Assembly (NCBI GenBank): GCA_018296165.2
Contig: JACKQL020000038.1
Coordinates: forward strand, 248,001-312,000
DNA from: Termitomyces sp. T153
Taxonomy: Eukaryota > Basidiomycota > Agaricomycetes > Agaricales > Lyophyllaceae
Length of the DNA stretch: 64,000 nucleotides
Direction: 5' to 3'
In this document: piece by piece, positions 1 to 64,000 of the stretch
Numbering within the stretch: the stretch's first letter is position 1
Layout: each line of letters starts with the position of its first letter
Position numbers and translations under genes: made by a program
Notes under the pieces: model-generated
Seen by the model: only the letters and a program-made list of their open reading frames with translations
Database searches by the model: none
What the model was told of the DNA's origin: nothing

Positions 1-232
1 TGAATTCCCGCCACATTCCCATGAGCACCACATTGACATAATCTGCAGAGAGATATTGACAGGCAATGAATTCCAAATGGGTACCCGTACTTGACGTCCT
101 TCTATAAATACCTCCGAATATCAATGCAGAAAAATGGTCGTAAGTGTGACGATGTAAGATGCGATATGATGCTGATATTACCGTATAAAATCTGGCATCA
201 CATCGATATGTAGGGCTCTTGATTGACTGAAG

Positions 233-1071
233 TCACACTGCTAACATATAGAATATCACGGCGGCAAGAAACAGCGTCGTACTCGGGTTAGAGTTGGTGC
301 TGTCACCATTAGCTCTAAGTCCCACAATAAGCAATGTACACCATTGAAACAAAATTTCAAGATGCATACGGTGTATTAGTAATTTGGTTGATCGGACCAG
401 CCGCAATTACTGAAGTTGGCAAACGGACGGTTGAGGACAGCGTGTTAAAGAGTTGAGAGTTTGTCGACAACGAGTGCAAAGTGAAAGTGCTAGGGAAAGG
501 ATTTTCTGCGGAAGTAGTCAATGGTTTTTTTGTCGTGATGCTGGGATCGATGTTATCAGCAGCTAATCCTCCGTGATCAGTATGGATTATCAAAGTATAG
601 AAATGACACTTGCGGCAGCAGAAATTTGAGTCATCAGGACAAAGTATGTCATCAGCATCAGCGCAGCCACCACTACTACCGATGCATGTTGCATCATTCG
701 GACAACATCCCGGCTGACCATCCGATACGGTACAATAGTACCCGACGGGGCAACAGCCGACACCTATCGAAACAATGACCACGCATTACATACATACTTA
801 TGACCAAGAATTATAAGTCTTTACCATCGTTACATGGAAGATTGCCGGCGGCACATGAAATAAGCTGACGGCCGTGAACAACAGAATCTCGAACCTGCCT
901 CCTGGGTTTACCAGTACGGAGCAGGGCTTTGATAGTTCCATATTTATTGGGACGCTTCAAGAGTGATCGAGTCGCTACTGGTGCATCATGCGCGGCAGAG
1001 AGCAAGCACTGGGATAGCGCAAAAAGCAGTGCAAAGATGGTGATTCTCATTACAAGAAGCAAGAGACTCAA
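233..1071 (-). CDS. Secreted cysteine-rich GPI-anchored protein, paralogue 1
   Basis: Four exons fit: 825-1071, 614-763, 370-562 and 233-314 (672 nt, 223 aa). The N terminus is a signal peptide with a hydrophobic core (about residues 8-26; M8 is an alternative start). A cysteine-rich middle follows, with GCCPVGYYC and GCCPNDATC motifs, then a Ser/Thr-rich stalk. A hydrophobic C-terminal tail (TTLFLAAVIFYMLAV) after small residues is typical of GPI attachment, so the protein is expected at the plasma membrane or in the wall. Intron 2 (563-613) has a GC donor (GCAAGT). Removing it restores a CCP motif where read-through would give CCRKC. All three intron phases match the paralogue at 21,952-22,956. 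The exact function is unknown; small cysteine-rich GPI proteins of fungi are usually wall- or adhesion-related (inference). Confidence 0.8.
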
Positions 1072-1124
1072 GATGAGAGAGTACGGAAGGAAATAGAGTG
1101 CTGCATTCTTGCCGAGATTGCCCT

Positions 1125-1133
1125 CTTTTTATA
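1125..1133 (-). promoter_or_regulatory. TATA box of GPI gene 1
   Basis: TATAAAAAG reads on the minus strand about 54 bp upstream of the ATG at 1071. The spacing suits a start site just before the ATG. The paralogue has TATATAAG at a similar distance. Confidence 0.55.
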
Positions 1134-1139
1134 CAGCAA

Positions 1140-2158
1140 TCTCAGAGTCCTGTCAACCGGAACCAGTGAGAATATTGACAAGGATTATGGCAATGGAAGT
1201 TGGAACCAAATGAGCATATTGTCATGATGCCAAGACGACCTGTCAGCGCCGAGCAAGAAGATCAACACAGACAACACAGACGCCAGATCAAATTGAAAGT
1301 GCATACTGTCACGCTGGCTCTCAAAAAGAACCAACGAAAGTAGTATAAGTAACAAAACAGACTTACCCTCAATATACCCGATGCTGAAAACTGTAAGCAT
1401 TAGCCAAAACATGTAGACAGGGGAGGGACTTCCAATCTGAATACTACTACCGACAAACCCGAGAAAAGAGCACCATAAGGATGCCTCAGCAGTCAAACAA
1501 CGGAAGCAGAATATAAGGGCCCTAGGGCATGGACACGTCAGTGATCGAAGATGATCATAAAACTGATTACCGACATGCCTATCGAGGTGGCAGTTCCAGA
1601 TACTTCCGGGTACTCATCTGCGCATCCCCAGCCTGGACAAACTTGTGTCCCCACCAAACCCTCATCCCTGACCCATATCCAGACTCCAACGATTGCGTAA
1701 TCCTGGAAAAGCCAAGGGCCGCCGAGAAGGAATAAGGGAAGGAAACTGGACTCGGGAAGATCACGGAGGGCACAAGGAACCTCGGCATAATTGGAAGCCC
1801 AATAGCCGACGCCAAGACAGGTGCCCAGCTTGGACTTGCAATACATCAACAGTCAACTTGATCTTGGCCTCTCTCATGACTCTCTCATGACCAAATGCCC
1901 TGCCAGTATGTCGAGCTTTGGCCTGGGACACAACAAAGGAAATGGAAAGGGCACGGGCAATAACAGAGACAGCAGGGAGGAAAAGAGACAGGCTATTGTA
2001 AGGGAACAAACTCTCTGCAGATAAACCTGGCAAGAGCAGAAGACACAGGCAACAAGCAAAAGTCAAAGAAGCATGATGGCACCTAAGAGTTGGGCAAGGG
2101 GTGAGCATCTCAAGCACAAGCTTGAGAGGCAATGCTGGGGTTCTTACAGTCAATTCAA
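1140..2158. other. Gene-free stretch between GPI gene 1 and the repeat block
   Basis: No convincing gene. CpG dinucleotides are normal up to about 1,815 and nearly absent beyond about 1,900. On the minus strand the part from about 2,150 down to 1,900 is rich in C and T and resembles the non-coding interior of the family F elements at 12.6-13.3 kb. It may be the interior of an old non-autonomous LTR element (inference). Confidence 0.4.
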
Positions 2159-2384
2159 TGTATAGACTTGGAGAACACTGTTATTGTTTGGTCAAAGGAT
2201 ATTCTATCCTGCTAACTGGCTTAAATACTACATCCATGGCTATGCTATGACTAATACTATATGTGGCAAGCAGCCCAGGTATGCTAAGCAGTAATGACTA
2301 ACAATACATCAAAAGGGGAAATAGGGTCCAATGACTACAAAGAACTGACTACTACTATCTGAAGGGTGCAGGGGCATGGTGGCT
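2159..2384 (-). repeat. Probable remnant of an old LTR split by gypsy-1 (left part)
   Basis: On the minus strand this would be the second part of an LTR that starts TGTAAGG at 11,537 and is interrupted by gypsy-1. It has a TATTTAAG box, ends TATACA near 2,159, and is followed by a PBS-like stretch (TTGACTGTAAG) similar to ACTGTAAG after family F LTR1. The LTR end is a guess. Confidence 0.35.
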
Positions 2385-2753
2385 TGTAAGGGCAACCTCC
2401 AGAGCGGTGGATTGGAGTCACACAGCTAGTAGAGGGAAATACAAAGTATATTAGCAGAGTAGACAACAATACAATCAGTCACTAATCACCTAGCAGAGGG
2501 GAATCTGAAGAGAACAAGTCTAAGGATCCCCACTGCTTGGTGTGGTGCATCAGCAGGCAGTGGAGGCATGAGAACTACTATACAGATGACTGGAGCTACT
2601 CCTAACCCTAGGGCAATTATTGCTGAGGTAATACAGAGAACTCCACAGTTCTCTGGAGATCTCTGGGGTTCTAGAAAGAGCCCTGGAGATGTCAAACAAG
2701 CTGTGGAGGTGCTGGAACAAGTTGCAGAGGTCAGAAATAGAAGTCCTCTGACA
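2385..2753 (-). repeat. Gypsy-1 3' LTR
   Basis: 369 bp, pairs with 11064-11432 with the same length and ends. A purine-rich tract on the minus strand (GGGGGGTGA type, just right of 2753) is the expected polypurine tract. Confidence 0.9.
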
Positions 2754-2832
2754 TCACCCCCCTTCTAGCATGCAGCATCTTGATGTGCAGGGTGAAAGAA
2801 GTCCCTGATTGCTCAGTTTGCTGGTGAGATAG

Positions 2833-3273
2833 TGTAAGGGTGACCTCTGGAGGCTGTGGCTCAATCACACAGCTGGCAAAGGGAAATCCAAAGTCTATTC
2901 AGTACTGTACAGTGTCTACTGAGATAACTACTCACCTGGCAAAGGGAAATCCAAAGAGAACAAGTCTGAAGATTCCCTAGGCCAGGTGTGATGCTTTAGA
3001 GGCTTCAGAAGCATGAGAAACAACTGTACAGTATGATAGAGAAAAAAGACACAAGTGATGTGTCAGCAATTGGTCAGCAGTTATATAAGCTGGTGGCAGT
3101 GTCAAAGGGGCCACACTTGTCTGAATTATTGACAGAAAACTGGTGCAGCCTGAGGGCTGAAACTAGGACCAATAGATAGGAAAAAGGAAGGAGAATAAAG
3201 GAAAACTATAATGGAGCAAATCTGACGAGAACTGGAGGGGGAGAAGGGGAAACAAGTGAGATGTCCCCTGACA
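2833..3273 (-). repeat. Second, variant LTR in tandem with the gypsy-1 3' LTR
   Basis: 441 bp, begins TGTAAGG and ends CCTGACA like gypsy-1 LTRs, but is longer and diverged. Each of the two LTRs is preceded on the minus strand by a similar polypurine tail (2754-2832 and 3274-3360). The structure is pol end, LTR-b, short tail, LTR-a, which suggests recombination between related elements. Confidence 0.7.
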
Positions 3274-3423
3274 TCACCCCCCCTCTAGGATGCGGCACCT
3301 CAACACACTGGGTAGAAGAAGTCATGAATTGCCTAGTCAGCTGGTGAAATAGGGTAGATGCCTTGAATAGCTTTTGGGGCATTGGGATGCCTATGGTAGA
3401 GGTCCCAGACCAAGCCTGATGCA

Positions 3424-4724
3424 TGAACATTAGCCTGTGGTTTTCAAGAGATGTCCTGGATGCCATATCCCTTCCCTTTCACCTTGAACTGCAACTTCCC
3501 CTGGAATATCCTGCTGTCCAAAATTTCTTCCACCTCATACTCCTCCTCATCATCAACCAGGACTGGTGGTGGGGGTGGCTTAGGGCGATGGCTTGGGATT
3601 GGATCCTCTGGAGCTGGAAACAACTTGACCACATTGAAGACTGGATGCAGTTGGCAGAGGCCTGCTGGGAGTTTAAGTTGGTATGCCAAAGGCCCTACCT
3701 TCTTCTCCACCATAAAAGGGCCCAGATGATGATGTGACAGCTTTAGGGATGGCCTTGTTGTCTTAATGTCTGAGCTATCCAAGTACACATAGTCCCTGGG
3801 CTTGTAAACTGGAGCAGGTATCCATCTGTGATCATAGTACCATGTCATGTCTTCCTTGGCCTTCACCAATGCAGCTTTTGCCTCCTCCTGTGCCCTCCTT
3901 ATCTGATTCACAAACTTGTTGACAGAGTCATTCTCTGAAAGGCATGCCTGAGGTTCAAATCCCATGCAAGGATGCCTGCCAGTGTCCAGGAAGAATGGAG
4001 TCATCTGCATGAAAGAGTGAACATGGTTGTTGTATTGGAATTCTGCATCTGGCAGCAGCTCATCCCAGTCATCCTGCCTCTCATTACAAAACAGGCAGAG
4101 ATACTGTTTCAGTTCCTGGTTAATACGTTCTGTCTACCCGTTGGACTGAGGGTGATAGGCTGTGGTGGTATGGAGCTTTACGCCTAGCAGGCAATACAGT
4201 TCTCAAGTGAATTCTGCCACAAACTGAGGGCCTTGGTCTGAGACATACCTATCTGACAGACCATGAAGTTTCCAGACATTCTTCCAGTATAGGCTGGCCA
4301 CTCCCAAGGCAGAGCATGTGGTGTGGGTTGGTATGAAGTGAGCCTGTTTGCCATAGAGGTCCACCACTACCATCACAGCATCATACTCATGAGCATCTGG
4401 GAGTTCCACAATGAAATCCACTGATGCAACACTCCAGCAAGCAGCTGGAATAGGAAGTTGGCCCATGGGTGCTTGGTGGCAAGGTTTGGTGCGGAGACAG
4501 AGGTTGCAGGTGCTAGTGTAGGTGCCTACATATTGGGAGATCTGTGGCCACCAATAGTTCCAGGATACCAGCTCTAGTGGCTTCCACCTTCCAGGATGTC
4601 CAGCCACCTGAGAGTCATGATGTTGTTCTACAATGTGCTGGCAAAGTTCTGGAATGTTAGGCACATAAATGCATCCTCTGAAGGTCAGCAGCCCATCCTG
4701 AAGACCCCACTCATCAGCATGCAC
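3424..4724 (-). pseudogene. Gypsy-1 integrase and chromodomain, decayed
   Basis: On the minus strand, 4203-4724 carries the integrase zinc-binding region (HDSQVAGHPGRW, CNLCLRTK) and the start of the DDE core, with the catalytic-Asp context SDQGPQF. After a break, 3424-4010 gives the C-terminal part ([27 protein letters not shown]) and a chromodomain ([21 protein letters not shown]). In the chromodomain the usual GYG-x(5)-W-E/K-P tryptophan has become TGA. Not functional. Confidence 0.85.
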
Positions 4725-4739
4725 TGACTTGACTCCACT

Positions 4740-6210
4740 TGCTCATCAAGCTTGTAGGGCCTGTGCAGCCTGGGCAACTGCATCCTCCTGTGCACCCTCC
4801 TGGTTCCCTTGTCTAATGTCCCTAAGAATGTTTGCCTCATCTCCTTGAGCCACAATCCCTTCTAGTGCATGGATGGCAAAGAGCTCTGGCTTGAGGAGGA
4901 CAATGTTGTTGTTATCTCCTACCCTAGTGCCATGGTCAGCTTGCCTGGACAGTGCATCTGGTTTGCCCATGCTCTGTCCTGGTTTGTGGTGCAATGAGAA
5001 GTCAAAGTTGGCCAGATACAGAGACCATTGAGCTTGATGTTGATTGAGTTTCTTAGTGGAATGGAAGTACTCCAGGTTCTTGTAGTCTGTCCAGACTTCA
5101 AACTTATACTGTGCACCCTCAAGGAAATGCTGCCATTCTTCAAAGGACCAAATAATTGCCAGCATCTTCTTGTCATGGATTATGTAGTTCTGTTCCACTG
5201 CATTAAGGCTCTTGGAGTAGAAGGCTACTGGATGCCATTTGCCATCCTCTTTTGACTGCTGGGAGAGGACTGCCCCTGTAGCAAAGTCTGAGCTATCTGC
5301 TTCCACATGGAATGGAGAGTCATCATCAGGGAACAGGAGGACTGGCTTTGAGGTCACAGATTGCTTGAGGGCATCAAAGGCAGCTTGCTGTGGGGGCTCC
5401 CACTGCCATGCAGTATCCTTAACTGTGAGGTTGAAGAGGGGTCATGCATGGTGGGAGAAATCCTGTATGAACCTCCAATAGAAATTGACAAACCCAAGAA
5501 AGGCCTGAACTTCCTTCTTGTTCCTTGGCTCAGGCCACTCTGCTACACCTGCCACTTTAATGGGGTCCATCTCAGCCATTCCATGCAAAATGATCAAACC
5601 CAGGTACTCCACTTTAGTCTGTTCAAATTTGCACTTCTCAGGCTTTAAATAGAGCTGGTGTTGGTGGAGGTGTTCCAAGTCTATGCATGTGACCCAGTGA
5701 TACTCCTCCAGAGTTCTTGTGTAGATGAGGATATTGTCAAGATACATGCAGACAACACCTTCCACAATCAGATCATGGAAAATGTCATTCATTATAGTCT
5801 GAAAGGTGGCTGGACTATTAGTGAGACCAAAGAACATTACCAGAGGTTCAAAGAGTCTGTGATTAGTTCAGAATGCTGCCTTCCACTCATCCCCTTCTTT
5901 GATGTGTACATTGTTGTAGCCCCAGCGGACATCCAACTTTGTGAAATAGCATGCACCTCAAAGGTTGTTGACAAGTTCTGAGATGAGTGGCAAAGGATAG
6001 TGGTTCTTTACTGTCATTGCATTTAGGACACAATAATTCTGAACCAGATAAAGAGACCCATCCTTCTTCTTAATAAAGAAGACTAGGGAGGCTATTGGAG
6101 ACTTGGAGGGTTGTATTCATCCTGAGCTAAGATTCTCCTGCAGAAAAGCATCCAGCTCATCCTGTTCACGAGGTGCAAGTAAATAGACCTTGCAGCTAGA
6201 GGGCTCCACA
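4740..6210 (-). pseudogene. Gypsy-1 reverse transcriptase and RNase H, decayed
   Basis: RT is seen in pieces, including MFFGLTNSPATFQTIMND and the active-site box YLDNILIY, where the family has YxDD; the second Asp is Asn. RNase H is at 4746-5357 (VEADSSDFATGAVLSQ, FHSTKKLNQHQAQWSL, GKPDALSR). Several stops separate the pieces. Confidence 0.85.
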
Positions 6211-6217
6211 TCTGGTA

Positions 6218-6904
6218 TCAGCTCAATTGCATGATCCCACTGCTTGCACTCTGGAAGTGAATCAAAGGAGGCCTTGGAGAATACATTTTCAAAGTTATGG
6301 AGGTGATTGGAAACAGTGCTATGAAAGGGCTTGGGCTGTGAGTTTGCTGCAAATGCCTCAGCCAGATGCTGAGAAGTTGTCTGACTGGCCTAAATCTCTG
6401 CCACTGTAGGAGGGGGCAGAGGGTTGTAGCATAGATCTGATCACCCACCTCTATGGTCTCATCTGGGGACTCTGCATCTGGAGTATGGGTCCATTCTCCT
6501 TCACCTTCCTTTTCCTCTGGAGATTCACACCCAACACCTTGGACATCCTCATAGAGGGCCTCTCTATGAGGGAATGCCAGAGGGGGGGGACTCAAGAGAT
6601 CAAGATCAGCATAAGGGAGATGCCCAGCATAATAAGCATGCACAGCAGCATGCTCATGAACTTTGGCTCTCTGCTCTTTATGGGCTTCTTTTGTGCAGGT
6701 AATGCAGCAATGTGGGCAATGACTCATCTTCACATCACCCTTAGTCCAGTCAATCTCTGGGTTGTGTTCATGTAGCCAGGTGAACTCCAAGATCATATCT
6801 TGCTTTCCCAAACCAGTGATGGCAAAAGCAGCTTGCTCTGAGTGGTCTTGGTAGCAGAGGACTAGGTCCACCACAGAGTGAATAGAGCCAGCCTCATTGA
6901 GTGT
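6218..6904 (-). pseudogene. Gypsy-1 protease C-terminal part and linker
   Basis: The minus-strand protein has GKQDMILEFTWLHEHNPEID, the hydrophobic end of retropepsin-type domains, then a linker to RT. It aligns with the copy at 63,560-63,990. About 100 bp of coding sequence that this second copy has, between LLDSR and the MVDLVL region, is missing here where the LTR-A element is inserted. Confidence 0.75.
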
Positions 6905-9388
6905 TGATGTGCTCCTATGCCACCTAGTGCCATGCAGGAAACCTAAAAAGAGGACCTAACACTAGTCACTAGATAGGATAGCTGGCAGTAGGAAGTTAAT
7001 AGTTAAGGGCGAGTCAGTAACCATCCCAGAGAACTAGAGCAAAAGTTACGTTGTGGAGTGAAGTTGATAGGATTTGCTATTGCTAGCAGAAGTCATTAGT
7101 GACGATCAGGAAAGAAAAAAAAAAGGTAAAGACAAGTAACGTTGCTAAGACAAAATGCCCCTCTATTGGAGGTAGTGGAGGGTGGGGGAATGGAGTAGAG
7201 ACAGGGACAGGCGGCCACAGGAAGGCTAAAATTAAGGGATGAACGTAAACTGGTCGCTAGCCATAGTCACTAGCGTTGTTAAGTTGGATTAACTAAAATA
7301 GGCACCTGCAGTTGGCACCACACTAAGTCGAGGTCGAAGTCAAGGAGGCTTATTGCTAAGCCTGGGTCAAAGGCAATAAAAAGAGCAAAAGAGGCAAAGT
7401 GAAATCTCTTGCTGGTAGGCTCAAAGATAGCTGTTCTCCAATTGTTCTTGTCTGTCTAGTGTCTATGTACAGTCAGTATTTATACGTTTCAAAGTATAGT
7501 ATGGGAAAGTAAACAAATAGGCACCACTAGCGACGACATCTGTCACTGTGTTTAGGGTGCATACGAGGCGTCAGTCTGTAACTAAGTGAAAAATCATAGG
7601 CATGGCAACAAGTCCAATGTCAATACCTGAAGCATAGACGCCGTTCAAATATGTTGGTAAGCTTGGCAAAAGAAATGACAGTAAAAGGTATGCATCTGAT
7701 AATTTGCTCATATATAGTAAGGGAATGCCATTTCATCGCTAGAGTTGCTAGGGTCACTAATAATCATTGCTAGGGAGGGTCCAGGCCTTGATGATTTAGG
7801 CTCAGGTTCCAGACTCCATGTGATGTTTCTTGTGATCGATAAGTCTTGCGGTTGCTAAAGTCTCATGCTTTGGTCCAATCCTCAGGCTAAGTCTCATGTG
7901 CTAAGTGTTGTGACTTGTGTCAGATTTAAGGTAGTCAGCTGCCGCTAAGTCCAAAATGCCAAAAACATGGTGCTCAGCAATAACTGGGGCTCATCACTGG
8001 CAATTTCAAGTTTGTCAGCAAGAGGTCTAGGATTGTCAAGATTGGCAAAGGAGGGGGATTTATGGGCAATGAGGGGATAGATTGGGCTTCTGGGAAGAAG
8101 ATAGAGTCAGTAGGAGTCAAAGAAGAAAGGGGTGCATTAAGGAAGCTTTTGATAAAGGTGCCTGGAAAATTGACAAGGATTTCACTAACATCACAAAGTT
8201 TTCTGGCAGTTTCAAGTTTGTCGGCAAGAGGTCTAGGATGGGTTGCTGGTGAAGAGCACTGAGGAGTTGAGAAGGAAGACTGAAGTAATTCAATAAGGTT
8301 TTCCAAGCAACATTTTGCTTGAGCTCTGGTTTCTGGCAGAATGGTTAACTTCAAATTCCCTCATGGTGGGCTCCAAAATGATGTGCTCCTATGCCGCCTA
8401 GTGCCATGCAGGACACCTAAAGAGAGAACATAACACTAGTCACTAGATAGGGTAGCTGGCAGTAGAAAATTAATAGTTGAGGGCAAGTCAGTGACCATCC
8501 CAGAGAACAAGAGTGAAAGTTGTATTGTATGGTGAAGTTGGAAGGATCACTATCACTATCTTGAGTCATCTTGATGGAGGTAGAGGGGTTAGGGAGTAGA
8601 GTAGAAGAAGCAAGGTGGTAATAGGGAAACTAAATCAAGGGACAAACATAAACTGATTGCTAGCCACAGTTGCTAATGTTGCTAAGTTGAAATAATTGCA
8701 AAGGGCACCTGTAGTTGGTACCACACTAGATTGAGGTCACAGGTGATAGGACTTGTCACTAAGTTGAAGTCAACAGTGAGTAAGGAATAGAGGAAAAGTA
8801 TAGGCAAAGTAAAATCTCAAGCTAGTAGGCTTAGAGATAGATGGATTCAGTCTGAGGAGGATCTATCTGAGTCAATTCTCTTGTCCAAGTGTCTATATAC
8901 AGGCAGTATTTATACAGTTCCAAAGTATAGTATGGGAAAGTAAGCAAATAGTTGCCACTAGTGATGGCATCTGTCAACATGTTTATGGTCTGTACAAGGT
9001 GTTAGTCTGTAACTAAGTGAAAAAAAAAAAACCATAAGTGAAGTCTCTGATGTGTAGACACCATTCAAGTATGTTGGTCAACTCAACAAAGGGAATGATA
9101 GCAAAAAGGTATGCATCTGGCAATATGTCTATATATAATGAGATAACGCCATTTTGTCACCAGAGTCGCTAGGATCACTAAAGTTGCTAGAAAAAGTCTA
9201 GGCCTTGCTGATCTAGGCCCAAGTTCCAGGATCCATGTGCTAAAGTCCCATGTTAAGGCTACCTCAGTCCAGACCTTGGGCTAGGCCCCACATGCTGAGT
9301 ATCGTGACTTGTGCCAAATTTAAAATAGTTAACTACTGCTAAGTCCAAAATGCCAAAACTGGTGCTCAGTAACAACTGGGACTCATCA
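6905..9388 (-). mobile_element. LTR-A element with almost no interior, nested in gypsy-1
   Basis: Two LTR-A copies (6905-7996 and 8379-9388) have 5-bp terminal inverted repeats TGATG/CATCA. They enclose only about 380 bp. On the minus strand the right LTR ends at 8379 and is followed by TTTTGGAGCCC, a PBS-like site starting TGG, then a gag leader that matches the one at 58.9 kb. The rest of gag and all of pol are gone. No target duplication is visible and about 100 bp of gypsy-1 is lost, so deletion or recombination followed insertion. The ORF at 7974-8354 is only the leader read through. Confidence 0.75.
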
Positions 9389-10957
9389 CTGTCACTCTGC
9401 TGTCCAGAAGAGCCATGACTCCACAGATTTGCTGAGTGTCCATCATCTCAATCTCCACATTGAGGTGCAGGGAGTTGGCAGACAGAGTGGGGGCCATCAC
9501 ATACTGTCAGGGCATTTGATGCACCCAAGTAGGGCCATGCTGACAGACCTTCAGAGGTGTCAGAGAGCTTGGTGGGGGCTCTGGAGTTAGTGTTTGTATA
9601 TTTGAAGAGGAGTGTTGAGGTTCTTTTATCTCAGAATGAAGGGCATTGGAAAAGGCAGTTTCATTTTCTATTGACAGATACAAGAAACTGTTAGCACCCA
9701 GCAATGGAGGCATACACCTCATCCATTGCTCAATTAAAAATCCCCCTCCAGCTCCAGAGGTGAGATGCATGCATTGATCTCCTCTGGGGTCAACTCCAGT
9801 GTAGGCTCATCCAGCAATGGAGCTCTAGTGGCATCCTTCACAGCCAGCAGCTGCAGGAGGAGTTTGTCCTACTCTGCCATGGAAAGGTAGCATACTTCCA
9901 GGCCCAGGGGGCAGTACCATGCAAAGTGTCCAGGCTTCTAGCATCTCCAGCACAGTGGTGGGGCAGCATGGAGCTGCCTAGCAGCATCCACATCCATGGG
10001 GATCCTTGGTGGTAGGGGGCATGCTGCAGGGATAGCCAGAGTAAAGGCCAGCATTGGACAGGCAGGTGCAGAGTGGCAGAGATTGCTGATTGGAGCTAGG
10101 TGCAGGGCAGAATGGGGCCAGTGGAGCTCCCTCCAGATCTCCATGAGTTGCCATTGGTCCTGGGCCACCTCATACTATGATGCAATCTTTTCATCATTGG
10201 GGCAACTCTCTGCCAGATTGTCAATGCATTCCACCAGTGCAGGGTGCAAGCCATCCCAGAAAGTAAGGCATAGTTGGAGGCCATCAGGGTAAGTGGCCTG
10301 CTCCACCAGAGCCTGGAATGAGTCAATGTACTCATCCAGTGTATGCTTCCCTTGTCCATACTGCTCTCTATTGTGTAGCATCAAGGCTGTGGTCTTGGCA
10401 GGGTCTAATGGAAAAAACTCCACATGGAAGTCCTTCTCAAAGGCAGCCTAGTCCAGAAAGCTTCCAACACCTCCAGAGTGGCAGAAGACTGATAGCACAT
10501 AAGTAGAGGCATGTCCAGTCTTCATGTATGACAGCACCCAGGCTATTTTCAATGTGTTAGAGTCAAAGGCATCCCTGCTGAGGTGGATATAGGTGAGGCA
10601 GGACTGTAGGATTCACTCTCCACTGGAGCAGGCACTGTTGTACACATCTGGTAGCACAGGACATAGAATCCGTGGCCAAAAGGTCACCAGAATTGCAGAG
10701 ACAGGTGCAGATGTGGTTGGGGCTGGTTCTGTGGCCACAGAAGGGGTGGAGTTAGGGGGTAGGCATTTAAGCAGCACCTGGATGGATTGGGAGATAAGAT
10801 TGGTTGTTTGATGGAGGGTAGAGAGTTCAGTAGTATAGTGGGTGAGAGGTGATTGGGTTAATTGCACCTGGGTTTCTAGGTGAAGCAGGTGAGTCCAGAC
10901 TTTGTCCTGCAGGGCTGGAGCCTCTGAGGGTGTGTCTGGGTTGGCAAGCTGAGACAT
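9389..10957 (-). pseudogene. Gypsy-1 gag and protease start, decayed
   Basis: On the minus strand, 10613-10957 holds the N-terminal gag segment (HLLHLETQVQLTQS), 10175-10423 the capsid-like part (REQYGQGKHTLDEYIDSF), and about 9925-9950 a zinc knuckle whose second Cys is followed by a stop (then KPGHFAWYC). Protease starts near 9,430 (ALLDSRV, where a DSG motif is expected). All parts match the less damaged copy at 61,877-63,675. Confidence 0.8.
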
Positions 10958-11063
10958 AGAACTCTGTGGTGTTTAGTCCTGGTGGGGAAGTGATGGGTAG
11001 TGGCTCAGAGGTTCCTTGTGGCTATGAGGGGCTTCCAGACCAGTTTTAGAAGACTTGTTCTGC

Positions 11064-11432
11064 TGTAAGGGCAACCTCCAGAGTGGTGGATCAGAGTAAT
11101 GCAGCTAGCAGAGAGGAATCCAAAGTATATTAGCAGAGTAGACAACAACACAATCAGTAACTAATCACCTAGCAGAGGGGAATCCAAAGAGAACAAGTCT
11201 AAGGATCTCCACTGCTTGGTGCAGTGCATCAGCAGGTGGCAGAGGCATGGGAACTACTGTACAGATGACTGGAGCTACTCCTAACCCTAGGGCAATTATT
11301 GCTGAGGTAATACAGAGAACTCTGCAGTTCTTTAGAGATCTCTGGGGTTCCAGAAAGAGCCCCAGAGATGTCAAACAAGCTGTGGAGGTGCTGGAACAAG
11401 TTGTAGAGGTCAGAAATAGAAGTCCCCTGACA
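11064..11432 (-). repeat. Gypsy-1 5' LTR
   Basis: 369 bp, TGTAAGG to CTGACA, the same length as the 3' LTR. Target duplication TGGCT follows at 11433-11437. Confidence 0.9.
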
Positions 11433-11437
11433 TGGCT

Positions 11438-11574
11438 GGTTGGTTAGTAACACTGAAGATGATGCTGTTCCTACAACTAAGGCCAGATAGAGTCAGAGTT
11501 ACCCATCAGGATTACCTAACAGGGTCATCTCCTTACATCACCCCCTCCTCAAGGTTTAGCAACCCAACAAACAG
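11438..11574 (-). repeat. LTR start and polypurine tract of an older element, minus strand
   Basis: Read on the minus strand, CCTTGAGGAGGGGGTGA (polypurine tract) is followed at 11,537 by TGTAAGGAG, an LTR start. The same tract plus TGTAAGG occurs on the plus strand at 13,380-13,402 before LTR F2. The LTR runs left into the gypsy-1 insertion site and probably resumes at 2384. Confidence 0.5.
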
Positions 11575-12635
11575 TGTTACTGTTTGGACTGTCCCACCCT
11601 TGCCTAGCTTAGCCTGTGGGGATTGGCACCTCTATCTAGCCAACCTCCAGGCCACCTAGCCCCTTCTTACTCCCTCACTATCTCAGCTCCCAGGCCTAAT
11701 GGGTATATTGTACTTGGCATATGGTATATTATTGTCAATCATTGATCCTTCCACTACTAGGCCCAATGAGTCAATGGTTTGTAGTCATCAGCCTTTGCTT
11801 GTCATTAGGTTGTAGTCAGCAGCCTTCAACTTAGTCATAGGTACTTAGTCATCTAGTAGCCTTGTAGTATAAAGGTGGACCTGGGGATAGGATATCCCCA
11901 GTCTAGAAAATAGCATTGCTTCTGAGTTTCTGGGTTTCTTCACTAACATAACTGTCAGTACCCATATCATTTCCCCCTTCCCTTCACTATTATCCAACCT
12001 CAGATTCTACACAGTCCTTCTCTGGATTTCAGCCACACCTCCAGATCTCAGCCACAGTCTTGTTTCAGCCACATCCAGGTTTTAGCTACCCCCTAGGACT
12101 GCTTTTCCTGTTCCAGATCATTTTCACAGGCCCAGATCACTTTCACAGGTTCCAGATCACTCCCACCTGTCCCAGATCACTTCCACATGTCCCAGATCAC
12201 TTCCACATGTCCAAGATCACTTCCACCTGTTCCAGATCACTTCCAGAATTGCTTCCCTGGTTCCAGATCACTTCCTCATGACTTAGATCACTTCCTGCTA
12301 TGACTTAGATCACTTCCACCTGACTCAGATTACTTTCACCTGACTTAGATCACTTCCACCTGACTTAGATCACTTCCAGCTTCTCCTTTTGGTAGATCCT
12401 ACAGCCATATAAAATCCCCTAGTCTGTAGCTACACTCCAGTCTTGAGATTACCTATTGTGTTTGCTTTTTGTTTGTGTTCATCCTCCTGTCTCTTTCTCT
12501 TCAATCTATCAGTTTCTAGGTTGATCCTTTCCAGTTCTCTTATTTCTCAACTCAACCACATATTTGTGGCTATCAAGTCTGCCCAGGTGGTTCTTTTGCT
12601 CTGTGGGAGCCCCCCTAGGGTCAAGAGATCCTGAC
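11575..12635 (+). repeat. LTR F1 (about 1.06 kb)
   Basis: Direct-repeat partner of 13396-14399. Both share CCTAGCTTAGCCTGTGG, the ATGGTATATTATTGTCAATC block, a minisatellite, TATA-like ATATAAAA/ATATAAGG followed by TCTGTAGCTACAC, and a TGACA end. The first bases differ from F2 (TGTTACTG against TGTAAGG), so the left edge is approximate. Confidence 0.75.
12113..12379 (+). repeat. Minisatellite in LTR F1: AGATCACTTCCACCTGtcc units
   Basis: About 13 diverged units near 20 bp, each with the core AGATCACTTCC. Two unit types occur in blocks: CCAGATCACTTCCACCTGT first, then TTAGATCACTTCCACCTGAC. The array lies just upstream of the TATA-like box, where an LTR promoter would take regulatory input (inference). 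Confidence 0.8.
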
Positions 12636-13395
12636 AATAACTGTAAGTGCAGCCCCTTGCTTCACTCCACCCTCTGCCTTTGCCACTTGTTGGTTGCCCA
12701 CTGCTTGCCTGCTGTGTTTCTGGCCAGCTCACTTGCTGCTTGCCTCTTGACTGGATGGTCAGGACATGAGTGATGGGCTTAGCTTGGACTATCCATGGCT
12801 GACATTTCTTTACAGGTTATCTGACTCCTATGCAGCACCCCTCCCTAGCCTGCTGCATCAACCCTACTCCCTATTTGCCCTCACCAGGCATAACCCTATT
12901 CTATTTCCCTGACATGCCACTCTACATGCTCCATCTCCCATACCTTGGGGTAGTAGTGTCATCCCTTGCTTGCTACCTGCCTGCTGCTGCTTAATGCCAG
13001 CCTGCTTACCACTTGCTTGTTACTCACTACTGCTCATCAGTCCCTAGGCCATGTTGGCCTCACTCTAGTGCCAGATGACCACTCATGCACCTGGCCTCTA
13101 ACTCTTTGTGTACTCCTGCTTCTCTTTGACTCCAATGCTTGCCTAATAGCCTACCCCTTGTCCACTCCTGGCCTGCCCCTGCTTGTATGCCAGCCTGCTG
13201 GTCACTCACTTGTCACTTGCTATGGCCTGCTAGTTACTCCTTCATTGCCCAGCTGTCAGCCAAACCTCCTACTGCCACCACCTCTATATTATGTGTATAG
13301 CACTTTACAACTATGACCCAGCTTAAACCACCATGCTCCTTACTGTCAAGCCCTGGCTGCTCCCTGTCAGGTCAATGGACCTTGAGGAGGGGTGA
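12636..13395 (+). mobile_element. Non-coding interior between LTRs F1 and F2
   Basis: About 760 bp, very rich in CT and CTTGC/CTGC words, with no gag or pol similarity. It ends in a polypurine tract (CTTGAGGAGGGGTGA) directly before LTR F2, so the unit F1-interior-F2 has the form of a non-autonomous LTR element on the plus strand. No matching target duplication was found. Confidence 0.55.
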
Positions 13396-14399
13396 TGTAA
13401 GGGGACTGGTCTTTGGATCATCCCACTCTTGCCTAGCTTAGCCTGTGGAGATTGGCACCTCTATCTAGCTGACCTCCAGGCTGCCTAGCTCCTTCTTACT
13501 CCCTCACCATCTTGGCTCCCAAGCCTAATGGATATATCATACCTAGCACATGGTATATTATTGTCAATCATTGACCCTTCTACTACTAGGCCCAATGTAA
13601 TAGAGCATGCATTACTTGCTTCACTTTTTGCTATTAATTCTATTATTATTAATTATATGGATAGCATTATCATGACTCATTCCATTCCCCCCTTCCCTTC
13701 ACCATTATCCAACCTCAGAGTCCACACAGTCCCTCTCTGGATCTCAGCCACACCCTCAGATCTTAGCCATAGTCCTGATTTAGTCACCTCCAGGTTTTAG
13801 CCACCTCTAGGACTACTTTTCCTGTTCCAAATCATTCCCATAGGCACAGATCACTTCCACAGGTTCCAGATCACTTCCACTTGTCCCAGATCACTTCCAC
13901 CTGTCCCAGATCACTTCCACCTGTCCAAGATCACTTCTACCTGTCCAAGATCACTTCCACTTGTCCAAGATCACCTCCAGGATTGCTTCTCTTGTTTCAG
14001 ATCACTTACTCATGACTTAGATCACTTTCTGCTATGACTTAGATCACTTCCACCTGACTCAGATTACTTCCACCTGACTAAGATCACTTCTACTTGACTT
14101 AGATCACTTCCACTTGTGTTAGATCACTCCCACCTGACTTAGATCACTTCCATCTTCTCCTTTTGGCAGTGTCCTACAACTATATAAGGTCTCTTAGTCT
14201 GTAGCTACACCCCAGCCTTGACATTACCCAATATCTTGTTTGTGTTCTGTTGTTATCTGATCTTCTCTCCATTCATTACTCACTCTCATTTCTTAGTTTC
14301 TTAGTTTCTTTCCCTATTTACATACTTGCTGTTGGCATCACCTCCCCAAGGTGGTTTTGGCTCCTGTAAGAGTCCTCCTCCAGGACTGTGGTCCTGACA
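13396..14399 (+). repeat. LTR F2 (1,004 bp)
   Basis: TGTAAGG to GTCCTGACA, preceded by a polypurine tract. It shares its whole plan with F1. Confidence 0.75.
13827..14153 (+). repeat. Minisatellite in LTR F2
   Basis: About 15 units of the same AGATCACTTCC core as in F1, again CCAGATCACTTCCAC units first and TTAGATCACTTCCAC units after. Confidence 0.8.
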
Positions 14400-16119
14400 G
14401 TTGCCATCTCAACAATCAGAGGATCAACAATGCCCTCCAAAGAAGTGGTACCCCTTTTACCTGATCAGAAACCTTGTTGATTGCCCCACAGTGCCAAGAC
14501 CCACCTCTGCTCCATCTACAACAATCTTCAGACTGCTCCAGAGCATGAATGGAAGATTGCCCCCACCTCCATCATGACCCCCCAAGAGTCTCAAGTGATG
14601 TCCTTGTGTGACCAACTTCTCTGCCACTCTCCAGCATTTGTGGACAACTACTCCCCAACACAAATGATGTCTTTCCATGTCTGGGCAACAGTCCAACCCA
14701 CCCAAGCTCTTGAAAAGCACCCAGATTACATCCACCACATCCAAGCACAACTCTGGGGACCTCTGCCACTTATCCAACAACTCTGCCACTCAGTGGTAAC
14801 TTCCATTAAACATTTGCATGTTATGCTGATATGAATAACAAGGAAAATCCCACTCTGGACCCCCCTTCCTGCCCAGCCTGACCTCCACCACAACTCTGCC
14901 AATAGGCCAAACCCCCAACCCAACCCTTACATTGCCTCTGGACCCCTGGTTTGTGTGCTGGGAAGAATGGATCAACAAAACATGTCCTTGGGCCCTTTTC
15001 CCTTGCTCCGCACCACCTCTGAAGTCAACTCTGTTGGTGAGCCATCCACTGACCAGCCCCTATGCCAACTCTGGACCATTGGCTCCTACTCTAGAAGAAG
15101 ACATAAAACCCTGAGCTCACCCTCAGACCAACCTTGCCTGTGCTCCACCAAATCCAGAAGAGCTCTGCCAGCAAGTCTGCACCCCACCAACTCTTGCACT
15201 GCCTCCATTCCACTGGCTCCACTCTGAGAAGGGATGAAACTACTGCTGGACCTCCAATACAACACTGAACTCTCCAGTACAACTCTTGATGCAACTCTGC
15301 CAGTAAGCTAGCAGCTGACCTGCCCATAAACGCCACCTCCACAACCTCTAGGGAGAACAACCCACAGAATGCCAACTCCAAAACCCTTCCTTGTGCCAAA
15401 AGCAACTCCACCAAGAAGAATTATCCACCCACCAACCTCCATGCCACCTCTGGACTACAGACCCTTACTCCAAGAAGGATGAACCCATGCTCTGGACTTA
15501 AAACACACTTGTCCCAACAAGCTCTGGCAGCACCCCAAGCTCCAAACATGCTAGAAACACATAAGACTCCCCTGCCCATCTCTGGACTTATCCTTGGCCA
15601 GGAACAAGAAGGAATATCATGTAGCTGGCCCAGAATCTACAAACCCCAACCAAGCACAACCCTCTGCTGATACTCTGGAGTGCAGCAAAACCCCAACCAG
15701 GCACAAAACATGATACTCTGGAGTACAGCAAATGCCTAACTCCTGACAAAATGCAATACTCTGGAGTTTGAAAAATGCCTATGCAAGCACCTCTCCACCC
15801 AAAACAAAAGCCTCCAAACACCCCACCCTTGAAGTCATCCACTCAACTCCTCACACTCAGAGATTGACAGATTGCAAGAATGAGCAAACCAAACTTCAAG
15901 AAAGTATCTCTGCCCCTATGCTAACACACCCAACAGCATAGCTGGCATGTAAAACAGTTCCCCACCAAGTCTACTGCAATGACAACCCCAACCTCAGAGC
16001 CCCACTGCTAAACTGCTGAGGACTCCCCCATAACTCTATCACCCCCACTGTCATCAAAAGGGACCTTCACCCCCTCTGCCAGCTGTGTCAGAGCAAAATC
16101 TGCACTTTGCACATGAATG
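14400..16119 (+). other. C-rich, repeat-derived stretch with broken plus-strand frames
   Basis: Starts right after LTR F2 with ACAATGCCCTCCAAAGAAG, which could be a gag start after a primer-binding region. The longest frame is 14481-14834 (117 codons). From 14.9 to 16.1 kb the plus strand has many short open runs with common CTCTGG and CAACTCTG words. I see no recognisable retroelement domain. CpG is nearly absent. Probably decayed interior of an unidentified element. Confidence 0.35.
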
Positions 16120-16146
16120 CAGGGAGCTGGCTAAGCCAGCTCCCTG
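16120..16146. repeat. Perfect 27-nt palindrome
   Basis: Arms CAGGGAGCTGGCT and AGCCAGCTCCCTG around one central A. It lies at the border between the plus-strand C-rich stretch and the minus-strand gypsy fragment. Confidence 0.85.
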
Positions 16147-16174
16147 GGTATTTGTGCAGGCAGCTCATACAGCT

Positions 16175-16850
16175 GCTCCATTCAAATGTGGGTGAAGCTG
16201 CCAATGAGCATGTTGCATATGATTTGGCTAGGCAGGATAGGGCAATTATACTGGACCCAGGGAATATGAGATACTGTCAGTATGCATACTGGTGGAAAGA
16301 AGTCAGGGCATAGGCTGCTGTGTTCTGAGTTGTCCCAAGCAAAGGCTTGATTTTGCTTAGCAACAAAGTTAACCAATATATTGAGTTCATTGCTAGTGAG
16401 GAAGCTAGTGTTGTGTTTGCTAACAAAGGTTATTTTGTCCTCATTGGTAATTTGTCCTGTCAGTACAAAAAGAGGTGGGTTGGGGTCAAGTGTCAGCCTG
16501 GTCACTAGGGGATCACCAACAATTTTGTGCTTGATGCAAAAGTCTTCTGATACTTGGCTAGCAATCAATGGGTTTGGTTTTCAAAGCAACAGGTTTGTAC
16601 TTCTTTTTGACCTGAACACCTTTATGTTTAGTATTATTAGCAATAAAAATAGTGGGGAAGGAGTAATGAATGAAGACATCTATACCAATTTTAGTAGTAG
16701 AGGAGTAGGGAGTTGTGGTTGTAAGTCCAAGAATTTTGTGATCAGAAACATCTGTAGAGATGTCATAGGAGTTAGTAGGTAGAGGTTCAAAAAGAGAAGG
16801 ATGGTAGCATGGATATAGGCAAGAGAAGGGCATTGTAGGTTTTCTGTAAG
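16175..16850 (-). pseudogene. Fragment of gypsy-A pol (segment just before RT)
   Basis: Minus-strand pieces KKYKPVALKTKP, then LVNFVAKQNQAFAWDNSE, DFFPPVCILTVSHIPWVQ and YNCPILPSQI. Established knowledge: in a group of basidiomycete gypsy polyproteins a KKYKPVA segment and a PPVxxPTVPHxPW segment come directly before the RT domain. RT itself is missing here. The frame is broken at 16,560. Confidence 0.7.
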
Positions 16851-16869
16851 TAAATCATCTGTAGGTAAG

Positions 16870-19049
16870 ACATCATCTTCTAATTCAGCACAAGAAATAA
16901 ATGAAACTTGTCAGGTCTGGTGGTTATATTCAATAACTAGCACCAGGTTGCTAGCACTGTTGCTGAATATGTTGGTGAGGTGCTAGGGCTTGCTTTGGCT
17001 GTGGGAATGGGTATGTGGCTTGATTGTCAAGGCATAGGCAGTTTTGGAGGTAGTTTGGCAATGTTCTGCATGTGGTCTTCATTGAGCTTGTTAACAGGTG
17101 TATTGTACAGTTGTGTGTCATTTTTGTTGTCTGCAACAAATGGTGCATTGGCTGCCAATCTCTCTATTGCATTGATTTAGGTCAGTTTGCCAGTTTCTGC
17201 ATGTATTTCAGTGAGGTCTTGCAGGCTTAGATCTTTTGGGTAACCATCTCATTGTTCCAGAAAACATACATGAAATGACTCATATATCTTGCAAGTTTGT
17301 GGATCATCACACCAATAAGCTTTTGAGTTCTGTGCATAGCCTATTAGGACATTCAACACTTTGGGGGTTCAATTTCAGGTTGTGTTGATTGAGAATGAGA
17401 ACAAAGGCTCAACATCCAATATCCTGCATGTATAGTAGTTAGGCTTCTGGTTATACCACAATTCAAATGGAGTTTTGCTGCCAAGAGACTTTGGGGCCAT
17501 TTTTGCATGCAGGTGTATTGTGATCATGTATAACTCATTCCAAAGGTAGTCTGAAAATTTTGCTGCTATCTTTATTGTTCTTGCCTTTCCATGGAGTGTC
17601 CTGTGCACTTGTTCTACATGCCCCATGTGTTGGGACATATATGGTGCTCCAATTCATGCTTTGATCCTGTCAAGGCTAGCCATGTTTCCATCTGATTACT
17701 CTTGAGTTCCCCATTATGTCCTGTGTGATAAGTAGCAACTTTTTTTCCAGTTTCAAATTCCCTTGCCTTTTTCCATGTTTTTAAGGCCACAAATGTGCCA
17801 CTCTTCAATTTGTGTGGTATTGACCAAGGCATGTTCATGTAATCATCTACCAAATCCATGATATGTTTATTTCCTTTATGTGACTGAACACTCCTTGGTC
17901 CCACTAGGTCTATCCACACAATTTGTAATCTCTCACTTGCCCTATGCCCTTCTTCTCACACTTTGGGTACCAATGACTTTGTCTGTTTCTCAAGAATGGA
18001 TTGATCACATTTTGGTTATGCATGAATGGAGGTGGATAGCATACCTGGGAGGAGACCAGCACATGTCATAATGGCAACTACTTGGCAATTAACATAACCT
18101 AGATGCCAAGTATCAAGATTGATGGGATGTTGTGCACTGAGTGGTTGTTTGGATAGTGCAGTGCAGCTTGCAGGTTGAGTGTGTACAATTGTTGTTCAGG
18201 GATAAGTGGGCCTGAGGCAAGGAGCATTCTGCTGGTGCTGTCCAAGATAGATACTCCAGTTTTGCTGAACATTATAGAAGCATGCATACCAGTGACAAGT
18301 GCCAAGATGGATATAAGGCAAACAGTGGACATGGGGATGTATAACATGTTTTCAAGTATAAGTTCAGCTTTGTTTTGAACCTGGAGGTGAACTTGTCCAA
18401 TGCCTAGAGCCTCAACCAAAGTCCTGCCTGTACTCAGACTGTTTGTGGTGGAATTGAGTGGAGTGCCATAAAGTCTGAGTGGCAGGGCTATATGTGCCAC
18501 AGTTGCACTGGAGTCAAGATAGAAGGGTTTTCATTGAGTGAGGTGATGGTCAAGTGTTGGACAGGAGAGGAGATTATGGTCATTGCTAGTATGGTCTCAC
18601 AATCACAATTAATGTTATCTCCCCAGTCAACAGACACTCTAAGTTTGTCACCAAAGTCATTGTATTTATTCTCTATTGCTATGAAGCTCTGGTATGCAAA
18701 GAAATCAGTCAAATTGATTGCAACTCTGGCAAAGTCAGCATATGTTGCTGCATCCATCTTCTGTACCTCCAGCTGGATCTTCTGGAGATGTGAGGCATCC
18801 ATGATGTAAGCCTGTCCATCAAAATCTTTTATAGCTATACCATTCTTGGCAGTCTTGTTGTTTGATCCACTTGTTTTAGTGTTCTTTGCTACTCCCTGTG
18901 TGGCTCTGCATGCAGTTTTTAACTCTTCAATAGTTCTCCTGGCCATTCCTTCTCCTTGCCTCACACACTATTCCTTGGTATGGCCTTGGCATGACAAACT
19001 CAGTGCAAAACAGACTTCACAGCATGGATATCCAAGCCCATGGTTGTGG
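16870..19049 (-). pseudogene. Copia-2: zinc knuckle, protease, integrase and hinge, decayed
   Basis: Minus-strand order from 19,049 down: a CCHC-like remnant (CQGHTKE), a gag C-terminal region (18488-18964), a protease and gag-pre-integrase region (18099-18500), integrase core (17614-17919; MWIDLVGPRSVQSHKGNKHI), integrase C-terminal part (17375-17638; VHRTLHGKART, GSKTPFELWYN) and hinge (RLAANAPFVADNKNDTQLYN, about 17.1 kb). RT and RNase H are absent; the sequence passes into the gypsy-A fragment near 16.86 kb. Confidence 0.8.
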
Positions 19050-20311
19050 TGATGTTCTCCTATGCTGCCTAGCTGCCATGCAGGGAAAACAAAAGAAAGC
19101 CTAAACACAAGCAACCAGATAAGGTAGCTGGCAATAGGAAGTAATGGGGGCAAGTCAGTAAATGTCCCAGAAAACAAGAGCTAATGGATGAATGGGTTTT
19201 GTAGGAGACAAGTGAGAAATGTTGCTATTGCTAGCCTAACTCACTAGACAATAATGCAGGGTTGCTAGCAGAAATCACTCAGAAGAGAGGAAGGAAATAA
19301 GTTGGTAAAGAGGTGGACGGAGTGATTGGAAACAATGGAGTTGGTAGGAAAGCAAAAGTTGTTAAGAAAGAGGGATAAAAGAATAGGGATGCAAAACAAG
19401 TCACTAATAACTAGGGTGACAAGGAAGATTGCTAAGGAGGGTAAGGGCCTAGTAACAGGGGGGAGATGGGAGAAGGGGTAAGTGAAATTGGTAAGAGTGG
19501 GAGAACAAATGCAAACTGGTTGCTAGCCATAGTTGCTAGCATTGCTAAGTTGCAGCACACTAAATAGTACCCACAGTTGGTACCCATGCTAAATCAAATA
19601 CAAGGTCATCAAGACTTGTTGCTAAGTTGTTAACAATGATGAGAAAGAGTGATCAGAAGAGAGCTGAAGCCTAAGAGCTGAAAAATACTAAGGAGAGGAC
19701 AATACTCTGATGGATTCTCTGTTCTGTTGCTGTATGTACAGGCAGTATTATCTATACAAGTATAGTATTCAGAAAGGAAAGTTGGTCATTGCCAGCAATG
19801 GCATCTGCCAAAGTCTCCATAATACATACTGAATGTCAGTATGGTAACCAAGTGTATGTATGCAATGTCAAAAAGATGTATAATAGGTGTCAGTAAGAAG
19901 AAAAAGCATACCTAACATCAATATCTGAAGTGTAGATGCTGTTCAGCTATATTTGTAAGCAAGACAAGAGAAATGTTGAGTAAGGGGTTACATGGTCTTT
20001 AATATCCATTTTGAGAAGAAGTATTGTTGTTGCTAAGTAATGTTGCTAGCAATTGTTGCTAAGGAAAGGTCTCAACCTTATCATTCTAGATCCAAAGGCT
20101 AGACTCAACATGATGAGGTTCATGATCCAGCAGTCTTGTGATCACTAAAATCCTGTGCAATGGCTACATTGTTCCAGACCTTGGGGCTAGACCACACATG
20201 ATAATATCATGTGACTTGTGCATAACCCATGCTATGTCCACATCAGATGCTGCCCAGATAAGATAGTCAGAGATATCAGTAATGGTGCTCAGCAACAAGT
20301 AGGTCTTATCA
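19050..20311 (-). repeat. Solo LTR-A splitting copia-2
   Basis: About 1.26 kb, same family as 6905-7996: left end TGATGTTCTCCTATGC, right end GCTCAGCAACAAG...CTTATCA. It sits between the copia-2 gag (right) and zinc knuckle (left). No exact target duplication was found. Confidence 0.75.
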
Positions 20312-21060
20312 ATGAGTATGAGTGCTTGCCTTGATAGCAAGAGCAGTGTTGACAGCAGGTGATTTGGAGAAGTTAGCAAGGCTATCAATGGTTTGGAACA
20401 GTTTCCTGATGTCAGCAGACCTATAGGATGCCTCCTTGGTGGCATCAGAGAGACTGCAAGATACCTACATTTGAATGGCCTCAAAGGACTTGTTGTTGAT
20501 TGAGTTAAGGAGAGCTATGCATTTGAGAAGTACTTTGTCAATGGCCCCAATGGTAAATGCCCGATCAATTAGTTCGCAAATCTTGCGGGTGGTATTTTCA
20601 ATTGGCTCCGAAACGGGCACGTAGGTAGAAAGTGGTTTGCGGATCAAAGCCACTTGTTTTACAGGCCCCTCACACTGAGCTCTCACCTTCAATGCATCGT
20701 AGCATTGTTTTGCCGTGCCGTCAGTGTCAAGGTCTTCCTGTTCAGCCTCGGATACAGCGGCGCGTATTATGCCAATGATGAGACCATTGTTGCTTTGCCA
20801 ATTGGCATGAGCGACGGGCTCCGTAGTGACATCTGGTGCAGAGATGAACCACTCAGGCTTGGAATCGGGGGCGAATATATATTGGTCCAGGCCGGTCTGC
20901 TGCAAGAATATTTTGAGTTTCCTGGACTATACAGTGAACTCCCCGGTAGTTCGGTCGAAAGGGGTCTCGGAGGCGGGCCAGTGAGCATTTAGCCTGACTG
21001 GTCATATGCGAGGGTAGGCCGCGTCAGTGGCCAGGTTCACGGTACCAAGAGGAACAGTTC
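20312..21060 (-). pseudogene. Copia-2 gag (N-terminal part)
   Basis: Minus-strand frame 20465-20905 (146 codons) has the look of copia gag (CYDALKVRAQCEGPVKQVAL). Upstream, after one TAG, the frame continues as LNAHWPASETPFDR. The piece from about 20,540 rightwards keeps normal CpG; the rest of the element has almost none. Confidence 0.65.
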
Positions 21061-21315
21061 CATTGTCTAGTGTAGGGCGAAGGAGCGGGAAAAACAAGAG
21101 ATCTTTTTTTAGAAAGATAACGCGCGGAATCCAGACACGCCGTTGATTTGATCGATTCCGAACAAAGCGAGGGCTCGCGAGTGTGAAGAGCAGGAAGCAT
21201 AGTGTCAGGGGATATTCTCAGCATCGTCAGTTCAGTGGTACGCAGCAGAACCCTTGACCTTTTAGAATGATAACTTTGTATACCAACAGATCTGATAGAT
21301 CGATAAGAATAAATC

Positions 21316-21460
21316 CTCAGTTCAAAATATGATTGACTGAGATACTGTACCTGATAGATCAGTTAGAATAAATCTACATAACTATGTCAGCATGTGGGTC
21401 CGATCGAGGATATGTACAGTTAGACGCTCACCCTCAGTTCAAGGTATAATTGACTGAGGG
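21316..21460. repeat. Two copies of a short near-palindrome
   Basis: 21316-21341 and 21431-21460 both have CTCAGTTCAA, a 7-nt spacer, and TTGACTGAG. Arms pair except for one base. GATAGATC and TAGAATAAATC words near them are also doubled. There is no gene in 21,060-21,950. Confidence 0.6.
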
Positions 21461-21951
21461 TGCAGTAAGATACGTAGTTGTACATATATATAATAGTAAC
21501 AATGCAGGATTAGGCCAAGGGACGAGATCATGAGCATAATGAATAAAGGAAGGGGAGAAACAATGGCGGTAGTGAAGAAACAATGAGGAAGAAGAGAACT
21601 CGAGAGTGATGGTGCCTTACGTGTCGTGAATGACGTTCCAACATCAATGTACTTTATAGGGCATTACTGATAGTAGTAGCACTGGACACCACATTGGCAG
21701 CAAAACAAGGGATCCGTCATTAAGTTGCATGATACAATGTTAGATTTTGGAATCGAAGACAATGCAAAAGCTAGAGAAGACAATGACAATATTTGTAACA
21801 CCGTTAGTGAGCAGTACCCGCCACAGATAATACGAACGTTGAAGACAATCAGAACGATGATAATGCAATGATTAGAATTGAAAACTGTGTATGTGGTTGA
21901 GACAATTTTCAGTAAGGTGCAGCAAAGAAATCAAAGATGGCAAAACACCTC

Positions 21952-22956
21952 TTAGAGGTAAATGAGATTGATTACAAAACCTACACCAATCAAGAAAGCA
22001 GATGTTCCTCTGGTTGAAGTAGATACACGTCCGCTAACGCCTCCATTGCTAACCCAAAGGCATATACAAAATGAGGCTTTGGTCGCAAATATATATATAT
22101 GAGACGAACTTACAAGTTTCCTGTAGCCACTCCAAGCGGAGCCGAAGTTGTCAAACTGGTGATTGTGGGGAGGTTTGGTGTCATTGATACTGTGGGAAAG
22201 TTTGGTGTCGTTGATGTTGGTACAGTCGTAGGATCATCCAACGATGTTCCTCCAGAAAGTCCCGTCTCCGTTACAATGTGTGTTGTCAGAGTATCACTAG
22301 CCTGAGTACTAAAAGTAGGAAAAGTGGTAATAGTGACCTCGTGTGTTGTGGCACTAGTCTGATGCGTTGTCGGTATTATTGTTTTGAACGTCGTCGTTGG
22401 CGACTCAGTAGTGTGACGTGTGGTCGTCCTTGTCTGTATGGTTATTGTCTCAGTAATACAGTCGTCATCTTGACCGCAGGTAGAACCATCGGCTGTAAAG
22501 TGACTATTCAGAATATAATTTCCTCCAGACTCGATCAAATACTCACGGCAGCAGCCTGCATTTTCTCCTGGGCATTGGAAAGTTTCCGGGAAACACTGGG
22601 GGTCGCCAGTGCAGGTCTCCCCACTAGGACAACATCCGTCTTGTCCAATGCAATCAAACCCATTTGGGCAACAACCTACGCCTAAAAGGTGATGTAACAC
22701 TATAAGACACTTTATTTAGACTCAAAATACTAAATTGACCTTTGGAGCATTGGTGCGAATCAGGAGGACACGTCCCAATCTGTCGTTTAAAGAGGCCAGC
22801 ATCGGAATGAAGGGGCTCTGAGCGAAGTAGAGGGTTGACAACACCACCACACTCGCCGCGTTCGATAAAGGGTTTAGCGGGTCGTGGGGTACCACTCCAT
22901 ACAGATAGCGCAAATATAAGAAGCAGTACCAAAGACGTGACTTTCGAGCGCAACAT
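21952..22956 (-). CDS. Secreted cysteine-rich GPI-anchored protein, paralogue 2
   Basis: Four exons: 22740-22956, 22547-22681, 22114-22492, 21952-22048 (828 nt, 275 aa). Signal peptide (hydrophobic core about residues 8-20), a pro-region ending LFKR (a Kex2-type site), then cysteine motifs GCCPNGFDC, GCCPSGETC and, only after splicing intron 2, GCCPDGSTC. A Thr/Ser-rich stalk of about 120 residues follows, and a C-terminal hydrophobic tail (SAFLIGVGFVINLIYL) after NGG/SG residues fits GPI anchoring. Introns 54-65 nt, GT-AG. Phases (1,1,2) are the same as in the gene at 233-1071, so the two are true paralogues. Same orientation, about 21 kb apart, with repeats between. Molecular role unknown; a surface protein is inferred. 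Confidence 0.85.
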
Positions 22957-22975
22957 CGGGCGATATACTCAAACT

Positions 22976-23014
22976 CTACCTACCTACCTACCTACTTACC
23001 TATCTACTTATATA
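22976..23014 (-). promoter_or_regulatory. TATA box and CTAC tetranucleotide repeat upstream of GPI gene 2
   Basis: TATATAAG on the minus strand at 23007-23014, about 50 bp before the ATG. Between the two lies a short run of GTAG units (CTAC on plus, 22976-23003), which would fall in the 5' UTR. Confidence 0.5.
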
Positions 23015-24107
23015 CCCCAACCCAAACGATCCCAAACCTGGGAACGACTTGAGCTTCGTTGACAATTTCTAATCATCAATCGTTCCAACAGCACTTGATA
23101 ACAGCTGACTAGCATACACCCATGCCGCATTGGACTACTTCAAGCCATGGACATGGAAACACGTTTCAAGTGTCCCTTTATAACCCGATATCAATGCGGA
23201 CTCCTGACTTGATCATCTGGGTCCAGACTTGACAGGCAGGAATTCATCATCAAGTTAAACTGCTGTCATACCCCCACAACACTTTATTTTTGATTGTCGA
23301 AGACTTCTCCTTCCCACGGTCTGCTGAGCGTTTGGACCCGAGAAAGTAATCATTCGCACAATCCCACCCACTACTGATTTTCATCACAAGTCAATGAATA
23401 CGGCATGACAAAATTCATATTAGCCATCTGCTGTGCACCCGCAATGTTGCTATGTAGAAGAACTCACACCGCCTCGCCAGATGTCCATCGGTTTCCCTCG
23501 TATTCTTCACACCTTTTCTCTCCAGGTGTCACACCTGACGAACAATCGTCTGAAATCCAGAAAAGCCTCTGGCGTTGCTGTGCCCAAACATCCTTGGCGA
23601 TCTAACAAGCTAGTCTCTTCATAGATATATGCTGTTTAAGTCGAATTTTTTACGTGTCCCAACAATTATCTTTCATCTATTCAACCAAATGTCAGCGTTT
23701 GCGTTAGAGACTTCTCTGCATGCTTCTATGTCACTTCCGGCGTCTTATCGTATTGACTCAGGTTTCAAAGACACCTTCTGATGAAATTTTTCTGTTTGTA
23801 AACATCCCACATTCTTGGAATTCTGAGGTGACATTACTTAGGCATTTCTTCTCGGTTACTTTGTTACCGTAGCATGCAGAAAACAACCAAGCTAGCCATT
23901 ATGATGAATATCTTGAATCTTGATGATGACCAAGATAATGGGTATCTGGAACTTAGTGTTCATTGTTGAAGGTCGCAAAGGGTACAGGAAAGCTAAAATA
24001 TCGGTAACACCGACTGGGTCTGAGCGCAGATTGACAATCGGACCTATGTTGGTGGGACGAAAGCAATAGATAAATGAAAAACAAAGCGGGGGTTGGGGGT
24101 GGAGAAA
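23015..24107. other. Intergenic, no gene seen
   Basis: Normal CpG, AT-rich. It holds the upstream region of GPI gene 2 and the 3' flank of the TFIIS gene. Short frames at 23,405-23,624 overlap in two phases and have no recognisable motif. Confidence 0.5.
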
Positions 24108-25484
24108 TTACGAGAACTTCCATCTGATAATGTTGTGAGCTTGGTTCATGGGAATGGAAACAGAAAATGGCAGACCTGTTGCCACAATTGGCGCATCTAG
24201 TAATAAATGAAAGTTTAGTATATATTTGGCGACACACCGTCTTGATACATACGTTACGAAGGTCTGAAGGAGGTATTAAGGTCAAACTATAACTTGAAGA
24301 CACCGAGGACTTACAGTCATCGGTTCATCGGCGCTGCGTGTCTGAGCTTGACGGTAATGGCATTTTCTCTACGCAAAACGGACTCAAAAGTCTGAGACGA
24401 AAGAAGTGAAGAAACGCATACTTGTTTGCATCTGCTGCATTGGAACGCGTCTGTCTCGGCTTGTTGTTCACCGGCCGCTAAGGATTTGTGGAAATTTTCT
24501 TCTTTGATCTTTTGGTCAGCAGCCTTTCGTTCCTCAGACGCCATGTCCTGATTCACATATCATGTTGGCAACGTCGCAGAGAATGGTGTAGTTGGACGCA
24601 CCTGGCTTGACATTGTACTCAATTTTTCTACCGACAGTTGTCCGCTAACGACACTCTCGCGCAGCCCTGGATTGTTCTTGTCCTTCAAATTGACGAATAA
24701 GGTGCGCATCCTGTTCTTGTACTCGACACCGGTTGAACCATTGTGCTTCTGGTATACAGATTTTTCAAGACTTTGTGCTCTGCTGAGAATCTGCTCAGCC
24801 GCTAGACAATGCTCGGATCAGGTTGAAAAAAAAAGCGGATGACAATACTCACGAGCACCAGAATCCATCGCCAAACCGTCATAAACGAGTTCGATGCACT
24901 TGTCCCGCGTAGCATCGCCAGTACCACCTTTTACGCCATCGGTCTTGGAGGTCCGAGTTCCTGAAGAAGAGCCAACAGGTGACATAGGTGTACTCGCAGA
25001 GCTAGCAATAGAATTTTTGCGATCTGAAAATGATCAGCTAATACCTAGAACAGGTGGGGAACACGCACCTTTACCATTGACACTGGCACTTGGTGTCTTG
25101 GTCCCATTTGCCAACTTCGCCTTCTCAACCTGGGTCTTCCACTTCTTGACAAGTTCCTTGGCAAGATCTGCAACATCCTTGGAGGCGTGTTGTCGAAGCT
25201 TGCCCACTGCCAAACCGGCTTTGCTCTCCTATATGGTCGATTACTCATCAAATCCACATCCGGAAAACATGGAAAAGATAAAAACGCACCCGTAGAATTG
25301 CTTCTGTTACTTCGTATTCATTCTTTAGTTTGTTTAATAGAGATATAATGTCCTATCGAGGTGAAGGAATCAGAGTGAACGAAGGTAAATAACGGGGCTG
25401 ACATGGGGAAATCAATCATACCGCTGAACTGGAAGCGCCTTGCAGCTGTTTCACGAGCTTTTTCAACTCTGCTGCATCCGACAT
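24108..25484 (-). CDS. DST1: Transcription elongation factor TFIIS
   Basis: Ten exons: 25422-25484, 25290-25352, 25069-25228, 24853-25023, 24602-24801, 24422-24547, 24315-24368, 24253-24263, 24176-24196, 24108-24123 (885 nt, 294 aa; the family is about 300). TFIIS binds RNA polymerase II in the nucleus and stimulates cleavage of the transcript when the enzyme has backtracked. N-terminal LW domain (about 1-80; LLNKLKNEYEVTEAIL, VGKLRQHASKDV), Ser/Thr linker, central domain (KYKNRMRT-like VEYKNRMRTLFVNLKDKN), and C-terminal zinc ribbon (FQCSRCKQRKC ... FVTCANCGNRWKFS) with the acidic loop RSADEPMT whose Asp-Glu enters the polymerase. The zinc ribbon is spread over five exons, one only 11 nt. 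All donors are GT. Head to head with PRP46. S. cerevisiae calls it DST1. Confidence 0.93.
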
Positions 25485-25744
25485 GACTTCTCTCGTGCAA
25501 TCCTCAACTATGTGCTACTACAGAGAAACAAATTGTAACGACTGTAGCCCAACTTTATGCTGAACGGCTCGCTTCGACACCTTTGAGTAGTGGTGGTCAA
25601 AGGTAGAGGACAACCGAATTCAAACAGTCACAAACAGCCTCCTCATCGTTACTTACAGCATCGAGACGGCCTGGCTACGTCGTTTCTGCTCTCATCGAAC
25701 ATCTAATACGCTTGACTTAGTAGAACTTCTGTTGGAAATTCAAG
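25485..25744. promoter_or_regulatory. Shared promoter region, TFIIS / PRP46
   Basis: 260 bp separate the two divergent ATGs. No clear TATA box. Both genes are housekeeping factors of mRNA synthesis, so common regulation is plausible (inference). Confidence 0.5.
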
Positions 25745-27371
25745 ATGACGACTGCAGCGTTGCCTTCGCTGGACTCTCTGTTTCAACAAAGTGCTCAACG
25801 CACGCGGGCAGTTTTCGCTTCAATTTCAGAAGACGGTTCTCAGGAAGAGGAAAAAAGGCCAGTGATGATAACATCTCATCTTTTCTGCTTTATGACATTT
25901 ACATAGTGCGAGACTACGACTTTCTGTTAAAATAAACGATGAATATCGCGACTACAAGGAACTACCTGCAGCTTTAATAGCGCAACAAGGGCCGGTAGGG
26001 CCATCACGTCCAAAGGAAAATAGGAAGATGATAACAGCTGGGCGTCCGTTTCGTGTTCTCGATACTATGTCCGTTCGACTTAACTATTGAATTTCAGCAT
26101 CCGCAGATAATGCCACATCCAAAATGATAGCTACTATTGACAAGACTCCAGCACCCCAACAATCAACTTTCAGCACGTCGACAAAGCTATCGCAAGCTCT
26201 TACTCTCCACAAAACGACAAGAACAGTAAAACCTACCTATCACTCGCCATGGAAGCTTGTTCGCGTCATTTCTGGCCATTTAGGTTGGGTGAGAAGCGTC
26301 GCCGTCGAACCTGGCAACAAATGGTTCGCTACTGGTGCAGGAGATCGTGTCATCAAAATATGGGACTTAGCCTCGGGAGAACTGAAGTTGTCACTAACTG
26401 GACATATCTCCACTGTCCGTGGCCTCGCCGTTTCTCCACGACATCCGTACCTGTTTTCCTGTGGTGAGGATAAAGTACGAACGTTCTACATCCGTTATGG
26501 AATTGCTACTGACTGGCCTGCAAGATGGTCAAATGTTGGGACCTGGAAGCTAACAAAGTAATTCGTCATTATCACGGACATCTCTCTGGAGTTTATTCCC
26601 TCTCACTCCACCCTACACTTGATATTTTGGTGACGGCTGGGCGAGATGCGTCAGCGAGAGTGTGGGATATGCGAACCAAGGCTCAAGTTCATGCCCTCAC
26701 GGGTCACACCGGAACAGTGGCAGACGTCAAATGCCAGGAGTCTGACCCCCAGGTGATCACTGGAAGTATGGACTCAACCATTAGGTGTGTGCCAGAGTCT
26801 TCCTCTAATAGATCGGATTACACATCTCTAATTTAGGTTGTGGGATTTGGCGGCAGGAAAGACAACGGTAACTTTAACTCACCACAAGAAGTCCGTCCGA
26901 TCCTTGGCTGTACACCCAATTGAATATTCCTTTGCCTCTGGCTCTGCTGGTGGTAACAACATCAAGAAATGGAAATGCCCTGAAGGCTCGTTTGTCTTCA
27001 ACTTTAGTGGGCACAACGCGATCATCAATACTTTGTCTGTTAACGCTGAGGGTGTATTCTTCTCTGGAGGTGAGCAAATTCTAAAGTTTTCTTCGTGTAG
27101 CCGTTCATCAAAGATATACTTCAAGCTGATAATGGATCATTAACATTTTGGGATTACAACACTGGAACCCCGTTCCAGAATTTGGAAGACGTTCCACAGC
27201 CTGGATCGCTTGAGGCTGAAGCCGGAGTATTTTGCTCTACCTTCGACCAGACCGGGACTCGGCTTATCACTGGGGGAGCGGACAAGACTATCAAGGTTAG
27301 TTGTCCCACGTTATCACCGATTTATATTTTCGCTCACGCGACTGTAGATTTATGCAGAGCAATCCCAATGA
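25745..27371 (+). CDS. PRP46: Pre-mRNA splicing factor PRP46/PLRG1 (WD40)
   Basis: Seven exons: 25745-25857, 25907-26043, 26098-26474, 26525-26784, 26837-27069, 27126-27295, 27348-27371 (1,314 nt, 437 aa; yeast Prp46 is about 450). N-terminal region ([37 protein letters not shown]) followed by seven WD40 repeats, e.g. [73 protein letters not shown], ending ADKTIKIYAEQSQ. PRP46 belongs to the Prp19/NTC complex and acts in spliceosome activation in the nucleus. Intron 1 must use a GC donor (AG/GCCAGT) to keep the frame; using the nearby GT leads to a stop. Introns 49-56 nt. Confidence 0.94.
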
Positions 27372-27921
27372 ATGACCGCTTCAAGTTTCTACGGCGCATC
27401 GATCCGTTGTCCGTTGTATATCTCTTTCGATTAGTCAACTTATTTGTGTTAGATCAACTCCGTTAAAACGGATTTCAAATTTCTTGTCTGGTCCTTCTTC
27501 CCCCGATCATAGCATTCCGGCCGGCCCTTTAAGCTTCAAGCTCGAAGTCAGAAAAGGTGTTCGACTCACTCTGGTAACAGTTGCTGAGAGCTGAACGCTA
27601 AGGTTTGAGATTTAAGGCCCAAAGATACTTACGTTCTGGAAGGAGGCCGCTAAACTCCGTTCGATGGTCTCTTTAAAGCTTGTGTGAATCTCCAATATCG
27701 ACCATTTAACATAGATTAGCACAGCATCTTGCCTAAGATAATCATATTACACCAAAGTCCCATTATGATGCCGGTTACAAGCATATTCCGATGCTGTTGA
27801 ATGATGGCGGAATAAGTTCAAAACTATTATGTGAGGAAGATACAACATGGAATGCAGACGAGAGTCGATTGGACAAAAAAAAAATCGAAATCTACACAGA
27901 AAATCGATTAAAATGTACGAT
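27372..27921. other. Convergent 3' intergenic region
   Basis: Between the ends of PRP46 (+) and the MED25-like gene (-). No gene. An A9 tract lies at 27,878. Confidence 0.5.
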
Positions 27922-30116
27922 TCAGCCTGCCCAGCCAGTGAGGGAGGAGCTGCTACCAGGAGAATAAGATGTGGCACCACACGAAAGCCCTGGAGAATTA
28001 GAGCCAGGCGCAGGCTGTTTCATGGTTTGGGAGAAAGATTGTTGGCGGATCTCTTCACGTTCAGCCGAGATGTATAATTCACCTGGATCGTATGAAGACT
28101 CCGGACTTGGAGTCGACGATTGATCCTGGGCAACGAAGAACGCGTGGCGCGGCGAGATGACATCGGGGAACGCAGACTGAAGTTCTGGGTAGGCAGGCAA
28201 GACTTCGTTCTTGAACATTGTTGCTGTTGCTGCAACATATTCGGCAGAGAAGGTGAAGGGTTCATCATCCGAGGAGCAAGATCGCCGTGGCAAGGATTGC
28301 GAAGGGGCATCGTCTGCTCCGCTGGACATACGGCGGTTGTCTGTGGGCCCCACTAGACGAGAAGACGAGGTGTAACAGACGGGAGACTGGATGGGTTCCG
28401 TAACAGCAGATGGTACGATTGGCTCGGAAATATTGATGTTGTTATTTTGCCAGGAGTCTGCCAGAGGTCGAGAGGAGACAGGTGTCGGAAATTGCGATGG
28501 AGAAAGTGACGGTTGCGATAGAGATGAAACGTGGGATTTGTACTCTGTCGTTCCCCAGCTAGGGTCAAGACTAGTTTCTGCTTGGGAAGAAGCAGTCGGG
28601 GCAGGTTGTTTGTATATGTTCACCAGGGAAGTCGGGGAAACGGGCGACGGTATATTTGAAGGAGTAGTATAAGACGTTGGCGAAGAATAGCTATCTGTCT
28701 CTGGAGATGACAGGCGCGAATTACGCCGTGGAAAGCCTGGTCTGCGTGCTTGTAGTTCGGTGGGACTACTTTGAGCCATACGGCTGATGCGAGACGCCTT
28801 AGAAGTAGATACTGCTCTTCCGCCACCAGTAGACTTCACAGAAGGGAGGATCAAAGGTGCAGGGGCACATGGAGGCTCCTTATGCACTCTATCTTCTCGT
28901 ACGAATGGCGTGTGCATTGGCTTGGTGCCATACACCTTCTTCTTGGTGAGACCGTGGACCTGTTGCAGTTGAGCTACTAGGCTTGGAGGATTTTCAGGCT
29001 CACTTGGAGAAGTGAGGCCGTACATGCTGTCGTCGACGTTGACGTGGTTCGGAGGGGGAAAAGAGTTGTTGCAACGGGGCAACACACTGGCACGTTGAGA
29101 CATCGGCTGGATCATCGTCGGTTATTAAGGGACAGCAAACATTGCGGATAATCTATCAAAGTTACGTACTTTAAGGCGAGGAACTACAGAACAGCATTCG
29201 TTAGTATGTAATCTCTCAGTGTTTCATGAGAATGAATTCGAACCGGAAGCCGAATAAAATTGTGGCCCAGTTGATAAGCGACAAATCATATTAGTACGAT
29301 CAACAGGAAAAGACGGCGATTCTTCAACAGCATTCTGTAACCTCAGCTGGAAGCAAGACAGCGCTCAGAGAGTTATCATGGCATTAATCAATGATTCTTA
29401 CAGTCTCTTCAAATAGAACCACGAGAGACCGCATGTCTTGATTGGGCGACAAAACCAAGTGGCATTGGATATTAGCCTATAGCATATCAATCACACAGTT
29501 ATCAGCATTTTCTTCGTCCATACCTGAGTGATCTTGAGTGCGAGTTGATGCCAACGAGAACTGCCGCTGTAACATGTTGGGTCCGCACCAATGGTATCGT
29601 CAAAGGGCGGCGAGGCGGCGACAATAACAAGATGTCGCACAGCTGGCATTCCGTGCATGTCCGTAGCTGCCAGATACTATCCCACCTGCATTAGACTTAT
29701 GGCCAACAGTGATGGTCCGTTGACTTACATCAACATAACGCCAAATAGTTTCCACAGAAAAACGATTCTTGGGATCCCAATTGAATCTGAGATCTAGCAG
29801 CCCGCTCTGTAGAGTACTGTATTGTCGTGGTGCTGCAGTAAAATTGGTATCATTGGTAGGTAGACTCCCAGATACTAACGTCGTTATCTAGAATGTGACT
29901 GATGATCGAACATATCAGCACACTTAATAACTGACTTACAGGCGCAGCTGGGTTAGAGACTGAGAGTCTAGTCATGACATCCTGTAAAAAGTAATCTCGG
30001 AGATCTGACCACATCGTCATCATGGCTTGTGAATTTTCTATCAAGAACAAAGCGGCTACTGCTTGGTGATGCATGGCATGTGAGAAAAGCGGACTTGACC
30101 TATGTGTCGGGGGCAT
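27922..30116 (-). CDS. MED25-like von Willebrand factor A protein with Ser/Pro-rich tail
   Basis: Seven exons: 29940-30116 (or from the ATG at 30074), 29729-29887, 29524-29676, 29402-29476, 29244-29346, 29170-29183, 27922-29106; 621 aa (607 with the inner start). The first about 210 residues have an alternating strand/helix pattern of a vWA fold: AVAALFLIENSQAMMTMWSD, then ITTLVSG, QYSTLQSGLLDLRFNW, AVRHLVIVAASPPFDD and NIQCHLVLSPNQDMRSLVV. There is no DxSxS metal site, as in the Mediator subunit 25 vWA domain, which it resembles most (from knowledge of the family). The last exon is one 395-codon low-complexity block rich in Ser, Pro and Thr. A nuclear Mediator-linked role is likely but not proven; another vWA protein is possible. 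One exon is only 14 nt. Confidence 0.6.
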
Positions 30117-31715
30117 CCCGAACGAAGTAGTCATTCGATTTGAAGTCGGGCTCAATGTTAGAGGCACCTTTAAAAGACAGACGCGTGCTGGAAGGCCGGC
30201 GTTCACGTTACAAGAAAGAGACCGGTAATAAGACGAGTAAATGGCTCTGCCTAAGTATTTCGTAGATCCTTGTAAGATCAAGTTTCGGACTTTCTAGTCT
30301 GACAACTTGACTAAGAAATATCCATTGTGGGAGGGACAAGGAATTACGACGAACCTAGCTGCGCCGTCGATAGGTATTTGTTCTTGAGGCGCCCGAGGCA
30401 GATGAGCTGAAACGTTGCACTAGGCCAAGTAGAGTAGGGTTATGTAAGGGCAACCTAATGCAATCCCCAGAATGTGTCACTGAACTGCTAATCAAGCAAC
30501 AGATGCCTCAATTAGTGAGACCGATTTGGGCCATCTGGAAAAGAAGCAGATCAAATAACTGACCCTAACGCAAAGGAAGTCACACAAAAGAGCAGGAAGG
30601 CCCCGCTCAACTGCTGAAGAGACACAGAACTAGTGTGAAATCAGATTGATAGAGTTTTGCCTGCTCTTGTTACGACAGAACAACCGGTAGGCCCGAGGCG
30701 GAGAAGAGAGTGCTACGGTCGACTAGATGACACGTGGTCCTGTCGAAGACGATTAAGATCCATAAATAAAGATAAGCAAGTCCGTATAATGAATCGGACC
30801 AAATTCCGGGGGAAAGGCTCGCCTTCTCCTTGTACATATGCTGTCAAGCCGGTAAGATTCAAGCTGAACAACCAATTATCCCAATTACGAAAGAACCGCT
30901 TGGAATTTCAGCCAACTTTTCCCAATTCAGGGTGTCTGTCGGTTGAGTATGGTCATATCGAGAAACTGATGGGCATAACGCCACAACATGGCAAACAAAT
31001 ATTTAACCTTACCCCATTGAAAATCCGACTTTCGGTCAGACCGCTTGACATGAGCACCTTCTGTGTACATGTCCATTAAGTCCATGAAAGATGGTGCCGA
31101 TGCTACCAAGGCCGAGTGGCTGCTATCAGTTGGGAGCGTGACCTCCATCATTTGGGATCACATACCTTACAAGAAAATACTCAGGCTTATAAATTGTGTC
31201 TTGTCTGTTATCCATGCGCATGTCCTGAGGTCGCAAAAGACAATTTTTCGATATTTCCCAAAATTTTACGCTGATCATCATATCAGGGCATGTCCTCAGC
31301 TGCCCTGAGGTATCCGGGACGGAATGTCGTCCATTCCTTGGGAAGAAATCAGACCACTCAATCCGTATGATCGTACGTCTGGGTCCATGTGTATATATAG
31401 TTCTTTACAGAAGTCCAGAAATTCACTGTTATCTGGATCAAGAGCTTGAGTTATGTACTGACTTACCCAGGCGTGTCAAGGTAAAGTAAGATGGTTCCGA
31501 GGATTTGGTCGCTGCGACCTGAATATGATCGCTTGTGGATATAACCTAGTTCAGGCACTGATCTCGAATATGTCGCAACTTGGACATTCCTGACTTCAAT
31601 TCGTTTTCTGCCTTAGCGTTTCTGCCTTAGCGAGAATGAAGGCAATGTATTGAGCATTAAATAATATATACATGAGCTGAGTAGGTGAGTGAGATACGGA
31701 GAAAAATAATTCAAG
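30117..31715. other. Intergenic, no convincing gene
   Basis: Holds the promoter of the MED25-like gene and the 3' flank of the hydrolase gene. TGTAAGGGCAACC at 30,432-30,444 equals the first 13 bases of the gypsy-1 LTR, but the following bases differ. A 140-codon plus frame at 30,657-31,079 has no recognisable motif. Confidence 0.45.
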
Positions 31716-32742
31716 CTAACACCTCGAGGCAGTCGTTCTAACCCAATCCAAGACTTCCCGTCTGAACAGAACGGGATTTCCTAACCACGGTGTATGATCT
31801 CCATCTATTTCGACCACTCTCGCTTTCTTCCAGTCTGAAGTCCAGCTGATTATCTCCTCGTTGATAATGAGATCATCCTTCTTCCCCAGAAACACCAATA
31901 ACGGTAGGCCAAACTCCTTTCCTGCCCTCAATAATCCAGCTTCGCCTTGTGTTCTAGAGAGTAAGCTCATTGCCACAAAGCGCGGTTGCAGCAAGAAACT
32001 ACCAAGGCATGCGAGTCGCATGGAATGGTTCATAAAAGTAGAACAGAGAGATACAAAAGTGTTTGAGGCTTCTTGATATGCGTCAACGTCGTGGTTCTCT
32101 ATGAGAGGTGGAAAGCACTCGTGGCAAACATCCGACATGACTTGGGAGATGTTTCCCATAGTTGGCAGCGGCGCGATATAGATGATACCCGACAAGTATG
32201 CTGGCTCCTGGAACGAGAGGATGTCCGCGATGTTCGTGGCTATCAGTAATTTGACTTGGTGAAGCATGGGTGATCGTTATGAGACAAACCTCCGAGGCTC
32301 CTGTAACAGTGAGCGCTCGGCCAGGAGTCTTACAAAGAAAGTTGATTTGGACACCTACCACCCGGCAACAAATGGCTTTGTTAGTTGGAATGCTTGAAGT
32401 ACAGTATCAAAGTCTTCCGCAAACCTCCGGGACTCCCAAGCGTCTTCGAACCTTGGCTTCCCACTTCTACCGTGACCACGAACATCGTATCGGACCTATC
32501 AACGAGGCACTGAGTATGAGGGCTAGAACTGAGATCACCGTACTACTCACAAGATAAGCCTTACTCAACCACGATAGGTCGTCGAATATGCCATCGAAGA
32601 CGATACTGCTCAAAAAGAATCCATGGATGAACACAATTGCGGGCTTTGAGCAATCACCGGCGGCTTCAGCATAGAGTTCTGTACCATCCGATGAGACAAG
32701 GATTCTGACGTCGGAAACAAAGATTTCTGGCTGGATTCGCAT
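31716..32742 (-). CDS. Alpha/beta-hydrolase fold protein
   Basis: Four exons: 32551-32742, 32359-32495, 32290-32300, 31716-32239 (864 nt, 287 aa). Start chosen at MRIQPEIF; a more distant upstream exon cannot be excluded. Fold signals in order: AIVFIHGFFLSS (oxyanion HG), a VRYDVRGHGRSG strand-turn, nucleophile elbow GWSLG, acid near LVFLGKKDD, and His in IDGDHTPWL. The nucleophile Ser lies on an exon of only 11 nt (32290-32300) that encodes part of GWSLGA; skipping it would shift the frame. The substrate cannot be told; similar fungal proteins are called haloperoxidase- or esterase-like. No signal peptide seen from this start, so probably cytosolic. Confidence 0.8.
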
Positions 32743-35388
32743 GTTGTTCGAGCACAACGTGTAAGTAAAAGGAGGTAGCTGCGGATATGCCAATCTGGAC
32801 CGTATATGGAGCTGTGCGACTCTTAGCGCCAATCGATGGTTTGTGACCCATAATGACAATAACCAAATCAAATAAACAACAGAGTGTCGGCACTCCTATA
32901 ATTCTTATTTCTTATTTTTCACTACTCAAGTCCTGATTCAACCATTACATTAGAAAACTTTCTCCTTTTTCATAATCTTCCGAAGTTTGTAAGACGCCTC
33001 ACTTGTGCGTGGACAATATCTGCACTGACAGTCACGAATATCATTTTTCACTCGGGGATGGATCGCGTTTGGCTCGTGTATCACCTCGTGCTATGTTGGG
33101 GAAAAACAGGACGTTTACGGAGTGTTTGCTATGGTTTGTTATTGGTGTAACACCTCCATTTCTAAAGAGGGAAACTTGGTTTGATTCCTTGCGGGCCCAG
33201 GCGTCCGTTATGGATATCACCTCGTGGAATCGGACTCCTTCACTCGAAAGAAAACCTAAGCAACCCATCTCACAGGACGGTAATAACTGAAAGACCCAAC
33301 GAGGCTATAATAAGATTACTTACATGAGGACTATCATCACCCGAACTTTCCTTTTTTATCGTCCGCCTTGATCCAACTTAACTCAGAGCAGCGTGTCCAA
33401 TCCTGCACAGATAGTTTCTTCGATTGGACCGATTTGACAAGCTCAAGGGTCATACAGCAAGTCAGTCATCATCAATCGTTCTTCATAGAACAATCAACAG
33501 AACCATCGGACCATCTTCCCTCAATGTCGACCCCACAACAACTCCGGATTACAGGCACACTATCACTAATGGCTTTGAGGTCGTACATTGGTATTTCCTG
33601 TGCAAGGGGCCCGACCCAAGTCGATTTCCGTATCACGCAGGTCCCAGAAGGACGATCTCGGCAATCCCGTAGAGGCCCCGGAAAAATACATTGGTGTATA
33701 TGATCCATTATATTTGGAACATTGATTCTGCATATCATGATCCACTGACGTCGTCCTTTATCTCGTGACCCTTCAAAGAGGAATTCACCGTGAAAGTACG
33801 GAAAATTTCCAATTGCAGGGATGAAACGCTCAGCAGAAGAGAAGTAAGAAATTGGCCCTCGAGCACAACCAATAGTACCAGCTGTCAAGTCTATTTCTCT
33901 TACCCAGGGATATTTCAAGACAAGATTGGCGCAATCCTTCACGAGAATACCCGCTCGCCTGCTCAGATCGAAGCACGTTGCCATAATCATAATCTTCAGT
34001 GATTATTGGTCGCTGTTGACTTGATCCATTGGGCAGCCGGAAGAAAAATACAAGGCAAATTTTGCTTATTCAAAGCATTTTCGAGACAGGGGAACTTTCT
34101 CAACTCAAAATTCCAATTCCTAGCGAATCCAAAGAGATTTAAGAGATGTATCATTGATCAGGTAGATAGTTTGGACGACATGAGTGGTGGCGATCGAAAA
34201 ACCTCGTAGGTAGCAAGAGAAAAAAGACGCAGATTTCAAGTGAATGGCAGAAATGCAGAAAAGACAACTGATAGGGCAATCCGGGTCATGACGGACTCAG
34301 CATTCTGGCCAGAATCTATATCAAGGAGACAAGAAGACCGTAACCGTTTGAAACGTAGCCTCTCATGTCGGACGGGAAACAGGTAGCGGCCTTGATCAAA
34401 GTCGAGTTCCAGATTATCAACCGATGGTGGTGACGGAGAGATATCCATAAGTCGCCAACAGTCGGGTGGACTGGCCCAGAAGACAAAATTTTATATACAG
34501 GTGTCGGATTCGTGGGTTTTGACACTTTCTCGTATGCAATAGATTCCAGATTTGGTCGGGTTCCATATACCATCTTCAATGCCCGTACTCGAAAATCGCA
34601 ATAGGATCGCAAACTTTAAGCTATATGCCATGAGCATCAACATAAGACGGGGGAATATTTATCCACGGTAAAGCTTCTCCAGTGCGACTTTGTGAAGAGT
34701 TTCCAGATCCGGAGCGATGTTGAGCAACAATACAATTGAACAGTAACAGAAAAGTTTCTTGTGACGGTCAGCATCAATCTTAAAATGAGTCGTTCAGATG
34801 ATCGTGTATCTGAAGCTTGATGTTCCCTAGAGAGGTTTTGTTGACAATTGCGACGGAGCAGTGTGTGTACGACATTGCGGTGAGAGTACAGAGGCCCAGT
34901 GTATCGTCACCATTTATCGTCACCAAGTGAGGTGAACCAGTGACAAATATTGACATTGTTGATACCATCGTTTCCCGACGGACAGCTTCTGTTTGAAGAT
35001 GAGCGAGCGTATCAGAGATTCTGTGTAAACTCAAGGTATGGTACATAGTATAAGTACTGTTCGCACGGTAAAACTTCGGACGACACCGACGTCTCACAAT
35101 CTCAAGCCCAATTTTTTTGTTTATAACTTGCTGTAACTTGGAGAAAATGTATTATTTTCTCCGAACTACATATCGCATCAGCGATTCGATATATGGATGG
35201 ATGTTTAGTGCTTTAGGCAGACACCGTTTCCAAAGAAGTCTCATTCACCTGGCCTCAGACGTAATGGTCGATTCAATCCGAAAGCCGGATTCTGTGAGCT
35301 ACAAAAACAATAGTCACCGTATGCCACGAGTTAGGACACTATCACAACCTGACGATGTCGGGTCGGCCGGACAAGAACAGATCAACGT
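32743..35388. other. Stretch of 2.6 kb with unassigned frames
   Basis: Normal base use and CpG, so probably not repeat. On the minus strand 33472-33990 is open for 172 codons (includes SYFSSAERFIPAIGNFPYFH). At 34236-34448 another frame (70 codons, from MDISPSPPSV) has a TATATAAAA box about 40 bp upstream. They may be exons of one unrecognised minus-strand gene, but I could not join them with convincing splice sites. No known domain seen. A 105-codon frame at 34780-35097 (-) is also unassigned. Confidence 0.3.
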
Positions 35389-37341
35389 TTATGCAGCAGT
35401 ATAATGGTACTCCCGAGCATCCTTTCGACCTCGTTCCACATCAACACGGATCAGGATGGGTAAAGCCATCCAAACCATGATAACGAGGAAGAAGAAAGCA
35501 TAACGGATGTTACCCGTTGTGTCCGCAATTAAGCCAACGATGAGCGGTCCAATGAAGGAACTCGACTACAGATAGATTAGCGGTATGTAGCTTTAAGCAA
35601 GAAAAAAAGACGTACCTTATCGGTAATGGAGAACAAGCCATACCATCGGGCTTCTTCGCCAGGAGGTAAAAGCTCAGCGAAGAAGGCTCGTGCATAGCCT
35701 TGGAAGGCCCCATAAACAGAACCTACGAGAATGGCATTCATGATCGCTAATTGAGACCGAAGGACAGTAACTCACCGAAGTAGACGGCGAGGGCGAACAT
35801 TTCGCCTTGCGTCGTGAGCCCGCCAAAGCGGGTAGACTTGCCTTGAAAGATGCTCAAGAAGCCAAGACAGCCGTAAGCGGGAATGACCGACGCCATTAGT
35901 ACGAGTATGATAATGACTTTTAAATTTGACCATCCGTATCGGCGTTGTATGTATGGCCAAGCAAGAGAACCAAGAATTCCAGATGTGGGCGTGAGCACGC
36001 CTACGAGGATAAGTGCGGAAGGCCGCATGTTCAGTGAAGTCTTGCCGAATAAGATGGCAGTAGATGTGATTGTAGTGAAGCCTGACGGATAGTATCAGAT
36101 CAAAGAGAGTAATGAGATAATCGATTGACTCGCCGTCTGACAATAAAAACCATGCAGAAAGGTACTTGAATGTGTTCCTCAACTTCTTTATCTCTGTCCA
36201 CCGAAGCATGTTTCCAAGGCGCTTCCACGCTGCGAAAACCTCCCTCTTCATACTCCACTGACCAGGTGATGGATCAGACAACTCAACAACACCTGACCCA
36301 GGCAGCCAGATTGCGGCAGGGATCGTGAAAACAGCCCACCACACACCACTGAGCCCAATAGCAAGTCTTAGAGCAAACGTAGATCCCTGGAGGAGGGTCA
36401 CAGGGATGAGGGCGATTATAAGGAGGAATATCCCTGCCCCATATCCAAGGGCAATCCCGAAAGAAGAGATACGAGAGGTGACTCTAGACAATTCAGCCTC
36501 GTATTTGGCTCTGAGTCTATCAACTTCACTCGTAGTATCATGGTTTATAAGAGGTGAATCTGGATGGTCCGAGTTCTCGTCTGGTGTAGTTGAGGGGCGT
36601 GCCTCTTGCGCGTCCTCGAATTCAGCAAGGATTTGACAGACCTCAGGGGATTCCTTTGCCAGTGTAGGCAGATATGCATTCATAGCTACAATGGATGCAC
36701 CAAAACCGACATTTGCAAAGATAGCCAATGGTGCGGCAAGGATCCAAAGTGGCGAGGTCGAAGGTAGAACCAAAAGAATGATCGCAGGTGTTGCACCAAG
36801 CAGAGCGAAGGATAAAAGCAGACGTTTTCGATGAGGCGCTGTTGAGCGGGGTTGTATTAGCTCTAAATCGACATATTTGAAGGGCATGAGGCATACGGTG
36901 ATCAGCAATTCCACCCATTGAAATTACTGTAAGGGCTTGCAGGGCCACAGATATTGAGTATACATACAGGCTAAACTCGACTTCAAGCTCGGAAAATCAA
37001 ACATCAGTTTAAGGTAGATCTACCCACCTAAAGCTAGCGCTATCCATCCAGATCCAAGCTATTTTGACCACACAACGTGTTGTTCCTGCCTCTAGCTTGG
37101 CAATTGCAGAACACCGTTCTGTACGATCAGGAAGAAGGAACCCATTGTCTCTTGCGAACTGCTCAAGGCATATCGGTAGAAATAATGTTAGCGAAACTAT
37201 AACGAAAACTTCGCTGTTGAAGGGTGAACAAAAAGGGTCAGGCAACGGGACCTCGAAGCTCATGGATGTCACTCGCCTTGCAAATGCATAGCTTAGCCAC
37301 CCACGGAGCTTCTTACTATAGGCTACAGAATCCGACAGCAT
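35389..37341 (-). CDS. ATG22: ATG22-type vacuolar amino-acid effluxer (MFS)
   Basis: Seven exons: 37277-37341, 37028-37213, 36897-36970, 36134-36838, 35776-36081, 35616-35722, 35389-35565 (1,620 nt, 539 aa). Atg22 exports amino acids such as leucine from the vacuole after autophagic breakdown. Family signs: N-terminal LRGWLSYAFASEVF, FLPICLEQFARDNG, ALQALTVISMGGIADH, ANVGFGASIVAMNAYLP, SRISSFGIALGYGAGIF, KTSLNMRPSALILVGVLTP, YGAFQGYARAFFAELLPPG and GLFSITDKSSSFIGPL. About 11-12 hydrophobic segments, with a charged loop (EFEDAQEARPSTTPDENSD) between the third and later helices. Introns 1 and 4 both have GC donors (GCGAGT); intron 1 is 63 nt and would read through in frame, but splicing gives the family sequence. 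Head to head with MTO1. Start is the first ATG of the frame. Confidence 0.88.
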
Positions 37342-37516
37342 TGAAAGATTGTCTGCTCTCAAGTCATTAGTAACCGCCGTCGTGGCTGGCTTGAATGCAA
37401 GATCATGATGTGTATTGCTGTGGTGCTGAAAGGGGATAACTCCTCAGTTAGGTCAAAATAATCGACGGTTTTTTCATCATCTGGTTATTAGGTCAGCTAC
37501 AGGAGACTAACATTTT
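37342..37516. promoter_or_regulatory. Shared promoter region, ATG22 / MTO1
   Basis: 175 bp between divergent ATGs. No clear TATA box. It must hold both core promoters. Confidence 0.5.
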
Positions 37517-40305
37517 ATGCTTCGCTCTTTTGGGCCCTTGTCTTTATGCAGACGTCGAGCACTCTCTAGATTATATTCTACACCTCCTTCACCGCACATT
37601 GTATACGATGGTAACGCTCGGAACAATTCTCAACTCATGTTCGCGTTCTTATTTTCTTTTACTAGTTTGTGTAATTGGTGGGGGTCATGCAGGCTGCGAG
37701 GCAGCGACAGGAGCAGCGCGTGCGGGGGCTAGAACTCTGCTTCTGACGCAGAAACTCGAGACTATCGGGGAGCTCTCATGCAATCCATCTATTGGTGGTG
37801 TCGGAAAAGGCACTCTTGTCCGTGAAGTAGACGCGCTCGACGGTGTCATGGGACGCGTAGCAGGTCTGTTTGGTAATCTTTCTTCATAATAATTTCTCAT
37901 TGACCCTCTTTTCACAGATAAGGCAGGAATACAATTCCATATCCTCAATCGATCCAAGGGGGCGGCCGTTTGGGTAACCTTTTTCCATTGTACAAACAGG
38001 TTGAAGATCGTTGAACACGCGGCAGGGACCACGCGCTCAAATTGACCGAAAATTGTACAAGAAACATATGCAAGAGGCGTTGCACAATTATTCTGGCCTG
38101 GACATTCGAGCAGGCAGCGTTTTTGACGTTCTCTTTGACCACTTCGACCCGTCAACATCAGATCGGTGGGGAAAAATCAAGGGAGTCAAACTCGGTACGT
38201 TTCACCACATGTACATCATATCACGTTCGACGATGTTTGCCAGACTCTGGCGAAACCATCCACTGTTCGCAAGTTGTCATCTGTACAGGGACATTCCTCT
38301 CTGGTGAAATCCATATCGGAATGAAGACATTTCCTGCTGGACGCATGAATGATGCACCTTCAATTGGCCTCTCTGTATCCCTCGCTGCGGCGGGCTTCAA
38401 ACTCGGGCGCCTACAAACAGGTACACCAGCGCGGCTGGACGCAACGACCATCAACTTTACTGGCATGGAAAAACAGCTTGGTGATATAGTACCTTCACCT
38501 TTCAGCTACCTACACCGAGACGTACCCAATGCGGTATGTGTGGTTGGTGTCCCCCACAAGACCATTACTTACGTTATGTAGGCGAACCAGGTCGTGTGTT
38601 ATCAGACACGGACAACTCCTGCGACACATCAATTGATACGGGATAGCCTTCACCTTAGTGTTCATATCCAGGAGACTAAGAAAGGTTCGTTTACTTTGTC
38701 TTCAATACACCTCCACTATAACATTCCTCAGGCCCGCGGTATTGTCCCTCTCTCGAAGCCAAAGTCCGACGTTTTCCGCAGAAGGAGAGCCATAATGTCT
38801 GGTTGGAGCCTGAGGGGTACGATTCAGGTTCACGTTGTATTGTCTGTTTGGACGACCAGGAAAGCTGAGCCTTTGCTTCTGTTAGATGTAATATATCCGA
38901 ACGGCATCTCGTGCAGCATGCCAGAAGAGCTCCAGGAACTGATGATGCGGACTATACCAGGGCTGGAGAATGTGAAGATGGTACGGCCGGCATATGGGGT
39001 CGAGTACGACCATGTTGATGCGCGCGAGCTTGGACGTGTGTAATTTTCTTTCTCCCTCATTTCATCCGGTTTGAAGTTTTCTGTCGCCAGCCACCCTCGA
39101 GACGAAACGTATTAAGGTCAAATGGCGGAAGCATAGTCTCACATTACAACTGAAACTGATACTCTTGACCCCACTAGGGACTCTTCCTCGCGGGCCAGAT
39201 CAACGGCACGACAGGATACGAAGAAGCTGCTGCTCAGGGTGCAGTAGCAGGTATCAACGCTGGCCTTGCGGCACTGCACCAGCCACCGATGCTCATCACA
39301 CGTGCTGACGGATTCATGGGTGTTATGATTGATGATCTCATCGTCAAGGGCGCAGAAGAGCCTTGTATGTCGTATTCTCCACCCTCTCCCAAAACTTACA
39401 CTCATTGTTCTGTTTCTCTTATTAGATCGGATGTTCACTTCCCGCTCTGAATACCGCATGACACTGCGTAGTGATAATGCGGATCTGCGCCTTACTGAAC
39501 TCGGTTTGCAAAATCCTTTGTGCATTATTGTTGTTTGCTAAATTTACATCACAGGACGCAAAGTGGGTGCTGTGTCTGATGAGCGATGGAAGGTGTTTGT
39601 TGATACCCGCAGTCGCATTGAGAACGCGACCAAACTGCTAAAGGACTTTCGGCTTGGTCCACAAGTATATTATACTGTTGATCCTCCAATTCGGTCTTGA
39701 CAATTACTTTTATGATAGGGCTGGCGTTCGCATGGGTTCATCGTGCAGAATGACGGCGTGTTAAGAAGGTATGTGATCGGCTTAGGTCTGAGTCTCTGTA
39801 CTGAGGTGAGGAACAGTGGTTTTGAAATGCTGCGTCATGCGACTATAACTGCGTCGGTCCTTCGAGATGCCGTTCCTGCGCTTGCAGATTTGGACCCCGA
39901 CGACGCCTTACTCTCGCGGATTGATATCGATGGTATGTCGTGGCCTTCGTGCTGTCTCGATCTACTCTAGATGATCAATATCTACCCCTTTAGGCCAATA
40001 TGCAGCTCATCTAATCCGCCAAGAAGCTGACCTGCGTCTCTTTCTCGAAGATGAAACACTCACACTCGATCCCTTCATGGACTATTCTGTCATTCCAGGA
40101 ATCAGCGAGGAAGTACGGGAGCGTCTTGGACGAGTACGGCCAATAAATGTCGTACGTGTCTCTTCTACCATAAGTGTTATCGTGGTCTTCATTTTTAATC
40201 TAGGGCGCGGCGAAGCGGATGGAAGGGATGACACCTGCGTCGATTGTTGCACTGCTTCGTCATGCTAAACGCACGTTCCGTCAATCTGCTATGTCAGTTG
40301 AGTGA
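37517..40305 (+). CDS. MTO1: Mitochondrial tRNA uridine-34 modification enzyme MTO1 (GidA/MnmG family)
   Basis: Sixteen exons: 37517-37610, 37666-37863, 37918-37973, 38026-38194, 38244-38533, 38582-38684, 38732-38827, 38886-39035, 39091-39116, 39178-39364, 39426-39503, 39555-39664, 39719-39768, 39817-39932, 39994-40151, 40204-40305 (1,983 nt, 660 aa; family about 650). With MSS1 it installs the carboxymethylaminomethyl group on U34 of mitochondrial tRNAs, using FAD. N terminus is Arg-rich without acids ([19 protein letters not shown]), a likely mitochondrial presequence. FAD-binding [14 protein letters not shown], then [78 protein letters not shown] and the C-terminal helical domain ([16 protein letters not shown]). 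All donors are GT, introns 47-61 nt. No defect seen. Confidence 0.95.
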
Positions 40306-40866
40306 TCGAATAGAGGCCTTCTGGTGAAGATCTCTGTCGAGGGAAGGCCTGATGGAACATCAATGCTTGGATCGCGAGCCAGGATATACTTGCCAAATAA
40401 TCTTGTTGGAGAGCTGATAACCCACAAATTATTAGTACAATATAAACATAGTCTATTGAAATAGTAACAGTACACAAGGTGTAAACTGGAGAGGTGGGTG
40501 GTGATACAGAGATTGTAGTAGGGGTACATGAGAGTGACACAACCTACAAGGCAAATGTTGGAGATGGAGGATAGACAAGGGAGGCAAGGTGAAAGGGAAT
40601 GGGGAAAAAGTCCATGGCAATCAAGCTCAACGACCTACTCAACAATCTCATAGAGATGACTCAGGAGAGGTATTTCTTAATTGCCTGATCAAGGAATGAG
40701 TATGGCGTCACACAAGTGAGGACAGCAATTTTGATGGAAGTTCTTTGATCTTGTTCTCCACATAGACACGTGTATACGACTCCATGCCGGAGACCCGACC
40801 TATGGTAGTCCCAGTTGTGAGGCCATTCTTGACAACCAAACTCTCAGACCAATCCAAAAAACCATG
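40306..40866. other. MTO1 3' flank and left edge of the second repeat block
   Basis: CpG drops to almost none after about 40,380. TGTTGGAGAGCTGATAAC at about 40,405 could be the start of a copia LTR, but I found no partner copy, so the left end of copia-1 is not defined. Confidence 0.35.
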
Positions 40867-41949
40867 CTGTAAACATGGCCACCACCACAACACCTGCCAG
40901 CCAAACTACATATGCCCTAATGGCTGACTTGCCTTTTGCCCCTGCTGCAGTGTATGATCAGCATTTGGAACCTTTGGAATCATACTTATCCAGAGTAGAG
41001 GATCTTGGCAGGTGCATTTGCTGTACTAGCCATGGGGGAGATTCTCATGACATATGCTGACTTGGGCACAATCAATCATTGTTTTGTGGGACACTCTAAA
41101 TTTGAAGAATACAAAGCATATGCCATGCCCTGACAATGTATCTTGGCCAACCATGGAGGTGTTTTCAGTATCCCAGGAGAGGGAATAGTACAAAAAATTG
41201 TGTTGATCAATGGACTGACCTCACAATTAATTTTCACAAGTGCCCTACATACCCCCAATTTATTTGCAAACCTCATCTCCATTGGGAAGTTTGATAACCT
41301 GGGTTTCTCTGTAGTGTTCAAGGGAGGACAAGCCAGTTTTGTTGACCTTAACAGAAGGCCTTTCATGATAGGAGAAAAGAAGAATTGGATGTACCTGTTA
41401 GATCTTGACCCTGTCTCAAGCCAAACTCCCATGTTGAAACTGACTCTTACTGAGACTCTGTTGGATGCCAGAGCTACACCCACAAAGGTCCTTGTGGCAA
41501 TGTCACTTGCTTGATCTTTGGCACTGATGCTTTGGACACACTATTGTCCAATCAATCCAAAAGTTGGATGCTAAGCAGATAGTCAGTGGACTCCATATTT
41601 AGGGAAAACCCAGCACACCCTGTATGTGTGAGGATTGTATCTATGGAAAGCACACCACCTGACCCAACAATGTGGAACTTCTGAGGACATTCAGACAGCA
41701 GGGGAGAAGGTTTACATCAATCTCTGGGGACTGGCATCAGTGATGTCATTAGGCAGCACATTGTACCTTATGATGTTTACTGATGCTGGGTTGTCTCAGC
41801 TGCAGGCTGCATAATTGGCAAATAACTCTGGAAAAACCACTCTGGCTGTCCTGAAATCATATGTCACTGAGGCAGAACAGCAGACCAGGAACAACCTCAG
41901 GACTATCCAAGATGGGAGGGAGTGAGTACAGCAGCTGTGGCATGGTCAG
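40867..41949 (+). pseudogene. Copia-1 gag end, protease, pre-integrase and integrase start
   Basis: Plus-strand pieces: 40875-41060 (MADLPFAPAAVYDQHLEPLE, gag end), 41143-41514 (FTSALHTPNLFANLISIGKF, protease/pre-integrase), a GHT-type histidine motif near 41,535, and integrase core pieces (LWGLASVMSLGSTLYLMMFT; LANNSGKTTLAVLKSYVTEA). Stops interrupt the frame. Split from its remainder by LTR-A at 41,950. Confidence 0.8.
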
Positions 41950-42464
41950 TGATGTGCTCCTATGCCACCTAGTGCCATGCAGGAAACCTACAAGGAGGGC
42001 CTAACACTAGTCACTAGATAGGGTAGCTGGCAGTAGGAAGTTAATAGATGAGGGCAAATCAGTAACTGTCCCAGAGAACTAGAGTGAATGGGATGTGTGT
42101 GGAGTGTGAAGTGAAAAGAGTTGCTATCACTAGCCTAAGTTGCTAGACAGTAATGGAGAGTCACTAGTGAGAGAAAGGAAAACAAATGGAGATGAAAGAG
42201 TCACCAAGCAAAAGCAAACTGAGTAGCAGTGAAAGGGGATTTGGGTAGAGAAATGGGAGAGTGACAATAAAAAGACTGAAACAGAGGACAAATGCAAAAC
42301 TAGTTGCTAGCCATAGTTGCTAGCATTGCTAAGTCAAGAATAACACTAAGGGCACCCACAGTTGGTACTACATGAAGTCATAATTGAGTTGGCAAGACTT
42401 ATTGCTAAGTCATTGTCAATGAAGAAAGGGAGAGAGGCAAAGTGAAATCTCAAGCTGATGAGCT

Positions 42465-42508
<44 letters not shown>

Positions 42509-43100
42509 TGGGCTCTGTTTGTTTAATGATAGTTCCCTGGTTGTACAGTGGTTACAGTATTTATACTGTTTGTAAGTGTAGTATGGGAAAGTAACTAATA
42601 GTTGCCGCTAGTCATAACATCTGCCAAAGTGTTTATGATACATACAAGGTGTCAATCTGTAACCAAGTGAAAATATAAGCAAAGTTGATGTGATGCATAA
42701 AGGGCAATTAATCTCAAGAAAAGAGCAAGTCCAATGTCAATACCTGAAGTGTAAATGCCATTCAAGTAGGTTTGTAAGCTCAACAAGAAAAATGATAAGT
42801 AAGAAATCACACAACTGTCAATATGTCCATTTTTAGTGAGAGGCTGTGTTGCTGCCAGGAAAGTCACTAAGAAAGGTCTTGACCTTGTGGTTCTAGACCT
42901 AAAGTCCAGACTCCATGTGATATTGCTTGTGATTGATAAGTCTTGTGGTCGCTAAAATCCTGTGCAAAGGCTATGTCAATCTAGACCTTGGGGTTAGGCC
43001 TCACATGCTGAGTGTTGTGACTTGTGCCATGTCAAAATAGTCAGCTGCTGTACAGTCCTAAATGCCAAAAATGGTGCTCAGCAACAAGTGGGTCTTATCA
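41950..43100 (-). repeat. Solo LTR-A in copia-1 integrase
   Basis: 1,151 bp, TGATGTGC to CTTATCA. 4-bp TCAG on both sides (41946-41949 and 43101-43104) looks like a target duplication. Copia-1 integrase continues on the other side. Confidence 0.8.
42467..42506. repeat. (AG)n microsatellite
   Basis: About 20 AG units inside the solo LTR-A; other LTR-A copies lack it. Confidence 0.95.
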
Positions 43101-44590
43101 TCAGTCATCAAGCAATTGATCCAGACTGTCTTCAACAGTGTCCAATGTATACTTGCAGAGAGTGGCCTCCCAAAAAGCCTGTGGGGCAAGGCTGCCACCA
43201 CCATATACACTTGCAACCAATTTCCCTCATCATTCCACCCTAATACTGTCCCAGAAGAAAGGTGGATAGGGAAGAAGCAAGCCATTTACATCTCTTTGGC
43301 TGCATCAGTTATGCCAGGGTCTAGAGGAGTTGATCAGATCAAAACTTGACCCTAAATTGTTTAAGTACATACTGGTTGGGTATTCAAGCCATGGTTACTG
43401 CCTATATGACAAAAAACACTGCTTAATTATCACTAGCCACAATGTAATCTTTGAGGAGGGTTTGGGACACAGGACTGCCCAAATGTCTGATGAGGACAGC
43501 TTGGAGAACCCCATGCTGACCTCTTCTAACCCCTGCAGCAAGCTTAATCCCACCAGTTTGGCAACAGATTTCTCCTTAAATTAGAGCAACTGATGGCCCT
43601 TTACATCCCATGGACAATGAAGAACTGGACACCACCAAACCCATAAATCCTGATGACTTGCCAATTGTGTTATATCAACCTGCTTGCACCCTACAACCTA
43701 CACATGCTATGTTGAAAGCCTGGGAGACTATCACAGCTCAGTCAGCTGCCCATGCTGCTGGGGAAGAGTGGGCCAGGGAAGAAAGTGTCCTAAAGGCACT
43801 TTAAACAATGGTGTTTTCCTTCCTTGCATCAACAGAGGCTGATGGTGACCATTCAGCACCTAAGAAATACTGGGAGGCAATGAAGAGACCTGACTTGTGG
43901 GTCCCTGCTATGGATCAAACTGGACATTATGAGGGAGAGGGAAGTTTGGGACATGGTTAGGGTTGAGGACATACTAGTGGGGAAGAAGATGGTGGACTGT
44001 ATGTGGGTGTACACAAACAAATATAATACTGAGGGGGAGATTGTGAAGAGGGATGCTTGTCTAGTTGCAAAAGATTACATACAGGTCAAAGGGGAAGACT
44101 TCAATGAAACTTACACATCAGCTGTCCATTTGGAGTCAATGAGGATGACAGTAGCCATTGCAGCAACAAAAGAGATGCACTTGGGGCAAGCTGATTTTGT
44201 TTCTGCTTATTTGAACAGTAAACTCAAGCATACCATTTACATGAGGCCCCCACCAGGTTTTTGTGGAGGGGGGAAAGGTGTTGCATCTCAAGAAAACCCT
44301 TTACAGACTCATGCAGGGCAGCCACAACTGGTGCTACAACCTTGATTAGGTGCACAATAAACTAGAATACCTAGCTTCCTGAGCTTACAGCTGTGTTTGG
44401 TACAAACAAAGTGCTGATGAACATATGATCATGGACAACTAAAACAACATCATCTTTGGAGCCTCAACTACTGAGGCTGGGTTTCAGTCAGGAAAGAAAG
44501 AATTAGGATCTAAATTCAAAGTTAGGGACATAGAGGAGCTAAAATACATTCTAGATGTTTGCTTTGACTAAGACCAAACTTTTTTTTTTT
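43101..44590 (+). pseudogene. Copia-1 integrase end, hinge and reverse transcriptase
   Basis: Plus strand: integrase C-terminal part (VFNSVQCILAESGLPKSLWG; SSFHPNTVPEERW), 43330-43584 (KYILVGYSSHGYCLYDKK), hinge (INPDDLPIVLYQPA), then RT 43929-44345 (MVDCMWVYTNKYNTEGEIVK; LGQADFVSAYLNSKLKHTIY; MRPPPGFCGG). Near 44,440 the box expected as YxDD reads N-N-I-I-F-G after a stop, so the catalytic Asp pair is lost. Ends near an A/T run at 44,580. Confidence 0.82.
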
Positions 44591-44699
44591 TAAAAAAAAT
44601 CCATTTATCATGCATGGGGCACTTGGCATCCATTTTGCACATAATTACTGACAGGTCTAGAAACTACAAGAGCTACAGGATTCCTTGCCTCCTTGCTTA

Positions 44700-44863
44700 C
44701 ATGGAGAATAAGCAGGCCAATGCATCCCAGCATTGTTTAGGGAGTGTATGGCTCAGACAATGGTCTTGTTTGTGCATCCACTGCTGCCATTTGTCTCAGG
44801 ATGGTAAGAGGTTGACATCTTGAGTTTAATGCCTGTGAGTTTGTGTAGTTCTTTCCAGACCAC
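44700..44863 (-). pseudogene. Gypsy-D integrase, downstream half
   Basis: Minus strand reads VWKELHKLTGIKLKMSTSYH and PETNGSSGCTNKT, the part of a gypsy integrase core with the third catalytic residue. Its other half is at 56,943-57,330; the two join without gap across the nested insertions. Confidence 0.75.
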
Positions 44864-45761
44864 TGATGTGCTCCTATGCTGCCTAGCTGCTGTGCAGGAA
44901 ACCAAAAAGTAGACCTAAACACTGGCAACCAGATAGGGTAGCTGGCAATAGGAAGTAATGGGAGCAAGTCAGTAACCATCCCAGGAAGCAAGAGCTAATA
45001 GATGTGAAGGGAGATGGAGGAGTCAAGTGAGAAATGTTGCTATCACTAGCCTAAGTTGCTAGACAGTAACAAAAGGTTGCTAAGTTGCCACATAATGGAA
45101 GGAAAAAGAGGTGGAGACCAAAGAGTAGCAAATGAAAGTTGCCAAGAAAAGGGAACTAAGCAATAGAAAAGGAGGTGGGAAACAGGAAATAAGTGAAGTT
45201 AATATAAACTGGTGGACAAATGCAAACTAGTTGCTAGCCACAGTTGCTAGCATTGCTAAGTCACAAAACACTAAGAGTACCTGCAGTTGGCACCAACACT
45301 AGATCAAGTATGAGGTTGTCAAGACTTGTTGCTAAGTTGTTAACAATGACAAGAGAGATCAATCAGAGAAGTCTGAAGCTGGTAAGCTGAGGTCTACTGG
45401 GGGAGGAACAATACTCTGATTTTTTTGTCTTTATGTACAGGCAGTATTTATACTGTTTGTAGGTATAGTATTTAGAAAGGAAGTATTAGTCACCGCCAGT
45501 GATAGCATCTGCCAACATGTCCCTGATACATACTGGATGTCAGTATGGTAACCAAGTATTTGTATGCAATGTTGACAAGATGCATAATAAATGTCAGTAA
45601 TAATAAAAGAGCATACCTAACATCAATATCTGAAGTGTAGACACTGTTCAGGTATGTTTGTAAGCAAGACAAGAAAATTGATAAGTAAGAGGTCACATGG
45701 CCTTCAATATACCTGTTTTTGAGAAGAAGTATTGTTGTTGCTAGGTAATGTTGCTAGTGAT

Positions 45762-46710
45762 TGTCAGGTTCCGCTGACGATGGGGGCTCAGCTACACTGG
45801 CAAGTCCTTACTAGGCAGACGCAATGTCCTGTGCTTATAACCAAGCATCCGGGATTGGCATGGAGGGACTTGCAAGGGGGAGCTAGGGGGCAGTTCAAGC
45901 AAGTCCCAAGTGGTTCGGGGGCATCTAAGACCAAGTATATTAGTCATCAAACCTGGACAGGTGCCAGAACAAGTTTGTGGGCATGCAAATAGAATGCAGG
46001 GTAAGCAGAGGCTTCACAGCTGATGGGGGCAGAGCCGGATTTTGATGGGAGATCACCAAGACAAGAGGGGTTCCTGGGCCGAATGGGGAGTGAGGTCCGG
46101 GGTTGTTGTAAGAATGTTTGGGTTGTAGCATGCATGCGGAGTTCATACTGATGTTGGAGATGAAAGGAACTTAGGAAGACAAAGGAAATATACACAGTTG
46201 AGACGAGATGGAGATAAGGCGAGACGAGACAGAGAAAAGAGATAGATTTGAAACTAAAACTAGAGACAGTGATGAGACAAAAGACAAGAGATAGGAAACT
46301 GGTAAATGCAATATCAAGACTAAAGTACTAGGGGTTATTCTATGGCTTATATACCTACTACTGGGCAGCTCTGGAGGGCAGAGGATATGGCGGTGGGCTC
46401 GACAGAACTGTGCAGAGTCGACAGTTGTCAGGTGCAATCTTGGAGTGGGCCACAGTGACATTCTGATGGGATCAGTTGGAAAGTGGATCATTCTGGGGTT
46501 GGGAGAAGCCTTGGGAGTCCAGGGGAATTCAGGGGATGTATCAACTGCTGCAGAGAAGGCGTTGGAGTTGATCAAGGAGCCATTGGGGTTTGCCGAGGAA
46601 GTGTTGGAGTTGCCTGAAGTGGGTGCGGAGGGTGGGCAAGGGTTGGGGAGTTTGGCAGAGCATTGGGGGGGCTGGGGGCAGTGTCAGGGTCTAGAGAGCG
46701 GGTTGTGACA
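45762..46710 (-). repeat. Gypsy-C 3' LTR
   Basis: 949 bp. On the minus strand GAAGGAGAGGTGA (46711-46723), a polypurine tract, directly precedes it. Confidence 0.92.
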
Positions 46711-47172
46711 TCACCTCTCCTTCAGCGTTGAGACCCTTGAGACGTGGGGCACAGTTTGGGGATTAGTGGGGCATGGGAATCAAAGTCAAGCAATATTGAT
46801 CAGACTGCAGTAGTGGCAGTGGCATGGGGAATGAAGTCGAAGCATGGCTGCCACTCCTCAGGGGGTTCTTTCCTAGTCATTGAAAAGGATCAGACATACT
46901 CTGGGGTTCCCAAACTTTCCCAATGTTGTCTTCTGCATATTCTCCAGCAGCGTCCCCATCCCCATCGGCACATACCTTGACTTCTTCCTTGGAGGACTCT
47001 GAGGGTTGGCGAGACCATAGGCGGGTGCAGGCAATGTACTATAGTCATAAGTACTGTCTCTTGCTCGTCGTGGCCATTGTGCTTGAATAAGTCCTGTCAG
47101 AGTTGTCAGCGGTGGTGGCGGGCCCCTTGGGGCTTTCATCGGGGGGAGGCTCCAGCGCAGTCGGTGGGGGAA

Positions 47173-48615
47173 ATGGTTCTCACTTCTTGTTCCAGGTCTG
47201 GTATTGTCCCCAGGGTGGTGTGCCCCATCCCTATGGGGTCAAGAGTCACGCAGGTGGACATGATACTAGAGTACTTTGCAGAGGCTGCGGGGCGAGCAAG
47301 AGGTCCCCCGACATTAGAGTGGTGTCAGGTAGTGGCCCCAGTGCATCATTGGCATGTCCCTTCCCTATCAAGCTAACCCACGTTTCTAGTGCGCGTCCTG
47401 TACCTGGCAGGGTGAACAGTGCAAGTTTGAGGAGCCTGTGCTGGGAGTGTGGCGGGACATGTCAGTGTGTCTCCCATGTCACCTGTGGCACGAGAAGTGC
47501 TCTGTTACTCTGAATTGGCATGCCACTTGCATTGCGGCAGAGCAGGGGTGAGATTGCGAGTGGGTTGCAGCGCAGTTGGAGGAGGGTTGGAGGGGTAGGG
47601 TCTCAGGGAGGGGTTCCAGGGTAGAGGGGGGAGTTGGCATGGGGTGGCCCCCAATGAAGGTTGGGCCCCCACGGGGTGGGCAGAGGGAGGGGGCTCCCGC
47701 AATGTGCAACAAGGGTAAATGGAGGGCGTCCCCCTCACCAGAGGTGGGGCCTAGCAAGCGGACATGGGGGGAGCCAGCGATGGTGGACCCTCCAGGTCCC
47801 ATGGTGTATTCCCCGACTTCTGAGGCCTTGGTTGAGCAGTCTGCGGGAGGGTCATGGTCGGTTGCCAAGGCTTTCCTGTGGCATTGGGCAGAGGAGTTGG
47901 AGAGGTTGTTGGCCACATGCAGGGAGGAAGTTTGTAGGGTGGGGGAGGAGAGGAACAGGCTTCGGAGGAAACTGGACAAGGCTTGGAAGGAACAGGACTT
48001 GGCGCGTAGGAATAAAGATATTGCTGTGGGGACTGCCACGGAGCAACTGTTGCAGCTTCAAGAGCTGCGAGTGCACGTGAGGCCATTGGAGGCACAGGCG
48101 GAGGCAGCAGGGCAACGATTGGAGGGGTTGGGGACGTGGGGGACTCAGCAGGGGTCCAGTGTGGAGGTGACCCAAGTGATGGTGGAGAGGGCACAGCAGT
48201 GGGAAGAGTGGCTTGCCAATGAGGTGGCCTTGGGGCAGTGGGGAGTGCTCCATAAGTGCTCCCTTCATCTCCCATTTACTACAAGCTGATATTTGATTCT
48301 GCAGACTGGGCCAGGGAGCATCACATCCTCCTCAATAGAGTGTCAGCAGCGCTGGGGTCTATCCATGATGGGTTGGCAAGGATGCCCAGGGATCTCCCAC
48401 CAGAGTTGGGGCAGGGGGTCATGCAGATGGGGCATCTGCTGGCGGGACATCAGTGGAGGGTGACGGCGGACCCTGGAGTGTGGTGGGAGGTGGCGATGGA
48501 CGTGGCGGAGCTGCTCCCAGGGCATTCCAAAGTTCTGGCAATGGTAGTAGCGCAGCTGGAGGTGGATCTGGTGGGGAGGATAGCGGAGGTGGATTTGGAG
48601 GGGGAGGGGGAATAG
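47173..48615 (+). pseudogene. Antisense gene in gypsy-C: Zn2Cys6-type cluster plus coiled coil
   Basis: Lies on the plus strand, opposite to gag-pol, between the pol end and the 3' LTR. An intron 47329-47389 (GT-AG, CTAAC branch, 61 nt) joins LEWCQ in frame to CASCTWQGEQC. Downstream comes VCLPCHLWHEKC, giving C-x2-C-x6-C-x15-C-x2-C-x6-C, the spacing of a fungal Zn2Cys6 binuclear cluster except for a long middle loop. One TGA (47549-47551) follows. Then a Gly/Pro-rich segment and a heptad-like Glu/Arg/Leu-rich region (47,880-48,250; AEELERLLATCREEV, EERNRLRRKLDKAWKEQDLA). A last exon 48305-48615 (GLARMPRDLPPELGQG) needs removal of 48252-48304, whose donor is now ATAAGT. The 5' start is uncertain. 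Function unknown; DNA binding and dimerisation are suggested by the two modules (inference). Confidence 0.65.
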
Positions 48616-48779
48616 GGGCTTTCTGGATTCCAGTGTCTTGTTGCCCCACGCTCCCCTATTTCTATATTTTGTAATTGTAGCCTTGTTGATATTGGACTCC
48701 CTGCACTTCTGCTGAGCGTGAGAAGTTTTCAGAATGAGTAAGGGGCAAAGTAAGTGAAAACATGTAAGGGGGGTACTTG

Positions 48780-50380
48780 TGGGAGTTGAATCCCTGATAA
48801 ATCCAGAGGCGGGGGTTATGCCCACTGATGCCATCTGCGCTTGCTAGTCCTGGGGGTCCTGGGGCTTGGTGGGGTGTTGTCAATGGAAGTCCCAGAGTTT
48901 GTTGGGGGCTCTGTCAAGGTTTTTTTGGGGCTCCCACATGTTGTCCTCAGGTCCGTAGCCCTTCCAGCAGACTAAGTACTGGGGTTGTCTGCAGACCAAG
49001 TGGGAGTCAAGGATCTGGTCAACCTTGTAGTGGTACTTGTCCTCAACCTTGATGGGGGGTGGTCAGCTGGAGCGCTGGCCAGAGAAGGGGTCTGGGGCAT
49101 GTTTTTTGAGGAGTCAAACATGGAACACAGGGTGGAGGCCTTTCAAGCCTGGAGGTAGGTCAAGTTTATAGGCGTGCGTGGAAACCTTCTGGAGGACTTT
49201 GAAGGAACTGAGGTGTTTGTGGTCTAATTTGATGGAGGGCCTCCAGGTCTTGAGGTTGCATTGATCGAGCCAAACCAAGCTGCTGGGGGGCCAGTTGGGG
49301 GTGGGGTCATGTCAGGTGTCGGCATGTTTGGAGTAGGCTTGATGGTGGTGTTGATTTCGTCCCAGAGGAATTGGTGAAGGGATTGGAGGTCCTCAGCAAC
49401 TTTGTAGGCAGCGTGGGATGGGATGTCCTTTAGGGACAGGGTGAGTTGAGAGTTGTAGCCTTTGTTGGCATAGAAGGGGGAGACTTCAGTGGTGGAGTGG
49501 GGTGTGTTGTTGTAGGTGAATTTGGCAAGGGGGAGTTCTGCACACCAGTCGTTCTGTAAATAGTTAATGTAAAGGCAGAGGTACTGCTCCAGCATCTGGT
49601 TCACTCGTTCTGTTTGTCTGTCAGTCTCTGGGTGATAGGCAGTGGAGAGGCTGGTTTTGATCTTGAGTGCCCTGCATAGCAATTGCCAAAAGTGGGATAT
49701 GAACAGGGGTCCACAGTTGGAGACGATGTCGTCTGGGAGTCCATGCTTGGAGAATATGTATTCAAGGAATAGTTTGGCAAACTCCAGAGCATTGTCAGTA
49801 GTGTGGCAGGGGATGAAGAGGGCTTGCTTGGTAAGGCGGCAAATGACAACAAGGATCCTGTTGAAACCTTTGGAGTCAGGGAGTTTGACAATATGATCCA
49901 TTGATAGGGAGGACTAGGGGTGGCGACTGATGGGGAGGGGTTTCAATAGTCTGTGGAGGTGGTGGCGGGGCACCTTGGCCCGGAGGCAAGGTTTGCAGGC
50001 CCTTATATATTGCATGATGTCCTTCTTCATTCCTGGCCAAAAGTAAGTCTGGGAGATGAGTTGAAGGGTCTTACAAATTCCTGGGTGCCCCTGGAACTTA
50101 TGGTCATGGTGCTGCCGGAGTATGTCGAGGCAGATGGACTTGTGGTCTGGAGCGTAAATTTGTCCACTCCAGAGCAGGAGGCGGTGGTCTGGAGACAGCA
50201 AAAAGGGGTTTCTAGCGCTCAACTTGTCAGGGTTGTTGCGGGGGTCGTGCTGGGTGAAGAAGGAGTTCAGGGGTGAATTTCTGATTTGCTGGAGGATTCC
50301 TTCTTCATTTAAAATCAGTATGGCATGTAGATGTTTGGGGGGGATTACCACTCAATGGTTGAATGCATTCCATTTGGCTT
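48780..50380 (-). pseudogene. Gypsy-C integrase and chromodomain
   Basis: Minus strand: HHCC zinc region in 49914-50351 (HDHKFQGHPG, CKPCLRAK), DDE core in 49224-49901 (MDHIVKLPDSKGF; YHPETDRQTERVNQ), chromodomain near 48,900-49,060 ([26 protein letters not shown]). The second catalytic position reads VSNCGP where the family has SD(R)GP: Asp has become Asn. A TGA lies just before the chromodomain. Confidence 0.88.
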
Positions 50381-50429
50381 TGAATGACTTCTTCAGGTAC
50401 ACATCAGATCTTCAAGTGAGGGCATTGGG

Positions 50430-51970
50430 CTTTGCACTGAGTCACCCGGGGCGGTAGTGGATGGTGAAGTCATACTCTGAGAGGATTTTAGACCATTGGG
50501 CTTGGCAGCGGCTGAGCTGTTTTGTGGTCATGAAGTATTGCAGGTTGTTGTGGTTGGAGTATACTTGGATGTGGTGTGGGGACCCCTCGAGGTAGGCCCA
50601 CCACTGATGGAAGGCTTTGACAATTGTGAGGAGTTCTTTGTTGTAGATGTCATAGTTGAGTTCCACTGGGATCATCAATCAGGTGTAGAAGGTGACGGAA
50701 CGGAGATCTTTGCCCCCCAAGTCTGACTGGGAGAGTATTCTGGCGATAGCATAGTCGGAGGTGTTGCATTCAAGCATGATCAGCAGGGAGGGGTCGAAAT
50801 GGCAGAGGACTGGAGTGGAGGTGAAGGCCCTCTTCAGGAGGAGAAATATGCTCTAGCACTTGCTGTCCCAATCCCAAGGGGTGTCCTTCCACATGAGTCA
50901 GTTGAGGGGTTTGGTGATCCTGGAGTAGTTGTTGATGAAACAGCAATAAAAGTTAGCAAACCCCAGGAATGACTGTACCTCCTTGACGTTCTGTGGCAGG
51001 GGCCAATTGAGTACTGCATTGACCTTGGCGGGGTCCATGCGCATGCTGTCAGGGGTGACAATGACTCTGAGATATTCAACCTCCGTTGTGTGGAAGGAGC
51101 ATTTCTTGGGTTTGGCATGAAGGTGGTACTCTCAGAGTCATTCTAAAACGCGGTGGACATGCTCTGGATGCTCTGTTGGTGAATTTGAGTAGATCAGGAT
51201 GTTGTCCAGGTATACAATAACAAAAACATCATTCATGTTGTGGAAGATATCATTCATGAAGTACTGAAAAGTGGTGGGGGAGTTAGTCATTCCAAAGGGC
51301 ATTACGAGGTACTCAAAGAGGCTATAGCAGGTGCAAAAGGTGGTCTTCCATTTATGTCCCAGAGCAATCTGGACGTTGTTGTAGCCAGAGTGGAGGTCTA
51401 TCTTCATGTAAATCTTGGCACTGTGGAGACAATCAATGAGGTCTCCAATCAAGGGGAGGGGATACCGATTCTTTTTGGTGACTTTGTTGAGTCCCCAATA
51501 ATCCACACAGAGTCGGAGTGACCTGTCCTTCTTCTTGGTGAACAGAACCAGAGCGCCAGTGGCGGAGATTGATGGGCGTATGAAGCTCTTGCTGAGCATG
51601 TCGTTGAGGTATTCCTTCAAGGCTCAGAGCTCAATCTCAGACATGTTGTAGATCTTGCCAAATGGGAGTGAGGTGCCTTCTTCGAGGTTGATCTTGTGGT
51701 TGTAGGAGCGATGCAGGGGAAGTTCTTTGGCACTCCCTTCAGAGAACACATCAGCAAACTCATGATACTCTAGAGGAACTACTTTGGATAGGATCTGTTC
51801 CTCTGTCTTGCTCTCTGGTATGGTGGTCTCTGTGTAGAGGTGCTCCTTGGGTAGGGCTGGCGTGATTTGTAACTGGAAGGCAGGGGTGCTGTCTTGTAGA
51901 AGGTGTGCAAAGGGGATGGTGCCAATGATTTTAATGTCAAGGTTTCTGGAGTTGACAGAGTTGGACATCA
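50430..51970 (-). pseudogene. Gypsy-C reverse transcriptase and RNase H
   Basis: Minus strand: pre-RT linker 51624-51968 (YHEFADVFSEGSAKELPLHR), RT 51138-51620 ([48 protein letters not shown]), RNase H near 50,442-50,830 (NYDIYNKELLTIVKAFHQW; YFMTTKQLSRCQAQW). The active-site box is YLDN instead of YLDD. Stops separate the pieces. Confidence 0.88.
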
Positions 51971-52069
51971 GAGTGGTAGTGGATGAGTCCGGAGTGGTGG
52001 CAGAGTTGGTCGGGGACTTTGAGCATTGCTGGTTGGGGTACCACGGGCCTTTGTATTGATTCCGGGGTA

Positions 52070-53223
52070 TGTTGGGAGGCAGCTGTCATAATGTGATTGA
52101 GGGTGACCAAGGTGGAGTGGTGTCTCCTTCTTTGTTGGGGTTGTCATTGGAGGTTGAGGGACTCTGGGTCGCTCTGGAGGTACTGGTGCTGGGGTGGGAG
52201 ACGTTGGAGTCCAAGATAGACTGGAGGCAGAGGGGGATGGCGGCCACTAAACTCACTTTGGGGCCAGGAAATTGCATGGTGAGGTTCTTTCAGTCAATGT
52301 TGGGGTTGATGTCTTGCAGCCACGGGAGTCTGAGCACGATTGGAGTCGGTGGAGGTAATTGGGTGATGAGGAGCTGGGCCTGAAACTGCAGGTTGTTGTC
52401 AAGGGTGAGGGTGTTGTTGTGGTATTGAGTGATCCTTGTTGTGGCAGGGCTTCCATCAAAGAGTTGGAGCTTGAGGAGTTTGTCAAGGTTGTTGTGCTAG
52501 AGGCCAAGCTGATTACTGACAAAGGTGCCAGAGGCGCCGCTGTCAACAAGGGCGGGGAATACCTTGGAAGAGTCATCAAGTCAGACATTGATGATGAACA
52601 ACCATGTGGATCTAGAGCGGAGCTGCGAGGGAGTTCAGGGGTGGTTGATTGTGGTCTCGGAGTTCTTGGAGGAGGGTGAGACATTGAAAGGTACCAGCCT
52701 GGAGTCAGTGGGGTTGTCCCGGTCAAGGTGGAGGGTGAGGCTGGGCCAGTCGATGCAGGGGTTGGTGGAATGGAGCCATGAGAATCCTAAGATGATGGGG
52801 GCAGAGGGGTGTAATTTTGTGATAAGTAGTCGGAGTTCTTGCTGTCATCCATTGGCAAAGGTCATGGTCATTTCCAGGCAGTGTGTGATGTCTCCCATGG
52901 GGGTAGGGTCTCCATCAAAAAGTTTGAGGGGGATTGAGGTGGGGAGGCGTCGGAGGGGGTGGGGAGCGAGCGCCACCAGGGATTCATTGATGAAGTTGTT
53001 GGTGGTGCCACTGTTGACTAGTGTGGGGATGGGGTTGTTGGTGAAGAGAAGAGTGGTGCAGTGGAGGAGGTTGGTGGATGAGTGGGAGGGGAGGTGTACT
53101 GGGGGGCTGTCTGGGGTGAGTATCATTGCGTGCAGGAGTGTGGCCAGGGCAGAGAAGACATCGTGGTCTGGTCTGCAGTCTAGTGCATCTTCAAGACCTA
53201 AACCACTAACTCGTTTTCTGTAA
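52070..53223 (-). pseudogene. Gypsy-C tandem retropepsin-like domains
   Basis: Two aspartic-protease-like units follow each other on the minus strand. The first (about 53,040 to 52,740) has LVNSGTTNNFINES and ends PIILGFSWLHSTNPCIDW. The second (about 52,565 to 52,260) has VFPALVDSGASGTF and ends PIVLRLPWLQDINPNIDW. Each has the start box and the hydrophobic end box of a retropepsin. In the first the catalytic DSGA is NSGT, explained by two CG-to-CA changes; in the second DSGA is intact. Confidence 0.75.
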
Positions 53224-53229
53224 ACTGGT

Positions 53230-54200
53230 AGTTACAGTCTTCTCTGTCGATTGTCCACACGGCACATCCCATCACCTGTTGTTTAGGACAACTGCGAATA
53301 AAGTGTCCCTGCTCACCATATAGGATGCACGTGCCCTCCTTCCATTGTTTCTTCTGCATTTCCTCTGGCATGTAAATCCACAGGCTATCCCAAATCCTGT
53401 TTGCGCATAAGGCTTCTTGATCATTGGTGGGGTCTGGAATGCTGTTGTGGTCGTCAGGGTTGGTGTCCAGGGGTTCTGGAGTTTCATGGAGGTTGGTGGC
53501 ATTGAGCTGGGCCGGCAGACATTGTCCCGGGGGTCAATTGGTGCTGGTAATTCCTTGGCCTGAGGGAAAACAGGGTGCAGGGTTGGTGGGATTAGCAGGG
53601 ATTGAGCATCAAACGCTGTTGGTTGCTCTGGCCTGCCAGTTGGTGTTACTGGAGGCATTCCAGGGGGTCCGGGGTGCCATGTTTTTGCTGCGATCTTCCC
53701 AGTAATGCTGGTCGACCTGGGTAATGAGCGCTTTGTACCCGTCATAGGTGGTTTGCTTGGGTGCGAGGCAAAGGACATCCTTGATCCATTGAGGCAGGGT
53801 GCAATGGAGGGCAAATCGGAGAGCTTTGTAGTTCCAGCTGGTCTCATAGGCTTCCCATTCAAACCATACAATAAACGTTGTGAAGCGTTTGTTGTTGCAC
53901 ATTCAGAGGTTGAAGAGATTTTCCTCCACCTCCACTATGGTGTCAAAGACGCCAAACTTACTTGAGAATTCCTGGGTGAAAGCAAGCCAATTGGAGAGCA
54001 CGGGGTTGTTGGGGTTAAACCAGAGTAGTGCAGTGTAATGATCAAAAGTGATACCCTGTAAATATGATGCAGCGAAGACCACTTGTGAGCTCTCAAGTTG
54101 GAAGGTAATTGGCTTAGCTTGGAACATAGTCAGACACTGGGTTAGAAAGATTTGCCACTTCTGGGGGTTGTGGCTGGTGAAGGGTTCAGGTTTCTGAATG
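53230..54200 (-). pseudogene. Gypsy-C gag capsid and zinc knuckle
   Basis: Minus strand: capsid-type SYLQGITFDHYTALLWFNP and FTQEFSSKFGVFDTI, VRFERE-like VWFEWEAYETSWNY, LRFALHCTLPQWIKDVL, then a knuckle remnant CILYGEQGHFIRSC near 53,310 in which the second Cys is Tyr. Established knowledge: this is the usual retrotransposon gag domain of basidiomycete gypsy elements. Confidence 0.85.
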
Positions 54201-54219
54201 TCAAGCTTATCCTCCAGGC

Positions 54220-55699
54220 CAGTGCATCATGGGTATCGTCCTGTGGATTTTGAGCTCAGGGTGGGGGTCTGGCATTGTAGTAGTAATAGTAGTTGTTCCC
54301 ATTTCCGCACTGGGGGGGGAAGTTGTCCATCGCCGGGCCCCATCCCCCAGGGGGTCCGCCATTGGATGGCCCTCTGCTGGGGGTTAACCTGCATTGCCCA
54401 GGGTGGGCCCCAGGGCCCATTAAGGGGGTCCTCTGGGGGTGGGGAGTCCAAAATAATTGGCGTTGGTGGGAGGGTTAGGCATCGGAGTGGGCGGGGGACG
54501 AGGATGGTTGGTAGAAAAGGGTAGTCGGGGCACCCCAGGACCCATGGGCTGTTGCGGGGGGACTGGGGCATTGGGATGGGGCAGAGGGGCATTGACATGA
54601 GGGGCGCGGAGGTTGAAGTGGGGGGGTCGGTCTTGTAGAGGTCCATTGCATGGGGCATGCTTGTCGGCAGAGTTACCAGGCTCATCAATGTAGGAGAGAG
54701 TCCAGTTGTTGTCGTCAACATGTGGGGGCGGCCGTTGGGAGTGGGGTTCAGAGACAGCGGGCTGGTCCCAGGTTCAGAAGGCACTGGGGACAGAGTTGGC
54801 CCAGGGGTGAGCAGAGAGGGCCAAGGTATGGGTGGCTGGTTGGTCAAACAATCCCCCCACGGGGTTAAGGTTCCTCAAGATGCTGAAGGCCGCATTGAGT
54901 TCTTCCTGCTGATGGGAAATGAAAGGTGGGGCTTTGTTTTGTGTTCCAATGGGCTCCTTGCATTGCACATGGAAGGAGCGGGCAGGGTCTAGAGGGTCTT
55001 CAAAGGGGCAGGGGTTCAGGCTGGTGTGGATTTCTTTGACCAATGCATGGAGCTTGTTCCGTAAGTTATCGTCAATGCCCAGGGTGTCTTGTATAGTCTC
55101 TGGGAGGTTCCCTTGCAGATAGCGCTTGTGGAAGTCAAGGAGTCGATCCGCCCAGACTTCCAGAGTTGCAGAGGTGTCAGAGTAACCTAGGTTGGTGAGG
55201 AGGGTGTGGGTGCATCTTGCAAACTCCATAGGAGAGAGGCAGAGGAAGCAGAGGACTTCATTGCATTGTTGGGCATAGGCTTCAACCCTTTGCTGCCTGG
55301 GAGAAGGAGGAGCTTGAGTAGGGAAAGGCATATGAGGGGGTGAATGATTATCTGTAGGCCCTAGAGGGGTTGGGGCTGCAGCGGGGACTGGGTATGCATA
55401 ATAGTGGGCAGGGAGAAGGTAGGTGGGGTTAGGGGGTGCTGTGGAGTATCCTCTGGGGTACATATAGGGATTGTTGCTATTGGCAGAGAGTGTGGGAGGG
55501 CGGTGCCAGCCCAGAGGTATTCCTTGGCTGATGGAGGGGGCGTAGAATGCCTGGTTGGGGTCAGGAGTCCAGTGACAAGGGACATACTGATCTGTGGAGG
55601 GGCCTGGGTAGAACAGGGCATAGGGATTTTCTGGTACTGGTCGACCATAGATGTCGGTTAGGTAGCTGGCAGGGTTGTATATGGGGTTATATGCAGACA
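54220..55699 (-). pseudogene. Gypsy-C gag N-terminal extension
   Basis: Starts at MSAYNPIYNPASYL right inside the 5' LTR. About 140 residues rich in Tyr, Pro and Asn, then an alpha-helical segment (VEAYAQQCNEVLCFLCLSPM; LEVWADRLLDFHKRYLQGNL; NKLHALVKEIHTSLNPCPFE). A Pro-rich linker broken by frameshifts leads to the capsid. I do not recognise the helical segment. Confidence 0.65.
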
Positions 55700-55732
55700 T
55701 TGAGAACAGGGTAAGGGGGAGTCTTGATATTA

Positions 55733-56681
55733 TGTCAGGTTCCACTGATGACAGGGGCTCAGCTACACTGGCGAGTCCTTACTAGGCGGACATGATGTCC
55801 TGCACTTATAACCAAGCGTCTGGGATTGGCGTGGAGGGACTTGCGAGGGGGAGCTAGGGGGCGGTTTGAGCAAGTCTGGAGTGGTTTGGGGGCATCTAAG
55901 ACCAAGTATATTAGTCGTCAAACCTGGACGGGCACTGGAACAAGTTTGTGGGTGCGCAAATAGAATGTGGGGTAATCAGAGGCTTTGCGGCTGATGGGGG
56001 CAGAGCTGGAGTTTGACAGGAGATCACCAAGACAAGAGGGGTTCCTGGACCAAATGGAGAGTGAGGTCCAGGGTTGTCATAAGAATGTTCAGGTTGTAGC
56101 ATGTGTGCAGAGTTCGTACTGATGTTGGAGATGAAAGGAACTTAGGAAGACAAAGGAAATATACACAGTTGAGACGAGATGGAGACAAGGCGAGACGAGA
56201 CAGAGAAAAGAGATAGATTTGAAACTAAAACTAGAGACAGTGATGAGACAAAAGACAAGAGATAGGAAACTGGTAAATGCAATATCAAGACTAAAGTACT
56301 AGGGGTTATTCTATGGCTTATATACCTACTACTGGGCAGCTCTGGAGGGCAGAGGATATGGTGGTGGGCTTGACAGAACTGCGTGGAGTCGACAGTTGTC
56401 AGGTGCAATCTTGGAGCAGGCCATGGTGACATTCTGATGGGATCAGTTAGAAGGCAGATTGTTCCAGGGTCGGGGGAAGCCTTGGGAGTCCAGGGGAATT
56501 CAGGAGATGTATCAACTGCTGCGGAGAAGGCGTCAGAGTTGATTAAGGAGCCATCAGGGTTTGCTAAGGAAGTGTCAGAGTTGCCTGAAGTGGGCGCAGA
56601 GGGTGGGCAAGGGTTGGGGAGTTTGGTGGAGCATTGGGGGGGCTGGGGATGGTGTTGGGGTCTAGGGAGTGGGTCGTGACA
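55733..56681 (-). repeat. Gypsy-C 5' LTR
   Basis: 949 bp, same length as the 3' LTR. Target duplication GTGAT follows at 56682-56686. Confidence 0.92.
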
Positions 56682-56942
56682 GTGATCATTGCTAAGGAAG
56701 GTCATGACCTTATTGTTCTAGATCCAAAGGCTAGATTCTATGTGATGAGGCTTCTGATCCAGAAGTCTTATAGTTGCTAGGATCTTGTGCAACAGCTATG
56801 TTGTTCCAGACCTTGGGGCCAGATCCCACATGATAAAGTCATGTGACTTATATGTACTTGTGCTGTGTTCATATCAGGTGCTGCCCAGATAAGATAGTCT
56901 GCAATATCAGTAACAGTGCCCAGTGACAGTTGGGTCTTATCA

Positions 56943-57330
56943 CCACCACAATGAAAAGCTTGTCCCAGTCAGATATAATCTGTGTCATGAGCCCATTCTT
57001 GCAATACCACTCATTGAACAGTACTAAAGTCATCTGTGCTGCTAAATCTTTTGAGTGAATACTTCTCAGATATACTTGCATATCCATCAAGTCAGTCATT
57101 GTCATAATTGTGTCTTTACCATTCTCTTCCAGCAGGGGCCCAATAAAGTTGATTCCCACACTAACATGGTGGGAGCCATGTGTGGCCAATTGGACTGCAC
57201 TGCTGTTGTGCATCCCCAAAAAAGATGGCTCCTTGCAGACAGCACTAGATGCACCCATCCAGATCAAGTTGTAGGTTGGTATGGTTGTCAATGGTGGAAC
57301 TATATAGGTATCAAAACCAAGCACCTAAAT
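56943..57330 (-). pseudogene. Gypsy-D integrase, upstream half
   Basis: Minus strand: VGINFIGPLLEENGKDTIMT, LVLFNEWYCKNGLMTQIISD, WDKLFIVV, i.e. the first two catalytic regions of the DDE core (D in NFIG; SDWDKLF). Continues at 44,863. The stretch 57,331-57,736 shows only broken frames, probably upstream gypsy-D pol. Confidence 0.75.
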
Positions 57331-57736
57331 GATGAGACTGCCAAGGGCTATCTCCTCATCCATCAAAACACAACTCACAATGAAGAATTGTCAAGCCAAA
57401 GCAGTGTCCACCAGAAAGTCCTATTGACTCTAGACAAGTTCTGATCAGCAGCTGGATCAAAATTCCAGCTGATGGCAAATGACCTAATCTGCCAATTTTC
57501 AAGTCCATCTGCCATACCTAGCTCTGCTCACCTCTCTGGTGCTGATTCTATTGTGCTGTCACACTTAGAAGAACAATTCCCTGAGTGGTGATAGCCCAAG
57601 ATCATCCTGAACTGTGCCTGACACTCAATCACCCACATGGCCTCCATGAATGCTTGACAAGGCCATCAATCCTTCCAATCAATGAGACCCTTGCACACAC
57701 TGCTCGTTCTCAACAATTGTTTCTCTATCTGCACAT

Positions 57737-58877
57737 TGATAAGGACCACTTGTCACTGAGCACCATTACTAACATCTTTGACTATCTTATCTGGGCAGTG
57801 TTTAATGTGAACACAACACAATTATGCACAAGTCATGCAACATTATCATGTGTGGTCTAGCCCCAAGGTCTGGAATGACATAGCCATTGCATGGGATCCT
57901 AGTGACCATCAGACTTCTGGATCATGAGCCTCATCACATGGAATCTAGCTTTTGGATCTAGAACAATAAGGTTGACACCTTTCCTTAGCAACAACTCCAG
58001 TATGTATCATGGACACTTTAGCAGACACCATTGCTGGCAGTGACTATCTTTGCTTTCAGGGGTCACATGGCCTTTATATATCTGTTTTTGAGAAGAAGTA
58101 TTGTTGTCACTAAGTAATGTTGCTAGCAATTGTTGATAAGGAAAGGTCTCAACCTTATTGTATTAGATCCAAAAGCTAGATCCCACATGATGAGGCTTGT
58201 GATCCAGAAGTCTCATGGTCACTAGGATCCTGTGCCATGGCTATGTTGTTTCTGACCTTGAGGCTAGATCCCATGTCATGAGGTCACATGACTTATACAT
58301 ACTTGTGTTGTGTCCACATCAGGTGCTGCCTAGATAAGATAGTCTGAGATGTTAGTAATGGTGCTCAACAACAGTTGGATCTTATCAGTGGGTGTGGCTA
58401 GCAACCAGTTTGCATTTGTTTTCCCACTCCTACCAATTTCACTTACTCCTTCTCCCATCCTCCCCCTGTTGCCAGGCCCTTTCTGTCCTTAGCAATCTTC
58501 CTTGTCACCCTAGTTCTTAGCAACTTGTTTTGCATCCCTGTCATTTTTACCCTCCTTCTTTAACAACTTTTGCTTTCCTACCCACTCCATTATTTCCAAT
58601 TGCTTAGTCCACTCCTTTTACTGACTTATTTCCTTCCTCTCTTCTTAGACATCTTTTGCTAGCAATCTTGCATTATTGTCTGGTGAGTCAGGCTAGCAAT
58701 AGCAACATTTTTCACTTGTCTCCTACATCTTCCATTCATCCATTAGCTCTTGTTTTCTGGGACATTTACCAACTTGCCCCTATTACTTCTGATTGCCAGC
58801 TACCCCATCTAGTTGCTTGTGTTTAGGCTTTCTTCTGTTATCCCTGCATAGCAGCTAGGCAGCATAGGAGCACATCA
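57737..58877 (+). repeat. LTR-A, plus orientation, with an inverted internal segment
   Basis: Starts TGATAAGGACC at 57737 and ends GGAGCACATCA at 58877. 57737-58060 is the first third of the LTR in plus orientation; 58061-58387 is about the same third in minus orientation (ends CTTATCA); 58388-58877 is the last part in plus orientation again. The first two parts form an inverted repeat with arms of about 320 bp. Confidence 0.65.
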
Positions 58878-59686
58878 TTTTGGAGCCCACTGCAAGAGGT
58901 ATTTAGGTAACCATTCTACCAGAAACCAGAGCACAAGCAAAATGTTGCTTAGAACCTTTTGCCGAACTCTTGAATCATACCCCTAGTTCTTCCTCAACTA
59001 CTCACTTGTGACCCCTTGCTGACAAAAGCAAAATACTTAGTGACTTTCCAGGAGCTTTGGTGGAAAGCTTTCTCAGGGCTCCTCTATCACCATTATCAGC
59101 AACTGACTCATTAATCTTCTTTCCTGAAGCACATTCCATTCCTGCTTCACCTACCAACACCCAGAACCCCCTTTGACAGCTACAACCCACAATTGCTAAC
59201 ATGAGTAACAATCCTGTTGCTTGCCATGCTCAAATGCCTCTTTGTAACAACAAAACTGCACCCAAGTGGGATGAAAGTCACCTCAGAAAGCTCCTCCAGT
59301 ACTTCAAGGAATTGGAGTATCTTTTTTCTGACTGTGGTATTGCTGAAGATACCCAGAAAAAGGCATATGCAGCTCACTATGTCTCTTATGACATTGCAGA
59401 AACTTGCATTGACTTATCAGAATTTGGTGACAATATAACCATTGGCAACAATGCACCCAGACCTTATACTTATCAGGAATGGAAAGTAGCAGTACTCAAA
59501 TTGTACTCTGGTGCCAATGCTAGCACACATTACAACCTTAGTGACCTTGAGTGGCTTGTCAATCAGACCTTCAACAGCAGACTTGCAACTTTAGGACAGT
59601 TCTCTGATTATTATCATGACTTGCAATGTATTGCTAGGTGGCTCCTCACTAATGGCAAACTTTGGTGGCTAAGCAATGAGTGCTAA
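58878..59686 (+). pseudogene. Gypsy-A primer-binding site, leader and gag (N-terminal part)
   Basis: TTTTGGAGCCCAC right after the LTR has the TGG start of a primer-binding site. A leader shared with 8,000-8,378 follows. Gag frame from 59,201 is open for 161 codons: PKWDESHLRKLLQYFKELEY, YVSYDIAETCIDLSEFGD, YTYQEWKVAVLKLYSGAN. This is the usual N-terminal part of a basidiomycete gypsy gag. It stops at 59,686, where it runs into a pol fragment of opposite orientation. Confidence 0.7.
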
Positions 59687-59689
59687 AGA

Positions 59690-61405
59690 CATTGTCATGG
59701 AGTTGCTCAAGGTCCTCTTGGTGATGTTGAAGATCAATTGCTTAGTAGGCTATGAGGTCTATAGATAATAGGAAGGAGTTTAGCAGTGGTTGCAAATATG
59801 TTGCTTCAGCTATGTCAGCTGGCAGAAGGGGGTGGGTACTAGTCATTATGTGGTAAGGGGAACAACCCATTTGCTTGTGAACTGTAACACATTCTGACCA
59901 AAACACAGAGTAAGTAGCTGTACTTCACCTAGACTGATCACCATCAACAGCTTTGAAGAGAGCTTGGCAAACATTGAAATGGGGTCACTCAACAATACCA
60001 TTAGCATGCTTGTTGTAGCCTGACACCCAGATGTAGTGCAAGTTGTACTTTTTTTCAAGTAGGCAATGGCCTTGAAGATAGGTGCTCCATTGTCAGTAAC
60101 TATTTTGTTAAGGGCTCCCCAGCAACAGATAATGTCCTCATATAGCCACTTGGCAATGGCTTCACTGTTTTTTCTAGCAAGCATGCAGAATTATAGGTAG
60201 TGGGTTAGCAAACAACATCCTTGGATAATATTCTTGAACCTATTAGAGAGCAGCATAAACATGGTGTCAATGTATATCTTGCTGAACAAATGCACAGGCA
60301 TAGCAACAGTTGGCAGAATAAGTACTTTGGTTGTCTGGTGAATCTGGCAAATGTGGCAAGTGCAAATGTACCAAACAAGGTTAGCACTAACTTGAGGCTA
60401 CCAACAGTGTTCTAGCAATGCAGAGCAGGTAGCAAAAAGACCTCTATGTCCCAAACATCATGCATGGCTTTCAAAACATATAAGCAGCAGTTGGTAGGGA
60501 TGAAAAGTTTGTGGGCACTATCTCTGTTTTGTTGCCAAAGCTTTCCACCAGCAATATAGAACATGGATGTATATTGATGGTGGCATAGGCAGCATCACTA
60601 AGGCCTTCAGGTCTGACAAGGTTGTTAAGCCATTTCTGGACCATGAGCATGCATGTGTCACTAGCAATGGCCTTGATGCTATGAGGTACATTGCTATAGG
60701 TTGTAATGCCATCATCACATAGAGGTCAAATGTCATCACCAGTTGCTAGTTGCAGGGCTGAGGTATTGCTATCATTGTTAATGAATGTTGCAAATGGCTG
60801 TAGAGGCTGGAACTTGAGGAAAGGGGGTTGTAGTTGCAAGGCAGAAGACACTTGGTGGAGTAGGGGCAAAGGAAGTTGAACTTGGTGCATAAAGCCATGT
60901 AAGTGGTCAATCCAGTCCTTATACACAGAATTGTTGCTATCATCTGGAGTAGGGTCACTAGGCTACAGCAGGCATTGCAAAAGACCATCAGAGCCATAGA
61001 AGGTACCTTTGATGTGTACAAGCTCAAAGTGGAACATAAGAATTGCCATAATTTAGCAACTCATGCTAGCAGAAGGCTGGATGTCAGGGTTCTGTAGCAT
61101 AACCTTGATATAGCAAGTGTGGACTTCAATGATGAGATTCCTGACACCAATAAGGTACATTTGTAAGGCCTGAAGTGCATGGTAAAGACCATAGAGTTCC
61201 AACTTGGGTGGACTGAATCTAGACTCTCTGTCATTAAGAGTGATGGAGCCAAAGTGGTTGGAGCAATGTTTTTTGCAGTTGTTGCTAGCACACTGACAAA
61301 GGCAGTAGCCAATGGTGATGTATAATGTATCCACTGCTAGGATGACAGGGTTAGGCAATTCATAATCAATGGGAACAAGGGGCTTAGTGTCTTGTAAGGC
61401 TTTAA
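59690..61405 (-). pseudogene. Gypsy-A-type integrase and RNase H, inverted relative to gag
   Basis: Minus strand: RNase H-like 61053-61448 (LAVDTLYITIGYCLCQC; SRFSPPKLELYGLYHALQAL), a broken zinc-binding region, integrase core 59846-60184 (WGALNKIVTDNGAPIFKAIA), C-terminal piece to about 59,690 (PLLPADIAEATYLQPLL). RT is missing, cut off by the gypsy-1 LTR at 61,407. Gag (+) and pol (-) meet head to head at about 59,688. Confidence 0.75.
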
Positions 61406-61406
61406 T

Positions 61407-61780
61407 TGTCAGGGGACTGGACTTCCATTTCCAACCTCTGCAACTCATTCCAGCACCTCCACAGCTTGTTCAATGTCTCCAGGGCTCCTTCTAGAATCCT
61501 GGAGTACTCCAGATAACTGTGGAGTTCTCTGTATTACCTCAGCAGTCATTGCCCTAGGGTTAGGAGTTGCTCTGGTCATCTGTACAGTAGTTCCCATGCC
61601 TCCACCACCTGCTGATGCACTGCACCAAGCAGCAGGGATCCTTAGACTTGTTCTCTTTGGATTCCTCTCTGCTAGGTGATTAGTTACTGATTGTATCATT
61701 GTCTACTCCACTAATATACTTTTGATTCCCCTCTGCTAGCTGCATGACTCCAATCTGCTGCCCCAGAGGTTGCCCTTACA
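61407..61780 (+). repeat. Gypsy-1 copy 2, 5' LTR
   Basis: 374 bp, TGTCAGG to CCCTTACA, the reverse complement type of the LTRs at 2385 and 11064. It interrupts the RNase H fragment. The left target copy would be TTAAT (61402-61406); the right end is outside the window. Confidence 0.88.
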
Positions 61781-61876
61781 GCAAAACAAGTCTCCTAAAA
61801 CTGGTCTGGAAGCCCCTCATAGCTGCAAGGAACCTCTGAGCTGCTACCCATCACTTCCCCACCAGGACTAAACACC

Positions 61877-63106
61877 ATGGAGTTCTATGTCTCAGCTTGC
61901 CAACCCAGACACACTCTTGGAGGCCCTGGCTCTGCAGGACTTGCCTGGACTTGCTTGCTTCACCTAGAAACCCAGGTGCAACTAACACAATCATTTCTCA
62001 CCCACCATACTACCAAACTCTCTACCCTCCATCAAACAACCAATCTTATCTCCCAATCACTCCAGGCATTGCTTAAATGCCTACCCCCTAACTCTGCCCC
62101 TTCTATGGCTGCAGAACTAGCCCCAACTGCATCTGCACCCATCTCCACAGCTCCAGTGACCTTACAGCCACAGATTCTGCATCCTGTGCTACCAGACATG
62201 TACAATGGTGCCTGCTCTGGCAGGGAGCAATTTCTGCAGTCCTGCCTCACCTATATCCACCTTAGCAGAGACACCTTTGACTCCAACACAGTGAAAATAG
62301 CCTGGGTGCTGTCATACATAAAGACTGGACATGCCTCTACTTATGCACTACAAGTCTTCCACTGCTCTGGAGGTGTTGGAAGCTTTCCAGACTGGGCTGC
62401 CTTTGAGAAGGACTTCCATGCAGAGTTTTTTCCATTAGACCACACCAAGACTGCAGCCTTGATGCTATGCAATAGGGAGCAGTACAGACAAGGGAAGCAT
62501 ACACTGGATAAGTACATTGACTCATTCTGGGCTCTGGTGAAGCAGGCTGCTTACCCCAATGGCCTCTAACTATGCCTTACTTTCCAGGATGGCTTGCACC
62601 CTGCACTAGTGGAATACATTAACAATCTGGTGGAGGGTTCTGATGATGAAAAGATTGCATTGTAGTACAAGGTGGCCCAGGTCCAATGGCAACTCATGGA
62701 GATCTGGAGGGAGCTCCACTGCCCCCATTCTGCACTGCACCCAGCTCTGATCAGCAATCTCTGCTACTCTGCACCTGCTCATCCAATGCTGGCCTTTACT
62801 CCAGCTATCCCTGCAGCATGCCCCCTGCCACTGGGAATTCCCATGAATGTTTATGCTGCCAGGCAGCTCTGTGCTGCCCTGCTGCTGTGCCAGAGATGCC
62901 AGAAGCCTGGGAACTTTGCATGGCACTGCCCCCTGGGCCTGGAGGTATGCTACCTTTCCATGGCAAAGCAGGAGGAACTCCTCCTACAGCTACTAGCCAC
63001 AAAGGATGCTGCCAGAGCTCCATCACTGGATGAGCCTACACCAGAGTTGACCCCAGAGGAGATCAGTGTGTGCACCTCACCTCCAGAGCTGGAGGAGAAT
63101 TTTTAG
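61877..63106 (+). pseudogene. Gypsy-1 copy 2 gag
   Basis: Plus strand, open 61877-62569 (230 codons; HLETQVQLTQSFLTHHTTKL; REQYRQGKHTLDKYIDSFWA), then two stops, then 62672-63106 with zinc knuckle CQRCQKPGNFAWHC, where the first His of CCHC (GH) is Asn. Ends with an acidic tail (PTPELTPEEISV). Less decayed than the copy at 9.4-11 kb. Confidence 0.85.
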
Positions 63107-63339
63107 TTGAGCAATGGATGAGGTGTATGCCTCCATTGCTGGGTGCTAACAGGTTCTTATGTCTGTCAATAGAAAATGAAACTGCCTTTTCTGACACCCT
63201 TCATTCTGAGATAGAAGAACCTCAATGCCCCTCTTCAGACATACAAGCACTAACTCTGGAGCCTTGGCTGAGCTCCCCGACACCTCTGAAGGTCTGTCAG
63301 CATAGCTCCACTTGGGTGTGTTGAATGCTCTAACAGTAT

Positions 63340-64000
63340 GTGATGGCCTCTGCCATATCTGCCAACTCCCTGCACCTTGATGTGGAGATTGAGATGACAG
63401 ACACTCAGCAAACCTGTGGAGTCATAGCTCTTTTGGACAGCAGAGTGATGGGACTGTTCCTGGACTTGGAGTTTGTCAAATGCCATAGCCTGACCATGCA
63501 GCCCCTTCCCAAGCCCATTCCTATCTACAACATTGATGGAATGCCTAACAAAGCAGGCACCATCAACTCCATGGTTGATCTGGTCCTCCATTATTGGAAC
63601 CACATGGAGCACACCGCATTTGCTGTCACCAGCTTGGGAAGGCAGGACATGATCCTTAGTTTTACATGGCTCTAGGAGCACAACCTCAAGGTCAATTGGA
63701 CTAAAGGGGAGGTAACCATGAGCAGGAGCCCCTGGAAGTGTTCTGCATGTGCTACAGAGGACAGAGCAAAGTGCTGGATCCAAGTTTGGGAGCATGCAGC
63801 CATCCACACATGTCATGCCAGCCCTCTCTCCTTTGCAGATTTAGACCTCCTAGATCTCCTGCCTCTGGTGTTCCTTTGTAGAGAGGCCCTCTATGAGGAC
63901 AATTGGAGCAACAGTGGAGCCCCAGAGGAGGAGCACAGAGGGGAGTTTGGTGGCATATGTGAGCTGGAGCTCTCAGACAAAGTGGTAGAAGCAGGGGATT
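63340..64000 (+). pseudogene. Gypsy-1 copy 2 protease, runs off the window
   Basis: MMASAISANSLHLDVEIEM, then VIALLDSRVMGLFLDLEFVK: the protease box is DSR instead of DSG, a G-to-A change. RQDMILSFTWL is followed by a stop and the RT linker. RT would lie beyond 64,000. Confidence 0.8.

What the first reader, a model, noticed from the sequence alone, without database searches (positions are those of the whole stretch)
47173..48615. Spliced Zn2Cys6 plus coiled-coil gene on the antisense strand of a gypsy element
Between pol and the 3' LTR of gypsy-C, opposite to gag-pol, a frame crosses a clean 61-nt intron (47329-47389) and yields C-x2-C-x6-C-x15-C-x2-C-x6-C followed by a heptad-rich coiled coil. 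That is the modular plan of fungal binuclear-cluster transcription factors. Seen: cysteine spacing, intron signals, coil. Inferred: the element carries its own antisense regulator, perhaps acting on the LTR or on host genes. Antisense ORFs are known in some plant gypsy elements, but I know of no described Zn2Cys6 example.
Basis: partly seen in the sequence, partly recalled or inferred. Interest (0 to 1): 0.82.

Follow-up and report, generated by a model that had tools for sequence, protein, structure and literature searches.

The report
Antisense gene in fungal retrotransposon
A family of jumping elements, apparently from a termite-farmed mushroom, carries on the strand opposite to its replication genes a multi-exon gene for a cysteine-rich coiled-coil protein that selection has preserved, much as some retroviruses and plant elements carry backward genes.

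Summary
Sixty-seven distinct copies from the same genome show four exons and three short introns between pol and the 3' LTR, opposite to pol wherever pol was found. Intact copies encode about 514 residues. Introns sit at the same places in three subfamilies although their lengths differ, so only splicing keeps the frame. Between the two main subfamilies transversions fall on codon positions 1/2/3 as 26/21/84 of 508 codons, introns change at 20.5%, and dN/dS is 0.28. All 106 database homologs found are Termitomyces hypothetical proteins. The domain is not a standard Zn2Cys6: its halves look swapped and full proteins score below the Pfam cut-off. One non-autonomous element holds a (broken) copy of this gene alone between LTRs. 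The anatomy resembles HTLV-1 HBZ and antisense TRP28 genes of plant Retand elements. Best explanation: a self-encoded nuclear DNA-binding regulator made from the integrated element. Gene, strand, splicing and selection rest on sequence comparison; expression, zinc or DNA binding and target are inferred. The searches named found no description of it.

The parts
45757..45761 (.). target-site duplication GTGAT (repeated at 56682-56686)
45762..46710 (-). 3' LTR of the gypsy element
   Evidence: 89.9% to 55733-56681; outer ends checked
46711..46723 (-). polypurine-tract-like stretch beside the 3' LTR (pyrimidine-rich on +)
   Evidence: read by eye from the alignment
46770..46915 (+). conserved non-coding block 5' of the antisense gene with AATATT(G/A)ATCA; putative antisense promoter/5' UTR
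46923..47046 (+). exon 1 of the antisense gene (ATG at 46923)
47047..47100 (+). intron 1, 54 nt; donor reads AT in this copy
47101..47340 (+). exon 2; 240 bases against 239 in L053 and L069 (frame broken here)
47390..48251 (+). exon 3: cysteine domain, NLS-like stretch, coiled coil
47390..47500 (+). C-x2-C-x6-C-x15-C-x2-C-x6-C
47549..47551 (+). in-frame TGA of the window copy
48252..48304 (+). intron 3, 53 nt; donor reads AT in this copy
48305..48615 (+). exon 4: conserved helical C-terminal region, stop TAG
48847..49047 (-). C-terminal chromodomain part of pol
   Evidence: L009, coordinates converted; domain named on L069
49224..49913 (-). integrase (rve, 29.1 bits, below the 32.6 cut-off)
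51138..51623 (-). reverse transcriptase (RVT_1, 90.1 bits)
54774..55778 (-). open frame in the gag position, no Pfam match
55733..56681 (-). 5' LTR

Best explanation
The element carries a true protein-coding gene on the strand opposite to gag-pol. It is transcribed antisense from in or beside the 3' LTR of the integrated copy, spliced three times, and translated into a nuclear coiled-coil protein of about 514 residues with a cysteine cluster of zinc-cluster type whose halves are in swapped order. The protein most likely dimerises through the coil, binds DNA through the cluster and regulates transcription of the element, by feedback on the LTR or by countering silencing. Because the genomic RNA carries the introns in reverse complement, they are not spliced from it and survive reverse transcription. 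Shown by sequence comparison: gene, strand, place, introns, long-term selection, later decay of single copies. Inferred: transcription, zinc binding, nuclear entry, dimerisation, DNA binding, target and sign of the effect.
For: Pol lies opposite to the gene in 69 of 76 stretches, that is 60 of 67 distinct copies; 7 showed no pol, none showed pol on the same strand. Three introns at the same places in subfamilies A (21 copies), W (41) and T (5), usual lengths 51/49/51, 54/49/53 and 49/50/56, GT-AG ends apart from decayed ones. Nine of 67 copies have start, frame, no stop and all splice ends intact; seven of the nine are among ten copies fetched because their frame was open. A versus W (L069/L053): transversions 26/21/84 of 508 codons, introns 31 of 151, Fisher p = 5e-14 (positions 1+2 against 3); dN/dS 0.284 (95% 0.224-0.349, kappa 4), shifted forward frames 1.82 and 1.27. 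Seven of eight cysteines invariant in the five proteins of A2, the eighth in four. Conserved block 5' of the ATG. Gene models in strains J132, T112, Mn162 and T159_Od127; P0001 (J132_02857), compared by eye, lacks the residues of all three introns.
Against: No RNA or protein evidence. Zn_clus stays under its cut-off of 21 in the two full proteins scored (16.8 and 10.3); the T domain matches in neither order. In the 40-protein alignment A1 only C116 is invariant and C132 at 90% or more; the other cysteines are lost more often, in decayed copies or by gene models. The cysteine region is modelled poorly (pLDDT about 40-57). Constraint on T is weaker (omega 0.57). In exon 2 a reverse frame has slightly lower dN/dS (0.38) than the forward frame (0.41), though with stops. 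Some pairs within A give 0.36-0.37, so low values are not confined to old divergence. 58 of 67 copies are not intact by the census. No search for a binding site on the LTR was made.
Confidence: 0.55

Rival explanations
1. The antisense gene is real and selected, but its protein does not regulate transcription: it is an anti-silencing factor, or a nucleic-acid chaperone or particle component that helps the element in another way.
For: The cysteine cluster is not a standard Zn2Cys6; the coil and parts of the helical C-terminus are the best modelled parts; a non-autonomous element holds the gene alone, which suits any function that favours the element carrying it.
Against: NLS-like stretch and zinc-cluster-like spacing point to the nucleus and DNA; no match to a chaperone or silencing family in Pfam or NCBIfam, a prokaryote-centred library.
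Confidence: 0.3
2. A host gene was captured and rides as a passenger.
For: Spliced gene with short introns; zinc-cluster proteins are common host genes (21 Zn_clus matches in this genome).
Against: Three word-based protein searches found homologs only in Termitomyces, 106 distinct proteins; three diverged subfamilies keep it, so it is old in the element.
Confidence: 0.1
3. The conserved frame is a by-product of a sense-strand gene or of structure in the genomic RNA.
For: Reverse frames with aligned wobble positions also show low dN/dS in L069/L053: 0.38, 0.43 and 0.35 in exons 2, 3 and 4, in exon 2 slightly lower than the forward 0.41.
Against: Those reverse frames hold 1/1, 3/4 and 0/1 stops in L069/L053, the spliced forward frame none in either, and intron length changes would shift a reverse frame. 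Introns change fastest, so the RNA is not conserved as a whole.
Confidence: 0.03
4. Chance open frame in GC-rich DNA with chance cysteines.
For: The gene region is GC-rich (58-68% in the nine copies) and several frames are open.
Against: Codon-position test (p = 5e-14), shared introns, annotated homologs.
Confidence: 0.02

Closest known systems
HTLV-1 HBZ and the APH proteins of HTLV-2/3/4 (PMC10186651, passages read)
   Same: Antisense gene of a retroelement expressed from the 3' LTR with a spliced transcript; HBZ is a nuclear protein that lowers 5' LTR expression.
   Different: HBZ has a bZIP and the APH proteins none; here a cysteine cluster. Expression and effect are proven there, not here.
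Plant Retand (Ty3/gypsy) antisense TRP28 genes between pol and 3' LTR (PMC11963269, passages and Discussion read)
   Same: Same place and orientation, in 97% of clusters of recent elements, predicted DNA-binding, no similarity found outside elements; elements lacking usual domains were also recently active.
   Different: TRP28 domain (PF04195), non-chromovirus plant lineage; here a chromodomain element of a fungus and another protein. The parts read do not mention conserved introns or codon selection.
Steamer-like element-1 antisense ORF of a mussel (PMC10974842, passages read)
   Same: Antisense mRNA of an LTR retrotransposon with an ORF, 3' LTR proposed as promoter.
   Different: 67-residue ORF.
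Fungal Zn2Cys6 (Zn_clus, PF00172) transcription factors
   Same: Six cysteines in C-x2-C-x6-C halves, basic residues, coil after the cluster (general plan recalled).
   Different: Halves in the opposite order, x15 linker, a conserved cysteine on each side, sub-threshold scores for full proteins.

Membership tests
Zn2Cys6 binuclear cluster (PF00172) | Full protein reaches the Pfam gathering score of 21 bits | tested here: not met
   16.8 bits for the L069 protein read through introns 1 and 3, 10.3 for P0087; window piece no match. A 61-residue fragment of L069 reached 22.6, as two stretches.
Zn2Cys6 binuclear cluster (PF00172) | Two C-x2-C-x6-C halves in the order of the profile | tested here: not met
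   First half matches profile 13-35. Swapping halves: 22.6 to 31.6 bits (A), 18.2 to 25.3 (P0087), 10.4 to 19.3 (W, L053, both under the cut-off), T none either way. Swapped and native fragments also differ in trimming. Controls: three domains from this genome fell on swapping, 41.7 to 29.7, 40.3 to 27.0, 36.1 to 25.2, and one hand-typed canonical-like domain 40.7 to 28.0.
Zn2Cys6 binuclear cluster (PF00172) | Six cysteines conserved | tested here: inconclusive
   In five divergent proteins five of six are invariant and the sixth is lost in P0099 only. In the 40-protein alignment, which holds decayed copies and gene models, only one of the six reaches 90% (C132).
Zn2Cys6 binuclear cluster (PF00172) | Binds two zinc ions and DNA | not testable with these tools
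   needs purified protein
HBZ-like antisense regulator (works like) | Gene on the antisense strand next to the 3' LTR, spliced | tested here: met
   splicing inferred from conserved introns, not from RNA
HBZ-like antisense regulator (works like) | Expressed, nuclear, changes LTR transcription | not testable with these tools
   no RNA or cell data
Retand lineage | Non-chromovirus element with antisense TRP28 (PF04195) protein | tested here: not met
   pol has a chromodomain (PF00385, 62.3 bits) and the protein has no PF04195 match at E up to 1
Ty3/gypsy chromovirus | RT-RNaseH-integrase-chromodomain order | tested here: met
   RT_RNaseH, Integrase_H2C2, rve, SH3_Tf2-1, Chromo in order in L069; RVT_1 upstream in the window

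The most novel reading that the evidence does not exclude
A fungal retrotransposon lineage has evolved its own intron-bearing antisense transcription factor with a half-swapped zinc cluster, and small non-autonomous elements made of two LTRs and this gene alone have spread as mobile regulators of LTRs or of host genes in Termitomyces.
Probability: 0.28. Interest if true: 0.87.

Novelty: new variant of a known kind. Interest (0 to 1): 0.7.

Why it matters
Antisense accessory genes are known in deltaretroviruses and plant gypsy elements. A conserved, spliced, selected example in a fungal chromovirus suggests that this solution arose more than once, and it gives a natural test set (over a hundred matching copies in one genome, three subfamilies, with and without pol) for what such genes do. 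Introns that pass through an RNA-copied element are strong indirect evidence for antisense expression. If the cluster folds as guessed, it would be a half-swapped version of a very common fungal DNA-binding domain. It also explains a block of Termitomyces 'hypothetical proteins' as transposon genes.

Tried and rejected
ORF 48256-48615 as a separate gene: rejected, it is exon 4. Plain Zn_clus membership: rejected. Solved-structure look-up of the cysteine domain gave only E = 0.19-0.21 matches to PUT3 and CBF3 subunit B. NCBIfam gave nothing useful. The whole-protein AlphaFold model is poor outside the coil and parts of the C-terminus (mean pLDDT 55.6), so no fold search was made. Database searches found relatives in Termitomyces only: 98 of 98 rows, 65 of 65 (three new) and 6 of 6 (five new). 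The method needs shared 5-residue words and one search scored only 7992 candidates, so distant relatives may be missed. Paper searches: from listings none is about this gene, and one search found no paper with all its terms. PMC3248453 (fungal LTR elements; passages only) does not hold the word 'antisense' in its main text. Most subscription papers are not in the library.

Full report
What was checked. The window is G000:C38:248001-312000 of an unnamed 72.4-Mb genome in 307 contigs. The element runs from 45762 to 56681 on the minus strand, with 949-bp LTRs 89.9% identical and GTGAT on each side. Pol is on the minus strand (RT 51138-51623, integrase 49224-49913).

Other copies. Searching the same genome, the 56-residue cysteine piece gave 150 matches (150 of 878 candidates scored) and the 245-residue coil piece 151 (150 of 1461 scored), many with open frames of 299 or 421 residues. 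I held 76 stretches, 67 of them distinct copies: 21 of a subfamily A, which includes near-identical and so young copies, 41 of the window's subfamily W and 5 of a third, T. They are the best hits, ten copies chosen for open frames and five T copies, so proportions do not describe the genome.

Gene structure. In copy L069 the exons are 541-664, 716-954, 1004-1874 and 1926-2236; the introns of 51, 49 and 51 nt all begin GTGAGTG and end CAG; the product has 514 residues. W and T have introns at the same three places with usual lengths 54/49/53 and 49/50/56. Donors other than GT are mostly AT: in W, 17 of 40 at intron 1 and 23 of 40 at intron 3, against 1 of 41 at intron 2. At introns 1 and 3 the exon ends in C, so the donor sits in a CpG; I read this as CpG decay (inference). 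CpG observed/expected is 0.96 in L069 and 0.35 in the window copy. Nine of 67 copies are intact by start, frame, stops and splice ends; seven of the nine are among the ten picked for open frames. L053 of subfamily W has no stop and one AT donor.

The window copy. Exons 46923-47046, 47101-47340, 47390-48251, 48305-48615; introns 47047-47100, 47341-47389, 48252-48304. It has one extra base in exon 2, a TGA, and AT donors at introns 1 and 3, so it is a dead copy.

Place and orientation. A 677-residue pol query found pol opposite to the gene in 69 of 76 stretches (60 of 67 distinct copies) and on the same strand in none. Seven showed no pol: L033, L058 and the five T copies. In the window 212 bases lie between the 3' LTR and the start codon. 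The block between, about 46770-46915, differs less between A and W (5.3% transversions at L069 342-492) than LTR (11-17%) or introns (about 20%), and shares AATATT(G/A)ATCA in all 14 copies aligned (two more T copies, L080 and L081, were left out because too little upstream sequence was held). I take it as a candidate antisense promoter or 5' UTR; it could also be an element signal next to the polypurine tract.

Selection. A against W (L069/L053): transversions at codon positions 1/2/3 are 26/21/84 of 508 codons, introns 31 of 151 sites; Fisher p = 5e-14 for positions 1+2 against 3 and 5e-10 against introns. dN/dS is 0.205 with kappa 1 and 0.284 with kappa 4 (95% 0.224-0.349); forward frames shifted by one or two give 1.08-1.82. 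Among forward frames each exon is lowest in the one that splicing predicts, 0.19, 0.41, 0.28 and 0.23. Reverse frames with aligned wobble give 0.38, 0.43 and 0.35 in exons 2-4, in exon 2 slightly below the forward value, but hold 1/1, 3/4 and 0/1 stops. Within subfamilies transversions are nearly even: 3/3/4 for L053/L054; on average 2.1/1.8/3.0% in W and 2.7/2.5/2.8% in A over 400 sampled pairs each, self-pairs included. dN/dS within subfamilies is 0.69 for L053/L054 and L072/L073, yet 0.37 and 0.36 for L069/L078 and L069/L070 (kappa 4), so young copies also show some constraint or a mutation bias. Pol as positive control gives 8/4/26 transversions at 676, 677 and 676 sites for L069 against the window. 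Against T the constraint is weaker: L069/L079 106/66/132 of 476 codons, p = 4e-5 for positions 1+2 against 3 and 0.014 against introns, omega 0.57 (0.455-0.702). Transversions were used because CpG decay produces transitions.

The protein. Homologs: 98, 65 (three new) and 6 (five new), 106 distinct proteins, every row a Termitomyces hypothetical protein. P0001 (J132_02857), read by eye, lacks the residues of all three introns. A distant one, P0087 from strain T159_Od127, is 42-44% identical and keeps the six cysteines and one more on each side. In the 40-protein alignment with decayed copies and gene models most of the cysteines fall below 90%. The L069 product has an NLS-like stretch at 229-247 (motif recalled). 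The model of P0001 has a helix 272-368 of high confidence and a helical C-terminus; the cysteine region has pLDDT about 40-57.

The cysteine domain is not a plain Zn2Cys6. Zn_clus scores 16.8 bits for the L069 protein and 10.3 for P0087 (cut-off 21). The match falls on the second part of the profile, and in the PUT3 alignment each half pairs with the opposite half of PUT3, at insignificant E-values. Exchanging the halves on paper raised the score from 22.6 to 31.6 (L069 fragment), 18.2 to 25.3 (P0087) and 10.4 to 19.3 (L053), each then one continuous match; T matched in neither order. Native and swapped fragments were trimmed differently. Three host domains from the same genome fell when swapped (41.7 to 29.7, 40.3 to 27.0, 36.1 to 25.2), and so did a hand-typed canonical-like one (40.7 to 28.0). 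This suggests a half-swapped cluster; similar halves of independent origin are not excluded.

Gene-only elements. In T copy C15:890900-896700 two LTR stretches (1168-2208 and 4662-5550, 86-87% identical in two pieces) enclose 2.45 kb that hold the antisense gene; pol gave no match and gag only weak ones (E 0.12-0.20). A further LTR-like repeat lies beside it (151-1168, 70%), and no target duplication was checked. In T copy C75 no pol was found in a further 2.5 kb (best E 0.88), but a gag-like stretch was (43% over 58 residues, E 4e-7). The five T copies have 2 to 10 stops in the gene, 6 in the C15 copy.

Module exchange. Pol of A and W differs by 4-6% third-position transversions, the antisense gene by 16.5%, with the change near the end of pol. 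Gene plus LTR seem to have a different history from pol, by recombination or conversion, or evolve faster.

How it most likely works. An antisense transcript from the integrated copy is spliced and makes a nuclear dimeric protein that binds DNA and regulates the element. The argument that the introns persist because they are reversed in the genomic RNA is from general knowledge. HBZ is the best functional parallel (PMC10186651, passages), Retand TRP28 the best structural one (PMC11963269, passages and Discussion). It is a member of neither. Expression, zinc, DNA and target remain to be shown.

Noticed in passing
L085+L081+L086 (G000:C15:890900-896700): Non-autonomous element with two LTRs and only a (broken) copy of the antisense gene between them.
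   Followed up: partly
L069 2456-4407 against window about 48850-50800: Pol of subfamilies A and W is far closer than gene and LTR, which suggests exchange of modules between elements.
   Followed up: partly
window 46770-46915: Conserved non-coding block upstream of the antisense ATG; in the five A copies aligned it holds the perfect palindrome TTGATCAATATTGATCAA.
   Followed up: partly
contig starts such as G000:C10, C181, C241, C289: Gene matches lie about 1.65-1.85 kb from the start of several contigs, as if the assembly broke at the outer edge of the LTR.
   Followed up: no
window 6905-9394, 19479-20320, 41950-43100, 44864-45764, 56689-58954: Another set of dispersed repeats, about 65-88% identical, some next to the element.
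   Followed up: no
window 9392-11425 and 61419-63448: A 2-kb inverted duplicate at 86% identity that overlaps a frame at 61823-62569 which looks gag-like by eye.
   Followed up: no
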